Positions 1 to 64,000 of a stretch of DNA of 64,000 nt are shown here, piece by piece; the stretch's first letter is position 1, and every line of letters starts with the position of its first letter. The stretch is from assembly GCA_030867875.1 (NCBI GenBank), contig JAOWCC010000311.1, positions 1 through 64,000 of the forward strand. The letters run 5' to 3'. The position numbers were made by a program, and so were the translations under genes. The notes under the pieces are model-generated. The model saw only the letters and a program-made list of their open reading frames with translations, had not been told where the DNA came from and ran no database searches. This stretch comes from Actinernus sp. WN-2022. Taxonomy: Eukaryota; Cnidaria; Anthozoa; Actiniaria; Actinernidae.

Positions 1-892
1 CGAGTAAAGTGATTTTTTACAAGCCGTTACTGGTTTAGGAACTACCTGGGTTTAGCTTCAATACTTACCGCTGAATTCAGATAGTAGAATAAATTTGCAG
101 TATTCTGGTGTATAGAACATTGAGGAGTTTCTCAAGTTTAGAGTGGTACAAATCACTGTTAAAGTTCTATTTCGTCATGATTTCGTACTATTTTTCTTGT
201 GTGACTTTTGGTATGGCGGGAGCTGCAGTAGGAGAGAATTTGGAGCGTTCAAACGAAAGCAGAGAATTCTCCTTCGTATAGTTCTGGTATCAACAGGTAT
301 TAAGCCACATTATAAACTTGTAATGCGACTGAAGTTGTTCTCTCTCTCAAATAAAATCGCATTTACTTCAAAGCGATGACCAATAGCAAATGTCCTCTTC
401 TGTGTGCAATGATTTTGATATGACTTAATAATTCTTGTCCTAAGTAAACTTGAAGAGCCATTGCTCTTAAATCAGGGCATCAGGGCTAGCGTGCCCATAT
501 TAAAAGTTATACTTTAATATTGATACCTATAAAAGTGTACATCTGCATCACTTTGCATGGCAAATGATTGTTTATGATTCAAGCTCATAGCGAGACCAGT
601 GAAAATTCCATTCAAATAAATATTTTTGAGAGACGAAAAATTATGTAAATTTCTCCTGCTTTTAATAGTGGATAAATCAAAGGATACATATGTGTACCTC
701 TCACAAAAGAGTTACTGCAACAAAAACAGTGATAGAAGGAAACCATTTGCAGCATCCCTGTACATCTGTGCAGTCCCTGGCCTCTGCCTTGCCTCTCCCC
801 CTCCATGTAGGAATTTGTTTTCTGTGTTGCTGGTTGTGCATGCATATTTTTTTTGAAAATTTTCCCTCGTATGGATTTTTTTTTTTGGAATT

Positions 893-918
893 CCCCCACC
901 CCCCCCCCCCCCCCCCCC
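893..918. repeat. Poly-C tract
   Basis: A run of C interrupted by a single A at 898 follows a T-rich stretch. Proline-rich open frames read through it are composition artefacts. Length here is likely unstable in the genome and unreliable in sequencing. Confidence 0.95.
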
Positions 919-1321
919 ATAACTTTTCTAATGGTCCGTCCCTTAGCTACTATGTCCAAAAAAATACATTCTGTGGCCGCACTTCCATCGCCTGTCCACA
1001 TGAAAGGACTGACGTTCCCTTACATTGTGACGCCGATAATCCGTACGTCAGTACTTATCTATGTACTCCATCGGCTGATTCGTTTATCCAATATCACGTC
1101 CCCACTTGAAATGTTCCATATTTTGCATGCAATCGCGGTACGCGCTATACCGGCCGAGATATATATCCGACCGTGTTTTGAAAATAATTTAAAGAAGCGA
1201 CAATAAAGGTTTTCTTTCTCTAAAAAGGGGACAATCAGAATTGTGCAGCTCGGATTAGGTCAAACAGGGTCAGGGTTTGAGTCTCTTGGCCTCACATAGA
1301 TACTCATATTTCATGTAAATA

Positions 1322-1348
1322 CCCCCCCCCCCCCCCCCCCCCCCCCCC
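1322..1348. repeat. Poly-C tract, 27 uninterrupted C
   Basis: Twenty-seven consecutive C. It is the second C homopolymer within 450 bases, and both lie on the same strand. Such runs can form i-motif/G-quadruplex structures on the two strands and are prone to length errors. Confidence 0.95.
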
Positions 1349-2265
1349 TCCACGAGGACTGCCAGGACTTCCCGTCAGATGAACCAACTGGGGATATAGA
1401 ACTATAGCTTGAAATAAGTCTTACTGGATTCTCTCCTTTCTAATGTCAATATAACCATAATAACTAAGTAATAGTTAGTTTTTTTTATGGTTTTTCGGTT
1501 TCCACTGTCACGTTTCTCTGTCTTGTTTAGTTTTGGCGGCATGTTGAATAGGCTGTTCAACTCCGGTCTATTATATTCGTCGCTTTAACCCTGAGTTAGG
1601 AATATCGCAGTGTTCTTGAATCGAAATCTGTAGCTTGAGCTTCTTTATTTCGTCTCGCGGGGTCAATGTTTCCTCGTGACTGCTTCTATTGACACCTTGC
1701 AGTTAGCTAATTCTATGTAAGCAATCATAAGACTTTGATTTGATTTGGCGAGAATTTCCAACCATGTACACTTACGCCATTTGTGAGCACTACCACCTTT
1801 GGAAACCTACTAACGTTCAATCCAAGGCATAAATTGTTTACTCCTAATATCGCAGCTGATGTGAAAAGCAATACTAGTTTAGCCGTTGCGTAATCAACAT
1901 ACAGTTGATTACTGCAAAACCAACCATTTTTCTCATCGACTAATGTTTCACAAAATCCTGCGCTTTCTCATATATATTTTGCTCCCAAAAGTGAAGATTT
2001 ATCTACACTCTTGTCCAAGATATAAAAATTCTAATAACGACGGTCAATGTGAAGCAAAATACTCTGCACATAGCTTCAACATTCATTGCCTTTTCAACAA
2101 AAAAATGTGATTATCTTTTTAGCAACTAAACTTTCAAACTTAAAATAATTTCGAGAAACCTTCGAAACCTGTCAATAGAATAAAACGTAACATCATCATA
2201 GCGGCCCAAAACGTTTCCACCCCTACCCAACACTATGCAAATCGCCTTGGCTCATGGAGGAAACG

Positions 2266-3895
2266 CCAAGCACGAAATTATACTTCCGTTCGAGTAACGA
2301 GAAAAATATATCGACAATCAGACAAACAAGTCGACCGGACTCCTCGCCAACTATTTTGAAAGTTCCATGTAAGAAATTGTGCCGCTAGCTTTGTTTCTGT
2401 TCCGCCAACGGAAATAGAATTTCATGTTTTAGAAGCTCCCCGTTAAAAAAGGCGATGTAAATCGTTTTGGATAGAGACGGAAAACGTGGGAACTATTTTA
2501 GAGTAATAAATACATGTTTCTGCAAAAATCAATTCAAAAATTTGGGAATCTTCGTAACAATATTTCAAAACAAGCAACAATAGGTATATGACTGCAAAAG
2601 AATGTAACAATATTTTGGATTTCAGACAATCAAGAAGCGGACGAACCGATGGAGTGGACTAATGTGAGTAAACAAATTATTACGTATAAACATAATACGA
2701 TAACACGATCATAGAATACGAAATATGCAATTATAACAAGATGACTAACAATGTGATAAAAACAGTATGATTCAGTTTATTTATTGAGGACATTCGGACA
2801 CAAGGTCACGGGAGATGAAACAATAGGAATGAAAGTCAGCCTTACAAGGTTGGCCTCCACGCGAGCACCGGTCAATGATGGTAGAAAACGTAGCAAAATA
2901 TATATATATACGAAAAGTGATATACACAAAGAAGGAATGGAAACGATAATCGATAAAGAAGCTACAATGCAATCTATTTAATCTATTAGAGCATAAAACC
3001 TAGAAAAGCTATAGTTGCAGTAATAAAAGAAAAAAAGGCAAGCACTTATCAAAGCATAAGATCAGCAGCTTAACATTTACAGACGGATGACAACTTAGGA
3101 CGACGACAAAGCGGACAGAGAATGTACTAGGTTCGAATGTTGTCGAAGTTAAAAGTAGATAAAACTTTACTCTCCAATAGACTTCTAAGACCAGTCTTAA
3201 AGGCAGCAGTATATTATGAAACACGGACAGTTAGAGGTAGGGAATTCCAAAGAGGACAGATACGTACGAAAAAAGAATCACGGAACGTAGAAGTACGGGC
3301 TGAATGGAAAGATAGATCCAAGCCAGACGACCAAATTAAATTATGTACCCAAATAACAACCTATCTGTAATTATTGTAAGAACTAAATGAATACATTTAA
3401 GATCTCAATAGTAGTTTATCAGAAATTATACAGACGTATACGTAAAATGCCGTAAGTGTCATCGACGTAATATGACAAAAATTGTAAAAAACCGTATTAT
3501 GAACTACTCTCTATTTAACCTAGGACGAAGCCGACACACAAGAGACAGAAGGTACATATCTTATCAAAACGGCGAAATGTTATCTATGAAACTTAAGTCT
3601 TAAATCTAACTTGTACAAATAGACGTCTTAACTCTTGTCCTGGGAAATACGAGCAATGCATTTGGAGCGTTACACATTTCACTACTAATTACGAAAATAT
3701 ACTTGTTTTTAATACTTATATGTAATCTTATTGTTTACCTATATGTAAAAGTTATAAAACTCTCAACCTCCGAATTTCTAACACCACCTAAAACAACCAC
3801 GAAGGTTGATCAAAGTTAGGCCTCGGTTAATCCACAGATCGAATTGGAATGTAGTGTATCGCTTTTAGCTGAGGAAGGCAAACCGGAGAACCCGG
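2266..3895 (+). repeat. 1.63-kb direct repeat, copy 1
   Basis: This segment recurs in the same orientation 1,914 bp downstream (4180-5809) with the offset held almost gap-free. The copies differ by scattered substitutions. Boundaries were placed by eye where similarity fades. The right edge lies inside the 3' part of a minus-strand SINE. Small open frames inside it (63-77 codons, both strands) are present in both copies but have no recognisable domain. One short block (3161-3186) is inverted relative to copy 2. Confidence 0.9.
3161..3186. other. 26-bp micro-inversion relative to the other copy
   Basis: The 26 bases here are the exact reverse complement of the 26 bases at the equivalent place in copy 2 (5075-5100). 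Both are bounded by the same GTAGAT on the left and AAGACC on the right. The flanks are collinear, so only this block was flipped. It changes the overlapping small open frame without breaking it. Confidence 0.95.
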
Positions 3896-4025
3896 AGAAA
3901 AACCCTCGGAGCAACGACGACATACCAACACATGCAACTCACATATGGTGTCGCGTCCGGGACTCAAACCTGGACAACAGAGGTAAAAGGCGAAGCGCTT
4001 AAGCACTGTAGCACCCCGCTCCCCA
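3860..4025 (-). mobile_element. tRNA-derived SINE
   Basis: Read on the minus strand, a tRNA-like head starts near 4025. It has an A-box-like TGCTACAGTGC (4003-4013) and a B-box GGTTTGAGTCCC (3959-3970) at about the spacing of a pol III internal promoter. It is followed by a body with CTCCGAGGG and CTCCGGGTTCTCCGG. This body type is familiar to me from anthozoan SINEs; that attribution is from memory. The 3' tail continues into direct-repeat copy 1, and a 5'-truncated equivalent sits at the end of copy 2. The plus-strand open frame at 3932-4123 reads antisense through it and is not a gene. Confidence 0.65.
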
Positions 4026-4179
4026 TACTAGAACTTTACAGCCAGCTTCGTACCTACCTTTTGACGTGCAAGGTGAGGAGTAGAGCATTGTCCCTTTTGA
4101 GCAATGAGATCAAAATAAAATAAAAATTAAGTTAAATATTCTGCGTCAAACAAAAAATAATAATAATAGGAAAGGTCAA

Positions 4180-5809
4180 GCGCAAAATGATACATACTTC
4201 CGTTCGAGTAACGAGAAAAATATATCGACAATCAGACAAACAAGTCGACCGGACTCCTCGCCAACTATTTTGAAAGTTCCATGTGAGAAATTGTGCCGCT
4301 AGCTTTGTTACCGTCCCTTCAACGGAAATAGAATTTCATGTTTTAGAAACTCCCTGTTAAAAAAGGCGATGTAAATCGTTTTGGATAGAGACGGAAAACG
4401 TGGGGACTATTTTAGAGTAATAAATACATGTTTCTGCAAAAATCAATTCAAAAATTAGGGAATCTTCGTAACAATATTTCAAAACAAGCAACAATAGGTA
4501 TATGACTGCAAAAGAATGTAACAATATTTTGGATTTCAGACAATCAAGAAGCGGACGAACCGATGGAGTGGACTAATGTGAGTAAACAAATTATTACGTA
4601 TAAACATAATACGATAACACGATCATAGAATACGAAATATGGAATTATAACAAGATGACTAACAATGTGATAAAAACAGTATGATTCAGTTTATTTATTG
4701 ATGACATTCGGACACAAGGTCACGGGAGATGAAACAATAGGAATGAAAGTCAGCCTTACAAGGTTGGCCTCCACGCGAGAACCGGTCAATGATGGTAGAA
4801 AACGTAGCAAAATATATATATATACGAAAAGTGATATACACAAAGAAGGAATGGAAACGATAATCGATAAAGAAGCTACAATGCAATCTATTTAATCTAT
4901 TAGAGCATAAAACCTAGAAAAGCTATAGTTGCAATAATAAAAGAAAAAAAGGCAAGCACTTATCAAAGAATAAGATCAGCAGCTTAACATTTACAGACGG
5001 ATGACAACTTAGGACGACGACAAAGCGGACAGAGAATGCACTAGGTTCGAATGTTGTCGACGTTAAAAGTAGATAGAAGTCTATTGGAGAGTAAAGTTTT
5101 AAGACCAGTCTTAAAGGCAGCAGTATATTATGAAACATGGACAGTTAGAGGTAGGGAATTCCAAAGAGGACAGATACGTACGAAACAAGAATCACGGAAC
5201 GTAGAAGTACGGGCTGAATGGAGAAATAGATCCAAGCCAGACGACCAAATTAAATTATGTACCCAAATAACAACCTATCTGTAATTATTGTAAGAACTAA
5301 ATGAATACATTTAAGATCTCAATAGTAGTTTATCACAAATTAAACAGACGTATACGTAAAATGTCGTAAGTGTCATCGACGTAATATGACAAAAATTGTA
5401 AAAAACCGTATTATGAAGTACTCTCTATTTAACCTACGATGAAGCCGACACAAAAGAGACAGAAGGTACATATCTTATCAAAACGGCGAAACGTTATCTA
5501 TGAAACTTAAGTCTTAAATCTAACTTGTACAAATAGACGTCTTAATTCTTGTCCTGGGAAATACGAGCAATGCATTTGGAGCGTTACACATTTCACTACT
5601 AATTACGAAAATATACTTGTTTTTAATACTTATATGTAATCTTATTGTTTACCTATATGTAAAAGTTATAAAACTTTCAACCTCTGAATTTCTAACACCA
5701 CCTAAAACAACCACGAAGGTTGATCAAAGCTAGTCCCCGGTTAATCCACAGATCGAATTGGAATATAATGTATTGCTTTTAGCTGAGGGAAGAAAACCAG
5801 AGAACCAGG
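4180..5809 (+). repeat. 1.63-kb direct repeat, copy 2
   Basis: Same-orientation copy of 2266-3895, a few percent diverged by eye. It ends in a shorter remnant of the same SINE 3' tail. The unique spacer between the copies (3896-4179) holds the rest of the first SINE and a short TAA-rich stretch at about 4155-4168. This could be an older tandem duplication or two insertions of an unclassified element. No terminal inverted repeats or long open frame were seen. Confidence 0.9.
5075..5100. other. 26-bp micro-inversion, copy 2 state
   Basis: Partner of 3161-3186: the same 26 bases in the opposite orientation at an offset of exactly 1,914 bp. From two copies alone the ancestral orientation cannot be decided. 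Confidence 0.95.
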
Positions 5810-6446
5810 CAAAGATCTAAGGGAACTCCATAAGCACTTCCTTATGCAATGCAAATACTGTAAAGCCATTGGAAAAAAAAAAATTACAGCACGAACATCG
5901 ACATATTTACCACAGGAAACCCGCATTACAGATTAAACAAAGATAAATTAATTCAAAATATATTTATTAGGTCAAATATTACTTACGATATGAGTCTTGA
6001 TAGACGTCGAATTATTTCAGACGATATACCTTACGATTTCCTAAGTACATCAACTGTGCTAAATCGCAAGCGAACACTATCTGCCAATAATTACTACAAG
6101 ATCAATCAAGGTCTTAGCATTCAGTTCAATATTACCCTACCCTGAAATGAGTGACATTTCATTGCTATAACAAAGATAATACTACTGTATCACTACATTT
6201 AAACATGCAGAAAGAGCAAGCTCGCAGACGTACGTGGTCTCCTGGAACATCGAACAGATGCTATCATGGTTCCAGGAAGAGGTATGGATGTTACCGATCT
6301 CATTTGCCTTTAAAAGAGGACCATTACCAGCACCATCCATCTCCCATACTACGTCTGCGAATGATCGTATAACCAGATACAGCTATATTTAGAACAGATC
6401 TCATGGCACTTCTCGTGGCTACACTTTAAGAATCCAATCCAAACCA
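5810..6446. other. Intergenic, no gene seen
   Basis: No supported coding region. The 73-codon frame at 6151-6372 has low-complexity composition and no known motif. Confidence 0.5.
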
Positions 6447-6610
6447 TAGACCCATTCGAAAAATGGCGTCCAATTTAAAAAGCTATTGTTCTGGTAACGT
6501 TAACAGGAGACTAATCAGTCCACAACAAAACGTTTGAACGTGTAAGCGAGGCTACTCAGTCCTAAACAATAGTTAATTAAATGAGATGCCATTTTTCGAA
6601 GGGGTCAATA
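6447..6610. mobile_element. Short inverted-repeat element (MITE-like)
   Basis: The left arm (about 6447-6490) and right arm (about 6565-6609) are imperfect reverse complements sharing TTCGAAAAATGGC and CTATTGTT blocks. They are separated by about 75 bp. The element has no coding capacity. Size and structure fit a non-autonomous DNA transposon; I could not define target duplications. Confidence 0.6.
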
Positions 6611-7326
6611 GTCACAACAATGCACTGTTACTAAATGACCTCAAAAAAGAAGACATCAGACCCAATCTCAATAATTACGGAAAGTGTGCAGGAATCGCAC
6701 TGAAATAGGGCGGCCGTTAAACAGGAAACGAAATCTAAAAATATCTCAATCAGGTCATACGAAACTAACAAAAAATTGTATATGGAGGAGGGAGTTGTCA
6801 CACTGTATAACTAAACACATGCAAGATAACGACTATAGATAAACTAAGTTTAAATAAACACGTTTAGGTAGTGTGAATTGGGACACTGATTAGATTTTTG
6901 CTATTATTTTAACAGGACATGGGAGTCTCTTGGCAACAGATCATCATGCTAAACTTCGAACAATCGAAGCAGACCTGAATCTTCAAAAACTTGCCATAGA
7001 GTGGCGAATATATAAAATACAAGTATACATTGTGTGTCGTATTATTTTGCCAGTACTCTCCAAAGTTTTGCTAATAGACATTTGTTCTAGTGGATTTAGA
7101 AGTTAAGTTTGAGCCTTTGAATAATATAAGGCCAAACTAAATAAATGTTGTGTTTCTGGTAATGACGTGGAAAAAAAATCCAGGTAGGCTGAAAAATCAT
7201 TTTATTTGGTAAGTGAGTTAACACTGTTTTTATATTTGTTATCATGTTCAAGCAACTTCACTGAAGACGAAATGTAGCGAGAAGACGTTGTTTACATACT
7301 CATTGTTTAATATTTTTACATTTATT
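6611..7326. other. Intergenic, no gene seen
   Basis: AT-rich sequence with no supported coding frame, RNA gene or repeat structure that I could recognise. Confidence 0.5.
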
Positions 7327-7733
7327 CTTGGTCTCTATAAAGTCACATACATGTACAGTTCAACTTACGGACAATTTCATTTCCAGTTCGAATTACAGTC
7401 ACCATTACACTTAATTTAAAAGTGGGGAACAAGTAAGATTTGTTTGAAAATGAAATACTCTTGAGATTACACAACTGGAAAGTCTTGACTAAACCAGTCA
7501 AACAATGCCGAACTTTGCTAAGACTTCAATTCAAGAGTGGGAAAAGCTGGAAGTGACAGTGTTGGCTTTGAACGCGAACGGAAATCAGAACTGGTGAGGT
7601 TGAAATTATGTGTTTATATATATGCCAATCTTACTTGTTCCCACTTTTAAATTAAGTGTAATGGTGACTGTAATTCGAACTGGAAATGAAATTGTCCATA
7701 AGTTGAACTGTATGTGACTTTCTAGAGACCAAG
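7327..7733. mobile_element. Foldback element with ~110-bp inverted arms
   Basis: The left arm 7327-7440 is nearly the reverse complement of the right arm 7626-7733, with small indels. The arms flank a ~185-bp spacer (7441-7625). The long arms and absence of coding sequence fit a foldback/MITE-type DNA transposon. The minus-strand open frame at 7606-7794 lies in the right arm and spacer and is an artefact. Confidence 0.8.
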
Positions 7734-8515
7734 AAGGAAAAAAGTTAAAATCGATCGTCAAAACAATAACAGAAATCGGAAGATACAGAGGCATTCGAAT
7801 TTACTACGAATGATACCCATAAACAGAACTGGATATGACTTACAAACCAAGAATACCGAATTAAAATTGAATTGAATGTAAAACTGTCAAAAGAAGAACA
7901 GAATTCGTTGTGTAAAGCCATACTGGAGAGTACAATTATATAACTTATGGCGGGAAGAGAGGCAGGTTTGGAATTGATAGACACCCCCACAGGATATTCG
8001 TAGAGCATCAAATGCCACACTGTGGAGTCAAGTGCTCCATGGTGGGACTTTGGTACGGGTGCAAAACTCTTATCAAAAATTCACTATTTTGACTCTTTCT
8101 ACAAATGAATTCCTCACCCTGCCAACTTTTGTTTGCTCCAAAATGTCTCACCCCTGGGACAAAACCTTAGTCAAATACCCCACTTATGCCACCCACCCTT
8201 AGGGAAGGACAGGTTTGGAATTGGTAGAGCTATACACAGATACTGGAACTGATTAGAACAATCATAAATAGAATTGGGTGTGAAGATTTATTTACCAAGC
8301 GAAAACTGTTGCCCTGAAAAATATGTTGAAAAGTCAACTTGAAATACTGAATAAAGAAGACAAAGAAGTATTTATGTTTTAAGATAACCAATTGAACTGA
8401 TATATAATTTATATGCTTTCACTTGTATACTGATATTATTATTACACTCATGAACACACAATATTTAGCTTCATTAGTGACATATTTTAATTGATATTAA
8501 TCTAGATCATGTTCC
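7734..8515. other. Intergenic; 18-bp direct repeats around a 229-bp insert
   Basis: No gene seen. An 18-mer at 7963-7980 (CAGGTTTGGAATTGATAG) recurs with one mismatch at 8210-8227, flanking a 229-bp segment of different texture. This could be a target-site duplication around an insertion, or chance similarity in a stretch already rich in GAATTG-like words. Confidence 0.4.
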
Positions 8516-8516
8516 A

Positions 8517-8601
8517 CGCATTTCTTAGCCTCCCCCGCAGTCGTTTTTAGGGGCTCATAACTAGCCCCTAAAAACGACTGCGGTGGAGACTACGCATTTC
8601 T
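8517..8601. mobile_element. 67-bp perfect-hairpin MITE with 9-bp target duplication
   Basis: The element at 8526-8592 consists of two 30-bp arms (8526-8555 and 8563-8592) that pair except at two positions, around a 7-bp loop. Its ends read TAGCCTCC and GGAGACTA. It is flanked by identical 9-bp direct repeats CGCATTTCT (8517-8525 and 8593-8601); counting one more base they are 10 bp. A 9-bp target duplication is typical of Mutator-like transposons. The superfamily is inferred from that length only. Confidence 0.85.
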
Positions 8602-8676
8602 ATGTGTGTACTAGTTGGTGTTACCCTCATTAAATAAAGTTAATTTTCAATGCACACAATATTTTATTAAACATTA

Positions 8677-8907
8677 GGGGCTGGTCAAAAATTAGCAGGA
8701 GAGGTCTAAAAGGGGGTGGGGTAGAGATAAAAAAAGCCTAAAAATGTATAGTATGTATTAGTGTGAAATTTGTTGACCCTTTCTCCCCTATAACCAATCC
8801 TTTTTCAGTTGCCCAATATTTATGACCATCCAGTTTTGGGGATTCAAAACAATATGATCCTCCCCCCTTTCATAACCCCTTCCCCTGCTAATTTCTGACC
8901 AGTACCT
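8677..8907. mobile_element. ~230-bp terminal-inverted-repeat element
   Basis: The left end has CTGGTCAAAAATTAGCAGG (8681-8699). The right end has CCTGCTAATTTCTGACCAG (8884-8902), its reverse complement with one mismatch. The interior is G-rich on the left and C-rich on the right and non-coding. Likely a non-autonomous DNA transposon; exact ends and target duplication are unclear. Confidence 0.7.
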
Positions 8908-9458
8908 TCAGCGACCACCCTTATGCAACCTGGTTTTAATTATTAGTAAAACTTGGCAATTAGAAACTCCTGTAAGTGACCGTGACCATCTTTGGGGATT
9001 GAGAATTGTAAGAAGGTGGAAAATAGCATTTACAAACAGGTTTCGCTAATAACACTACCAATCTCGTACAAGTGCCTTTCATTTTTAATGATTTTCACGA
9101 AGTCGTCCTTTTTTGGCAGAATTTATTTTAGAAACAGTTCGCCTCGTACCTAAAAGTGACAGCCCGAGTAAACGCCCAGCGGGCGTCTTGTTAATATTTA
9201 TATTACCCTAGGGTTAAAGATGTAAGAAAAGTGTTTGACACTGAGACCACACTGTTGTAGTATAATAATGAGTACCATATATTTACATTGACTTGCTGCA
9301 GTATTTACGGGTTATCATTAAGTAAGTATAATGTTTAATGCGTAGTAAACACCAAATATGGCATCCAAACAACACTTCTGTTCACTTCTTGCATATCTAT
9401 GACTACATATCTTTTCATCGTTTATCCAGAAAAAAATGGGGTTTGTTCTTTACATATA
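8908..9458. other. Intergenic, no gene seen
   Basis: No supported feature. Its right end leads into a possible 3' splice site (TTTACATATAG, ending 9459) before the kinase remnant. Confidence 0.45.
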
Positions 9459-9742
9459 GGCATACATGTATGGAGTCTGTGCACCGTGGCTATCGAAATG
9501 GCGAAAAATCTCCACCAACGTTCAGTGAAGACAAATGTCATTCTAGCATTGGTTTCCTGCCAGGTTTAACCAGCTAAGTAGGCCTGATGAGGCTTCTAGA
9601 TAGTTCCTTGATAAAGGAACCTGACGATCGACTATCAGTTCAAGAACTCCTACACCACCAGTTTATACAGTGGGTGGGGACTGTAAAGAACTTGGTACCA
9701 GTCATACAACAGGCAGGGATAGCTGTAAGGCAATGTCAATGA
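9459..9742 (+). pseudogene. Decayed Ser/Thr protein kinase C-lobe
   Basis: One frame encodes VWSLCTVAIEM (9468-9500), matching kinase subdomain IX (D-x-W-S-x-G-C, then IEM), with the usual Asp replaced by His and the Gly missing. The frame then shifts to GEKSPPTFSED, the expected Gly-x-x-Pro-Pro region of STE/MAP3K-type kinases. The same second frame continues through an in-frame TAA (9575-9577) into KEPDDRLSVQELLHHQFI, the subdomain XI signature with its invariant Arg. It ends at TGA 9740-9742. No N-lobe, HRD or DFG motif is in the window. With a frameshift and a stop, this is a fragment or pseudogene of a kinase. The family assignment is a judgement from motifs, not a search. An alternative is a live gene with short introns at both breaks. 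Confidence 0.7.
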
Positions 9743-9898
9743 AAAGGGACAATACAAATATGACACGGAGCAGCAAACAGCGCCCAATGGCAAACTCGTG
9801 GATGTGAAGTGTAATTTGGTGTGTTCTCAAAAGTAAACAAGTGAACATTCTCGGTTTAACTTATTTTTGCTGTGTAGACTATAAAACCACGTGACCGA

Positions 9899-9906
9899 TG
9901 ACGTCA
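9899..9906. promoter_or_regulatory. Consensus CRE palindrome TGACGTCA
   Basis: A perfect CREB/ATF palindrome lies just after a CACGTG E-box (9888-9893). The same 13-mer TGACGTCATAATT recurs at 11818-11830. Whether either is used is unknown. Confidence 0.4.
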
Positions 9907-10326
9907 TAATTACAACAATTTATGGGGACCCAATACTGCTTCTTTGACGGGTATAGAAGGCCAGCTAAATGATATCCACAATAGCCTGATAGCACTGGAA
10001 ACAAACCTAGGCCTTGGTATAAATTACTTCCCAAGCCTGTCAAGCCAGCTGTCTGGGTCACCCGACAATCAATCTGCTGCACAGTACACACACACACAGC
10101 CAACATAAGTCCTGGTAACATTTCCACATCTACTTCCAGTTCAGATGCCTTAATATCCACGCCATCACCTGCCAAGTGCACGGCATCTGCTTCTATTTCA
10201 CCACTGGTGTTTAATCTACCACAAGAGCAGGCTTACAAAGTTCGAAGGGCTAAGAAAATGACAGAGTCAATGTGTGAGGAATTGTATGGATGCGCTTTTT
10301 ACCAAGGACGAAATAATAATACATAA
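9902..10326 (+). pseudogene. Ser/Thr-rich coding remnant split at a CA repeat
   Basis: The first frame (9902-10108) includes a helix-like IEGQLNDIHNSLIALETN and ends just after a CA dinucleotide run (10086-10098). A second frame then runs to TAA 10324-10326. It is rich in Ser/Thr/Pro, followed by a basic segment EQAYKVRRAKKMTESMCEEL. Losing one CA unit would put both in one frame, so the break looks microsatellite-driven. No domain recognised. It follows the kinase remnant on the same strand and could be its C-terminal tail. The 100-codon minus-strand frame at 9879-10181 is its shadow. Confidence 0.5.
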
Positions 10327-10569
10327 TGTCTGATTTATATAGCGCTTATTCATGAAACTGCCCTAAGCGCTTTACAATACATTTTCCAATAACAGTGATA
10401 ATAGTTAAAAATTGATAAAATAGAAAGATATGAATATACAAATACAAATTGATAATTATGCAATGTAAAAATGTACGCTAATATAAAGAGAATGTAACTT
10501 TTACTTAAAAGCAGTAACGTTGGAGCAAGTTCTAATTTCCAGTGGAAGATTATTCCATAGCTTAGGAGC
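10322..10569 (-). mobile_element. 3' end of a CR1/L2-like non-LTR retrotransposon
   Basis: On the minus strand, 10569-10501 encodes APKLWNNLPLEIR followed by a short tail ending FK and a stop. The LWNxLPxxIR motif marks the extreme C terminus of reverse transcriptases of the CR1/L2/Rex group. The AT-rich segment to about 10322, ending in paired AGCGCT words, would be the 3' UTR. A 5'-truncated dead copy: upstream codons on the minus strand are broken by stops. Confidence 0.7.
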
Positions 10570-11007
10570 GTGAACTCATGTCCTAGATGTAATCATATGT
10601 CGTTCTGTTTACAATCTTTAGTTGTTATTGACTGGATTTGCTATCGCAATTTCAACATCAATCATCAATCCATCCAGTTGTTATATTTTCAAGGTATGTC
10701 ACTTCAAGCTGTTTTGTAAAACGTATTTGGTATTTGTAAGCGTTGTTTTATAGTATTACATCTAACCATGCTGTTTTATGTTTAGGGCGAAGGAGTGATT
10801 TTGTATTGACGATCGTCATCCATATTTCTGCCATATTCGAGAAAGGGGAAGTAAGGCACTTCAAGTTTGTGGTCAAATGTGTTCTATAATATATGTGAAC
10901 TTAACATCATTTCACATTTTAACCTTTTTTTTTTTTGTAGAGCGAATTAGCGTAGTAACGATTTACCTTCAACAACCTCACTGATTACCATTGTCAATTA
11001 CCATAGC
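10570..11007. other. Intergenic, no gene seen
   Basis: Contains a T-homopolymer at about 10926-10937 but no supported gene or repeat. Confidence 0.4.
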
Positions 11008-11154
11008 ATGTCCACCTACGAACCCCAAACTGATGACAACGTCTATGACGTAATAGAATACGTGGTTGCGGAGGTTAGGGTGGCGGAGGAGCTGGGGCTC
11101 AACTCACTTTGCGAGTTGCTCCGGCGCCATTTGCGCCTACTCATGCGGGGGTAA
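11008..11154 (+). CDS. Small open frame, 48 aa, unknown
   Basis: ATG at 11008 (context AGCATGT) to TAA 11152-11154. The product begins MSTYEPQTDDN, then an acidic/hydrophobic helix-like stretch and a basic C terminus LLRRHLRLLMRG. The sequence is GC-richer than its surroundings, which favours coding origin. No family recognised. It overlaps a second open frame (11079-11288), so it may be one exon of a frameshifted or spliced gene. Confidence 0.3.
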   Translation: MSTYEPQTDDNVYDVIEYVVAEVRVAEELGLNSLCELLRRHLRLLMRG

Positions 11155-11288
11155 TACCTGAAATAGACACGGGGGAAATAGAGCCCATGGGGGCGAAACA
11201 AGTGGTGGAGAAATCAAGGCAGGCAGATCGAATGAATGTAGACGGTGCTGGCAGGTCAAGAGAAAACGCTCTGGGAGTTATGTTTTGA
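11079..11288 (+). pseudogene. Overlapping 69-codon open frame, exon-like
   Basis: Open from just after GGTTAG, a possible 3' splice site, to TGA 11286-11288. It starts Gly-rich, is Pro-rich in the middle, then has EIEPMGAKQVVEKSRQADRM and a Gly/Arg-containing end. It overlaps the 48-aa frame by 76 bp in a different phase. It has no ATG until 11187. Codon composition looks gene-like, but no family is recognised. Remnant of a host gene or of a transposon are both possible. Confidence 0.3.
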
Positions 11289-11310
11289 AAGGTATAAGTC
11301 CCTCCAAGAC

Positions 11311-12024
11311 TTAAAGTGCCTATAACCCCAAAATTTATTTATTTTGAATTGAAACTTTAAACCATTATTTAGAACTTAAGGCAAAAATAGGAGGCTAAAA
11401 CTCAACAGTATTTTTTTTACGGCGTTTCAAAGTTGAGAACCAGAACATGTGGCCGTCAGTTTTCAATTCCCTTTGGGAGCCTGGAGACCAGTGGCCTGTG
11501 ACGTGTATGTAGTCAGGCGTTCGTTCAATCCCATACAAACGTCTCTTATTTCTGCGACTCTTGCAAGCTCACCACATGATAAATATCCAATGAAATATCA
11601 CCAAACTTGGTAAATGTACTAATTTCGTTGTGCTCTTTCTTGTGATGGAGTTTATTTCCTATTGATTAGACTATAATAGGACGTTTTTCCTTTTTGAATT
11701 CTTTTTCTTATTCAGATTTTCCAACTCCTTTGAGAATACCAAGACAATAGTCTAAATTAAAGGAACAAAAGAAACCGTGCAAAGGATTCTGGTAGTTGTA
11801 GTAAAAATGCGCCCGATTGACGTCATAATTCCAGGCTCTCACCAAGACTCGCGCTGACTTCCAACTGGAAACAGGAAGCCCAAAACGGATGTTTTCGCTA
11901 ACTTTGACGCAAGTAAAATCGTCGAAGTTTAGTTTTTTCACTTTTATTTTTTCGAATTCTTTGTCAGGGCGCTATACAGAATAGACGTCAAAAATTTTGT
12001 TTTTGGGGGTTATTGGCACTTTAA
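11311..12024. mobile_element. ~706-bp DNA transposon with TTAA target duplication
   Basis: TTAA at 11311-11314 and 12021-12024 flank ends that are inverted repeats: AGTGCCTATAACCCC on the left and GGGGTTATTGGCACT on the right, with one mismatch. TTAA duplications are characteristic of the piggyBac and Kolobok superfamilies. The interior has no transposase frame; the 77-codon minus-strand frame at 11708-11941 shows no recognisable motif. Probably non-autonomous. It sits directly between two stretches of gene debris. Confidence 0.75.
11818..11825. promoter_or_regulatory. Consensus CRE palindrome TGACGTCA
   Basis: Second perfect CRE in the window, inside the TTAA element, sharing TGACGTCATAATT with the site at 9899. 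Confidence 0.35.
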
Positions 12025-12139
12025 CGAAAGCTCAAGGAAAGGAGCTAAAAGTTGGGGCTACAAGTAGCTCTCGATAAGGCTCGGTCTTAAAACAGTCTTA
12101 AAACCCAAATCATATAACATTAGGAGCCATTTATTGACC

Positions 12140-12520
12140 ATGAAAATGAAAATCAAGACATTAACCGGTACTTACCCAAGTTTAGTAACCTTGGAAAGGA
12201 AAGAGGCCAGATACTATAGGTTGTCACAGAGTGTTCCACAGGGTAAGTGAAGAGTTTCAAGTGACACAGACGAAGATAATTCGTCGGATAGTGTAGTAGA
12301 AATTGTGGCTCTCGTCCCAGGGGGGAACAGCACTACCGCTCGTGACATTTTCATCGCCAAAGTTTTAAAGTATAACGCAAATGGACATACGGCTCGACTG
12401 GCTTGGTTCAAAGAACTAGAAGACACTCCAGACCATTTCGTATTCCAAATGGGCTCTGACGTTTGGGAAGAAAATGTAAAATCTTTGATTGTTTGTTTGT
12501 TTCAGAAATTTGATTCATAG
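12140..12520 (+). pseudogene. Coding-like segment with one in-frame TGA, running into the array
   Basis: From ATG 12140 one frame stays open to TAG 12518-12520 except for a single TGA at 12248-12250. The part before it ends YYRLSQSVPQGK. The part after has an acidic SDTDEDNSSDS linker, then a compact region with IFIAKVLKYN, ARLAWFKELEDTPDHFVFQ and SDVWEEN. This resembles small beta-rich modules in transposon-associated invertebrate proteins, but I cannot name it. G|GTAAGT at the TGA could be a splice donor. A weaker AAT|GTAAAA donor at 12474 plus the TTTCAG at 12505 would give a 31-base intron, implausibly short. The tandem array begins at 12490, inside this frame. Confidence 0.45.
12503..12505 (+). 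other. Strong 3' splice site at unit start
   Basis: TGTTTGTTTGTTTCAG|AAATTTG is a good acceptor with a T/G-rich tract. It lies at the very start of each unit, so the unit boundary falls just inside an intron end. An AATAAA follows 210 bases later with no other acceptor between, which would suit a terminal exon. Use is inferred, not shown. Confidence 0.35.
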
Positions 12521-12713
12521 AACATTTTACGCATTTTGGGATTTACCAGGTGTCACAAGTTCTAGATAATGTGTTTATGAAAAACCGACAGTGATAGTGA
12601 AATTTGGAAAATACATTTGCGTTCAATTCCTCAAAGTAATGTATGTGTATTTCTATGATAAGGGTGGTTGGAGGTTATAATGAGATGCTACCAATCGACG
12701 TATTAGAGTTTTG

Positions 12714-12719
12714 AATAAA
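12714..12719 (+). terminator. AATAAA polyadenylation signal (first in unit)
   Basis: AATAAA in TTGAATAAAGTGG, followed within 30 bases by GT/T-rich sequence, as expected of a plus-strand 3' end. Repeats in every unit. Confidence 0.35.
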
Positions 12720-12825
12720 GTGGTTGCTTTTGAGATTACTCTTGAAACTGATGGGATAGTAATTTGAAGACAAGTTAATCTGCTTATAGGGAAATAATAG
12801 AAATCGATTTATGCTTTTTCGATGT

Positions 12826-13062
12826 TTATGTCTTTTTGGTATGAGTTTTTAGATTTGTTTCGTAGAATATATGTTCTTCTAGAGTCATGCTTAGAAGAAG
12901 CATTGGCGGGCATTGTACATATCGAAGCGGTTCTATAGATAGCACTGCAATAGGATATTCTTGTCGCGCTTGTGTCAATTGTGGAGACATGTGAAAAGCG
13001 GCTTTTTCGGTGCCTGTCTTCGGATTTGAGAGATTTCTTATAAGATTGTATTGAAATTTCAT
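12826..13062 (-). CDS. Minus-strand small open frame, 78 aa, unknown
   Basis: ATG at 13062 with AAA after it; product starts MKFQYNLIRNLSNPKTG and ends basic (THTKKT). No signal peptide, membrane segment or known motif. Conservation between units is uninformative because the whole unit is conserved. The single substitution seen in it (54213, unit 13) is synonymous, which is too little to weigh. Confidence 0.2.
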   Translation of the reverse strand: MKFQYNLIRNLSNPKTGTEKAAFHMSPQLTQARQEYPIAVLSIEPLRYVQCPPMLLLSMTLEEHIFYETNLKTHTKKT

Positions 13063-13294
13063 TTCATTTACTTGTAATGTGGCTGTTTCATGTATTTGAT
13101 TATGAGTTGAGATAGATCAGGAACATTGAGTTTTGAAATTCTATAAGCTAGTGTCGGTGTTTTGTGTACTAAAGCTTCAAGGTTTATCTGAAAATGGAGC
13201 TAATCGGACAGGGGTGTGTGCAAATGGTGTCATAATTAGAATCTAGTGTATCCAAGAAAAACAACGGCAATCTTCAGTTGAGCTTGGCATTTGG

Positions 13295-13504
13295 ATGACA
13301 ACATGGCCACCGTTTCCACTTCTGCAGTATATTCTCCAAATGTCGAAGCTCATCTCGGGCGTAGATTACATTTACCAAGAAATAATAGTGCTTTGTCTCG
13401 TGCAGTTCATGTTGATCAGGCTAAAGCTGAGTGTCTTAAATATCATGTCCCTGTTAGTGTTTTTGTACCCGCGTACTATAACAACGTTTTGTGGCATAAA
13501 TTAA
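13295..13504 (+). other. Overlapping alternative frame, 69 codons, hydrophobic
   Basis: An ATG 8 bases upstream of the array-gene start opens a different frame with two hydrophobic stretches (around EIIVLCLVQFMLI and LSVLNIMSLLVFLYP). Its start context (TGGATGA) is weak, so ribosomes could scan past it to the strong ATG at 13303. Probably a shadow of the longer frame, but noted because it would make an upstream overlapping frame on the same mRNA in every unit. Confidence 0.15.
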
Positions 13505-13722
13505 TTTTAGATACTTTGAAACCTGCATTTATTTCTGTTGAAAATAGTAATTCCGAAGTTGTATATATCGCTCAGTTTACGAATATGATAGGTGTTAAGT
13601 TCCAGTGTTGGTTAGATGGTAATAGAGAATGGGAGATCACGGCCGAAGGCTGTTGGAGCCTAAAAGTTATCGTGTCAAAGCTCACCTCCACACCATACAT
13701 CGTCACCGCGTATCCTATTTAA
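13303..13722 (+). CDS. Array gene copy 1: 139-aa unknown protein, type A tail
   Basis: I chose ATG 13303 because its context AACATGG is a near-ideal Kozak site; an upstream in-frame TGA (13279-13281) rules out extension. The product starts MATVSTSAVYSPN and has a basic patch around GRRLHLPR (19-26) and a central HVPVSVFVPAYYNNVLWHK. The C-terminal third has a probable beta-strand pattern, ending YIVTAYPI (132-139). No signal peptide or membrane segment. The TAYP end and preceding strand pattern faintly recall EndoU/BECR-fold nucleases, but no catalytic His-His-Lys arrangement can be assigned; treat function as unknown. Stop TAA is 14 bases before a good donor (GAG|GTATGT). Evidence for real coding is the synonymous-biased A/B divergence of residues 106-135. 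Type A residues are G106, E111, S119, S125. Confidence 0.6.
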   Translation: MATVSTSAVYSPNVEAHLGRRLHLPRNNSALSRAVHVDQAKAECLKYHVPVSVFVPAYYNNVLWHKLILDTLKPAFISVENSNSEVVYIAQFTNMIGVKFQCWLDGNREWEITAEGCWSLKVIVSKLTSTPYIVTAYPI

Positions 13723-13733
13723 ATACTGATACT

Positions 13734-13742
13734 GAGGTATGT
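13734..13742 (+). other. 5' splice site just after the array gene stop
   Basis: GAG|GTATGT lies 14 bases past the TAA (16 in type B units). A stop this close to an exon end would not trigger nonsense-mediated decay in most animals, so a 3' UTR intron is possible. Candidate partner acceptors are 14936 and 15585. Confidence 0.4.
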
Positions 13743-14392
13743 ATATACTTTATCTGTTTAACCTAATGTACATGTCCTAGTTTATGTGGTAGAATTTCAG
13801 TCGTTGATAAAGTTTTATGGAAGAGATGATTTTGTGTGATTCAAAGCCAAAGGGAAGGGATGTGTTTCATTACTTGTTTACGTGGTGGAGCGTTCAGAAC
13901 TATTCCTCAACTTGCTATTCGTGTTTCACGATTCCCATTAGGTTTTAGTGTAGAGTATGTCTTAGCAATATTATGACGTTTTACAGAGCACATAGCATTT
14001 GTAGTATTGGTGAATCTCTTCGATGTGGCGCTTTTATAGAGAGTGTAAATATGGGTGGTGTCAAATGTCATTCATTCCTGCTTCTGTAGATATGTCGTTC
14101 ATTTTTTTCTCTTTGATAAAGGCAGCAATCATTTGGTTTTAAATTTTAAAGTATAACTACGTTCGATGGCGTTCCATGACGAGCGATTGAACATTATGAG
14201 CTTCCTCATCTTTGCGTAAGCAAACATTTTCTATCATGCTGGCACGTTTATTGACGACGTTTTTTGTAATAGGAACTCCGTTGCTGGTTGTTCGTGTGAG
14301 TTCTCACATTGTTCCTAAGTTAACTTTTTTAGAGCACATTTTAACGGATTGTGAGCTCTTGATTCTTCTTTGACAAGTTTATAATATACATC

Positions 14393-14400
14393 ATGCAAAT
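14393..14400 (+). promoter_or_regulatory. Octamer motif ATGCAAAT
   Basis: A perfect POU/Oct-1 octamer preceded by the AT-rich TTTATAATATAC. In units 3 and 4 this is exactly the first base of the duplicated 660-bp block, so those units carry two (21058 and 21718; 25057 and 25717). In animals octamers occur in histone H2B and snRNA promoters; use here is inferred only from sequence. Confidence 0.35.
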
Positions 14401-14599
14401 ACATTTAGGGAGAGAAACTGAGTTTGGTGGTGAGATTTTTATTTGCTACCGATCAATGTAATCTGACACAGATAGCGCGCTCAAGACTGGGTGTTGTCTG
14501 TGTTATAGGCGTCTATGGGTTGTTCTTTATGTTCACTATCGTAGTGACTTAAATTCGACGCTATTGTGGCTGGGACTACATTGATGGTGACGTTGTTTG

Positions 14600-14788
14600 A
14601 TGGTCACGATAATTAGAGAAACTATCGACTCCCATGTTTGCAATACAGGCTATTATGAGTGGCAAGTGGATCGAGGAGTTATTCAAAGCCCAGGGCTGCA
14701 TACTGAGCCTAGTTGCGCTCATATAGCGGTAAAACGATTTGCTTTCTTATCAGGGTGTATGAAAGTTTTCCTATCAAATACACATTAG
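14600..14788 (+). CDS. Small open frame, 62 aa, unknown
   Basis: ATG 14600 to TAG 14786-14788; product begins MVTIIRETIDSHVC and has three Cys. No family recognised. It lies between the octamer and the E2F-type site and is duplicated with them in units 3 and 4. A G-to-A change in units 8-10 (ACG to ACA, Thr) is synonymous. Could be an exon or chance. Confidence 0.2.
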   Translation: MVTIIRETIDSHVCNTGYYEWQVDRGVIQSPGLHTEPSCAHIAVKRFAFLSGCMKVFLSNTH

Positions 14789-14933
14789 CAAAGTCTTCAA
14801 TGTTTTTATTGTACTAATTTGTAATTAAGTTAATAACGACATCATGAGTAAACTCATATCAAATTAGCAATTCATACAATTTTAATTAGAAAAACTTTTA
14901 AATGAAATTTTAATATAGGTTTTTTATTTATTT

Positions 14934-14936
14934 CAG
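14934..14936 (+). other. 3' splice site candidate
   Basis: GTTTTTTATTTATTTCAG|AAG has a long pyrimidine-rich tract and is the best acceptor downstream of the donor at 13736/13737; the intervening 1.2 kb would be the intron. Confidence 0.35.
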
Positions 14937-15002
14937 AAGTATTTAACGTAAATACGTATAGGTACATTGAATTAGTAATAGCGGCGATTGATTCTTTTTT
15001 TG

Positions 15003-15027
15003 TTTTGGCGGGAAAGTGGGGGATTGG
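15003..15027 (+). promoter_or_regulatory. E2F-type site plus inverted CCAAT box
   Basis: TTTTGGCGGGAAA (15003-15015) matches the classical E2F consensus, and ATTGG (15023-15027), a reverse CCAAT box, follows within 8 bases, before GGGCGCGC. E2F plus CCAAT is the usual make-up of S-phase promoters. It is a GC-rich island within an AT-rich unit. An open frame (15005-15190, no ATG until 15124) reads across it, so coding and regulatory readings compete. Confidence 0.4.
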
Positions 15028-15188
15028 GCGCGCATCAGACTCATATCAGGCGCATGACTGGTACTCAATTTCGTTCCTAGAGCCCTCGGGTTTTTCGGGC
15101 AGCGGTCATTGGATCGGTTCTAAGATGGTGTTTAAAGAGGGTGACATACGAGGAATGTATTGCGGCATTTGTAACTATGACTATGGTT

Positions 15189-15210
15189 AAATCAAAACTT
15201 TTTTTGATTT
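15189..15210 (+). other. 9-bp stem hairpin
   Basis: AAATCAAAA (15189-15197) and TTTTGATTT (15202-15210) pair perfectly around a 4-base loop, directly at the end of the open frame that stops at 15188-15190. It does not match the histone 3' stem-loop. Confidence 0.5.
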
Positions 15211-15276
15211 CAATGATACAATATTGAGTTGAGTCAGCACATAGATCACATTTATTCATTTTTGAAGAGTGATTTA

Positions 15277-15415
15277 CACCTCGAAATCCACCTCGAAAAT
15301 CCAACTTGAAAATCCACCTCGAAAATGCACCTCTGAAATCTAATTCCAAAATCCAACTCCCAAATCCACCTTGAAATCCAACTCGAACATCCACCTCGAA
15401 ATCTAACTCGGGATT
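15277..15415. repeat. 12-13-bp minisatellite inside the unit
   Basis: About eleven degenerate copies of a CACCTCGAAAATC-like word stand in tandem. Copy order is the same in all units checked, so it has not changed length during array expansion. The 105-codon minus-strand frame over it (15077-15394, with repeated LDFRG) is a product of this repeat, not a gene. Confidence 0.9.
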
Positions 15416-15437
15416 TTAACTTGGCTTTTAGTTTATA

Positions 15438-15443
15438 AATAAA
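15438..15443 (+). terminator. AATAAA polyadenylation signal (second in unit)
   Basis: AATAAA in TTATAAATAAAAAAG, about 250 bases after the E2F-proximal open frame ends. Present in every unit. Confidence 0.3.
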
Positions 15444-15582
15444 AAAGATTGAATCGTGGAACAGTATTGTAACGTGCGAATTGAGTAAACAAATCCAAGG
15501 TCTACAGACAAGTCGATCAAACCACGTAGCTATTGATTATAGACTGAACAGTTCGCCTTGCCAAACCGGCTTTTTTGATTTT

Positions 15583-15585
15583 CAG
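15583..15585 (+). other. 3' splice site candidate
   Basis: CTTTTTTGATTTTCAG|GTC is a good acceptor. A GCA|GTATGT donor lies about 110 bases downstream, so an exon of ordinary size is possible, but no reading frame through it stays open without a stop. Confidence 0.3.
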
Positions 15586-15826
15586 GTCACTAGATCTGAC
15601 AAGTTGAAGTTGAGCTCATTTGGAACTGATGAGTTGTTGATAAGCGATTTTGGTGCGCGCTAATTGGATAACAAATCTATGACTCCGTGCAGCGCAGTAT
15701 GTTTAAAACTAGTTCATGTTCTTTTTTGCTGTACCCATTTTGTGTTTGTGTTTTCCAATTCGTTTTGATACTGAACTTTTGATAAAGATGTTTTTGATAT
15801 ATCAAATTGATCGTTTGATCTCGAAA

Positions 15827-18800
15827 TGTTTGTTTGTTTCAGAAATTTGATTCATAGAACATTTTACGCATTTTGGGATTTACCAGGTGTCACAAGTTCT
15901 AGATAATGTGTTTATGAAAAACCGACAGTGATAGTGAAATTTGGAAAATACATTTGCGTTCAATTCCTCAAAGTAATGTATGTGTATTTCTATGATAAGG
16001 GTGGTTGGAGGTTATAATGAGATGCTACCAATCGACGTATTAGAGTTTTGAATAAAGTGGTTGCTTTTGAGATTACTCTTGAAACTGATGGGATAGTAAT
16101 TTGAAGACAAGTTAATCTGCTTATAGGGAAATAATAGAAATCGATTTATGCTTTTTCGATGTTTATGTCTTTTTGGTATGAGTTTTTAGATTTGTTTCGT
16201 AGAATATATGTTCTTCTAGAGTCATGCTTAGAAGAAGCATTGGCGGGCATTGTACATATCGAAGCGGTTCTATAGATAGCACTGCAATAGGATATTCTTG
16301 TCGCGCTTGTGTCAATTGTGGAGACATGTGAAAAGCGGCTTTTTCGGTGCCTGTCTTCGGATTTGAGAGATTTCTTATAAGATTGTATTGAAATTTCATT
16401 TCATTTACTTGTAATGTGGCTGTTTCATGTATTTGATTATGAGTTGAGATAGATCAGGAACATTGAGTTTTGAAATTCTATAAGCTAGTGTCGGTGTTTT
16501 GTGTACTAAAGCTTCAAGGTTTATCTGAAAATGGAGCTAATCGGACAGGGGTGTGTGCAAATGGTGTCATAATTAGAATCTAGTGTATCCAAGAAAAACA
16601 ACGGCAATCTTCAGTTGAGCTTGGCATTTGGATGACAACATGGCCACCGTTTCCACTTCTGCAGTATATTCTCCAAATGTCGAAGCTCATCTCGGGCGTA
16701 GATTACATTTACCAAGAAATAATAGTGCTTTGTCTCGTGCAGTTCATGTTGATCAGGCTAAAGCTGAGTGTCTTAAATATCATGTCCCTGTTAGTGTTTT
16801 TGTACCCGCGTACTATAACAACGTTTTGTGGCATAAATTAATTTTAGATACTTTGAAACCTGCATTTATTTCTGTTGAAAATAGTAATTCCGAAGTTGTA
16901 TATATCGCTCAGTTTACGAATATGATAGGTGTTAAGTTCCAGTGTTGGTTAGATGGTAATAGAGAATGGGAGATCACGGCCGAAGGCTGTTGGAGCCTAA
17001 AAGTTATCGTGTCAAAGCTCACCTCCACACCATACATCGTCACCGCGTATCCTATTTAAATACTGATACTGAGGTATGTATATACTTTATCTGTTTAACC
17101 TAATGTACATGTCCTAGTTTATGTGGTAGAATTTCAGTCGTTGATAAAGTTTTATGGAAGAGATGATTTTGTGTGATTCAAAGCCAAAGGGAAGGGATGT
17201 GTTTCATTACTTGTTTACGTGGTGGAGCGTTCAGAACTATTCCTCAACTTGCTATTCGTGTTTCACGATTCCCATTAGGTTTTAGTGTAGAGTATGTCTT
17301 AGCAATATTATGACGTTTTACAGAGCACATAGCATTTGTAGTATTGGTGAATCTCTTCGATGTGGCGCTTTTATAGAGAGTGTAAATATGGGTGGTGTCA
17401 AATGTCATTCATTCCTGCTTCTGTAGATATGTCGTTCATTTTTTTCTCTTTGATAAAGGCAGCAATCATTTGGTTTTAAATTTTAAAGTATAACTACGTT
17501 CGATGGCGTTCCATGACGAGCGATTGAACATTATGAGCTTCCTCATCTTTGCGTAAGCAAACATTTTCTATCATGCTGGCACGTTTATTGACGACGTTTT
17601 TTGTAATAGGAACTCCGTTGCTGGTTGTTCGTGTGAGTTCTCACATTGTTCCTAAGTTAACTTTTTTAGAGCACATTTTAACGGATTGTGAGCTCTTGAT
17701 TCTTCTTTGACAAGTTTATAATATACATCATGCAAATACATTTAGGGAGAGAAACTGAGTTTGGTGGTGAGATTTTTATTTGCTACCGATCAATGTAATC
17801 TGACACAGATAGCGCGCTCAAGACTGGGTGTTGTCTGTGTTATAGGCGTCTATGGGTTGTTCTTTATGTTCACTATCGTAGTGACTTAAATTCGACGCTA
17901 TTGTGGCTGGGACTACATTGATGGTGACGTTGTTTGATGGTCACGATAATTAGAGAAACTATCGACTCCCATGTTTGCAATACAGGCTATTATGAGTGGC
18001 AAGTGGATCGAGGAGTTATTCAAAGCCCAGGGCTGCATACTGAGCCTAGTTGCGCTCATATAGCGGTAAAACGATTTGCTTTCTTATCAGGGTGTATGAA
18101 AGTTTTCCTATCAAATACACATTAGCAAAGTCTTCAATTTTTTTATTGTACTAATTTGTAATTAAGTTAATAACGACATCATGAGTAAACTCATATCAAA
18201 TTAGCAATTCATACAATTTTAATTAGAAAAACTTTTAAATGAAATTTTAATATAGGTTTTTTATTTATTTCAGAAGTATTTAACGTAAATACGTATAGGT
18301 ACATTGAATTAGTAATAGCGGCGATTGATTCTTTTTTTGTTTTGGCGGGAAAGTGGGGGATTGGGCGCGCATCAGACTCATATCAGGCGCATGACTGGTA
18401 CTCAATTTCGTTCCTAGAGCCCTCGGGTTTTTCGGGCAGCGGTCATTGGATCGGTTCTAAGATGGTGTTTAAAGAGGGTGACATACGAGGAATGTATTGC
18501 GGCATTTGTAACTATGACTATGGTTAAATCAAAACTTTTTTTGATTTCAATGATACAATATTGAGTTGAGTCAGCACATAGATCACATTTATTCATTTTT
18601 GAAGAGTGATTTACACCTCGAAATCCACCTCGAAAATCCAACTTGAAAATCCACCTCGAAAATGCACCTCTGAAATCTAATTCCAAAATCCAACTCCCAA
18701 ATCCACCTTGAAATCCAACTCGAACATCCACCTCGAAATCTAACTCGGGATTTTAACTTGGCTTTTAGTTTATAAATAAAAAAGATTGAATCGTGGAACA

Positions 18801-19163
18801 GTATTGTAACGTGCGAATTGAGTAAACAAATCCAAGGTCTACAGACAAGTCGATCAAACCACGTAGCTATTGATTATAGACTGAACAGTTCGCCTTGCCA
18901 AACCGGCTTTTTTGATTTTCAGGTCACTAGATCTGACAAGTTGAAGTTGAGCTCATTTGGAACTGATGAGTTGTTGATAAGCGATTTTGGTGCGCGCTAA
19001 TTGGATAACAAATCTATGACTCCGTGCAGCGCAGTATGTTTAAAACTAGTTCATGTTCTTTTTTGCTGTACCCATTTTGTGTTTGTGTTTTCCAATTCGT
19101 TTTGATACTGAACTTTTGATAAAGATGTTTTTGATATATCAAATTGATCGTTTGATCTCGAAA
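15827..19163 (+). repeat. Array unit 2 (type A)
   Basis: 3,337 bp. Distinguishing base: T instead of G at 18139, lengthening a T run. Confidence 0.97.
16640..17059 (+). CDS. Array gene copy 2, type A
   Basis: Same 139-aa product as copy 1 with no differences seen. Confidence 0.6.
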   Translation: MATVSTSAVYSPNVEAHLGRRLHLPRNNSALSRAVHVDQAKAECLKYHVPVSVFVPAYYNNVLWHKLILDTLKPAFISVENSNSEVVYIAQFTNMIGVKFQCWLDGNREWEITAEGCWSLKVIVSKLTSTPYIVTAYPI

Positions 19164-19976
19164 TGTTTGTTTGTTTCAGAAATTTGATTCATAGAACATT
19201 TTACGCATTTTGGGATTTACCAGGTGTCACAAGTTCTAGATAATGTGTTTATGAAAAACCGACAGTGATAGTGAAATTTGGAAAATACATTTGCGTTCAA
19301 TTCCTCAAAGTAATGTATGTGTATTTCTATGATAAGGGTGGTTGGAGGTTATAATGAGATGCTACCAATCGACGTATTAGAGTTTTGAATAAAGTGGTTG
19401 CTTTTGAGATTACTCTTGAAACTGATGGGATAGTAATTTGAAGACAAGTTCATCTGCTTATAGGGAAATAATAGAAATCGATTTATGCTTTTTCGATGTT
19501 TATGTCTTTTTGGTATGAGTTTTTAGATTTGTTTCGTAGAATATATGTTCTTCTAGAGTCATGCTTAGAAGAAGCATTGGCGGGCATTGTACATATCGAA
19601 GCGGTTCTATAGATAGCACTGCAATAGGATATTCTTGTCGCGCTTGTGTCAATTGTGGAGACATGTGAAAAGCGGCTTTTTCGGTGCCTGTCTTCGGATT
19701 TGAGAGATTTCTTATAAGATTGTATTGAAATTTCATTTCATTTACTTGTAATGTGGCTGTTTCATGTATTTGATTATGAGTTGAGATAGATCAGGAACAT
19801 TGAGTTTTGAAATTCTATAAGCTAGTGTCGGTGTTTTGTGTACTAAAGCTTCAAGGTTTATCTGAAAATGGAGCTAATCGGACAGGGGTGTGTGCAAATG
19901 GTGTCATAATTAGAATCTAGTGTATCCAAGAAAAACAACGGCAATCTTCAGTTGAGCTTGGCATTTGGATGACAAC

Positions 19977-20396
19977 ATGGCCACCGTTTCCACTTCTGCA
20001 GTATATTCTCCAAATGTCGAAGCTCATCTCGGGCGTAGATTACATTTACCAAGAAATAATAGTGCTTTGTCTCGTGCAGTTCATGTTGATCAGGCTAAAG
20101 CTGAGTGTCTTAAATATCATGTCCCTGTTAGTGTTTTTGTACCCGCGTACTATAACAACGTTTTGTGGCATAAATTAATTTTAGATACTTTGAAACCTGC
20201 ATTTATTTCTGTTGAAAATAGTAATTCCGAGGTTGTATATATCGCTCAGTTTACGAATATGATAGGTGTTAAGTTCCAGTGTTGGTTAGATGGTAATAGA
20301 GAATGGGAGATCACGGCCGAAGGCTGTTGGAAGCTGAAAGTTATCGTTTGCAAGCTGACGTCCACACCATACATTGTCACGGCGTATCCTATTTAA
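19977..20396 (+). CDS. Array gene copy 3, A/B mosaic
   Basis: The tail is type A through residue 118 (G106, E111) and type B from residue 119 (K119, C125) to the stop, then type A again after the stop. There is also a synonymous GAA to GAG change with the G at 20231. The switch points delimit a short conversion-like tract. Confidence 0.6.
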   Translation: MATVSTSAVYSPNVEAHLGRRLHLPRNNSALSRAVHVDQAKAECLKYHVPVSVFVPAYYNNVLWHKLILDTLKPAFISVENSNSEVVYIAQFTNMIGVKFQCWLDGNREWEITAEGCWKLKVIVCKLTSTPYIVTAYPI

Positions 20397-21057
20397 ATAC
20401 TGATACTGAGGTATGTATATACTTTATCTGTTTAACCTAATGTACATGTCCTAGTTTTAGTAGAATTTCAGTCGTTGATAAAGTTTTATGGAAGAGATGA
20501 TTTTGTGTGATTGAAAGGGAAGGGATGTGTTTCATTACTTGTTTACGTGGTGGAGCGTTCAGAACTATTCCTCAACTTGCTATTCGTGTTTCACGATTCC
20601 CATTAGGTTTTAGTGTAGAGTATGTCTTAGCAATATTATGACGTTTTACAGAGCACATAGCATTTGTAGTATTGGTGAATCTCTTCGATGTGGCGCTTTT
20701 ATAGAGAGTGTAAATATGGGTGGTGTCAAATGTCATTCATTCCTGCTTCTGTAGATATGTCGTTCATTTTTTTCTCTTTGATAAAGGCAGCAATCATTTG
20801 GTTTTAAATTTTAAAGTATAACTACGTTCGATGGCGTTCCATGACGAGCGATTGAACATTATGAGCTTCCTCATCTTTGCGTAAGCAAACATTTTCTATC
20901 ATGCTGGCACGTTTATTGACGACGTTTTTTGTAATAGGAACTCCGTTGCTGGTTGTTCGTGTGAGTTCTCACATTGTTCCTAAGTTAACTTTTTTAGAGC
21001 ACATTTTAACGGATTGTGAGCTCTTGATTCTTCTTTGACAAGTTTATAATATACATC

Positions 21058-22377
21058 ATGCAAATACATTTAGGGAGAGAAACTGAGTTTGGTGGTGAGA
21101 TTTTTATTTGCTACCGATCAATGTAATCTGACACAGATAGCGCGCTCAAGACTGGGTGTTGTCTGTGTTATAGGCGTCTATGGGTTGTTCTTTATGTTCA
21201 CTATCGTAGTGACTTAAATTCGACGCTATTGTGGCTGGGACTACATTGATGGTGACGTTGTTTGATGGTCACGATAATTAGAGAAACTATCGACTCCCAT
21301 GTTTGCAATACAGGCTATTATGAGTGGCAAGTGGATCGAGGAGTTATTCAAAGCCCAGGGCTGCATACTGAGCCTAGTTGCGCTCATATAGCGGTAAAAC
21401 GATTTGCTTTCTTATCAGGGTGTATGAAAGTTTTCCTATCAAATACACATTAGCAAAGTCTTCAATGTTTTTATTGTACTAATTTGTAATTAAGTTAATA
21501 ACGACATCATGAGTAAACTCATATCAAATTAGCAATTCATACAATTTTAATTAGAAAAACTTTTAAATGAAATTTTAATATAGGTTTTTTATTTATTTCA
21601 GAAGTATTTAACGTAAATACGTATAGGTACATTGAATTAGTAATAGCGGCGATTGATTCTTTTTTTGTTTTGGCGGGAAAGTGGGGGATTGGGCGCGCAT
21701 CAGACTCATATCAGGCGATGCAAATACATTTAGGGAGAGAAACTGAGTTTGGTGGTGAGATTTTTATTTGCTACCGATCAATGTAATCTGACACAGATAG
21801 CGCGCTCAAGACTGGGTGTTGTCTGTGTTATAGGCGTCTATGGGTTGTTCTTTATGTTCACTATCGTAGTGACTTAAATTCGACGCTATTGTGGCTGGGA
21901 CTACATTGATGGTGACGTTGTTTGATGGTCACGATAATTAGAGAAACTATCGACTCCCATGTTTGCAATACAGGCTATTATGAGTGGCAAGTGGATCGAG
22001 GAGTTATTCAAAGCCCAGGGCTGCATACTGAGCCTAGTTGCGCTCATATAGCGGTAAAACGATTTGCTTTCTTATCAGGGTGTATGAAAGTTTTCCTATC
22101 AAATACACATTAGCAAAGTCTTCAATGTTTTTATTGTACTAATTTGTAATTAAGTTAATAACGACATCATGAGTAAACTCATATCAAATTAGCAATTCAT
22201 ACAATTTTAATTAGAAAAACTTTTAAATGAAATTTTAATATAGGTTTTTTATTTATTTCAGAAGTATTTAACGTAAATACGTATAGGTACATTGAATTAG
22301 TAATAGCGGCGATTGATTCTTTTTTTGTTTTGGCGGGAAAGTGGGGGATTGGGCGCGCATCAGACTCATATCAGGCG
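21058..22377 (+). repeat. 660-bp tandem duplication in unit 3
   Basis: 21058-21717 is repeated exactly, as far as I can see, at 21718-22377. The block starts at the first base of ATGCAAAT and ends at TCAGGCG just after the E2F/CCAAT cluster, so both motif groups and the 62-codon frame are doubled (21265-21453, 21925-22113; E2F sites at 21668 and 22328). Confidence 0.95.
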
Positions 22378-23964
22378 CATGACTGGTACTCAATTTCGTT
22401 CCTAGAGCCCTCGGGTTTTTCGGGCAGCGGTCATTGGATCGGTTCTAAGATGGTGTTTAAAGAGGGTGACATACGAGGAATGTATTGCGGCATTTGTAAC
22501 TATGACTATGGTTAAATCAAAACTTTTTTTGATTTCAATGATACAATATTGAGTTGAGTCAGCACATAGATCACATTTATTCATTTTTGAAGAGTGATTT
22601 ACACCTCGAAATCCACCTCGAAAATCCAACTTGAAAATCCACCTCGAAAATGCACCTCTGAAATCTAATTCCAAAATCCAACTCCCAAATCCACCTTGAA
22701 ATCCAACTCGAACATCCACCTCGAAATCTAACTCGGGATTTTAACTTGGCTTTTAGTTTATAAATAAAAAAGATTGAATCGTGGAACAGTATTGTAACGT
22801 GCGAATTGAGTAAACAAATCCAAGGTCTACAGACAAGTCGATCAAACCACGTAGCTATTGATTATAGACTGAACAGTTCGCCTTGCCAAACCGGCTTTTT
22901 TGATTTTCAGGTCACTAGATCTGACAAGTTGAAGTTGAGCTCATTTGGAACTGATGAGTTGTTGATAAGCGATTTTGGTGCGCGCTAATTGGATAACAAA
23001 TCTATGACTCCGTGCAGCGCAGTATGTTTAAAACTAGTTCATGTTCTTTTTTGCTGTACCCATTTTGTGTTTGTGTTTTCCAATTCGTTTTGATACTGAA
23101 CTTTTGATAAAGATGTTTTTGATATATCAAATTGATCGTTTGATCTCGAAATGTTTGTTTGTTTCAGAAATTTGATTCATAGAACATTTTACGCATTTTG
23201 GGATTTACCAGGTGTCACAAGTTCTAGATAATGTGTTTATGAAAAACCGACAGTGATAGTGAAATTTGGAAAATACATTTGCGTTCAATTCCTCAAAGTA
23301 ATGTATGTGTATTTCTATGATAAGGGTGGTTGGAGGTTATAATGAGATGCTACCAATCGACGTATTAGAGTTTTGAATAAAGTGGTTGCTTTTGAGATTA
23401 CTCTTGAAACTGATGGGATAGTAATTTGAAGACAAGTTAATCTGCTTATAGGGAAATAATAGAAATCGATTTATGCTTTTTCGATGTTTATGTCTTTTTG
23501 GTATGAGTTTTTAGATTTGTTTCGTAGAATATATGTTCTTCTAGAGTCATGCTTAGAAGAAGCATTGGCGGGCATTGTACATATCGAAGCGGTTCTATAG
23601 ATAGCACTGCAATAGGATATTCTTGTCGCGCTTGTGTCAATTGTGGAGACATGTGAAAAGCGGCTTTTTCGGTGCCTGTCTTCGGATTTGAGAGATTTCT
23701 TATAAGATTGTATTGAAATTTCATTTCATTTACTTGTAATGTGGCTGTTTCATGTATTTGATTATGAGTTGAGATAGATCAGGAACATTGAGTTTTGAAA
23801 TTCTATAAGCTAGTGTCGGTGTTTTGTGTACTAAAGCTTCAAGGTTTATCTGAAAATGGAGCTAATCGGACAGGGGTGTGTGCAAATGGTGTCATAATTA
23901 GAATCTAGTGTATCCAAGAAAAACAACGGCAATCTTCAGTTGAGCTTGGCATTTGGATGACAAC

Positions 23965-24384
23965 ATGGCCACCGTTTCCACTTCTGCAGTATATTCTCCA
24001 AATGTCGAAGCTCATCTCGGGCGTAGATTACATTTACCAAGAAATAATAGTGCTTTGTCTCGTGCAGTTCATGTTGATCAGGCTAAAGCTGAGTGTCTTA
24101 AATATCATGTCCCTGTTAGTGTTTTTGTACCCGCGTACTATAACAACGTTTTGTGGCATAAATTAATTTTAGATACTTTGAAACCTGCATTTATTTCTGT
24201 TGAAAATAGTAATTCCGAAGTTGTATATATCGCTCAGTTTACGAATATGATAGGTGTTAAGTTCCAGTGTTGGTTAGATGATAATAGAGAATGGGACATC
24301 ACGGCGGAAGGCTGTTGGAAGCTGAAAGTTATCGTTTGCAAGCTGACGTCCACACCATACATTGTCACGGCGTATCCTATTTAA
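23965..24384 (+). CDS. Array gene copy 4, type B
   Basis: Type B residues D106, D111, K119, C125, with the type B post-stop sequence (ACCGACTG in place of ATACTG). Confidence 0.6.
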   Translation: MATVSTSAVYSPNVEAHLGRRLHLPRNNSALSRAVHVDQAKAECLKYHVPVSVFVPAYYNNVLWHKLILDTLKPAFISVENSNSEVVYIAQFTNMIGVKFQCWLDDNREWDITAEGCWKLKVIVCKLTSTPYIVTAYPI

Positions 24385-25056
24385 ACCGACTGATACTGAG
24401 GTATGTATATACTTTATCTGTTTAACCTAATGTACATGTCCTAGTTTATGTGGTAGAATTTCAGTCGTTGATAAAGTTTTATGGAAGAGATGATTTTGTG
24501 TGATTCAAAGCCAAAGGGAAGGGATGTGTTTCATTACTTGTTTACGTGGTGGAGCGTTCAGAACTATTCCTCAACTTGCTATTCGTGTTTCACGATTCCC
24601 ATTAGGTTTTAGTGTAGAGTATGTCTTAGCAATATTATGACGTTTTACAGAGCACATAGCATTTGTAGTATTGGTGAATCTCTTCGATGTGGCGCTTTTA
24701 TAGAGAGTGTAAATATGGGTGGTGTCAAATGTCATTCATTCCTGCTTCTGTAGATATGTCGTTCATTTTTTTCTCTTTGATAAAGGCAGCAATCATTTGG
24801 TTTTAAATTTTAAAGTATAACTACGTTCGATGGCGTTCCATGACGAGCGATTGAACATTATGAGCTTCCTCATCTTTGCGTAAGCAAACATTTTCTATCA
24901 TGCTGGCACGTTTATTGACGACGTTTTCTGTAATAGGAACTCCGTTGCTGGTTGTTCGTGTGAGTTCTCACATTGTTCCTAAGTTAACTTTTTTAGAGCA
25001 CATTTTAACGGATTGTGAGCTCTTGATTCTTCTTTGACAAGTTTATAATATACATC

Positions 25057-26376
25057 ATGCAAATACATTTAGGGAGAGAAACTGAGTTTGGTGGTGAGAT
25101 TTTTATTTGCTACCGATCAATGTAATCTGACACAGATAGCGCGCTCAAGACTGGGTGTTGTCTGTGTTATAGGCGTCTATGGGTTGTTCTTTATGTTCAC
25201 TATCGTAGTGACTTAAATTCGACGCTATTGTGGCTGGGACTACATTGATGGTGACGTTGTTTGATGGTCACGATAATTAGAGAAACTATCGACTCCCATG
25301 TTTGCAATACAGGCTATTATGAGTGGCAAGTGGATCGAGGAGTTATTCAAAGCCCAGGGCTGCATACTGAGCCTAGTTGCGCTCATATAGCGGTAAAACG
25401 ATTTGCTTTCTTATCAGGGTGTATGAAAGTTTTCCTATCAAATACACATTAGCAAAGTCTTCAATGTTTTTATTGTACTAATTTGTAATTAAGTTAATAA
25501 CGACATCATGAGTAAACTCATATCAAATTAGCAATTCATACAATTTTAATTAGAAAAACTTTTAAATGAAATTTTAATATAGGTTTTTTATTTATTTCAG
25601 AAGTATTTAACGTAAATACGTATAGGTACATTGAATTAGTAATAGCGGCGATTGATTCTTTTTTTGTTTTGGCGGGAAAGTGGGGGATTGGGCGCGCATC
25701 AGACTCATATCAGGCGATGCAAATACATTTAGGGAGAGAAACTGAGTTTGGTGGTGAGATTTTTATTTGCTACCGATCAATGTAATCTGACACAGATAGC
25801 GCGCTCAAGACTGGGTGTTGTCTGTGTTATAGGCGTCTATGGGTTGTTCTTTATGTTCACTATCGTAGTGACTTAAATTCGACGCTATTGTGGCTGGGAC
25901 TACATTGATGGTGACGTTGTTTGATGGTCACGATAATTAGAGAAACTATCGACTCCCATGTTTGCAATACAGGCTATTATGAGTGGCAAGTGGATCGAGG
26001 AGTTATTCAAAGCCCAGGGCTGCATACTGAGCCTAGTTGCGCTCATATAGCGGTAAAACGATTTGCTTTCTTATCAGGGTGTATGAAAGTTTTCCTATCA
26101 AATACACATTAGCAAAGTCTTCAATGTTTTTATTGTACTAATTTGTAATTAAGTTAATAACGACATCATGAGTAAACTCATATCAAATTAGCAATTCATA
26201 CAATTTTAATTAGAAAAACTTTTAAATGAAATTTTAATATAGGTTTTTTATTTATTTCAGAAGTATTTAACGTAAATACGTATAGGTACATTGAATTAGT
26301 AATAGCGGCGATTGATTCTTTTTTTGTTTTGGCGGGAAAGTGGGGGATTGGGCGCGCATCAGACTCATATCAGGCG
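25057..26376 (+). repeat. 660-bp tandem duplication in unit 4
   Basis: 25057-25716 repeated at 25717-26376, with a junction identical to that of unit 3. This marks a single origin followed by spread to a neighbouring unit. Confidence 0.95.
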
Positions 26377-27150
26377 CATGACTGGTACTCAATTTCGTTC
26401 CTAGAGCCCTCGGGTTTTTCGGGCAGCGGTCATTGGATCGGTTCTAAGATGGTGTTTAAAGAGGGTGACATACGAGGAATGTATTGCGGCATTTGTAACT
26501 ATGACTATGGTTAAATCAAAACTTTTTTTGATTTCAATGATACAATATTGAGTTGAGTCAGCACATAGATCACATTTATTCATTTTTGAAGAGTGATTTA
26601 CACCTCGAAATCCACCTCGAAAATCCAACTTGAAAATCCACCTCGAAAATGCACCTCTGAAATCTAATTCCAAAATCCAACTCCCAAATCCACCTTGAAA
26701 TCCAACTCGAACATCCACCTCGAAATCTAACTCGGGATTTTAACTTGGCTTTTAGTTTATAAATAAAAAAGATTGAATCGTGGAACAGTATTGTAACGTG
26801 CGAATTGAGTAAACAAATCCAAGGTCTACAGACAAGTCGATCAAACCACGTAGCTATTGATTATAGACTGAACAGTTCGCCTTGCCAAACCGGCTTTTTT
26901 GATTTTCAGGTCACTAGATCTGACAAGTTGAAGTTGAGCTCATTTGGAACTGATGAGTTGTTGATAAGCGATTTTGGTGCGCGCTAATTAGATAACAAAT
27001 CTATGACTCCGTGCAGCGCAGTATGTTTAAAACTAGTTCATGTTCTTTTTTGCTGTACCCATTTTGTGTTTGTGTTTTCCAATTCGTTTTGATACTGAAC
27101 TTTTGATAAAGATGTTTTTGATATATCAAATTGATCGTTTGATCTCGAAA

Positions 27151-30100
27151 TGTTTGTTTGTTTCAGAAATTTGATTCATAGAACATTTTACGCATTTTGG
27201 GATTTACCAGGTGTCACAAGTTCTAGATAATGTGTTTATGAAAAACCGACAGTGATAGTGAAATTTGGAAAATACATTTGCGTTCAATTCCTCAAAGTAA
27301 TGTATGTGTATTTCTATGATAAGGGTGGTTGGAGGTTATAATGAGATGCTACCAATCGACGTATTAGAGTTTTGAATAAAGTGGTTGCTTTTGAGATTAC
27401 TCTTGAAACTGATGGGATAGTAATTTGAAGACAAGTTAATCTGCTTATAGGGAAATAATAGAAATCGATTTATGCTTTTTCGATGTTTATGTCTTTTTGG
27501 TATGAGTTTTTAGATTTGTTTCGTAGAATATATGTTCTTCTAGAGTCATGCTTAGAAGAAGCATTGGCGGGCATTGTACATATCGAAGCGGTTCTATAGA
27601 TAGCACTGCAATAGGATATTCTTGTCGCGCTTGTGTCAATTGTGGAGACATGTGAAAAGCGGCTTTTTCGGTGCCTGTCTTCGGATTTGAGAGATTTCTT
27701 ATAAGATTGTATTGAAATTTCATTTCATTTACTTGTAATGTGGCTGTTTCATGTATTTGATTATGAGTTGAGATAGATCAGGAACATTGAGTTTTGAAAT
27801 TCTATAAGCTAGTGTCGGTGTTTTGTGTACTAAAGCTTCAAGGTTTATCTGAAAATGGAGCTAATCGGACAGGGGTGTGTGCAAATGGTGTCATAATTAG
27901 AATCTAGTGTATCCAAGAAAAACAACGGCAATCTTCAGTTGAGCTTGGCATTTGGATGACAACATGGCCACCGTTTCCACTTCTGCAGTATATTCTCCAA
28001 ATGTCGAAGCTCATCTCGGGCGTAGATTACATTTACCAAGAAATAATAGTGCTTTGTCTCGTGCAGTTCATGTTGATCAGGCTAAAGCTGAGTGTCTTAA
28101 ATATCATGTCCCTGTTAGTGTTTTTGTACCCGCGTACTATAACAACGTTTTGTGGCATAAATTAATTTTAGATACTTTGAAACCTGCATTTATTTCTGTT
28201 GAAAATAGTAATTCCGAAGTTGTATATATCGCTCAGTTTACGAATATGATAGGTGTTAAGTTCCAGTGTTGGTTAGATGGTAATAGAGAATGGGAGATCA
28301 CGGCCGAAGGCTGTTGGAGCCTAAAAGTTATCGTGTCAAAGCTCACCTCCACACCATACATCGTCACCGCGTATCCTATTTAAATACTGATACTGAGGTA
28401 TGTATATACTTTATCTGTTTAACCTAATGTACATGTCCTAGTTTATGTGGTAGAATTTCAGTCGTTGATAAAGTTTTATGGAAGAGATGATTTTGTGTGA
28501 TTCAAAGCCAAAGGGAAGGGATGTGTTTCATTACTTGTTTACGTGGTGGAGCGTTCAGAACTATTCCTCAACTTGCTATTCGTGTTTCACGATTCCCATT
28601 AGGTTTTAGTGTACAGTATGTCTTAGCAATATTATGACGTTTTACAGAGCACATAGCATTTGTAGTATTGGTGAATCTCTTCGATGTGGCGCTTTTATAG
28701 AGAGTGTAAATATGGGTGGTGTCAAATGTCATTCATTCCTGCTTCTGTAGATATGTCGTTCATTTTTTTCTCTTTGATAAAGGCAGCAATCATTTGGTTT
28801 TAAATTTTAAAGTATAACTACGTTCGATGGCGTTCCATGACGAGCGATTGAACATTATGAGCTTCCTCATCTTTGCGTAAGCAAACATTTTCTATCATGC
28901 TGGCACGTTTATTGACGACGTTTTTTGTAATAGGAACTCCGTTGCTGGTTGTTCGTGTGAGTTCTCACATTGTTCCTAAGTTAACTTTTTTAGAGCACAT
29001 TTTAACGGATTGTGAGCTCTTGATTCTTCTTTGACAAGTTTATAATATACATCATGCAAATACATTTAGGGAGAGAAACTGAGTTTGGTGGTGAGATTTT
29101 TATTTGCTACCGATCAATGTAATCTGACACAGATAGCGCGCTCAAGACTGGGTGTTGTCTGTGTTATAGGCGTCTATGGGTTGTTCTTTATGTTCACTAT
29201 CGTAGTGACTTAAATTCGACGCTATTGTGGCTGGGACTACATTGATGGTGACGTTGTTTGATGGTCACGATAATTAGAGAAACTATCGACTCCCATGTTT
29301 GCAATACAGGCTATTATGAGTGGCAAGTGGATCGAGGAGTTATTCAAAGCCCAGGGCTGCATACTGAGCCTAGTTGCGCTCATATAGCGGTAAAACGATT
29401 TGCTTTCTTATCAGGGTGTATGAAAGTTTTCCTATCAAATACACATTAGCAAAGTCTTCAATGTTTTTATTGTACTAATTTGTAATTAAGTTAATAACGA
29501 CATCATGAGTAAACTCATATCAAATTAGCAATTCATACAATTTTAATTAGAAAAACTTTTAAATGAAATTTTAATATAGGTTTTTTATTTATTTCAGAAG
29601 TATTTAACGTAAATACGTATAGGTACATTGAATTAGTAATAGCGGCGATTGATTCTTTTTTTGTTTTGGCGGGAAAGTGGGGGATTGGGCGCGCATCAGA
29701 CTCATATCAGGCGCATGACTGGTACTCAATTTCGTTCCTAGAGCCCTCGGGTTTTTCGGGCAGCGGTCATTGGATCGGTTCTAAGATGGTGTTTAAAGAG
29801 GGTGACATACGAGGAATGTATTGCGGCATTTGTAACTATGACTATGGTTAAATCAAAACTTTTTTTGATTTCAATGATACAATATTGAGTTGAGTCAGCA
29901 CATAGATCACATTTATTCATTTTTGAAGAGTGATTTACACCTCGAAATCCACCTCGAAAATCCAACTTGAAAATCCACCTCGAAAATGCACCTCTGAAAT
30001 CTAATTCCAAAATCCAACTCCCAAATCCACCTTGAAATCCAACTCGAACATCCACCTCGAAATCTAACTCGGGATTTTAACTTGGCTTTTAGTTTATAAA

Positions 30101-30487
30101 TAAAAAAGATTGAATCGTGGAACAGTATTGTAACGTGCGAATTGAGTAAACAAATCCAAGGTCTACAGACAAGTCGATCAAACCACGTAGCTATTGATTA
30201 TAGACTGAACAGTTCGCCTTGCCAAACCGGCTTTTTTGATTTTCAGGTCACTAGATCTGACAAGTTGAAGTTGAGCTCATTTGGAACTGATGAGTTGTTG
30301 ATAAGCGATTTTGGTGCGCGCTAATTAGATAACAAATCTATGACTCCGTGCAGCGCAGTATGTTTAAAACTAGTTCATGTTCTTTTTTGCTGTACCCATT
30401 TTGTGTTTGTGTTTTCCAATTCGTTTTGATACTGAACTTTTGATAAAGATGTTTTTGATATATCAAATTGATCGTTTGATCTCGAAA
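27151..30487 (+). repeat. Array unit 5 (type A)
   Basis: 3,337 bp. G-to-C at 28614, shared only with unit 6. Confidence 0.97.
27964..28383 (+). CDS. Array gene copy 5, type A
   Basis: Same product as copy 1. Confidence 0.6.
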   Translation: MATVSTSAVYSPNVEAHLGRRLHLPRNNSALSRAVHVDQAKAECLKYHVPVSVFVPAYYNNVLWHKLILDTLKPAFISVENSNSEVVYIAQFTNMIGVKFQCWLDGNREWEITAEGCWSLKVIVSKLTSTPYIVTAYPI

Positions 30488-33400
30488 TGTTTGTTTGTTT
30501 CAGAAATTTGATTCATAGAACATTTTACGCATTTTGGGATTTACCAGGTGTCACAAGTTCTAGATAATGTGTTTATGAAAAACCGACAGTGATAGTGAAA
30601 TTTGGAAAATACATTTGCGTTCAATTCCTCAAAGTAATGTATGTGTATTTCTATGATAAGGGTGGTTGGAGGTTATAATGAGATGCTACCAATCGACGTA
30701 TTAGAGTTTTGAATAAAGTGGTTGCTTTTGAGATTACTCTTGAAACTGATGGGATAGTAATTTGAAGACAAGTTAATCTGCTTATAGGGAAATAATAGAA
30801 ATCGATTTATGCTTTTTCGATGTTTATGTCTTTTTGGTATGAGTTTTTAGATTTGTTTCGTAGAATATATGTTCTTCTAGAGTCATGCTTAGAAGAAGCA
30901 TTGGCGGGCATTGTACATATCGAAGCGGTTCTATAGATAGCACTGCAATAGGATATTCTTGTCGCGCTTGTGTCAATTGTGGAGACATGTGAAAAGCGGC
31001 TTTTTCGGTGCCTGTCTTCGGATTTGAGAGATTTCTTATAAGATTGTATTGAAATTTCATTTCATTTACTTGTAATGTGGCTGTTTCATGTATTTGATTA
31101 TGAGTTGAGATAGATCAGGAACATTGAGTTTTGAAATTCTATAAGCTAGTGTCGGTGTTTTGTGTACTAAAGCTTCAAGGTTTATCTGAAAATGGAGCTA
31201 ATCGGACAGGGGTGTGTGCAAATGGTGTCATAATTAGAATCTAGTGTATCCAAGAAAAACAACGGCAATCTTCAGTTGAGCTTGGCATTTGGATGACAAC
31301 ATGGCCACCGTTTCCACTTCTGCAGTATATTCTCCAAATGTCGAAGCTCATCTCGGGCGTAGATTACATTTACCAAGAAATAATAGTGCTTTGTCTCGTG
31401 CAGTTCATGTTGATCAGGCTAAAGCTGAGTGTCTTAAATATCATGTCCCTGTTAGTGTTTTTGTACCCGCGTACTATAACAACGTTTTGTGGCATAAATT
31501 AATTTTAGATACTTTGAAACCTGCATTTATTTCTGTTGAAAATAGTAATTCCGAAGTTGTATATATCGCTCAGTTTACGAATATGATAGGTGTTAAGTTC
31601 CAGTGTTGGTTAGATGGTAATAGAGAATGGGAGATCACGGCCGAAGGCTGTTGGAGCCTAAAAGTTATCGTGTCAAAGCTCACCTCCACACCATACATCG
31701 TCACCGCGTATCCTATTTAAATACTGATACTGAGGTATGTATATACTTTATCTGTTTAACCTAATGTACATGTCCTAGTTTATGTGGTAGAATTTCAGTC
31801 GTTGATAAAGTTTTATGGAAGAGATGATTTTGTGTGATTCAAAGCCAAAGGGAAGGGATGTGTTTCATTACTTGTTTACGTGGTGGAGCGTTCAGAACTA
31901 TTCCTCAACTTGCTATTCGTGTTTCACGATTCCCATTAGGTTTTAGTGTACAGTATGTCTTAGCAATATTATGACGTTTTACAGAGCACATAGCATTTGT
32001 AGTATTGGTGAATCTCTTCGATGTGGCGCTTTTATAGAGAGTGTAAATATGGGTGGTGTCAAATGTCATTCATTCCTGCTTCTGTAGATATGTCGTTCAT
32101 TTTTTTCTCTTTGATAAAGGCAGCAATCATTTGGTTTTAAATTTTAAAGTATAACTACGTTCGATGGCGTTCCATGACGAGCGATTGAACATTATGAGCT
32201 TCCTCATCTTTGCGTAAGCAAACATTTTCTATCATGCTGGCACGTTTATTGACGACGTTTTTTGTAATAGGAACTCCGTTGCTGGTTGTTCGTGTGAGTT
32301 CTCACATTGTTCCTAAGTTAACTTTTTTAGAGCACATTTTAACGGATTGTGAGCTCTTGATTCTTCTTTGACAAGTTTATAATATACATCATGCAAATAC
32401 ATTTAGGGAGAGAAACTGAGTTTGGTGGTGAGATTTTTATTTGCTACCGATCAATGTAATCTGACACAGATAGCGCGCTCAAGACTGGGTGTTGTCTGTG
32501 TTATAGGCGTCTATGGGTTGTTCTTTATGTTCACTATCGTAGTGACTTAAATTCGACGCTATTGTGGCTGGGACTACATTGATGGTGACGTTGTTTGATG
32601 GTCACGATAATTAGAGAAACTATCGACTCCCATGTTTGCAATACAGGCTATTATGAGTGGCAAGTGGATCGAGGAGTTATTCAAAGCCCAGGGCTGCATA
32701 CTGAGCCTAGTTGCGCTCATATAGCGGTAAAACGATTTGCTTTCTTATCAGGGTGTATGAAAGTTTTCCTATCAAATACACATTAGCAAAGTCTTCAATG
32801 TTTTTATTGTACTAATTTGTAATTAAGTTAATAACGACATCATGAGTAAACTCATATCAAATTAGCAATTCATACAATTTTAATTAGAAAAACTTTTAAA
32901 TGAAATTTTAATATAGGTTTTTTATTTATTTCAGAAGTATTTAACGTAAATACGTATAGGTACATTGAATTAGTAATAGCGGCGATTGATTCTTTTTTTG
33001 TTTTGGCGGGAAAGTGGGGGATTGGGCGCGCATCAGACTCATATCAGGCGCATGACTGGTACTCAATTTCGTTCCTAGAGCCCTCGGGTTTTTCGGGCAG
33101 CGGTCATTGGATCGGTTCTAAGATGGTGTTTAAAGAGGGTGACATACGAGGAATGTATTGCGGCATTTGTAACTATGACTATGGTTAAATCAAAACTTTT
33201 TTTGATTTCAATGATACAATATTGAGTTGAGTCAGCACATAGATCACATTTATTCATTTTTGAAGAGTGATTTACACCTCGAAATCCACCTCGAAAATCC
33301 AACTTGAAAATCCACCTCGAAAATGCACCTCTGAAATCTAATTCCAAAATCCAACTCCCAAATCCACCTTGAAATCCAACTCGAACATCCACCTCGAAAT

Positions 33401-33824
33401 CTAACTCGGGATTTTAACTTGGCTTTTAGTTTATAAATAAAAAAGATTGAATCGTGGAACAGTATTGTAACGTGCGAATTGAGTAAACAAATCCAAGGTC
33501 TACAGACAAGTCGATCAAACCACGTAGCTATTGATTATAGACTGAACAGTTCGCCTTGCCAAACCGGCTTTTTTGATTTTCAGGTCACTAGATCTGACAA
33601 GTTGAAGTTGAGCTCATTTGGAACTGATGAGTTGTTGATAAGCGATTTTGGTGCGCACTAATTAGATAACAAATCTATGACTCCGTGCAGCGCAGTATGT
33701 TTAAAACTAGTTCATGTTCTTTTTTGCTGTACCCATTTTGTGTTTGTGTTTTCCAATTCGTTTTGATACTGAACTTTTGATAAAGATGTTTTTGATATAT
33801 CAAATTGATCGTTTGATCTCGAAA
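30488..33824 (+). repeat. Array unit 6 (type A)
   Basis: 3,337 bp. Shares the G-to-C of unit 5 (here 31951) and has a private G-to-A at 33657. Confidence 0.97.
31301..31720 (+). CDS. Array gene copy 6, type A
   Basis: Same product as copy 1. Confidence 0.6.
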   Translation: MATVSTSAVYSPNVEAHLGRRLHLPRNNSALSRAVHVDQAKAECLKYHVPVSVFVPAYYNNVLWHKLILDTLKPAFISVENSNSEVVYIAQFTNMIGVKFQCWLDGNREWEITAEGCWSLKVIVSKLTSTPYIVTAYPI

Positions 33825-36800
33825 TGTTTGTTTGTTTCAGAAATTTGATTCATAGAACATTTTACGCATTTTGGGATTTACCAGGTGTCACAAGTTCTAG
33901 ATAATGTGTTTATGAAAAACCGACAGTGATAGTGAAATTTGGAAAATACATTTGCGTTCAATTCCTCAAAGTAATGTATGTGTATTTCTATGATAAGGGT
34001 GGTTGGAGGTTATAATGAGATGCTACCAATCGACGTATTAGAGTTTTGAATAAAGTGGTTGCTTTTGAGATTACTCTTGAAACTGATGGGATAGTAATTT
34101 GAAGACAAGTTAATCTGCTTATAGGGAAATAATAGAAATCGATTTATGCTTTTTCGATGTTTATGTCTTTTTGGTATGAGTTTTTAGATTTGTTTCGTAG
34201 AATATATGTTCTTCTAGAGTCATGCTTAGAAGAAGCATTGGCGGGCATTGTACATATCGAAGCGGTTCTATAGATAGCACTGCAATAGGATATTCTTGTC
34301 GCGCTTGTGTCAATTGTGGAGACATGTGAAAAGCGGCTTTTTCGGTGCCTGTCTTCGGATTTGAGAGATTTCTTATAAGATTGTATTGAAATTTCATTTC
34401 ATTTACTTGTAATGTGGCTGTTTCATGTATTTGATTATGAGTTGAGATAGATCAGGAACATTGAGTTTTGAAATTCTATAAGCTAGTGTCGGTGTTTTGT
34501 GTACTAAAGCTTCAAGGTTTATCTGAAAATGGAGCTAATCGGACAGGGGTGTGTGCAAATGGTGTCATAATTAGAATCTAGTGTATCCAAGAAAAACAAC
34601 GGCAATCTTCAGTTGAGCTTGGCATTTGGATGACAACATGGCCACCGTTTCCACTTCTGCAGTATATTCTCCAAATGTCGAAGCTCATCTCGGGCGTAGA
34701 TTACATTTACCAAGAAATAATAGTGCTTTGTCTCGTGCAGTTCATGTTGATCAGGCTAAAGCTGAGTGTCTTAAATATCATGTCCCTGTTAGTGTTTTTG
34801 TACCCGCGTACTATAACAACGTTTTGTGGCATAAATTAATTTTAGATACTTTGAAACCTGCATTTATTTCTGTTGAAAATAGTAATTCCGAAGTTGTATA
34901 TATCGCTCAGTTTACGAATATGATAGGTGTTAAGTTCCAGTGTTGGTTAGATGGTAATAGAGAATGGGAGATCACGGCCGAAGGCTGTTGGAGCCTAAAA
35001 GTTATCGTGTCAAAGCTCACCTCCACACCATACATCGTCACCGCGTATCCTATTTAAATACTGATACTGAGGTATGTATATACTTTATCTGTTTAACCTA
35101 ATGTACATGTCCTAGTTTATGTGGTAGAATTTCAGTCGTTGATAAAGTTTTATGGAAGAGATGATTTTGTGTGATTCAAAGCCAAAGGGAAGGGATGTGT
35201 TTCATTACTTGTTTACGTGGTGGAGCGTTCAGAACTATTCCTCAACTTGCTATTCGTGTTTCACGATTCCCATTAGGTTTTAGTGTAGAGTATGTCTTAG
35301 CAATATTATGACGTTTTACAGAGCACATAGCATTTGTAGTATTGGTGAATCTCTTCGATGTGGCGCTTTTATAGAGAGTGTAAATATGGGTGGTGTCAAA
35401 TGTCATTCATTCCTGCTTCTGTAGATATGTCGTTCATTTTTTTCTCTTTGATAAAGGCAGCAATCATTTGGTTTTAAATTTTAAAGTATAACTACGTTCG
35501 ATGGCGTTCCATGACGAGCGATTGAACATTATGAGCTTCCTCATCTTTGCGTAAGCAAACATTTTCTATCATGCTGGCACGTTTATTGACGACGTTTTTT
35601 GTAATAGGAACTCCGTTGCTGGTTGTTCGTGTGAGTTCTCACATTGTTCCTAAGTTAACTTTTTTAGAGCACATTTTAACGGATTGTGAGCTCTTGATTC
35701 TTCTTTGACAAGTTTATAATATACATCATGCAAATACATTTAGGGAGAGAAACTGAGTTTGGTGGTGAGATTTTTATTTGCTACCGATCAATGTAATCTG
35801 ACACAGATAGCGCGCTCAAGACTGGGTGTTGTCTGTGTTATAGGCGTCTATGGGTTGTTCTTTATGTTCACTATCGTAGTGACTTAAATTCGACGCTATT
35901 GTGGCTGGGACTACATTGATGGTGACGTTGTTTGATGGTCACGATAATTAGAGAAACTATCGACTCCCATGTTTGCAATACAGGCTATTATGAGTGGCAA
36001 GTGGATCGAGGAGTTATTCAAAGCCCAGGGCTGCATACTGAGCCTAGTTGCGCTCATATAGCGGTAAAACGATTTGCTTTCTTATCAGGGTGTATGAAAG
36101 TTTTCCTATCAAATACACATTAGCAAAGTCTTCAATGTTTTTATTGTACTAATTTGTAATTAAGTTAATAACGACATCATGAGTAAACTCATATCAAATT
36201 AGCAATTCATACAATTTTAATTAGAAAAACTTTTAAATGAAATTTTAATATAGGTTTTTTATTTATTTCAGAAGTATTTAACGTAAATACGTATAGGTAC
36301 ATTGAATTAGTAATAGCGGCGATTGATTCTTTTTTTGTTTTGGCGGGAAAGTGGGGGATTGGGCGCGCATCAGACTCATATCAGGCGCATGACTGGTACT
36401 CAATTTCGTTCCTAGAGCCCTCGGGTTTTTCGGGCAGCGGTCATTGGATCGGTTCTAAGATGGTGTTTAAAGAGGGTGACATACGAGGAATGTATTGCGG
36501 CATTTGTAACTATGACTATGGTTAAATCAAAACTTTTTTTGATTTCAATGATACAATATTGAGTTGAGTCAGCACATAGATCACATTTATTCATTTTTGA
36601 AGAGTGATTTACACCTCGAAATCCACCTCGAAAATCCAACTTGAAAATCCACCTCGAAAATGCACCTCTGAAATCTAATTCCAAAATCCAACTCCCAAAT
36701 CCACCTTGAAATCCAACTCGAACATCCACCTCGAAATCTAACTCGGGATTTTAACTTGGCTTTTAGTTTATAAATAAAAAAGATTGAATCGTGGAACAGT

Positions 36801-37161
36801 ATTGTAACGTGCGAATTGAGTAAACAAATCCAAGGTCTACAGACAAGTCGATCAAACCACGTAGCTATTGATTATAGACTGAACAGTTCGCCTTGCCAAA
36901 CCGGCTTTTTTGATTTTCAGGTCACTAGATCTGACAAGTTGAAGTTGAGCTCATTTGGAACTGATGAGTTGTTGATAAGCGATTTTGGTGCGCGCTAATT
37001 AGATAACAAATCTATGACTCCGTGCAGCGCAGTATGTTTAAAACTAGTTCATGTTCTTTTTTGCTGTACCCATTTTGTGTTTGTGTTTTCCAATTCGTTT
37101 TGATACTGAACTTTTGATAAAGATGTTTTTGATATATCAAATTGATCGTTTGATCTCGAAA
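33825..37161 (+). repeat. Array unit 7 (type A)
   Basis: 3,337 bp; no private difference noticed. Confidence 0.97.
34638..35057 (+). CDS. Array gene copy 7, type A
   Basis: Same product as copy 1. Confidence 0.6.
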   Translation: MATVSTSAVYSPNVEAHLGRRLHLPRNNSALSRAVHVDQAKAECLKYHVPVSVFVPAYYNNVLWHKLILDTLKPAFISVENSNSEVVYIAQFTNMIGVKFQCWLDGNREWEITAEGCWSLKVIVSKLTSTPYIVTAYPI

Positions 37162-40100
37162 TGTTTGTTTGTTTCAGAAATTTGATTCATAGAACATTTT
37201 ACGCATTTTGGGATTTACCAGGTGTCACAAGTTCTAGATAATGTGTTTATGAAAAACCGACAGTGATAGTGAAATTTGGAAAATACATTTGCGTTCAATT
37301 CCTCAAAGTAATGTATGTGTATTTCTATGATAAGGGTGGTTGGAGGTTATAATGAGATGCTACCAATCGACGTATTAGAGTTTTGAATAAAGTGGTTGCT
37401 TTTGAGATTACTCTTGAAACTGATGGGATAGTAATTTGAAGACAAGTTAATCTGCTTATAGGGAAATAATAGAAATCGATTTATGCTTTTTCGATGTTTA
37501 TGTCTTTTTGGTATGAGTTTTTAGATTTGTTTCGTAGAATATATGTTCTTCTAGAGTCATGCTTAGAAGAAGCATTGGCGGGCATTGTACATATCGAAGC
37601 GGTTCTATAGATAGCACTGCAATAGGATATTCTTGTCGCGCTTGTGTCAATTGTGGAGACATGTGAAAAGCGGCTTTTTCGGTGCCTGTCTTCGGATTTG
37701 AGAGATTTCTTATAAGATTGTATTGAAATTTCATTTCATTTACTTGTAATGTGGCTGTTTCATGTATTTGATTATGAGTTGAGATAGATCAGGAACATTG
37801 AGTTTTGAAATTCTATAAGCTAGTGTCGGTGTTTTGTGTACTAAAGCTTCAAGGTTTATCTGAAAATGGAGCTAATCGGACAGGGGTGTGTGCAAATGGT
37901 GTCATAATTAGAATCTAGTGTATCCAAGAAAAACAACGGCAATCTTCAGTTGAGCTTGGCATTTGGATGACAACATGGCCACCGTTTCCACTTCTGCAGT
38001 ATATTCTCCAAATGTCGAAGCTCATCTCGGGCGTAGATTACATTTACCAAGAAATAATAGTGCTTTGTCTCGTGCAGTTCATGTTGATCAGGCTAAAGCT
38101 GAGTGTCTTAAATATCATGTCCCTGTTAGTGTTTTTGTACCCGCGTACTATAACAACGTTTTGTGGCATAAATTAATTTTAGATACTTTGAAACCTGCAT
38201 TTATTTCTGTTGAAAATAGTAATTCCGAAGTTGTATATATCGCTCAGTTTACGAATATGATAGGTGTTAAGTTCCAGTGTTGGTTAGATGATAATAGAGA
38301 ATGGGACATCACGGCGGAAGGCTGTTGGAAGCTGAAAGTTATCGTTTGCAAGCTGACGTCCACACCATACATCGTCACGGCGTATCCTATTTAAACCGAC
38401 TGATACTGAGGTATGTATATACTTTATCTGTTTAACCTAATGTACATGTCCTAGTTTATGTGGTAGAATTTCAGTCGTTGATAAAGTTTTATGGAAGAGA
38501 TGATTTTGTGTGATTCAAAGCCAAAGGGAAGGGATGTGTTTCATTACTTGTTTACGTGGTGGAGCGTTCAGAACTATTCCTCAACTTGCTATTCGTGTTT
38601 CACGATTCCCATTAGGTTTTAGTGTAGAGTATGTCTTAGCAATATTATGACGTTTTACAGAGCACATAGCATTTGTAGTATTGGTGAATCTCTTCGATGT
38701 GGCGCTTTTATAGAGAGTGTAAATATGGGTGGTGTCAAATGTCATTCATTCCTGCTTCTGTAGATATGTCGTTCATTTTTTTCTCTTTGATAAAGGCAGC
38801 AATCATTTGGTTTTAAATTTTAAAGTATAACTACGTTCGATGGCGTTCCATGACGAGCGATTGAACATTATGAGCTTCCTCATCTTTGCGTAAGCAAACA
38901 TTTTCTATCATGCTGGCACGTTTATTGACGACGTTTTTTGTAATAGGAACTCCGTTGCTGGTTGTTCGTGTGAGTTCTCACATTGTTCCTAAGTTAACTT
39001 TTTTAGAGCACATTTTAACGGATTGTGAGCTCTTGATTCTTCTTTGACAAGTTTATAATATACATCATGCAAATACATTTAGGGAGAGAAACTGAGTTTG
39101 GTGGTGAGATTTTTATTTGCTACCGATCAATGTAATCTGACACAGATAGCGCGCTCAAGACTGGGTGTTGTCTGTGTTATAGGCGTCTATGGGTTGTTCT
39201 TTATGTTCACTATCGTAGTGACTTAAATTCGACGCTATTGTGGCTGGGACTACATTGATGGTGACGTTGTTTGATGGTCACAATAATTAGAGAAACTATC
39301 GACTCCCATGTTTGCAATACAGGCTATTATGAGTGGCAAGTGGATCGAGGAGTTATTCAAAGCCCAGGGCTGCATACTGAGCCTAGTTGCGCTCATATAG
39401 CGGTAAAACGATTTGCTTTCTTATCAGGGTGTATGAAAGTTTTCCTATCAAATACACATTAGCAAAGTCTTCAATGTTTTTATTGTACTAATTTGTAATT
39501 AAGTTAATAACGACATCATGAGTAAACTCATATCAAATTAGCAATTCATACAATTTTAATTAGAAAAACTTTTAAATGAAATTTTAATATAGGTTTTTTA
39601 TTTATTTCAGAAGTATTTAACGTAAATACGTATAGGTACATTGAATTAGTAATAGCGGCGATTGATTCTTTTTTTGTTTTGGCGGGAAAGTGGGGGATTG
39701 GGCGCGCATCAGACTCATATCAGGCGCATGACTGGTACTCAATTTCGTTCCTAGAGCCCTCGGGTTTTTCGGGCAGCGGTCATTGGATCGGTTCTAAGAT
39801 GGTGTTTAAAGAGGGTGACATACGAGGAATGTATTGCGGCATTTGTAACTGTAACTATGACTATGGTTAAATCAAAACTTTTTTTGATTTCAATGATACA
39901 ATATTGAGTTGAGTCAGCACATAGATCACATTTATTCATTTTTGAAGAGTGATTTACACCTCGAAATCCACCTCGAAAATCCAACTTGAAAATCCACCTC
40001 GAAAATGCACCTCTGAAATCTAATTCCAAAATCCAACTCCCAAATCCACCTTGAAATCCAACTCGAACATCCACCTCGAAATCTAACTCGGGATTTTAAC

Positions 40101-40506
40101 TTGGCTTTTAGTTTATAAATAAAAAAGATTGAATCGTGGAACAGTATTGTAACGTGCGAATTGAGTAAACAAATCCAAGGTCTACAGACAAGTCGATCAA
40201 ACCACGTAGCTATTGATTATAGACTGAACAGTTCGCCTTGCCAAACCGGCTTTTTTGATTTTCAGGTCACTAGATCTGACAAGTTGAAGTTGAGCTCATT
40301 TGGAACTGATGAGTTGTTGATAAGCGATTTTGGTGCGCGCTAATTAGATAACAAATCTATGACTCCGTGCAGCGCAGTATGTTTAAAACTAGTTCATGTT
40401 CTTTTTTGCTGTACCCATTTTGTGTTTGTGTTTTCCAATTCGTTTTGATACTGAACTTTTGATAAAGATGTTTTTGATATATCAAATTGATCGTTTGATC
40501 TCGAAA
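37162..40506 (+). repeat. Array unit 8 (type B)
   Basis: 3,345 bp: the 2-bp type B excess plus a private tandem 6-bp duplication (GTAACT, about 39846-39857). It has CACAATAAT where most units have CACGATAAT (about 39280), shared with units 9 and 10. Confidence 0.97.
37975..38394 (+). CDS. Array gene copy 8, type B with one A-type codon
   Basis: Type B protein, but Ile133 is encoded ATC as in type A rather than ATT as in the other type B copies: a second, smaller mosaic. Confidence 0.6.
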   Translation: MATVSTSAVYSPNVEAHLGRRLHLPRNNSALSRAVHVDQAKAECLKYHVPVSVFVPAYYNNVLWHKLILDTLKPAFISVENSNSEVVYIAQFTNMIGVKFQCWLDDNREWDITAEGCWKLKVIVCKLTSTPYIVTAYPI

Positions 40507-43500
40507 TGTTTGTTTGTTTCAGAAATTTGATTCATAGAACATTTTACGCATTTTGGGATTTACCAGGTGTCACAAGTTCTAGATAATGTGTTTATGAAAA
40601 ACCGACAGTGATAGTGAAATTTGGAAAATACATTTGCGTTCAATTCCTCAAAGTAATGTATGTGTATTTCTATGATAAGGGTGGTTGGAGGTTATAATGA
40701 GATGCTACCAATCGACGTATTAGAGTTTTGAATAAAGTGGTTGCTTTTGAGATTACTCTTGAAACTGATGGGATAGTAATTTGAAGACAAGTTAATCTGC
40801 TTATAGGGAAATAATAGAAATCGATTTATGCTTTTTCGATGTTTATGTCTTTTTGGTATGAGTTTTTAGATTTGTTTCGTAGAATATATGTTCTTCTAGA
40901 GTCATGCTTAGAAGAAGCATTGGCGGGCATTGTACATATCGAAGCGGTTCTATAGATAGCACTGCAATAGGATATTCTTGTCGCGCTTGTGTCAATTGTG
41001 GAGACATGTGAAAAGCGGCTTTTTCGGTGCCTGTCTTCGGATTTGAGAGATTTCTTATAAGATTGTATTGAAATTTCATTTCATTTACTTGTAATGTGGC
41101 TGTTTCATGTATTTGATTATGAGTTGAGATAGATCAGGAACATTGAGTTTTGAAATTCTATAAGCTAGTGTCGGTGTTTTGTGTACTAAAGCTTCAAGGT
41201 TTATCTGAAAATGGAGCTAATCGGACAGGGGTGTGTGCAAATGGTGTCATAATTAGAATCTAGTGTATCCAAGAAAAACAACGGCAATCTTCAGTTGAGC
41301 TTGGCATTTGGATGACAACATGGCCACCGTTTCCACTTCTGCAGTATATTCTCCAAATGTCGAAGCTCATCTCGGGCGTAGATTACATTTACCAAGAAAT
41401 AATAGTGCTTTGTCTCGTGCAGTTCATGTTGATCAGGCTAAAGCTGAGTGTCTTAAATATCATGTCCCTGTTAGTGTTTTTGTACCCGCGTACTATAACA
41501 ACGTTTTGTGGCATAAATTAATTTTAGATACTTTGAAACCTGCATTTATTTCTGTTGAAAATAGTAATTCCGAAGTTGTATATATCGCTCAGTTTACGAA
41601 TATGATAGGTGTTAAGTTCCAGTGTTGGTTAGATGATAATAGAGAATGGGACATCACGGCGGAAGGCTGTTGGAAGCTGAAAGTTATCGTTTGCAAGCTG
41701 ACGTCCACACCATACATTGTCACGGCGTATCCTATTTAAACCGACTGATACTGAGGTATGTATATACTTTATCTGTTTAACCTAATGTACATGTCCTAGT
41801 TTATGTGGTAGAATTTCAGTCGTTGATAAAGTTTTATGGAAGAGATGATTTTGTGTGATTCAAAGCCAAAGGGAAGGGATGTGTTTCATTACTTGTTTAC
41901 GTGGTGGAGCGTTCAGAACTATTCCTCAACTTGCTATTCGTGTTTCACGATTCCCATTAGGTTTTAGTGTAGAGTATGTCTTAGCAATATTATGACGTTT
42001 TACAGAGCACATAGCATTTGTAGTATTGGTGAATCTCTTCGATGTGGCGCTTTTATAGAGAGTGTAAATATGGGTGGTGTCAAATGTCATTCATTCCTGC
42101 TTCTGTAGATATGTCGTTCATTTTTTTCTCTTTGATAAAGGCAGCAATCATTTGGTTTTAAATTTTAAAGTATAACTACGTTCGATGGCGTTCCATGACG
42201 AGCGATTGAACATTATGAGCTTCCTCATCTTTGCGTAAGCAAACATTTTCTATCATGCTGGCACGTTTATTGACGACGTTTTTTGTAATAGGAACTCCGT
42301 TGCTGGTTGTTCGTGTGAGTTCTCACATTGTTCCTAAGTTAACTTTTTTAGAGCACATTTTAACGGATTGTGAGCTCTTGATTCTTCTTTGACAAGTTTA
42401 TAATATACATCATGCAAATACATTTAGGGAGAGAAACTGAGTTTGGTGGTGAGATTTTTATTTGCTACCGATCAATGTAATCTGACACAGATAGCGCGCT
42501 CAAGACTGGGTGTTGTCTGTGTTATAGGCGTCTATGGGTTGTTCTTTATGTTCACTATCGTAGTGACTTAAATTCGACGCTATTGTGGCTGGGACTACAT
42601 TGATGGTGACGTTGTTTGATGGTCACAATAATTAGAGAAACTATCGACTCCCATGTTTGCAATACAGGCTATTATGAGTGGCAAGTGGATCGAGGAGTTA
42701 TTCAAAGCCCAGGGCTGCATACTGAGCCTAGTTGCGCTCATATAGCGGTAAAACGATTTGCTTTCTTATCAGGGTGTATGAAAGTTTTCCTATCAAATAC
42801 ACATTAGCAAAGTCTTCAATGTTTTTATTGTACTAATTTGTAATTAAGTTAATAACGACATCATGAGTAAACTCATATCAAATTAGCAATTCATACAATT
42901 TTAATTAGAAAAACTTTTAAATGAAATTTTAATATAGGTTTTTTATTTATTTCAGAAGTATTTAACGTAAATACGTATAGGTACATTGAATTAGTAATAG
43001 CGGCGATTGATTCTTTTTTTGTTTTGGCGGGAAAGTGGGGGATTGGGCGCGCATCAGACTCATATCAGGCGCATGACTGGTACTCAATTTCGTTCCTAGA
43101 GCCCTCGGGTTTTTCGGGCAGCGGTCATTGGATCGGTTCTAAGATGGTGTTTAAAGAGGGTGACATACGAGGAATGTATTGCGGCATTTGTAACTATGAC
43201 TATGGTTAAATCAAAACTTTTTTTGATTTCAATGATACAATATTGAGTTGAGTCAGCACATAGATCACATTTATTCATTTTTGAAGAGTGATTTACACCT
43301 CGAAATCCACCTCGAAAATCCAACTTGAAAATCCACCTCGAAAATGCACCTCTGAAATCTAATTCCAAAATCCAACTCCCAAATCCACCTTGAAATCCAA
43401 CTCGAACATCCACCTCGAAATCTAACTCGGGATTTTAACTTGGCTTTTAGTTTATAAATAAAAAAGATTGAATCGTGGAACAGTATTGTAACGTGCGAAT

Positions 43501-43845
43501 TGAGTAAACAAATCCAAGGTCTACAGACAAGTCGATCAAACCACGTAGCTATTGATTATAGACTGAACAGTTCGCCTTGCCAAACCGGCTTTTTTGATTT
43601 TCAGGTCACTAGATCTGACAAGTTGAAGTTGAGCTCATTTGGAACTGATGAGTTGTTGATAAGCGATTTTGGTGCGCGCTAATTAGATAACAAATCTATG
43701 ACTCCGTGCAGCGCAGTATGTTTAAAACTAGTTCATGTTCTTTTTTGCTGTACCCATTTTGTGTTTGTGTTTTCCAATTCGTTTTGATACTGAACTTTTG
43801 ATAAAGATGTTTTTGATATATCAAATTGATCGTTTGATCTCGAAA
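40507..43845 (+). repeat. Array unit 9 (type B)
   Basis: 3,339 bp; shares CACAATAAT with units 8 and 10. Confidence 0.97.
41320..41739 (+). CDS. Array gene copy 9, type B
   Basis: Same product as copy 4. Confidence 0.6.
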   Translation: MATVSTSAVYSPNVEAHLGRRLHLPRNNSALSRAVHVDQAKAECLKYHVPVSVFVPAYYNNVLWHKLILDTLKPAFISVENSNSEVVYIAQFTNMIGVKFQCWLDDNREWDITAEGCWKLKVIVCKLTSTPYIVTAYPI

Positions 43846-46800
43846 TGTTTGTTTGTTTCAGAAATTTGATTCATAGAACATTTTACGCATTTTGGGATTT
43901 ACCAGGTGTCACAAGTTCTAGATAATGTGTTTATGAAAAACCGACAGTGATAGTGAAATTTGGAAAATACATTTGCGTTCAATTCCTCAAAGTAATGTAT
44001 GTGTATTTCTATGATAAGGGTGGTTGGAGGTTATAATGAGATGCTACCAATCGACGTATTAGAGTTTTGAATAAAGTGGTTGCTTTTGAGATTACTCTTG
44101 AAACTGATGGGATAGTAATTTGAAGACAAGTTAATCTGCTTATAGGGAAATAATAGAAATCGATTTATGCTTTTTCGATGTTTATGTCTTTTTGGTATGA
44201 GTTTTTAGATTTGTTTCGTAGAATATATGTTCTTCTAGAGTCATGCTTAGAAGAAGCATTGGCGGGCATTGTACATATCGAAGCGGTTCTATAGATAGCA
44301 CTGCAATAGGATATTCTTGTCGCGCTTGTGTCAATTGTGGAGACATGTGAAAAGCGGCTTTTTCGGTGCCTGTCTTCGGATTTGAGAGATTTCTTATAAG
44401 ATTGTATTGAAATTTCATTTCATTTACTTGTAATGTGGCTGTTTCATGTATTTGATTATGAGTTGAGATAGATCAGGAACATTGAGTTTTGAAATTCTAT
44501 AAGCTAGTGTCGGTGTTTTGTGTACTAAAGCTTCAAGGTTTATCTGAAAATGGAGCTAATCGGACAGGGGTGTGTGCAAATGGTGTCATAATTAGAATCT
44601 AGTGTATCCAAGAAAAACAACGGCAATCTTCAGTTGAGCTTGGCATTTGGATGACAACATGGCCACCGTTTCCACTTCTGCAGTATATTCTCCAAATGTC
44701 GAAGCTCATCTCGGGCGTAGATTACATTTACCAAGAAATAATAGTGCTTTGTCTCGTGCAGTTCATGTTGATCAGGCTAAAGCTGAGTGTCTTAAATATC
44801 ATGTCCCTGTTAGTGTTTTTGTACCCGCGTACTATAACAACGTTTTGTGGCATAAATTAATTTTAGATACTTTGAAACCTGCATTTATTTCTGTTGAAAA
44901 TAGTAATTCCGAAGTTGTATATATCGCTCAGTTTACGAATATGATAGGTGTTAAGTTCCAGTGTTGGTTAGATGATAATAGGGAATGGGACATCACGGCG
45001 GAAGGCTGTTGGAAGCTGAAAGTTATCGTTTGCAAGCTGACGTCCACACCATACATTGTCACGGCGTATCCTATTTAAACCGACTGATACTGAGGTATGT
45101 ATATACTTTATCTGTTTAACCTAATGTACATGTCCTAGTTTATGTGGTAGAATTTCAGTCGTTGATAAAGTTTTATGGAAGAGATGATTTTGTGTGATTC
45201 AAAGCCAAAGGGAAGGGATGTGTTTCATTACTTGTTTACGTGGTGGAGCGTTCAGAACTATTCCTCAACTTGCTATTCGTGTTTCACGATTCCCATTAGG
45301 TTTTAGTGTAGAGTATGTCTTAGCAATATTATGACGTTTTACAGAGCACATAGCATTTGTAGTATTGGTGAATCTCTTCGATGTGGCGCTTTTATAGAGA
45401 GTGTAAATATGGGTGGTGTCAAATGTCATTCATTCCTGCTTCTGTAGATATGTCGTTCATTTTTTTCTCTTTGATAAAGGCAGCAATCATTTGGTTTTAA
45501 ATTTTAAAGTATAACTACGTTCGATGGCGTTCCATGACGAGCGATTGAACATTATGAGCTTCCTCATCTTTGCGTAAGCAAACATTTTCTATCATGCTGG
45601 CACGTTTATTGACGACGTTTTTTGTAATAGGAACTCCGTTGCTGGTTGTTCGTGTGAGTTCTCACATTGTTCCTAAGTTAACTTTTTTAGAGCACATTTT
45701 AACGGATTGTGAGCTCTTGATTCTTCTTTGACAAGTTTATAATATACATCATGCAAATACATTTAGGGAGAGAAACTGAGTTTGGTGGTGAGATTTTTAT
45801 TTGCTACCGATCAATGTAATCTGACACAGATAGCGCGCTCAAGACTGGGTGTTGTCTGTGTTATAGGCGTCTATGGGTTGTTCTTTATGTTCACTATCGT
45901 AGTGACTTAAATTCGACGCTATTGTGGCTGGGACTACATTGATGGTGACGTTGTTTGATGGTCACAATAATTAGAGAAACTATCGACTCCCATGTTTGCA
46001 ATACAGGCTATTATGAGTGGCAAGTGGATCGAGGAGTTATTCAAAGCCCAGGGCTGCATACTGAGCCTAGTTGCGCTCATATAGCGGTAAAACGATTTGC
46101 TTTCTTATCAGGGTGTATGAAAGTTTTCCTATCAAATACACATTAGCAAAGTCTTCAATGTTTTTATTGTACTAATTTGTAATTAAGTTAATAACGACAT
46201 CATGAGTAAACTCATATCAAATTAGCAATTCATACAATTTTAATTAGAAAAACTTTTAAATGAAATTTTAATATAGGTTTTTTATTTATTTCAGAAGTAT
46301 TTAACGTAAATACGTATAGGTACATTGAATTAGTAATAGCGGCGATTGATTCTTTTTTTGTTTTGGCGGGAAAGTGGGGGATTGGGCGCGCATCAGACTC
46401 ATATCAGGCGCATGACTGGTACTCAATTTCGTTCCTAGAGCCCTCGGGTTTTTCGGGCAGCGGTCATTGGATCGGTTCTAAGATGGTGTTTAAAGAGGGT
46501 GACATACGAGGAATGTATTGCGGCATTTGTAACTATGACTATGGTTAAATCAAAACTTTTTTTGATTTCAATGATACAATATTGAGTTGAGTCAGCACAT
46601 AGATCACATTTATTCATTTTTGAAGAGTGATTTACACCTCGAAATCCACCTCGAAAATCCAACTTGAAAATCCACCTCGAAAATGCACCTCTGAAATCTA
46701 ATTCCAAAATCCAACTCCCAAATCCACCTTGAAATCCAACTCGAACATCCACCTCGAAATCTAACTCGGGATTTTAACTTGGCTTTTAGTTTATAAATAA

Positions 46801-47184
46801 AAAAGATTGAATCGTGGAACAGTATTGTAACGTGCGAATTGAGTAAACAAATCCAAGGTCTACAGACAAGTCGATCAAACCACGTAGCTATTGATTATAG
46901 ACTGAACAGTTCGCCTTGCCAAACCGGCTTTTTTGATTTTCAGGTCACTAGATCTGACAAGTTGAAGTTGAGCTCATTTGGAACTGATGAGTTGTTGATA
47001 AGCGATTTTGGTGCGCGCTAATTAGATAACAAATCTATGACTCCGTGCAGCGCAGTATGTTTAAAACTAGTTCATGTTCTTTTTTGCTGTACCCATTTTG
47101 TGTTTGTGTTTTCCAATTCGTTTTGATACTGAACTTTTGATAAAGATGTTTTTGATATATCAAATTGATCGTTTGATCTCGAAA
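43846..47184 (+). repeat. Array unit 10 (type B)
   Basis: 3,339 bp; shares CACAATAAT with units 8 and 9. Confidence 0.97.
44659..45078 (+). CDS. Array gene copy 10, type B
   Basis: Same product as copy 4, with one private synonymous change (Arg108 AGA to AGG). Confidence 0.6.
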   Translation: MATVSTSAVYSPNVEAHLGRRLHLPRNNSALSRAVHVDQAKAECLKYHVPVSVFVPAYYNNVLWHKLILDTLKPAFISVENSNSEVVYIAQFTNMIGVKFQCWLDDNREWDITAEGCWKLKVIVCKLTSTPYIVTAYPI

Positions 47185-50100
47185 TGTTTGTTTGTTTCAG
47201 AAATTTGATTCATAGAACATTTTACGCATTTTGGGATTTACCAGGTGTCACAAGTTCTAGATAATGTGTTTATGAAAAACCGACAGTGATAGTGAAATTT
47301 GGAAAATACATTTGCGTTCAATTCCTCAAAGTAATGTATGTGTATTTCTATGATAAGGGTGGTTGGAGGTTATAATGAGATGCTACCAATCGACGTATTA
47401 GAGTTTTGAATAAAGTGGTTGCTTTTGAGATTACTCTTGAAACTGATGGGATAGTAATTTGAAGACAAGTTAATCTGCTTATAGGGAAATAATAGAAATC
47501 GATTTATGCTTTTTCGATGTTTATGTCTTTTTGGTATGAGTTTTTAGATTTGTTTCGTAGAATATATGTTCTTCTAGAGTCATGCTTAGAAGAAGCATTG
47601 GCGGGCATTGTACATATCGAAGCGGTTCTATAGATAGCACTGCAATAGGATATTCTTGTCGCGCTTGTGTCAATTGTGGAGACATGTGAAAAGCGGCTTT
47701 TTCGGTGCCTGTCTTCGGATTTGAGAGATTTCTTATAAGATTGTATTGAAATTTCATTTCATTTACTTGTAATGTGGCTGTTTCATGTATTTGATTATGA
47801 GTTGAGATAGATCAGGAACATTGAGTTTTGAAATTCTATAAGCTAGTGTCGGTGTTTTGTGTACTAAAGCTTCAAGGTTTATCTGAAAATGGAGCTAATC
47901 GGACAGGGGTGTGTGCAAATGGTGTCATAATTAGAATCTAGTGTATCCAAGAAAAACAACGGCAATCTTCAGTTGAGCTTGGCATTTGGATGACAACATG
48001 GCCACCGTTTCCACTTCTGCAGTATATTCTCCAAATGTCGAAGCTCATCTCGGGCGTAGATTACATTTACCAAGAAATAATAGTGCTTTGTCTCGTGCAG
48101 TTCATGTTGATCAGGCTAAAGCTGAGTGTCTTAAATATCATGTCCCTGTTAGTGTTTTTGTACCCGCGTACTATAACAACGTTTTGTGGCATAAATTAAT
48201 TTTAGATACTTTGAAACCTGCATTTATTTCTGTTGAAAATAGTAATTCCGAAGTTGTATATATCGCTCAGTTTACGAATATGATAGGTGTTAAGTTCCAG
48301 TGTTGGTTAGATGGTAATAGAGAATGGGAGATCACGGCCGAAGGCTGTTGGAGCCTAAAAGTTATCGTGTCAAAGCTCACCTCCACACCATACATCGTCA
48401 CCGCGTATCCTATTTAAATACTGATACTGAGGTATGTATATACTTTATCTGTTTAACCTAATGTACATGTCCTAGTTTATGTGGTAGAATTTCAGTCGTT
48501 GATAAAGTTTTATGGAAGAGATGATTTTGTGTGATTCAAAGCCAAAGGGAAGGGATGTGTTTCATTACTTGTTTACGTGGTGGAGCGTTCAGAACTATTC
48601 CTCAACTTGCTATTCGTGTTTCACGATTCCCATTAGGTTTTAGTGTAGAGTATGTCTTAGCAATATTATGACGTTTTACAGAGCACATAGCATTTGTAGT
48701 ATTGGTGAATCTCTTCGATGTGGCGCTTTTATAGAGAGTGTAAATATGGGTGGTGTCAAATGTCATTCATTCCTGCTTCTGTAGATATGTCGTTCATTTT
48801 TTTCTCTTTGATAAAGGCAGCAATCATTTGGTTTTAAATTTTAAAGTATAACTACGTTCGATGGCGTTCCATGACGAGCGATTGAACATTATGAGCTTCC
48901 TCATCTTTGCGTAAGCAAACATTTTCTATCATGCTGGCACGTTTATTGACGACGTTTTTTGTAATAGGAACTCCGTTGCTGGTTGTTCGTGTGAGTTCTC
49001 ACATTGTTCCTAAGTTAACTTTTTTAGAGCACATTTTAACGGATTGTGAGCTCTTGATTCTTCTTTGACAAGTTTATAATATACATCATGCAAATACATT
49101 TAGGGAGAGAAACTGAGTTTGGTGGAGAGATTTTTATTTGCTACCGATCAATGTAATCTGACACAGATAGCGCGCTCAAGACTGGGTGTTGTCTGTGTTA
49201 TAGGCGTCTATGGGTTGTTCTTTATGTTCACTATCGTAGTGACTTAAATTCGACGCTATTGTGGCTGGGACTACATTGATGGTGACGTTGTTTGATGGTC
49301 ACGATAATTAGAGAAACTATCGACTCCCATGTTTGCAATACAGGCTATTATGAGTGGCAAGTGGATCGAGGAGTTATTCAAAGCCCAGGGCTGCATACTG
49401 AGCCTAGTTGCGCTCATATAGCGGTAAAACGATTTGCTTTCTTATCAGGGTGTATGAAAGTTTTCCTATCAAATACACATTAGCAAAGTCTTCAATGTTT
49501 TTATTGTACTAATTTGTAATTAAGTTAATAACGACATCATGAGTAAACTCATATCAAATTAGCAATTCATACAATTTTAATTAGAAAAACTTTTAAATGA
49601 AATTTTAATATAGGTTTTTTATTTATTTCAGAAGTATTTAACGTAAATACGTATAGGTACATTGAATTAGTAATAGCGGCGATTGATTCTTTTTTTGTTT
49701 TGGCGGGAAAGTGGGGGATTGGGCGCGCATCAGACTCATATCAGGCGCATGACTGGTACTCAATTTCGTTCCTAGAGCCCTCGGGTTTTTCGGGCAGCGG
49801 TCATTGGATCGGTTCTAAGATGGTGTTTAAAGAGGGTGACATACGAGGAATGTATTGCGGCATTTGTAACTATGACTATGGTTAAATCAAAACTTTTTTT
49901 GATTTCAATGATACAATATTGAGTTGAGTCAGCACATAGATCACATTTATTCATTTTTGAAGAGTGATTTACACCTCGAAATCCACCTCGAAAATCCAAC
50001 TTGAAAATCCACCTCGAAAATGCACCTCTGAAATCTAATTCCAAAATCCAACTCCCAAATCCACCTTGAAATCCAACTCGAACATCCACCTCGAAATCTA

Positions 50101-50521
50101 ACTCGGGATTTTAACTTGGCTTTTAGTTTATAAATAAAAAAGATTGAATCGTGGAACAGTATTGTAACGTGCGAATTGAGTAAACAAATCCAAGGTCTAC
50201 AGACAAGTCGATCAAACCACGTAGCTATTGATTATAGACTGAACAGTTCGCCTTGCCAAACCGGCTTTTTTGATTTTCAGGTCACTAGATCTGACAAGTT
50301 GAAGTTGAGCTCATTTGGAACTGATGAGTTGTTGATAAGCGATTTTGGTGCGCGCTAATTAGATAACAAATCTATGACTCCGTGCAGCGCAGTATGTTTA
50401 AAACTAGTTCATGTTCTTTTTTGCTGTACCCATTTTGTGTTTGTGTTTTCCAATTCGTTTTGATACTGAACTTTTGATAAAGATGTTTTTGATATATCAA
50501 ATTGATCGTTTGATCTCGAAA
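47185..50521 (+). repeat. Array unit 11 (type A)
   Basis: 3,337 bp; private T-to-A at 49126. Confidence 0.97.
47998..48417 (+). CDS. Array gene copy 11, type A
   Basis: Same product as copy 1. Confidence 0.6.
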   Translation: MATVSTSAVYSPNVEAHLGRRLHLPRNNSALSRAVHVDQAKAECLKYHVPVSVFVPAYYNNVLWHKLILDTLKPAFISVENSNSEVVYIAQFTNMIGVKFQCWLDGNREWEITAEGCWSLKVIVSKLTSTPYIVTAYPI

Positions 50522-53500
50522 TGTTTGTTTGTTTCAGAAATTTGATTCATAGAACATTTTACGCATTTTGGGATTTACCAGGTGTCACAAGTTCTAGATA
50601 ATGTGTTTATGAAAAACCGACAGTGATAGTGAAATTTGGAAAATACATTTGCGTTCAATTCCTCAAAGTAATGTATGTGTATTTCTATGATAAGGGTGGT
50701 TGGAGGTTATAATGAGATGCTACCAATCGACGTATTAGAGTTTTGAATAAAGTGGTTGCTTTTGAGATTACTCTTGAAACTGATGGGATAGTAATTTGAA
50801 GACAAGTTAATCTGCTTATAGGGAAATAATAGAAATCGATTTATGCTTTTTCGATGTTTATGTCTTTTTGGTATGAGTTTTTAGATTTGTTTCGTAGAAT
50901 ATATGTTCTTCTAGAGTCATGCTTAGAAGAAGCATTGGCGGGCATTGTACATATCGAAGCGGTTCTATAGATAGCACTGCAATAGGATATTCTTGTCGCG
51001 CTTGTGTCAATTGTGGAGACATGTGAAAAGCGGCTTTTTCGGTGCCTGTCTTCGGATTTGAGAGATTTCTTATAAGATTGTATTGAAATTTCATTTCATT
51101 TACTTGTAATGTGGCTGTTTCATGTATTTGATTATGAGTTGAGATAGATCAGGAACATTGAGTTTTGAAATTCTATAAGCTAGTGTCGGTGTTTTGTGTA
51201 CTAAAGCTTCAAGGTTTATCTGAAAATGGAGCTAATCGGACAGGGGTGTGTGCAAATGGTGTCATAATTAGAATCTAGTGTATCCAAGAAAAACAACGGC
51301 AATCTTCAGTTGAGCTTGGCATTTGGATGACAACATGGCCACCGTTTCCACTTCTGCAGTATATTCTCCAAATGTCGAAGCTCATCTCGGGCGTAGATTA
51401 CATTTACCAAGAAATAATAGTGCTTTGTCTCGTGCAGTTCATGTTGATCAGGCTAAAGCTGAGTGTCTTAAATATCATGTCCCTGTTAGTGTTTTTGTAC
51501 CCGCGTACTATAACAACGTTTTGTGGCATAAATTAATTTTAGATACTTTGAAACCTGCATTTATTTCTGTTGAAAATAGTAATTCCGAAGTTGTATATAT
51601 CGCTCAGTTTACGAATATGATAGGTGTTAAGTTCCAGTGTTGGTTAGATGGTAATAGAGAATGGGAGATCACGGCCGAAGGCTGTTGGAGCCTAAAAGTT
51701 ATCGTGTCAAAGCTCACCTCCACACCATACATCGTCACCGCGTATCCTATTTAAATACTGATACTGAGGTATGTATATACTTTATCTGTTTAACCTAATG
51801 TACATGTCCTAGTTTATGTGGTAGAATTTCAGTCGTTGATAAAGTTTTATGGAAGAGATGATTTTGTGTGATTCAAAGCCAAAGGGAAGGGATGTGTTTC
51901 ATTACTTGTTTACGTGGTGGAGCGTTCAGAACTATTCCTCAACTTGCTATTCGTGTTTCACGATTCCCATTAGGTTTTAGTGTAGAGTATGTCTTAGCAA
52001 TATTATGACGTTTTACAGAGCACATAGCATTTGTAGTATTGGTGAATCTCTTCGATGTGGCGCTTTTATAGAGAGTGTAAATATGGGTGGTGTCAAATGT
52101 CATTCATTCCTGCTTCTGTAGATATGTCGTTCATTTTTTTCTCTTTGATAAAGGCAGCAATCATTTGGTTTTAAATTTTAAAGTATAACTACGTTCGATG
52201 GCGTTCCATGACGAGCGATTGAACATTATGAGCTTCCTCATCTTTGCGTAAGCAAACATTTTCTATCATGCTGGCACGTTTATTGACGACGTTTTTTGTA
52301 ATAGGAACTCCGTTGCTGGTTGTTCGTGTGAGTTCTCACATTGTTCCTAAGTTAACTTTTTTAGAGCACATTTTAACGGATTGTGAGCTCTTGATTCTTC
52401 TTTGACAAGTTTATAATATACATCATGCAAATACATTTAGGGAGAGAAACTGAGTTTGGTGGTGAGATTTTTATTTGCTACCGATCAATGTAATCTGACA
52501 CAGATAGCGCGCTCAAGACTGGGTGTTGTCTGTGTTATAGGCGTCTATGGGTTGTTCTTTATGTTCACTATCGTAGTGACTTAAATTCGACGCTATTGTG
52601 GCTGGGACTACATTGATGGTGACGTTGTTTGATGGTCACGATAATTAGAGAAACTATCGACTCCCATGTTTGCAATACAGGCTATTATGAGTGGCAAGTG
52701 GATCGAGGAGTTATTCAAAGCCCAGGGCTGCATACTGAGCCTAGTTGCGCTCATATAGCGGTAAAACGATTTGCTTTCTTATCAGGGTGTATGAAAGTTT
52801 TCCTATCAAATACACATTAGCAAAGTCTTCAATGTTTTTATTGTACTAATTTGTAATTAAGTTAATAACGACATCATGAGTAAACTCATATCAAATTAGC
52901 AATTCATACAATTTTAATTAGAAAAACTTTTAAATGAAATTTTAATATAGGTTTTTTATTTATTTCAGAAGTATTTAACGTAAATACGTATAGGTACATT
53001 GAATTAGTAATAGCGGCGATTGATTCTTTTTTTGTTTTGGCGGGAAAGTGGGGGATTGGGCGCGCATCAGACTCATATCAGGCGCATGACTGGTACTCAA
53101 TTTCGTTCCTAGAGCCCTCGGGTTTTTCGGGCAGCGGTCATTGGATCGGTTCTAAGATGGTGTTTAAAGAGGGTGACATACGAGGAATGTATTGCGGCAT
53201 TTGTAACTATGACTATGGTTAAATCAAAACTTTTTTTGATTTCAATGATACAATATTGAGTTGAGTCAGCACATAGATCACATTTATTCATTTTTGAAGA
53301 GTGATTTACACCTCGAAATCCACCTCGAAAATCCAACTTGAAAATCCACCTCGAAAATGCACCTCTGAAATCTAATTCCAAAATCCAACTCCCAAATCCA
53401 CCTTGAAATCCAACTCGAACATCCACCTCGAAATCTAACTCGGGATTTTAACTTGGCTTTTAGTTTATAAATAAAAAAGATTGAATCGTGGAACAGTATT

Positions 53501-53858
53501 GTAACGTGCGAATTGAGTAAACAAATCCAAGGTCTACAGACAAGTCGATCAAACCACGTAGCTATTGATTATAGACTGAACAGTTCGCCTTGCCAAACCG
53601 GCTTTTTTGATTTTCAGGTCACTAGATCTGACAAGTTGAAGTTGAGCTCATTTGGAACTGATGAGTTGTTGATAAGCGATTTTGGTGCGCGCTAATTAGA
53701 TAACAAATCTATGACTCCGTGCAGCGCAGTATGTTTAAAACTAGTTCATGTTCTTTTTTGCTGTACCCATTTTGTGTTTGTGTTTTCCAATTCGTTTTGA
53801 TACTGAACTTTTGATAAAGATGTTTTTGATATATCAAATTGATCGTTTGATCTCGAAA
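50522..53858 (+). repeat. Array unit 12 (type A)
   Basis: 3,337 bp; no private difference noticed. Confidence 0.97.
51335..51754 (+). CDS. Array gene copy 12, type A
   Basis: Same product as copy 1. Confidence 0.6.
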   Translation: MATVSTSAVYSPNVEAHLGRRLHLPRNNSALSRAVHVDQAKAECLKYHVPVSVFVPAYYNNVLWHKLILDTLKPAFISVENSNSEVVYIAQFTNMIGVKFQCWLDGNREWEITAEGCWSLKVIVSKLTSTPYIVTAYPI

Positions 53859-56800
53859 TGTTTGTTTGTTTCAGAAATTTGATTCATAGAACATTTTACG
53901 CATTTTGGGATTTACCAGGTGTCACAAGTTCTAGATAATGTGTTTATGAAAAACCGACAGTGATAGTGAAATTTGGAAAATACATTTGCGTTCAATTCCT
54001 CAAAGTAATGTATGTGTATTTCTATGATAAGGGTGGTTGGAGGTTATAATGAGATGCTACCAATCGACGTATTAGAGTTTTGAATAAAGTGGTTGCTTTT
54101 GAGATTACTCTTGAAACTGATGGGATAGTAATTTGAAGACAAGTTAATCTGCTTATAGGGAAATAATAGAAATCGATTTATGCTTTTTCGATGTTTATGT
54201 CTTTTTGGTATGGGTTTTTAGATTTGTTTCGTAGAATATATGTTCTTCTAGAGTCATGCTTAGAAGAAGCATTGGCGGGCATTGTACATATCGAAGCGGT
54301 TCTATAGATAGCACTGCAATAGGATATTCTTGTCGCGCTTGTGTCAATTGTGGAGACATGTGAAAAGCGGCTTTTTCGGTGCCTGTCTTCGGATTTGAGA
54401 GATTTCTTATAAGATTGTATTGAAATTTCATTTCATTTACTTGTAATGTGGCTGTTTCATGTATTTGATTATGAGTTGAGATAGATCAGGAACATTGAGT
54501 TTTGAAATTCTATAAGCTAGTGTCGGTGTTTTGTGTACTAAAGCTTCAAGGTTTATCTGAAAATGGAGCTAATCGGACAGGGGTGTGTGCAAATGGTGTC
54601 ATAATTAGAATCTAGTGTATCCAAGAAAAACAACGGCAATCTTCAGTTGAGCTTGGCATTTGGATGACAACATGGCCACCGTTTCCACTTCTGCAGTATA
54701 TTCTCCAAATGTCGAAGCTCATCTCGGGCGTAGATTACATTTACCAAGAAATAATAGTGCTTTGTCTCGTGCAGTTCATGTTGATCAGGCTAAAGCTGAG
54801 TGTCTTAAATATCATGTCCCTGTTAGTGTTTTTGTACCCGCGTACTATAACAACGTTTTGTGGCATAAATTAATTTTAGATACTTTGAAACCTGCATTTA
54901 TTTCTGTTGAAAATAGTAATTCCGAAGTTGTATATATCGCTCAGTTTACGAATATGATAGGTGTTAAGTTCCAGTGTTGGTTAGATGGTAATAGAGAATG
55001 GGAGATCACGGCCGAAGGCTGTTGGAGCCTAAAAGTTATCGTGTCAAAGCTCACCTCCACACCATACATCGTCACCGCGTATCCTATTTAAATACTGATA
55101 CTGAGGTATGTATATACTTTATCTGTTTAACCTAATGTACATGTCCTAGTTTATGTGGTAGAATTTCAGTCGTTGATAAAGTTTTATGGAAGAGATGATT
55201 TTGTGTGATTCAAAGCCAAAGGGAAGGGATGTGTTTCATTACTTGTTTACGTGGTGGAGCGTTCAGAACTATTCCTCAACTTGCTATTCGTGTTTCACGA
55301 TTCCCATTAGGTTTTAGTGTAGAGTATGTCTTAGCAATATTATGACGTTTTACAGAGCACATAGCATTTGTAGTATTGGTGAATCTCTTCGATGTGGCGC
55401 TTTTATAGAGAGTGTAAATATGGGTGGTGTCAAATGTCATTCATTCCTGCTTCTGTAGATATGTCGTTCATTTTTTTCTCTTTGATAAAGGCAGCAATCA
55501 TTTGGTTTTAAATTTTAAAGTATAACTACGTTCGATGGCGTTCCATGACGAGCGATTGAACATTATGAGCTTCCTCATCTTTGCGTAAGCAAACATTTTC
55601 TATCATGCTGGCACGTTTATTGACGACGTTTTTTGTAATAGGAACTCCGTTGCTGGTTGTTCGTGTGAGTTCTCACATTGTTCCTAAGTTAACTTTTTTA
55701 GAGCACATTTTAACGGATTGTGAGCTCTTGATTCTTCTTTGACAAGTTTATAATATACATCATGCAAATACATTTAGGGAGAGAAACTGAGTTTGGTGGT
55801 GAGATTTTTATTTGCTACCGATCAATGTAATCTGACACAGATAGCGCGCTCAAGACTGGGTGTTGTCTGTGTTATAGGCGTCTATGGGTTGTTCTTTATG
55901 TTCACTATCGTAGTGACTTAAATTCGACGCTATTGTGGCTGGGACTACATTGATGGTGACGTTGTTTGATGGTCACGATAATTAGAGAAACTATCGACTC
56001 CCATGTTTGCAATACAGGCTATTATGAGTGGCAAGTGGATCGAGGAGTTATTCAAAGCCCAGGGCTGCATACTGAGCCTAGTTGCGCTCATATAGCGGTA
56101 AAACGATTTGCTTTCTTATCAGGGTGTATGAAAGTTTTCCTATCAAATACACATTAGCAAAGTCTTCAATGTTTTTATTGTACTAATTTGTAATTAAGTT
56201 AATAACGACATCATGAGTAAACTCATATCAAATTAGCAATTCATACAATTTTAATTAGAAAAACTTTTAAATGAAATTTTAATATAGGTTTTTTATTTAT
56301 TTCAGAAGTATTTAACGTAAATACGTATAGGTACATTGAATTAGTAATAGCGGCGATTGATTCTTTTTTTGTTTTGGCGGGAAAGTGGGGGATTGGGCGC
56401 GCATCAGACTCATATCAGGCGCATGACTGGTACTCAATTTCGTTCCTAGAGCCCTCGGGTTTTTCGGGCAGCGGTCATTGGATCGGTTCTAAGATGGTGT
56501 TTAAAGAGGGTGACATACGAGGAATGTATTGCGGCATTTGTAACTATGACTATGGTTAAATCAAAACTTTTTTTGATTTCAATGATACAATATTGAGTTG
56601 AGTCAGCACATAGATCACATTTATTCATTTTTGAAGAGTGATTTACACCTCGAAATCCACCTCGAAAATCCAACTTGAAAATCCACCTCGAAAATGCACC
56701 TCTGAAATCTAATTCCAAAATCCAACTCCCAAATCCACCTTGAAATCCAACTCGAACATCCACCTCGAAATCTAACTCGGGATTTTAACTTGGCTTTTAG

Positions 56801-57195
56801 TTTATAAATAAAAAAGATTGAATCGTGGAACAGTATTGTAACGTGCGAATTGAGTAAACAAATCCAAGGTCTACAGACAAGTCGATCAAACCACGTAGCT
56901 ATTGATTATAGACTGAACAGTTCGCCTTGCCAAACCGGCTTTTTTGATTTTCAGGTCACTAGATCTGACAAGTTGAAGTTGAGCTCATTTGGAACTGATG
57001 AGTTGTTGATAAGCGATTTTGGTGCGCGCTAATTAGATAACAAATCTATGACTCCGTGCAGCGCAGTATGTTTAAAACTAGTTCATGTTCTTTTTTGCTG
57101 TACCCATTTTGTGTTTGTGTTTTCCAATTCGTTTTGATACTGAACTTTTGATAAAGATGTTTTTGATATATCAAATTGATCGTTTGATCTCGAAA
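53859..57195 (+). repeat. Array unit 13 (type A)
   Basis: 3,337 bp; private A-to-G at 54213, synonymous in the minus-strand 78-aa frame. Confidence 0.97.
54672..55091 (+). CDS. Array gene copy 13, type A
   Basis: Same product as copy 1. Confidence 0.6.
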   Translation: MATVSTSAVYSPNVEAHLGRRLHLPRNNSALSRAVHVDQAKAECLKYHVPVSVFVPAYYNNVLWHKLILDTLKPAFISVENSNSEVVYIAQFTNMIGVKFQCWLDGNREWEITAEGCWSLKVIVSKLTSTPYIVTAYPI

Positions 57196-60100
57196 TGTTT
57201 GTTTGTTTCAGAAATTTGATTCATAGAACATTTTACGCATTTTGGGATTTACCAGGTGTCACAAGTTCTAGATAATGTGTTTATGAAAAACCGACAGTGA
57301 TAGTGAAATTTGGAAAATACATTTGCGTTCAATTCCTCAAAGTAATGTATGTGTATTTCTATGATAAGGGTGGTTGGAGGTTATAATGAGATGCTACCAA
57401 TCGACGTATTAGAGTTTTGAATAAAGTGGATGCTTTTGAGATTACTCTTGAAACTGATGGGATAGTAATTTGAAGACAAGTTAATCTGCTTATAGGGAAA
57501 TAATAGAAATCGATTTATGCTTTTTCGATGTTTATGTCTTTTTGGTATGAGTTTTTAGATTTGTTTCGTAGAATATATGTTCTTCTAGAGTCATGCTTAG
57601 AAGAAGCATTGGCGGGCATTGTACATATCGAAGCGGTTCTATAGATAGCACTGCAATAGGATATTCTTGTCGCGCTTGTGTCAATTGTGGAGACATGTGA
57701 AAAGCGGCTTTTTCGGTGCCTGTCTTCGGATTTGAGAGATTTCTTATAAGATTGTATTGAAATTTCATTTCATTTACTTGTAATGTGGCTGTTTCATGTA
57801 TTTGATTATGAGTTGAGATAGATCAGGAACATTGAGTTTTGAAATTCTATAAGCTAGTGTCGGTGTTTTGTGTACTAAAGCTTCAAGGTTTATCTGAAAA
57901 TGGAGCTAATCGGACAGGGGTGTGTGCAAATGGTGTCATAATTAGAATCTAGTGTATCCAAGAAAAACAACGGCAATCTTCAGTTGAGCTTGGCATTTGG
58001 ATGACAACATGGCCACCGTTTCCACTTCTGCAGTATATTCTCCAAATGTCGAAGCTCATCTCGGGCGTAGATTACATTTACCAAGAAATAATAGTGCTTT
58101 GTCTCGTGCAGTTCATGTTGATCAGGCTAAAGCTGAGTGTCTTAAATATCATGTCCCTGTTAGTGTTTTTGTACCCGCGTACTATAACAACGTTTTGTGG
58201 CATAAATTAATTTTAGATACTTTGAAACCTGCATTTATTTCTGTTGAAAATAGTAATTCCGAAGTTGTATATATCGCTCAGTTTACGAATATGATAGGTG
58301 TTAAGTTCCAGTGTTGGTTAGATGGTAATAGAGAATGGGAGATCACGGCCGAAGGCTGTTGGAGCCTAAAAGTTATCGTGTCAAAGCTCACCTCCACACC
58401 ATACATCGTCACCGCGTATCCTATTTAAATACTGATACTGAGGTATGTATATACTTTATCTGTTTAACCTAATGTACATGTCCTAGTTTATGTGGTAGAA
58501 TTTCAGTCGTTGATAAAGTTTTATGGAAGAGATGATTTTGTGTGATTCAAAGCCAAAGGGAAGGGATGTGTTTCATTACTTGTTTACGTGGTGGAGCGTT
58601 CAGAACTATTCCTCAACTTGCTATTCGTGTTTCACGATTCCCATTAGGTTTTAGTGTAGAGTATGTCTTAGCAATATTATGACGTTTTACAGAGCACATA
58701 GCATTTGTAGTATTGGTGAATCTCTTCGATGTGGCGCTTTTATAGAGAGTGTAAATATGGGTGGTGTCAAATGTCATTCATTCCTGCTTCTGTAGATATG
58801 TCGTTCATTTTTTTCTCTTTGATAAAGGCAGCAATCATTTGGTTTTAAATTTTAAAGTATAACTACGTTCGATGGCGTTCCATGACGAGCGATTGAACAT
58901 TATGAGCTTCCTCATCTTTGCGTAAGCAAACATTTTCTATCATGCTGGCACGTTTATTGACGACGTTTTTTGTAATAGGAACTCCGTTGCTGGTTGTTCG
59001 TGTGAGTTCTCACATTGTTCCTAAGTTAACTTTTTTAGAGCACATTTTAACGGATTGTGAGCTCTTGATTCTTCTTTGACAAGTTTATAATATACATCAT
59101 GCAAATACATTTAGGGAGAGAAACTGAGTTTGGTGGTGAGATTTTTATTTGCTACCGATCAATGTAATCTGACACAGATAGCGCGCTCAAGACTGGGTGT
59201 TGTCTGTGTTATAGGCGTCTATGGGTTGTTCTTTATGTTCACTATCGTAGTGACTTAAATTCGACGCTATTGTGGCTGGGACTACATTGATGGTGACGTT
59301 GTTTGATGGTCACGATAATTAGAGAAACTATCGACTCCCATGTTTGCAATACAGGCTATTATGAGTGGCAAGTGGATCGAGGAGTTATTCAAAGCCCAGG
59401 GCTGCATACTGAGCCTAGTTGCGCTCATATAGCGGTAAAACGATTTGCTTTCTTATCAGGGTGTATGAAAGTTTTCCTATCAAATACACATTAGCAAAGT
59501 CTTCAATGTTTTTATTGTACTAATTTGTAATTAAGTTAATAACGACATCATGAGTAAACTCATATCAAATTAGCAATTCATACAATTTTAATTAGAAAAA
59601 CTTTTAAATGAAATTTTAATATAGGTTTTTTATTTATTTCAGAAGTATTTAACGTAAATACGTATAGGTACATTGAATTAGTAATAGCGGCGATTGATTC
59701 TTTTTTTGTTTTGGCGGGAAAGTGGGGGATTGGGCGCGCATCAGACTCATATCAGGCGCATGACTGGTACTCAATTTCGTTCCTAGAGCCCTCGGGTTTT
59801 TCGGGCAGCGGTCATTGGATCGGTTCTAAGATGGTGTTTAAAGAGGGTGACATACGAGGAATGTATTGCGGCATTTGTAACTATGACTATGGTTAAATCA
59901 AAACTTTTTTTGATTTCAATGATACAATATTGAGTTGAGTCAGCACATAGATCACATTTATTCATTTTTGAAGAGTGATTTACACCTCGAAATCCACCTC
60001 GAAAATCCAACTTGAAAATCCACCTCGAAAATGCACCTCTGAAATCTAATTCCAAAATCCAACTCCCAAATCCACCTTGAAATCCAACTCGAACATCCAC

Positions 60101-60532
60101 CTCGAAATCTAACTCGGGATTTTAACTTGGCTTTTAGTTTATAAATAAAAAAGATTGAATCGTGGAACAGTATTGTAACGTGCGAATTGAGTAAACAAAT
60201 CCAAGGTCTACAGACAAGTCGATCAAACCACGTAGCTATTGATTATAGACTGAACAGTTCGCCTTGCCAAACCGGCTTTTTTGATTTTCAGGTCACTAGA
60301 TCTGACAAGTTGAAGTTGAGCTCATTTGGAACTGATGAGTTGTTGATAAGCGATTTTGGTGCGCGCTAATTGGATAACAAATCTATGACTCCGTGCAGCG
60401 CAGTATGTTTAAAACTAGTTCATGTTCTTTTTTGCTGTACCCATTTTGTGTTTGTGTTTTCCAATTCGTTTTGATACTGAACTTTTGATAAAGATGTTTT
60501 TGATATATCAAATTGATCGTTTGATCTCGAAA
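57196..60532 (+). repeat. Array unit 14 (type A)
   Basis: 3,337 bp; private T-to-A at 57430. It has AATTGGATAAC near the unit end (60369-60379), a state otherwise seen only in units 1-3; units 4-13 and 15 have AATTAGATAAC. Confidence 0.97.
58009..58428 (+). CDS. Array gene copy 14, type A
   Basis: Same product as copy 1. Confidence 0.6.
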   Translation: MATVSTSAVYSPNVEAHLGRRLHLPRNNSALSRAVHVDQAKAECLKYHVPVSVFVPAYYNNVLWHKLILDTLKPAFISVENSNSEVVYIAQFTNMIGVKFQCWLDGNREWEITAEGCWSLKVIVSKLTSTPYIVTAYPI

Positions 60533-63500
60533 TGTTTGTTTGTTTCAGAAATTTGATTCATAGAACATTTTACGCATTTTGGGATTTACCAGGTGTCACA
60601 AGTTCTAGATAATGTGTTTATGAAAAACCGACAGTGATAGTGAAATTTGGAAAATACATTTGCGTTCAATTCCTCAAAGTAATGTATGTGTATTTCTATG
60701 ATAAGGGTGGTTGGAGGTTATAATGAGATGCTACCAATCGACGTATTAGAGTTTTGAATAAAGTGGTTGCTTTTGAGATTACTCTTGAAACTGATGGGAT
60801 AGTAATTTGAAGACAAGTTAATCTGCTTATAGGGAAATAATAGAAATCGATTTATGCTTTTTCGATGTTTATGTCTTTTTGGTATGAGTTTTTAGATTTG
60901 TTTCGTAGAATATATGTTCTTCTAGAGTCATGCTTAGAAGAAGCATTGGCGGGCATTGTACATATCGAAGCGGTTCTATAGATAGCACTGCAATAGGATA
61001 TTCTTGTCGCGCTTGTGTCAATTGTGGAGACATGTGAAAAGCGGCTTTTTCGGTGCCTGTCTTCGGATTTGAGAGATTTCTTATAAGATTGTATTGAAAT
61101 TTCATTTCATTTACTTGTAATGTGGCTGTTTCATGTATTTGATTATGAGTTGAGATAGATCAGGAACATTGAGTTTTGAAATTCTATAAGCTAGTGTCGG
61201 TGTTTTGTGTACTAAAGCTTCAAGGTTTATCTGAAAATGGAGCTAATCGGACAGGGGTGTGTGCAAATGGTGTCATAATTAGAATCTAGTGTATCCAAGA
61301 AAAACAACGGCAATCTTCAGTTGAGCTTGGCATTTGGATGACAACATGGCCACCGTTTCCACTTCTGCAGTATATTCTCCAAATGTCGAAGCTCATCTCG
61401 GGCGTAGATTACATTTACCAAGAAATAATAGTGCTTTGTCTCGTGCAGTTCATGTTGATCAGGCTAAAGCTGAGTGTCTTAAATATCATGTCCCTGTTAG
61501 TGTTTTTGTACCCGCGTACTATAACAACGTTTTGTGGCATAAATTAATTTTAGATACTTTGAAACCTGCATTTATTTCTGTTGAAAATAGTAATTCCGAA
61601 GTTGTATATATCGCTCAGTTTACGAATATGATAGGTGTTAAGTTCCAGTGTTGGTTAGATGATAATAGAGAATGGGACATCACGGCGGAAGGCTGTTGGA
61701 AGCTGAAAGTTATCGTTTGCAAGCTGACGTCCACACCATACATTGTCACGGCGTATCCTATTTAAACCGACTGATACTGAGGTATGTATATACTTTATCT
61801 GTTTAACCTAATGTACATGTCCTAGTTTATGTGGTAGAATTTCAGTCGTTGATAAAGTTTCATGGAAGAGATGATTTTGTGTGATTCAAAGCCAAAGGGA
61901 AGGGATGTGTTTCATTACTTGTTTACGTGGTGGAGCGTTCAGAACTATTCCTCAACTTGCTATTCGTGTTTCACGATTCCCATTAGGTTTTAGTGTAGAG
62001 TATGTCTTAGCAATATTATGACGTTTTACAGAGCACATAGCATTTGTAGTATTGGTGAATCTCTTCGATGTGGCGCTTTTATAGAGAGTGTAAATATGGG
62101 TGGTGTCAAATGTCATTCATTCCTGCTTCTGTAGATATGTCGTTCATTTTTTTCTCTTTGATAAAGGCAGCAATCATTTGGTTTTAAATTTTAAAGTATA
62201 ACTACGTTCGATGGCGTTCCATGACGAGCGATTGAACATTATGAGCTTCCTCATCTTTGCGTAAGCAAACATTTTCTATCATGCTGGCACGTTTATTGAC
62301 GACGTTTTTTGTAATAGGAACTCCGTTGCTGGTTGTTCGTGTGAGTTCTCACATTGTTCCTAAGTTAACTTTTTTAGAGCACATTTTAACGGATTGTGAG
62401 CTCTTGATTCTTCTTTGACAAGTTTATAATATACATCATGCAAATACATTTAGGGAGAGAAACTGAGTTTGGTGGTGAGATTTTTATTTGCTACCGATCA
62501 ATGTAATCTGACACAGATAGCGCGCTCAAGACTGGGTGTTGTCTGTGTTATAGGCGTCTATGGGTTGTTCTTTATGTTCACTATCGTAGTGACTTAAATT
62601 CGACGCTATTGTGGCTGGGACTACATTGATGGTGACGTTGTTTGATGGTCACGATAATTAGAGAAACTATCGACTCCCATGTTTGCAATACAGGCTATTA
62701 TGAGTGGCAAGTGGATCGAGGAGTTATTCAAAGCCCAGGGCTGCATACTGAGCCTAGTTGCGCTCATATAGCGGTAAAACGATTTGCTTTCTTATCAGGG
62801 TGTATGAAAGTTTTCCTATCAAATACACATTAGCAAAGTCTTCAATGTTTTTATTGTACTAATTTGTAATTAAGTTAATAACGACATCATGAGTAAACTC
62901 ATATCAAATTAGCAATTCATACAATTTTAATTAGAAAAACTTTTAAATGAAATTTTAATATAGGTTTTTTATTTATTTCAGAAGTATTTAACGTAAATAC
63001 GTATAGGTACATTGAATTAGTAATAGCGGCGATTGATTCTTTTTTTGTTTTGGCGGGAAAGTGGGGGATTGGGCGCGCATCAGACTCATATCAGGCGCAT
63101 GACTGGTACTCAATTTCGTTCCTAGAGCCCTCGGGTTTTTCGGGCAGCGGTCATTGGATCGGTTCTAAGATGGTGTTTAAAGAGGGTGACATACGAGGAA
63201 TGTATTGCGGCATTTGTAACTATGACTATGGTTAAATCAAAACTTTTTTTGATTTCAATGATACAATATTGAGTTGAGTCAGCACATAGATCACATTTAT
63301 TCATTTTTGAAGAGTGATTTACACCTCGAAATCCACCTCGAAAATCCAACTTGAAAATCCACCTCGAAAATGCACCTCTGAAATCTAATTCCAAAATCCA
63401 ACTCCCAAATCCACCTTGAAATCCAACTCGAACATCCACCTCGAAATCTAACTCGGGATTTTAACTTGGCTTTTAGTTTATAAATAAAAAAGATTGAATC

Positions 63501-63871
63501 GTGGAACAGTATTGTAACGTGCGAATTGAGTAAACAAATCCAAGGTCTACAGACAAGTCGATCAAACCACGTAGCTATTGATTATAGACTGAACAGTTCG
63601 CCTTGCCAAACCGGCTTTTTTGATTTTCAGGTCACTAGATCTGACAAGTTGAAGTTGAGCTCATTTGGAACTGATGAGTTGTTGATAAGCGATTTTGGTG
63701 CGCGCTAATTAGATAACAAATCTATGACTCCGTGCAGCGCAGTATGTTTAAAACTAGTTCATGTTCTTTTTTGCTGTACCCATTTTGTGTTTGTGTTTTC
63801 CAATTCGTTTTGATACTGAACTTTTGATAAAGATGTTTTTGATATATCAAATTGATCGTTTGATCTCGAAA
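60533..63871 (+). repeat. Array unit 15 (type B)
   Basis: 3,339 bp; type B tail without the CACAATAAT marker of units 8-10; private T-to-C at 61861. Confidence 0.97.
61346..61765 (+). CDS. Array gene copy 15, type B
   Basis: Same product as copy 4. Confidence 0.6.
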   Translation: MATVSTSAVYSPNVEAHLGRRLHLPRNNSALSRAVHVDQAKAECLKYHVPVSVFVPAYYNNVLWHKLILDTLKPAFISVENSNSEVVYIAQFTNMIGVKFQCWLDDNREWDITAEGCWKLKVIVCKLTSTPYIVTAYPI

Positions 63872-64000
63872 TGTTTGTTTGTTTCAGAAATTTGATTCAT
63901 AGAACATTTTACGCATTTTGGGATTTACCAGGTGTCACAAGTTCTAGATAATGTGTTTATGAAAAACCGACAGTGATAGTGAAATTTGGAAAATACATTT
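63872..64000 (+). repeat. Array unit 16, cut by window end
   Basis: First 129 bases of another unit, matching the others, so the array continues beyond the window. Confidence 0.95.

Follow-up and report, generated by a model that had tools for sequence, protein, structure and literature searches.

The analysed window is the first 64 kb (64,000 nucleotides) of a 385-kb contig, C1021, of the 1.39-Gb Actinernus sp. WN-2022 assembly. It is largely occupied by a tandem array of head-to-tail units with a G+C content of 37%, mostly 3337 bp long and up to 3999 bp where a 660-bp duplication is present. Fifteen full units span positions 12493–63874, unit 16 is interrupted by the window end, and the array extends to about 124 kb of C1021. 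Each unit carries a frame of 139 codons, with 33 copies in all; 29 units were read directly as DNA. The coordinates of the features are collected in Table 1. Gene-bearing macrosatellites such as D4Z4/DUX4 also have a tandem unit of about 3.3 kb with a small open frame; the likeness is limited to unit size and the small frame, and no sequence relation is claimed.

Table 1. Features of the array in the window (positions in the 64,000-nucleotide stretch)
Feature	Position	Strand	Remark
Tandem array, 3337-bp units	12493..64000	+	15 full units in window
139-codon frame with stop, unit 1	13303..13722	+	
Same frame, starts in later units	16640, 19977, 23965, 27964, 31301, 34638, 37975		
Same frame, starts in later units (continued)	41320, 44659, 47998, 51335, 54672, 58009, 61346		
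Type A tract, unit 1	13619..13724	+	
Further type A tracts	16956-17061, 28280-28385, 31617-31722, 34954-35059	+	
Further type A tracts (continued)	48314-48419, 51651-51756, 54988-55093, 58325-58430	+	
Mosaic A/B/A tract, unit 3	20293..20398	+	
Type B tract, unit 4	24281..24388	+	
Further type B tracts	41636-41743, 44975-45082, 61662-61769; 38291-38398	+	38291-38398 with one A base
Splice-donor-like GAG/GTATGT (putative)	13734..13742	+	14 bases past frame stop
6-bp stretch	13842..13847	+	Present in 21 of 29 units; absent from units 3, 22, 23, 25-29

Downstream of the frame lies a GTATGT motif, a putative splice donor. A 13-bp minisatellite, CACCTCGAAAATC, with about 10 copies (15277–15401), occupies the same place in all 15 units. 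The 660-bp internal tandem duplication is identical in units 3 and 4 (19167–27153) and maps to unit-1 coordinate 14648. The left flank contains a direct repeat of roughly one kilobase with a spacing of 1914 (about 2300–5600). The window had no Rfam match at gathering thresholds.

The first-pass annotation had sorted the units into type A (units 1, 2, 5–7 and 11–14; n = 9) and type B (units 4, 8–10 and 15; n = 5), differing by 13 substitutions and a 1-to-3-base indel within 13619–13724 and by hardly anything elsewhere. Both the types and the confinement of their differences were confirmed. The substitutions are located at 13619, 13635, 13644, 13658, 13659, 13662, 13674, 13676, 13677, 13683, 13686, 13701 and 13707, and the indel at 13724 (T vs CCG). 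Unit 3, absent from the earlier typing, has A bases at 13619–13644, B bases at 13658–13707 and the A form of the indel. Unit 8 has a B tract with the A base at 13701, and unit 10 has one private change at 13626. Beyond the tract, a further 14 sites vary among the 15 units, 11 of which are confined to one unit each, and there are four indels, including the 660-bp duplication. In each of four A/B unit pairs, 13 or 14 of the 15 or 16 substitutions are inside the tract, where the alignment counts the T/C mismatch at the indel as a substitution, and none of 20,000 random placements per pair reached the observed clustering. The clustering is not due to chance: a diverged block with sharp ends stands in near-identical copies, as in gene conversion. 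The whole array comprises 16 A copies, one mosaic and 16 B-like copies, 13 of the latter read as DNA and three assigned by protein identity alone.

A protein search of the same genome gave 56 matches, 33 of them in the array and 13 in a second array on contig C635. Beyond the window's array, relatives occur at nine places: the C635 array and two more places on C635, single places on C235, C734, C685 and C942, and two on C1021, both further along the contig. A search with paralogue L038 as the query recovered two more pieces of the family, both short N-terminal fragments (C635:43314324 and 43343992). In the second array (C635:43214687-43248120), 11 of 13 units have one in-frame TAA, which lies at codon 15 in both units that were read, and the B tail is unchanged. 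The two arrays begin at different unit points, and the 2.6 kb bordering the C635 array on its left is without a match to the window's left flank; on these grounds, a reading of C1021 as a haplotig of that array is not supported.

The tails of these relatives were compared with both types. The copy on C235 has the B tail exactly, with 0 of 105 bases different in codons 105–139, and differs from B at 23 of 312 bases in codons 1–104. Of the 13 C635 array units, 12 carry the B tail (all by tract score, three of them also read directly). The exception, L022, is a hybrid: it is array-like at about 13042–13594, identical to A in the tract and similar to paralogue L041 at about 13857–14304. L041 is a diverged, frameshifted copy on C635. 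At the 13 diagnostic sites it has the A base at nine, the B base at two and another base at two, together with the A form of the indel, and its tail differs from A at 20 bases. The B base is found at 11 of the 13 sites in L037 and at nine in L036. The GTATGT motif is conserved in L035, L036, L037, L038, L041 and L042 and is altered, in the alignment, in L039 and L040.

The A/B tract changes 11 codons. Seven of the changes are synonymous (114 Ala, 120 Leu, 124 Val, 127 Leu, 128 Thr, 133 Ile and 135 Thr) and four are not (G106D, E111D, S119K and S125C), in agreement with the earlier reading. By codon position (first, second, third), the changes number 0, 3 and 10, and the dN/dS ratio of the tract is 0.14 (NG86, codons 105–139). 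The same 13 changes placed randomly in 20,000 trials altered 9.1 residues on average and created a stop in 24% of trials; four residue changes, as observed, or fewer occurred in 0.035% (P = 0.00035). The frame is open in the copies on C235, C734 and C635 (128.88 Mb). Against B, dN/dS is between 0.25 and 0.42 in eight of nine paralogues: 0.32 in L035, L036 and a TAA-bearing C635 unit, 0.31 in L037, 0.42 in L038, 0.25 in L041, and 0.33 in L040 and 0.40 in L042, where it is based on 89 and 90 codons, respectively, and the tails align poorly. The ninth, L039, contains a stop and has a ratio of 0.70. Some of the copies are broken (L040, L041 and L042), and their low ratios imply that either the breaks happened recently or most of the changes are older. 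Judged by these ratios, purifying selection acts on the frame across the family, and this conservation of the A/B tail and of the paralogues is the reason for regarding it as coding.

The frame protein had no significant match in Pfam, PHROGs, NCBIfam, PDB and a large protein set, and so matches no described family in those libraries; one Pfam DUF match (E = 0.08) was obtained in one of seven members. The AlphaFold model of the window's protein alone has a mean pLDDT of 32 and was left out of the interpretation. A noncoding frame with an accidental silent pattern, to which the absence of a family match and the low ratios of broken copies (L040, L041, L042 and the C635 TAA unit) would be agreeable, has a negligible chance of being true given the random-placement result and the ratios of eight paralogues. 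The claim that the frame is truly coding is thus supported by the tail ratio, by random placement and by the open frames of paralogues. The further claim that the A/B tract is the best evidence for coding holds in part, as the tract does support it, but the comparison of whole frames among paralogues is broader. The array stands as a set of near-identical copies of a putative small protein-coding gene with no assigned function.

The first annotation had proposed that the tract diverged elsewhere under protein constraint and was then imported, and had suggested looking for a paralogue matching B across a longer stretch. C235 and C635 do hold such copies, but what they demonstrate is that B is the wider-spread form, and A is the odd one. 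Among 40 candidates scored, A was found in 16 C1021 units, in the left part of the array, and in the C635 hybrid L022. A genome search with the 110-bp tract returned 17 exact A matches (16 on C1021 and one on C635), then the mosaic at 91% and then B at 88–89%. No match between those classes and no diverged A donor was present among the 40 scored of 50 candidates, a list that is incomplete, because the known relatives L041 and L036 are missing from it. Either a diverged A donor was not seen in this search or A changed further after import. Import from elsewhere is supported, not proved, and it is A, rather than B, that looks imported on sequence comparison. No donor with a noncoding tract was found, yet 11 of the 13 C635 units have a stop upstream of their B tail.

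The maximum likelihood tree of the tail places A outside a group of B, L035, L036 and L037 (support 79/94), and in the tree of the head the two types are identical and stand beside L035–L037. The two trees thus disagree over A, although the AU test rejects neither a clade of A, B and L035 (p = 0.063) nor a grouping of A with L041 (p = 0.134). L041 is the paralogue nearest to A, and its 20 tail differences from A rule it out as the direct donor. L022 is a possible donor of A, with either direction of transfer.

Exchange among the units of the array was also observed. The 6-bp stretch downstream of the frame recombines with the A/B tract; four gametes are present in the 29 units between tract sites and the markers at 13842 and 13883. 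In unit 23 an A tract is joined to right-hand downstream sequence, and units 3 and 8 also record exchange.

These observations point to short-tract interlocus gene conversion, with an unsampled lineage of paralogues as the donor and subsequent spread within the array, as the probable origin of the two forms. One unit would have received the last ~35 codons or so from a lineage whose branching preceded the divergence of the B-bearing copies from each other and whose protein had been kept under purifying selection. Unequal crossing-over together with short conversions would then have carried A across the left 24 of the array's 33 units, produced the mosaic units 3 and 8 and homogenised the remainder. 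The converted tract would measure at least 106 bp and, if the donor was L041-like, up to about 193 bp, with its ends within 13608–13619 and 13724–13802. This reading is based on the limitation of the A/B differences to 106 bp on near-identical backbones, on the excess of third-position changes (10 of 13) with the low tail ratio, on the B tail shared by C235 and C635 units and the nine A bases and indel shared by L041, and on the L022 hybrid, the tree conflict, the four gametes and unit 23. The lack of a donor among the 40 candidates scored and the AU results count against it. In the available text of a study of Caenorhabditis, surviving conversion tracts tend towards 50–200 nt (PMC3966223), a range that includes 106 to about 193 bp.

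The tail is also fast at third positions in other paralogues, and some of the divergence between A and B could therefore have a local origin. By parsimony, with A, L039 and L040 left out and L042 absent from all versions, third positions required 31 steps at 35 sites in the tail vs 40 at 87 in codons 16–104, and downstream noncoding DNA required 19 steps at 114 sites and 92 at 419. Even without A, third positions in the tail thus evolve at about twice the rate of the remaining third positions and at four to five times that of downstream noncoding DNA (permutation p = 0.005). First and second positions are alike in the tail (24/70) and in codons 16–104 (58/175). Since the downstream noncoding DNA is slower even than these positions, the contrast may reflect homogenisation or constraint of the flanks rather than a fast tail. 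In the pair L039–L040, on other contigs and far from the arrays, 14 of 35 tail third positions differ, vs 7 of 53 in the head and 22 of 147 downstream. Among ten overlapping pairs picked from 20, with uncorrected p values, the tail exceeded the head at p < 0.05 in seven, the exceptions being L035–L036, L036–L037 and B–L036, and exceeded downstream DNA in all ten.

Two causes of the excess were considered. Observed/expected CpG is about 1 in both the unit and the tail, and removal of CpG sites weakened the tail excess and did not remove it (tail 12/25, head 23/74, downstream 17/110 and 59/359); CpG sites thus account for some of the excess, but CpG decay does not account for all of it. An RNA hairpin with compensating changes was rejected, as RNA folding of A and B on both strands did not exceed that of shuffles (200 each, z from −0.45 to 0.89) and the A/B sites pair inconsistently.

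A locally fast spot, where mutations hit the tail frequently in all copies and those retained are mostly protein-sparing, so that B, or a form ancestral to both types, gave rise to A with no foreign donor, draws on this third-position excess and on the L039–L040 pair, on the C–G swaps that make up six of the ten third-position A/B differences and on the missing donor. It nevertheless appears unlikely. A and B differ at 10 third positions in 35 tail codons, at none in 104 head codons and at none of 575 downstream bases, with no intermediates, which suggests a block event; the nine sites common to L041 would be hard to gain in place. The smaller contrast after CpG removal and the three pairs with no significant tail–head difference weaken this explanation further. 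The same third-position excess would be expected if unsampled lineages had converted the tail repeatedly. A stronger proposal, that the last 30–35 codons are a genuine hotspot of silent change, rewritten repeatedly in unlinked copies, with A/B as the latest instance, seems quite doubtful. The putative drivers are correspondingly speculative: site-directed recombination or mutation, or selection that alters nucleotides while the protein is kept, of which escape from a matching small RNA would be an example. If it were true, such a hotspot would offer a natural test of synonymous divergence outpacing adjacent noncoding DNA, with selection or a local DNA process as the driver.

Selection might instead keep two functional tail forms, distinguished by the four residue changes, as an island that resists homogenisation. 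The equal numbers of A and B-like copies agree with this, and divergent islands amid conversion are known for GOT1 paralogues in the available text of PMC3728101. The existence of mosaic units and the largely silent difference, with its low tail dN/dS, make maintenance by selection improbable, and drift in a 33-unit array could leave two forms for a while. It is very improbable that the assembler wove together two haplotypes or arrays: C1021 is small beside contigs of 50–150 Mb, but runs of A and B take turns many times along the 29 units read, the flanking markers form few haplotypes, A is also present on C635, and the A/B difference would be real even in a woven assembly.

Conversion from a paralogue, the preferred reading, is similar to several described cases, as far as their available texts go. 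In GOT1p1/GOT1p2 of Tigriopus californicus, a segment towards the 3′ end has two forms, one donated by a paralogue; silent differences outnumber residue-changing ones (up to 14 and 8), and the two ends of the gene yield different trees (PMC3728101). The present case shares the two diverged, mostly silently different 3′ forms; its end trees also differ, at an AU p of 0.063. For GOT1, however, population samples and a known donor paralogue were available, whereas here a 33-unit tandem array was studied in one assembly, with a diverged donor not seen among the 40 candidates scored. DBLMSP/DBLMSP2 of Plasmodium falciparum have two deep domain lineages, one common to both paralogues, ascribed to non-allelic gene conversion (PMC10919680). 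Here, too, two deeply diverged lineages occur, one of them shared between paralogues, but those proteins are cell-surface antigens, whereas the present gene has no assigned function, differs mostly silently and is arranged in a tandem array. The tract is similar in size to those of fog-2/ftr-1 and other Caenorhabditis paralogues, which are gene pairs and families rather than a large array (PMC3966223). The two-form tail works like the known paralogue conversions and is a new example, in a gene family without a name. The locus would be a case in which a tandem gene array acquired a diverged gene segment and is spreading it, with silent sites recording the origin of the segment in a working gene.

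Two further features of the relatives were noted. In L039 (C685, reverse strand), unit positions ~218–280 are joined directly to ~821–864 in a second, partial copy, as expected of a spliced or deleted copy. The single-copy relatives L035, L036 and L037 all cease to match the unit at its position 2163 (window ~14655) and share other sequence beyond it. This common break means that the array unit apparently gained sequence, or lost its old neighbour, before amplification.
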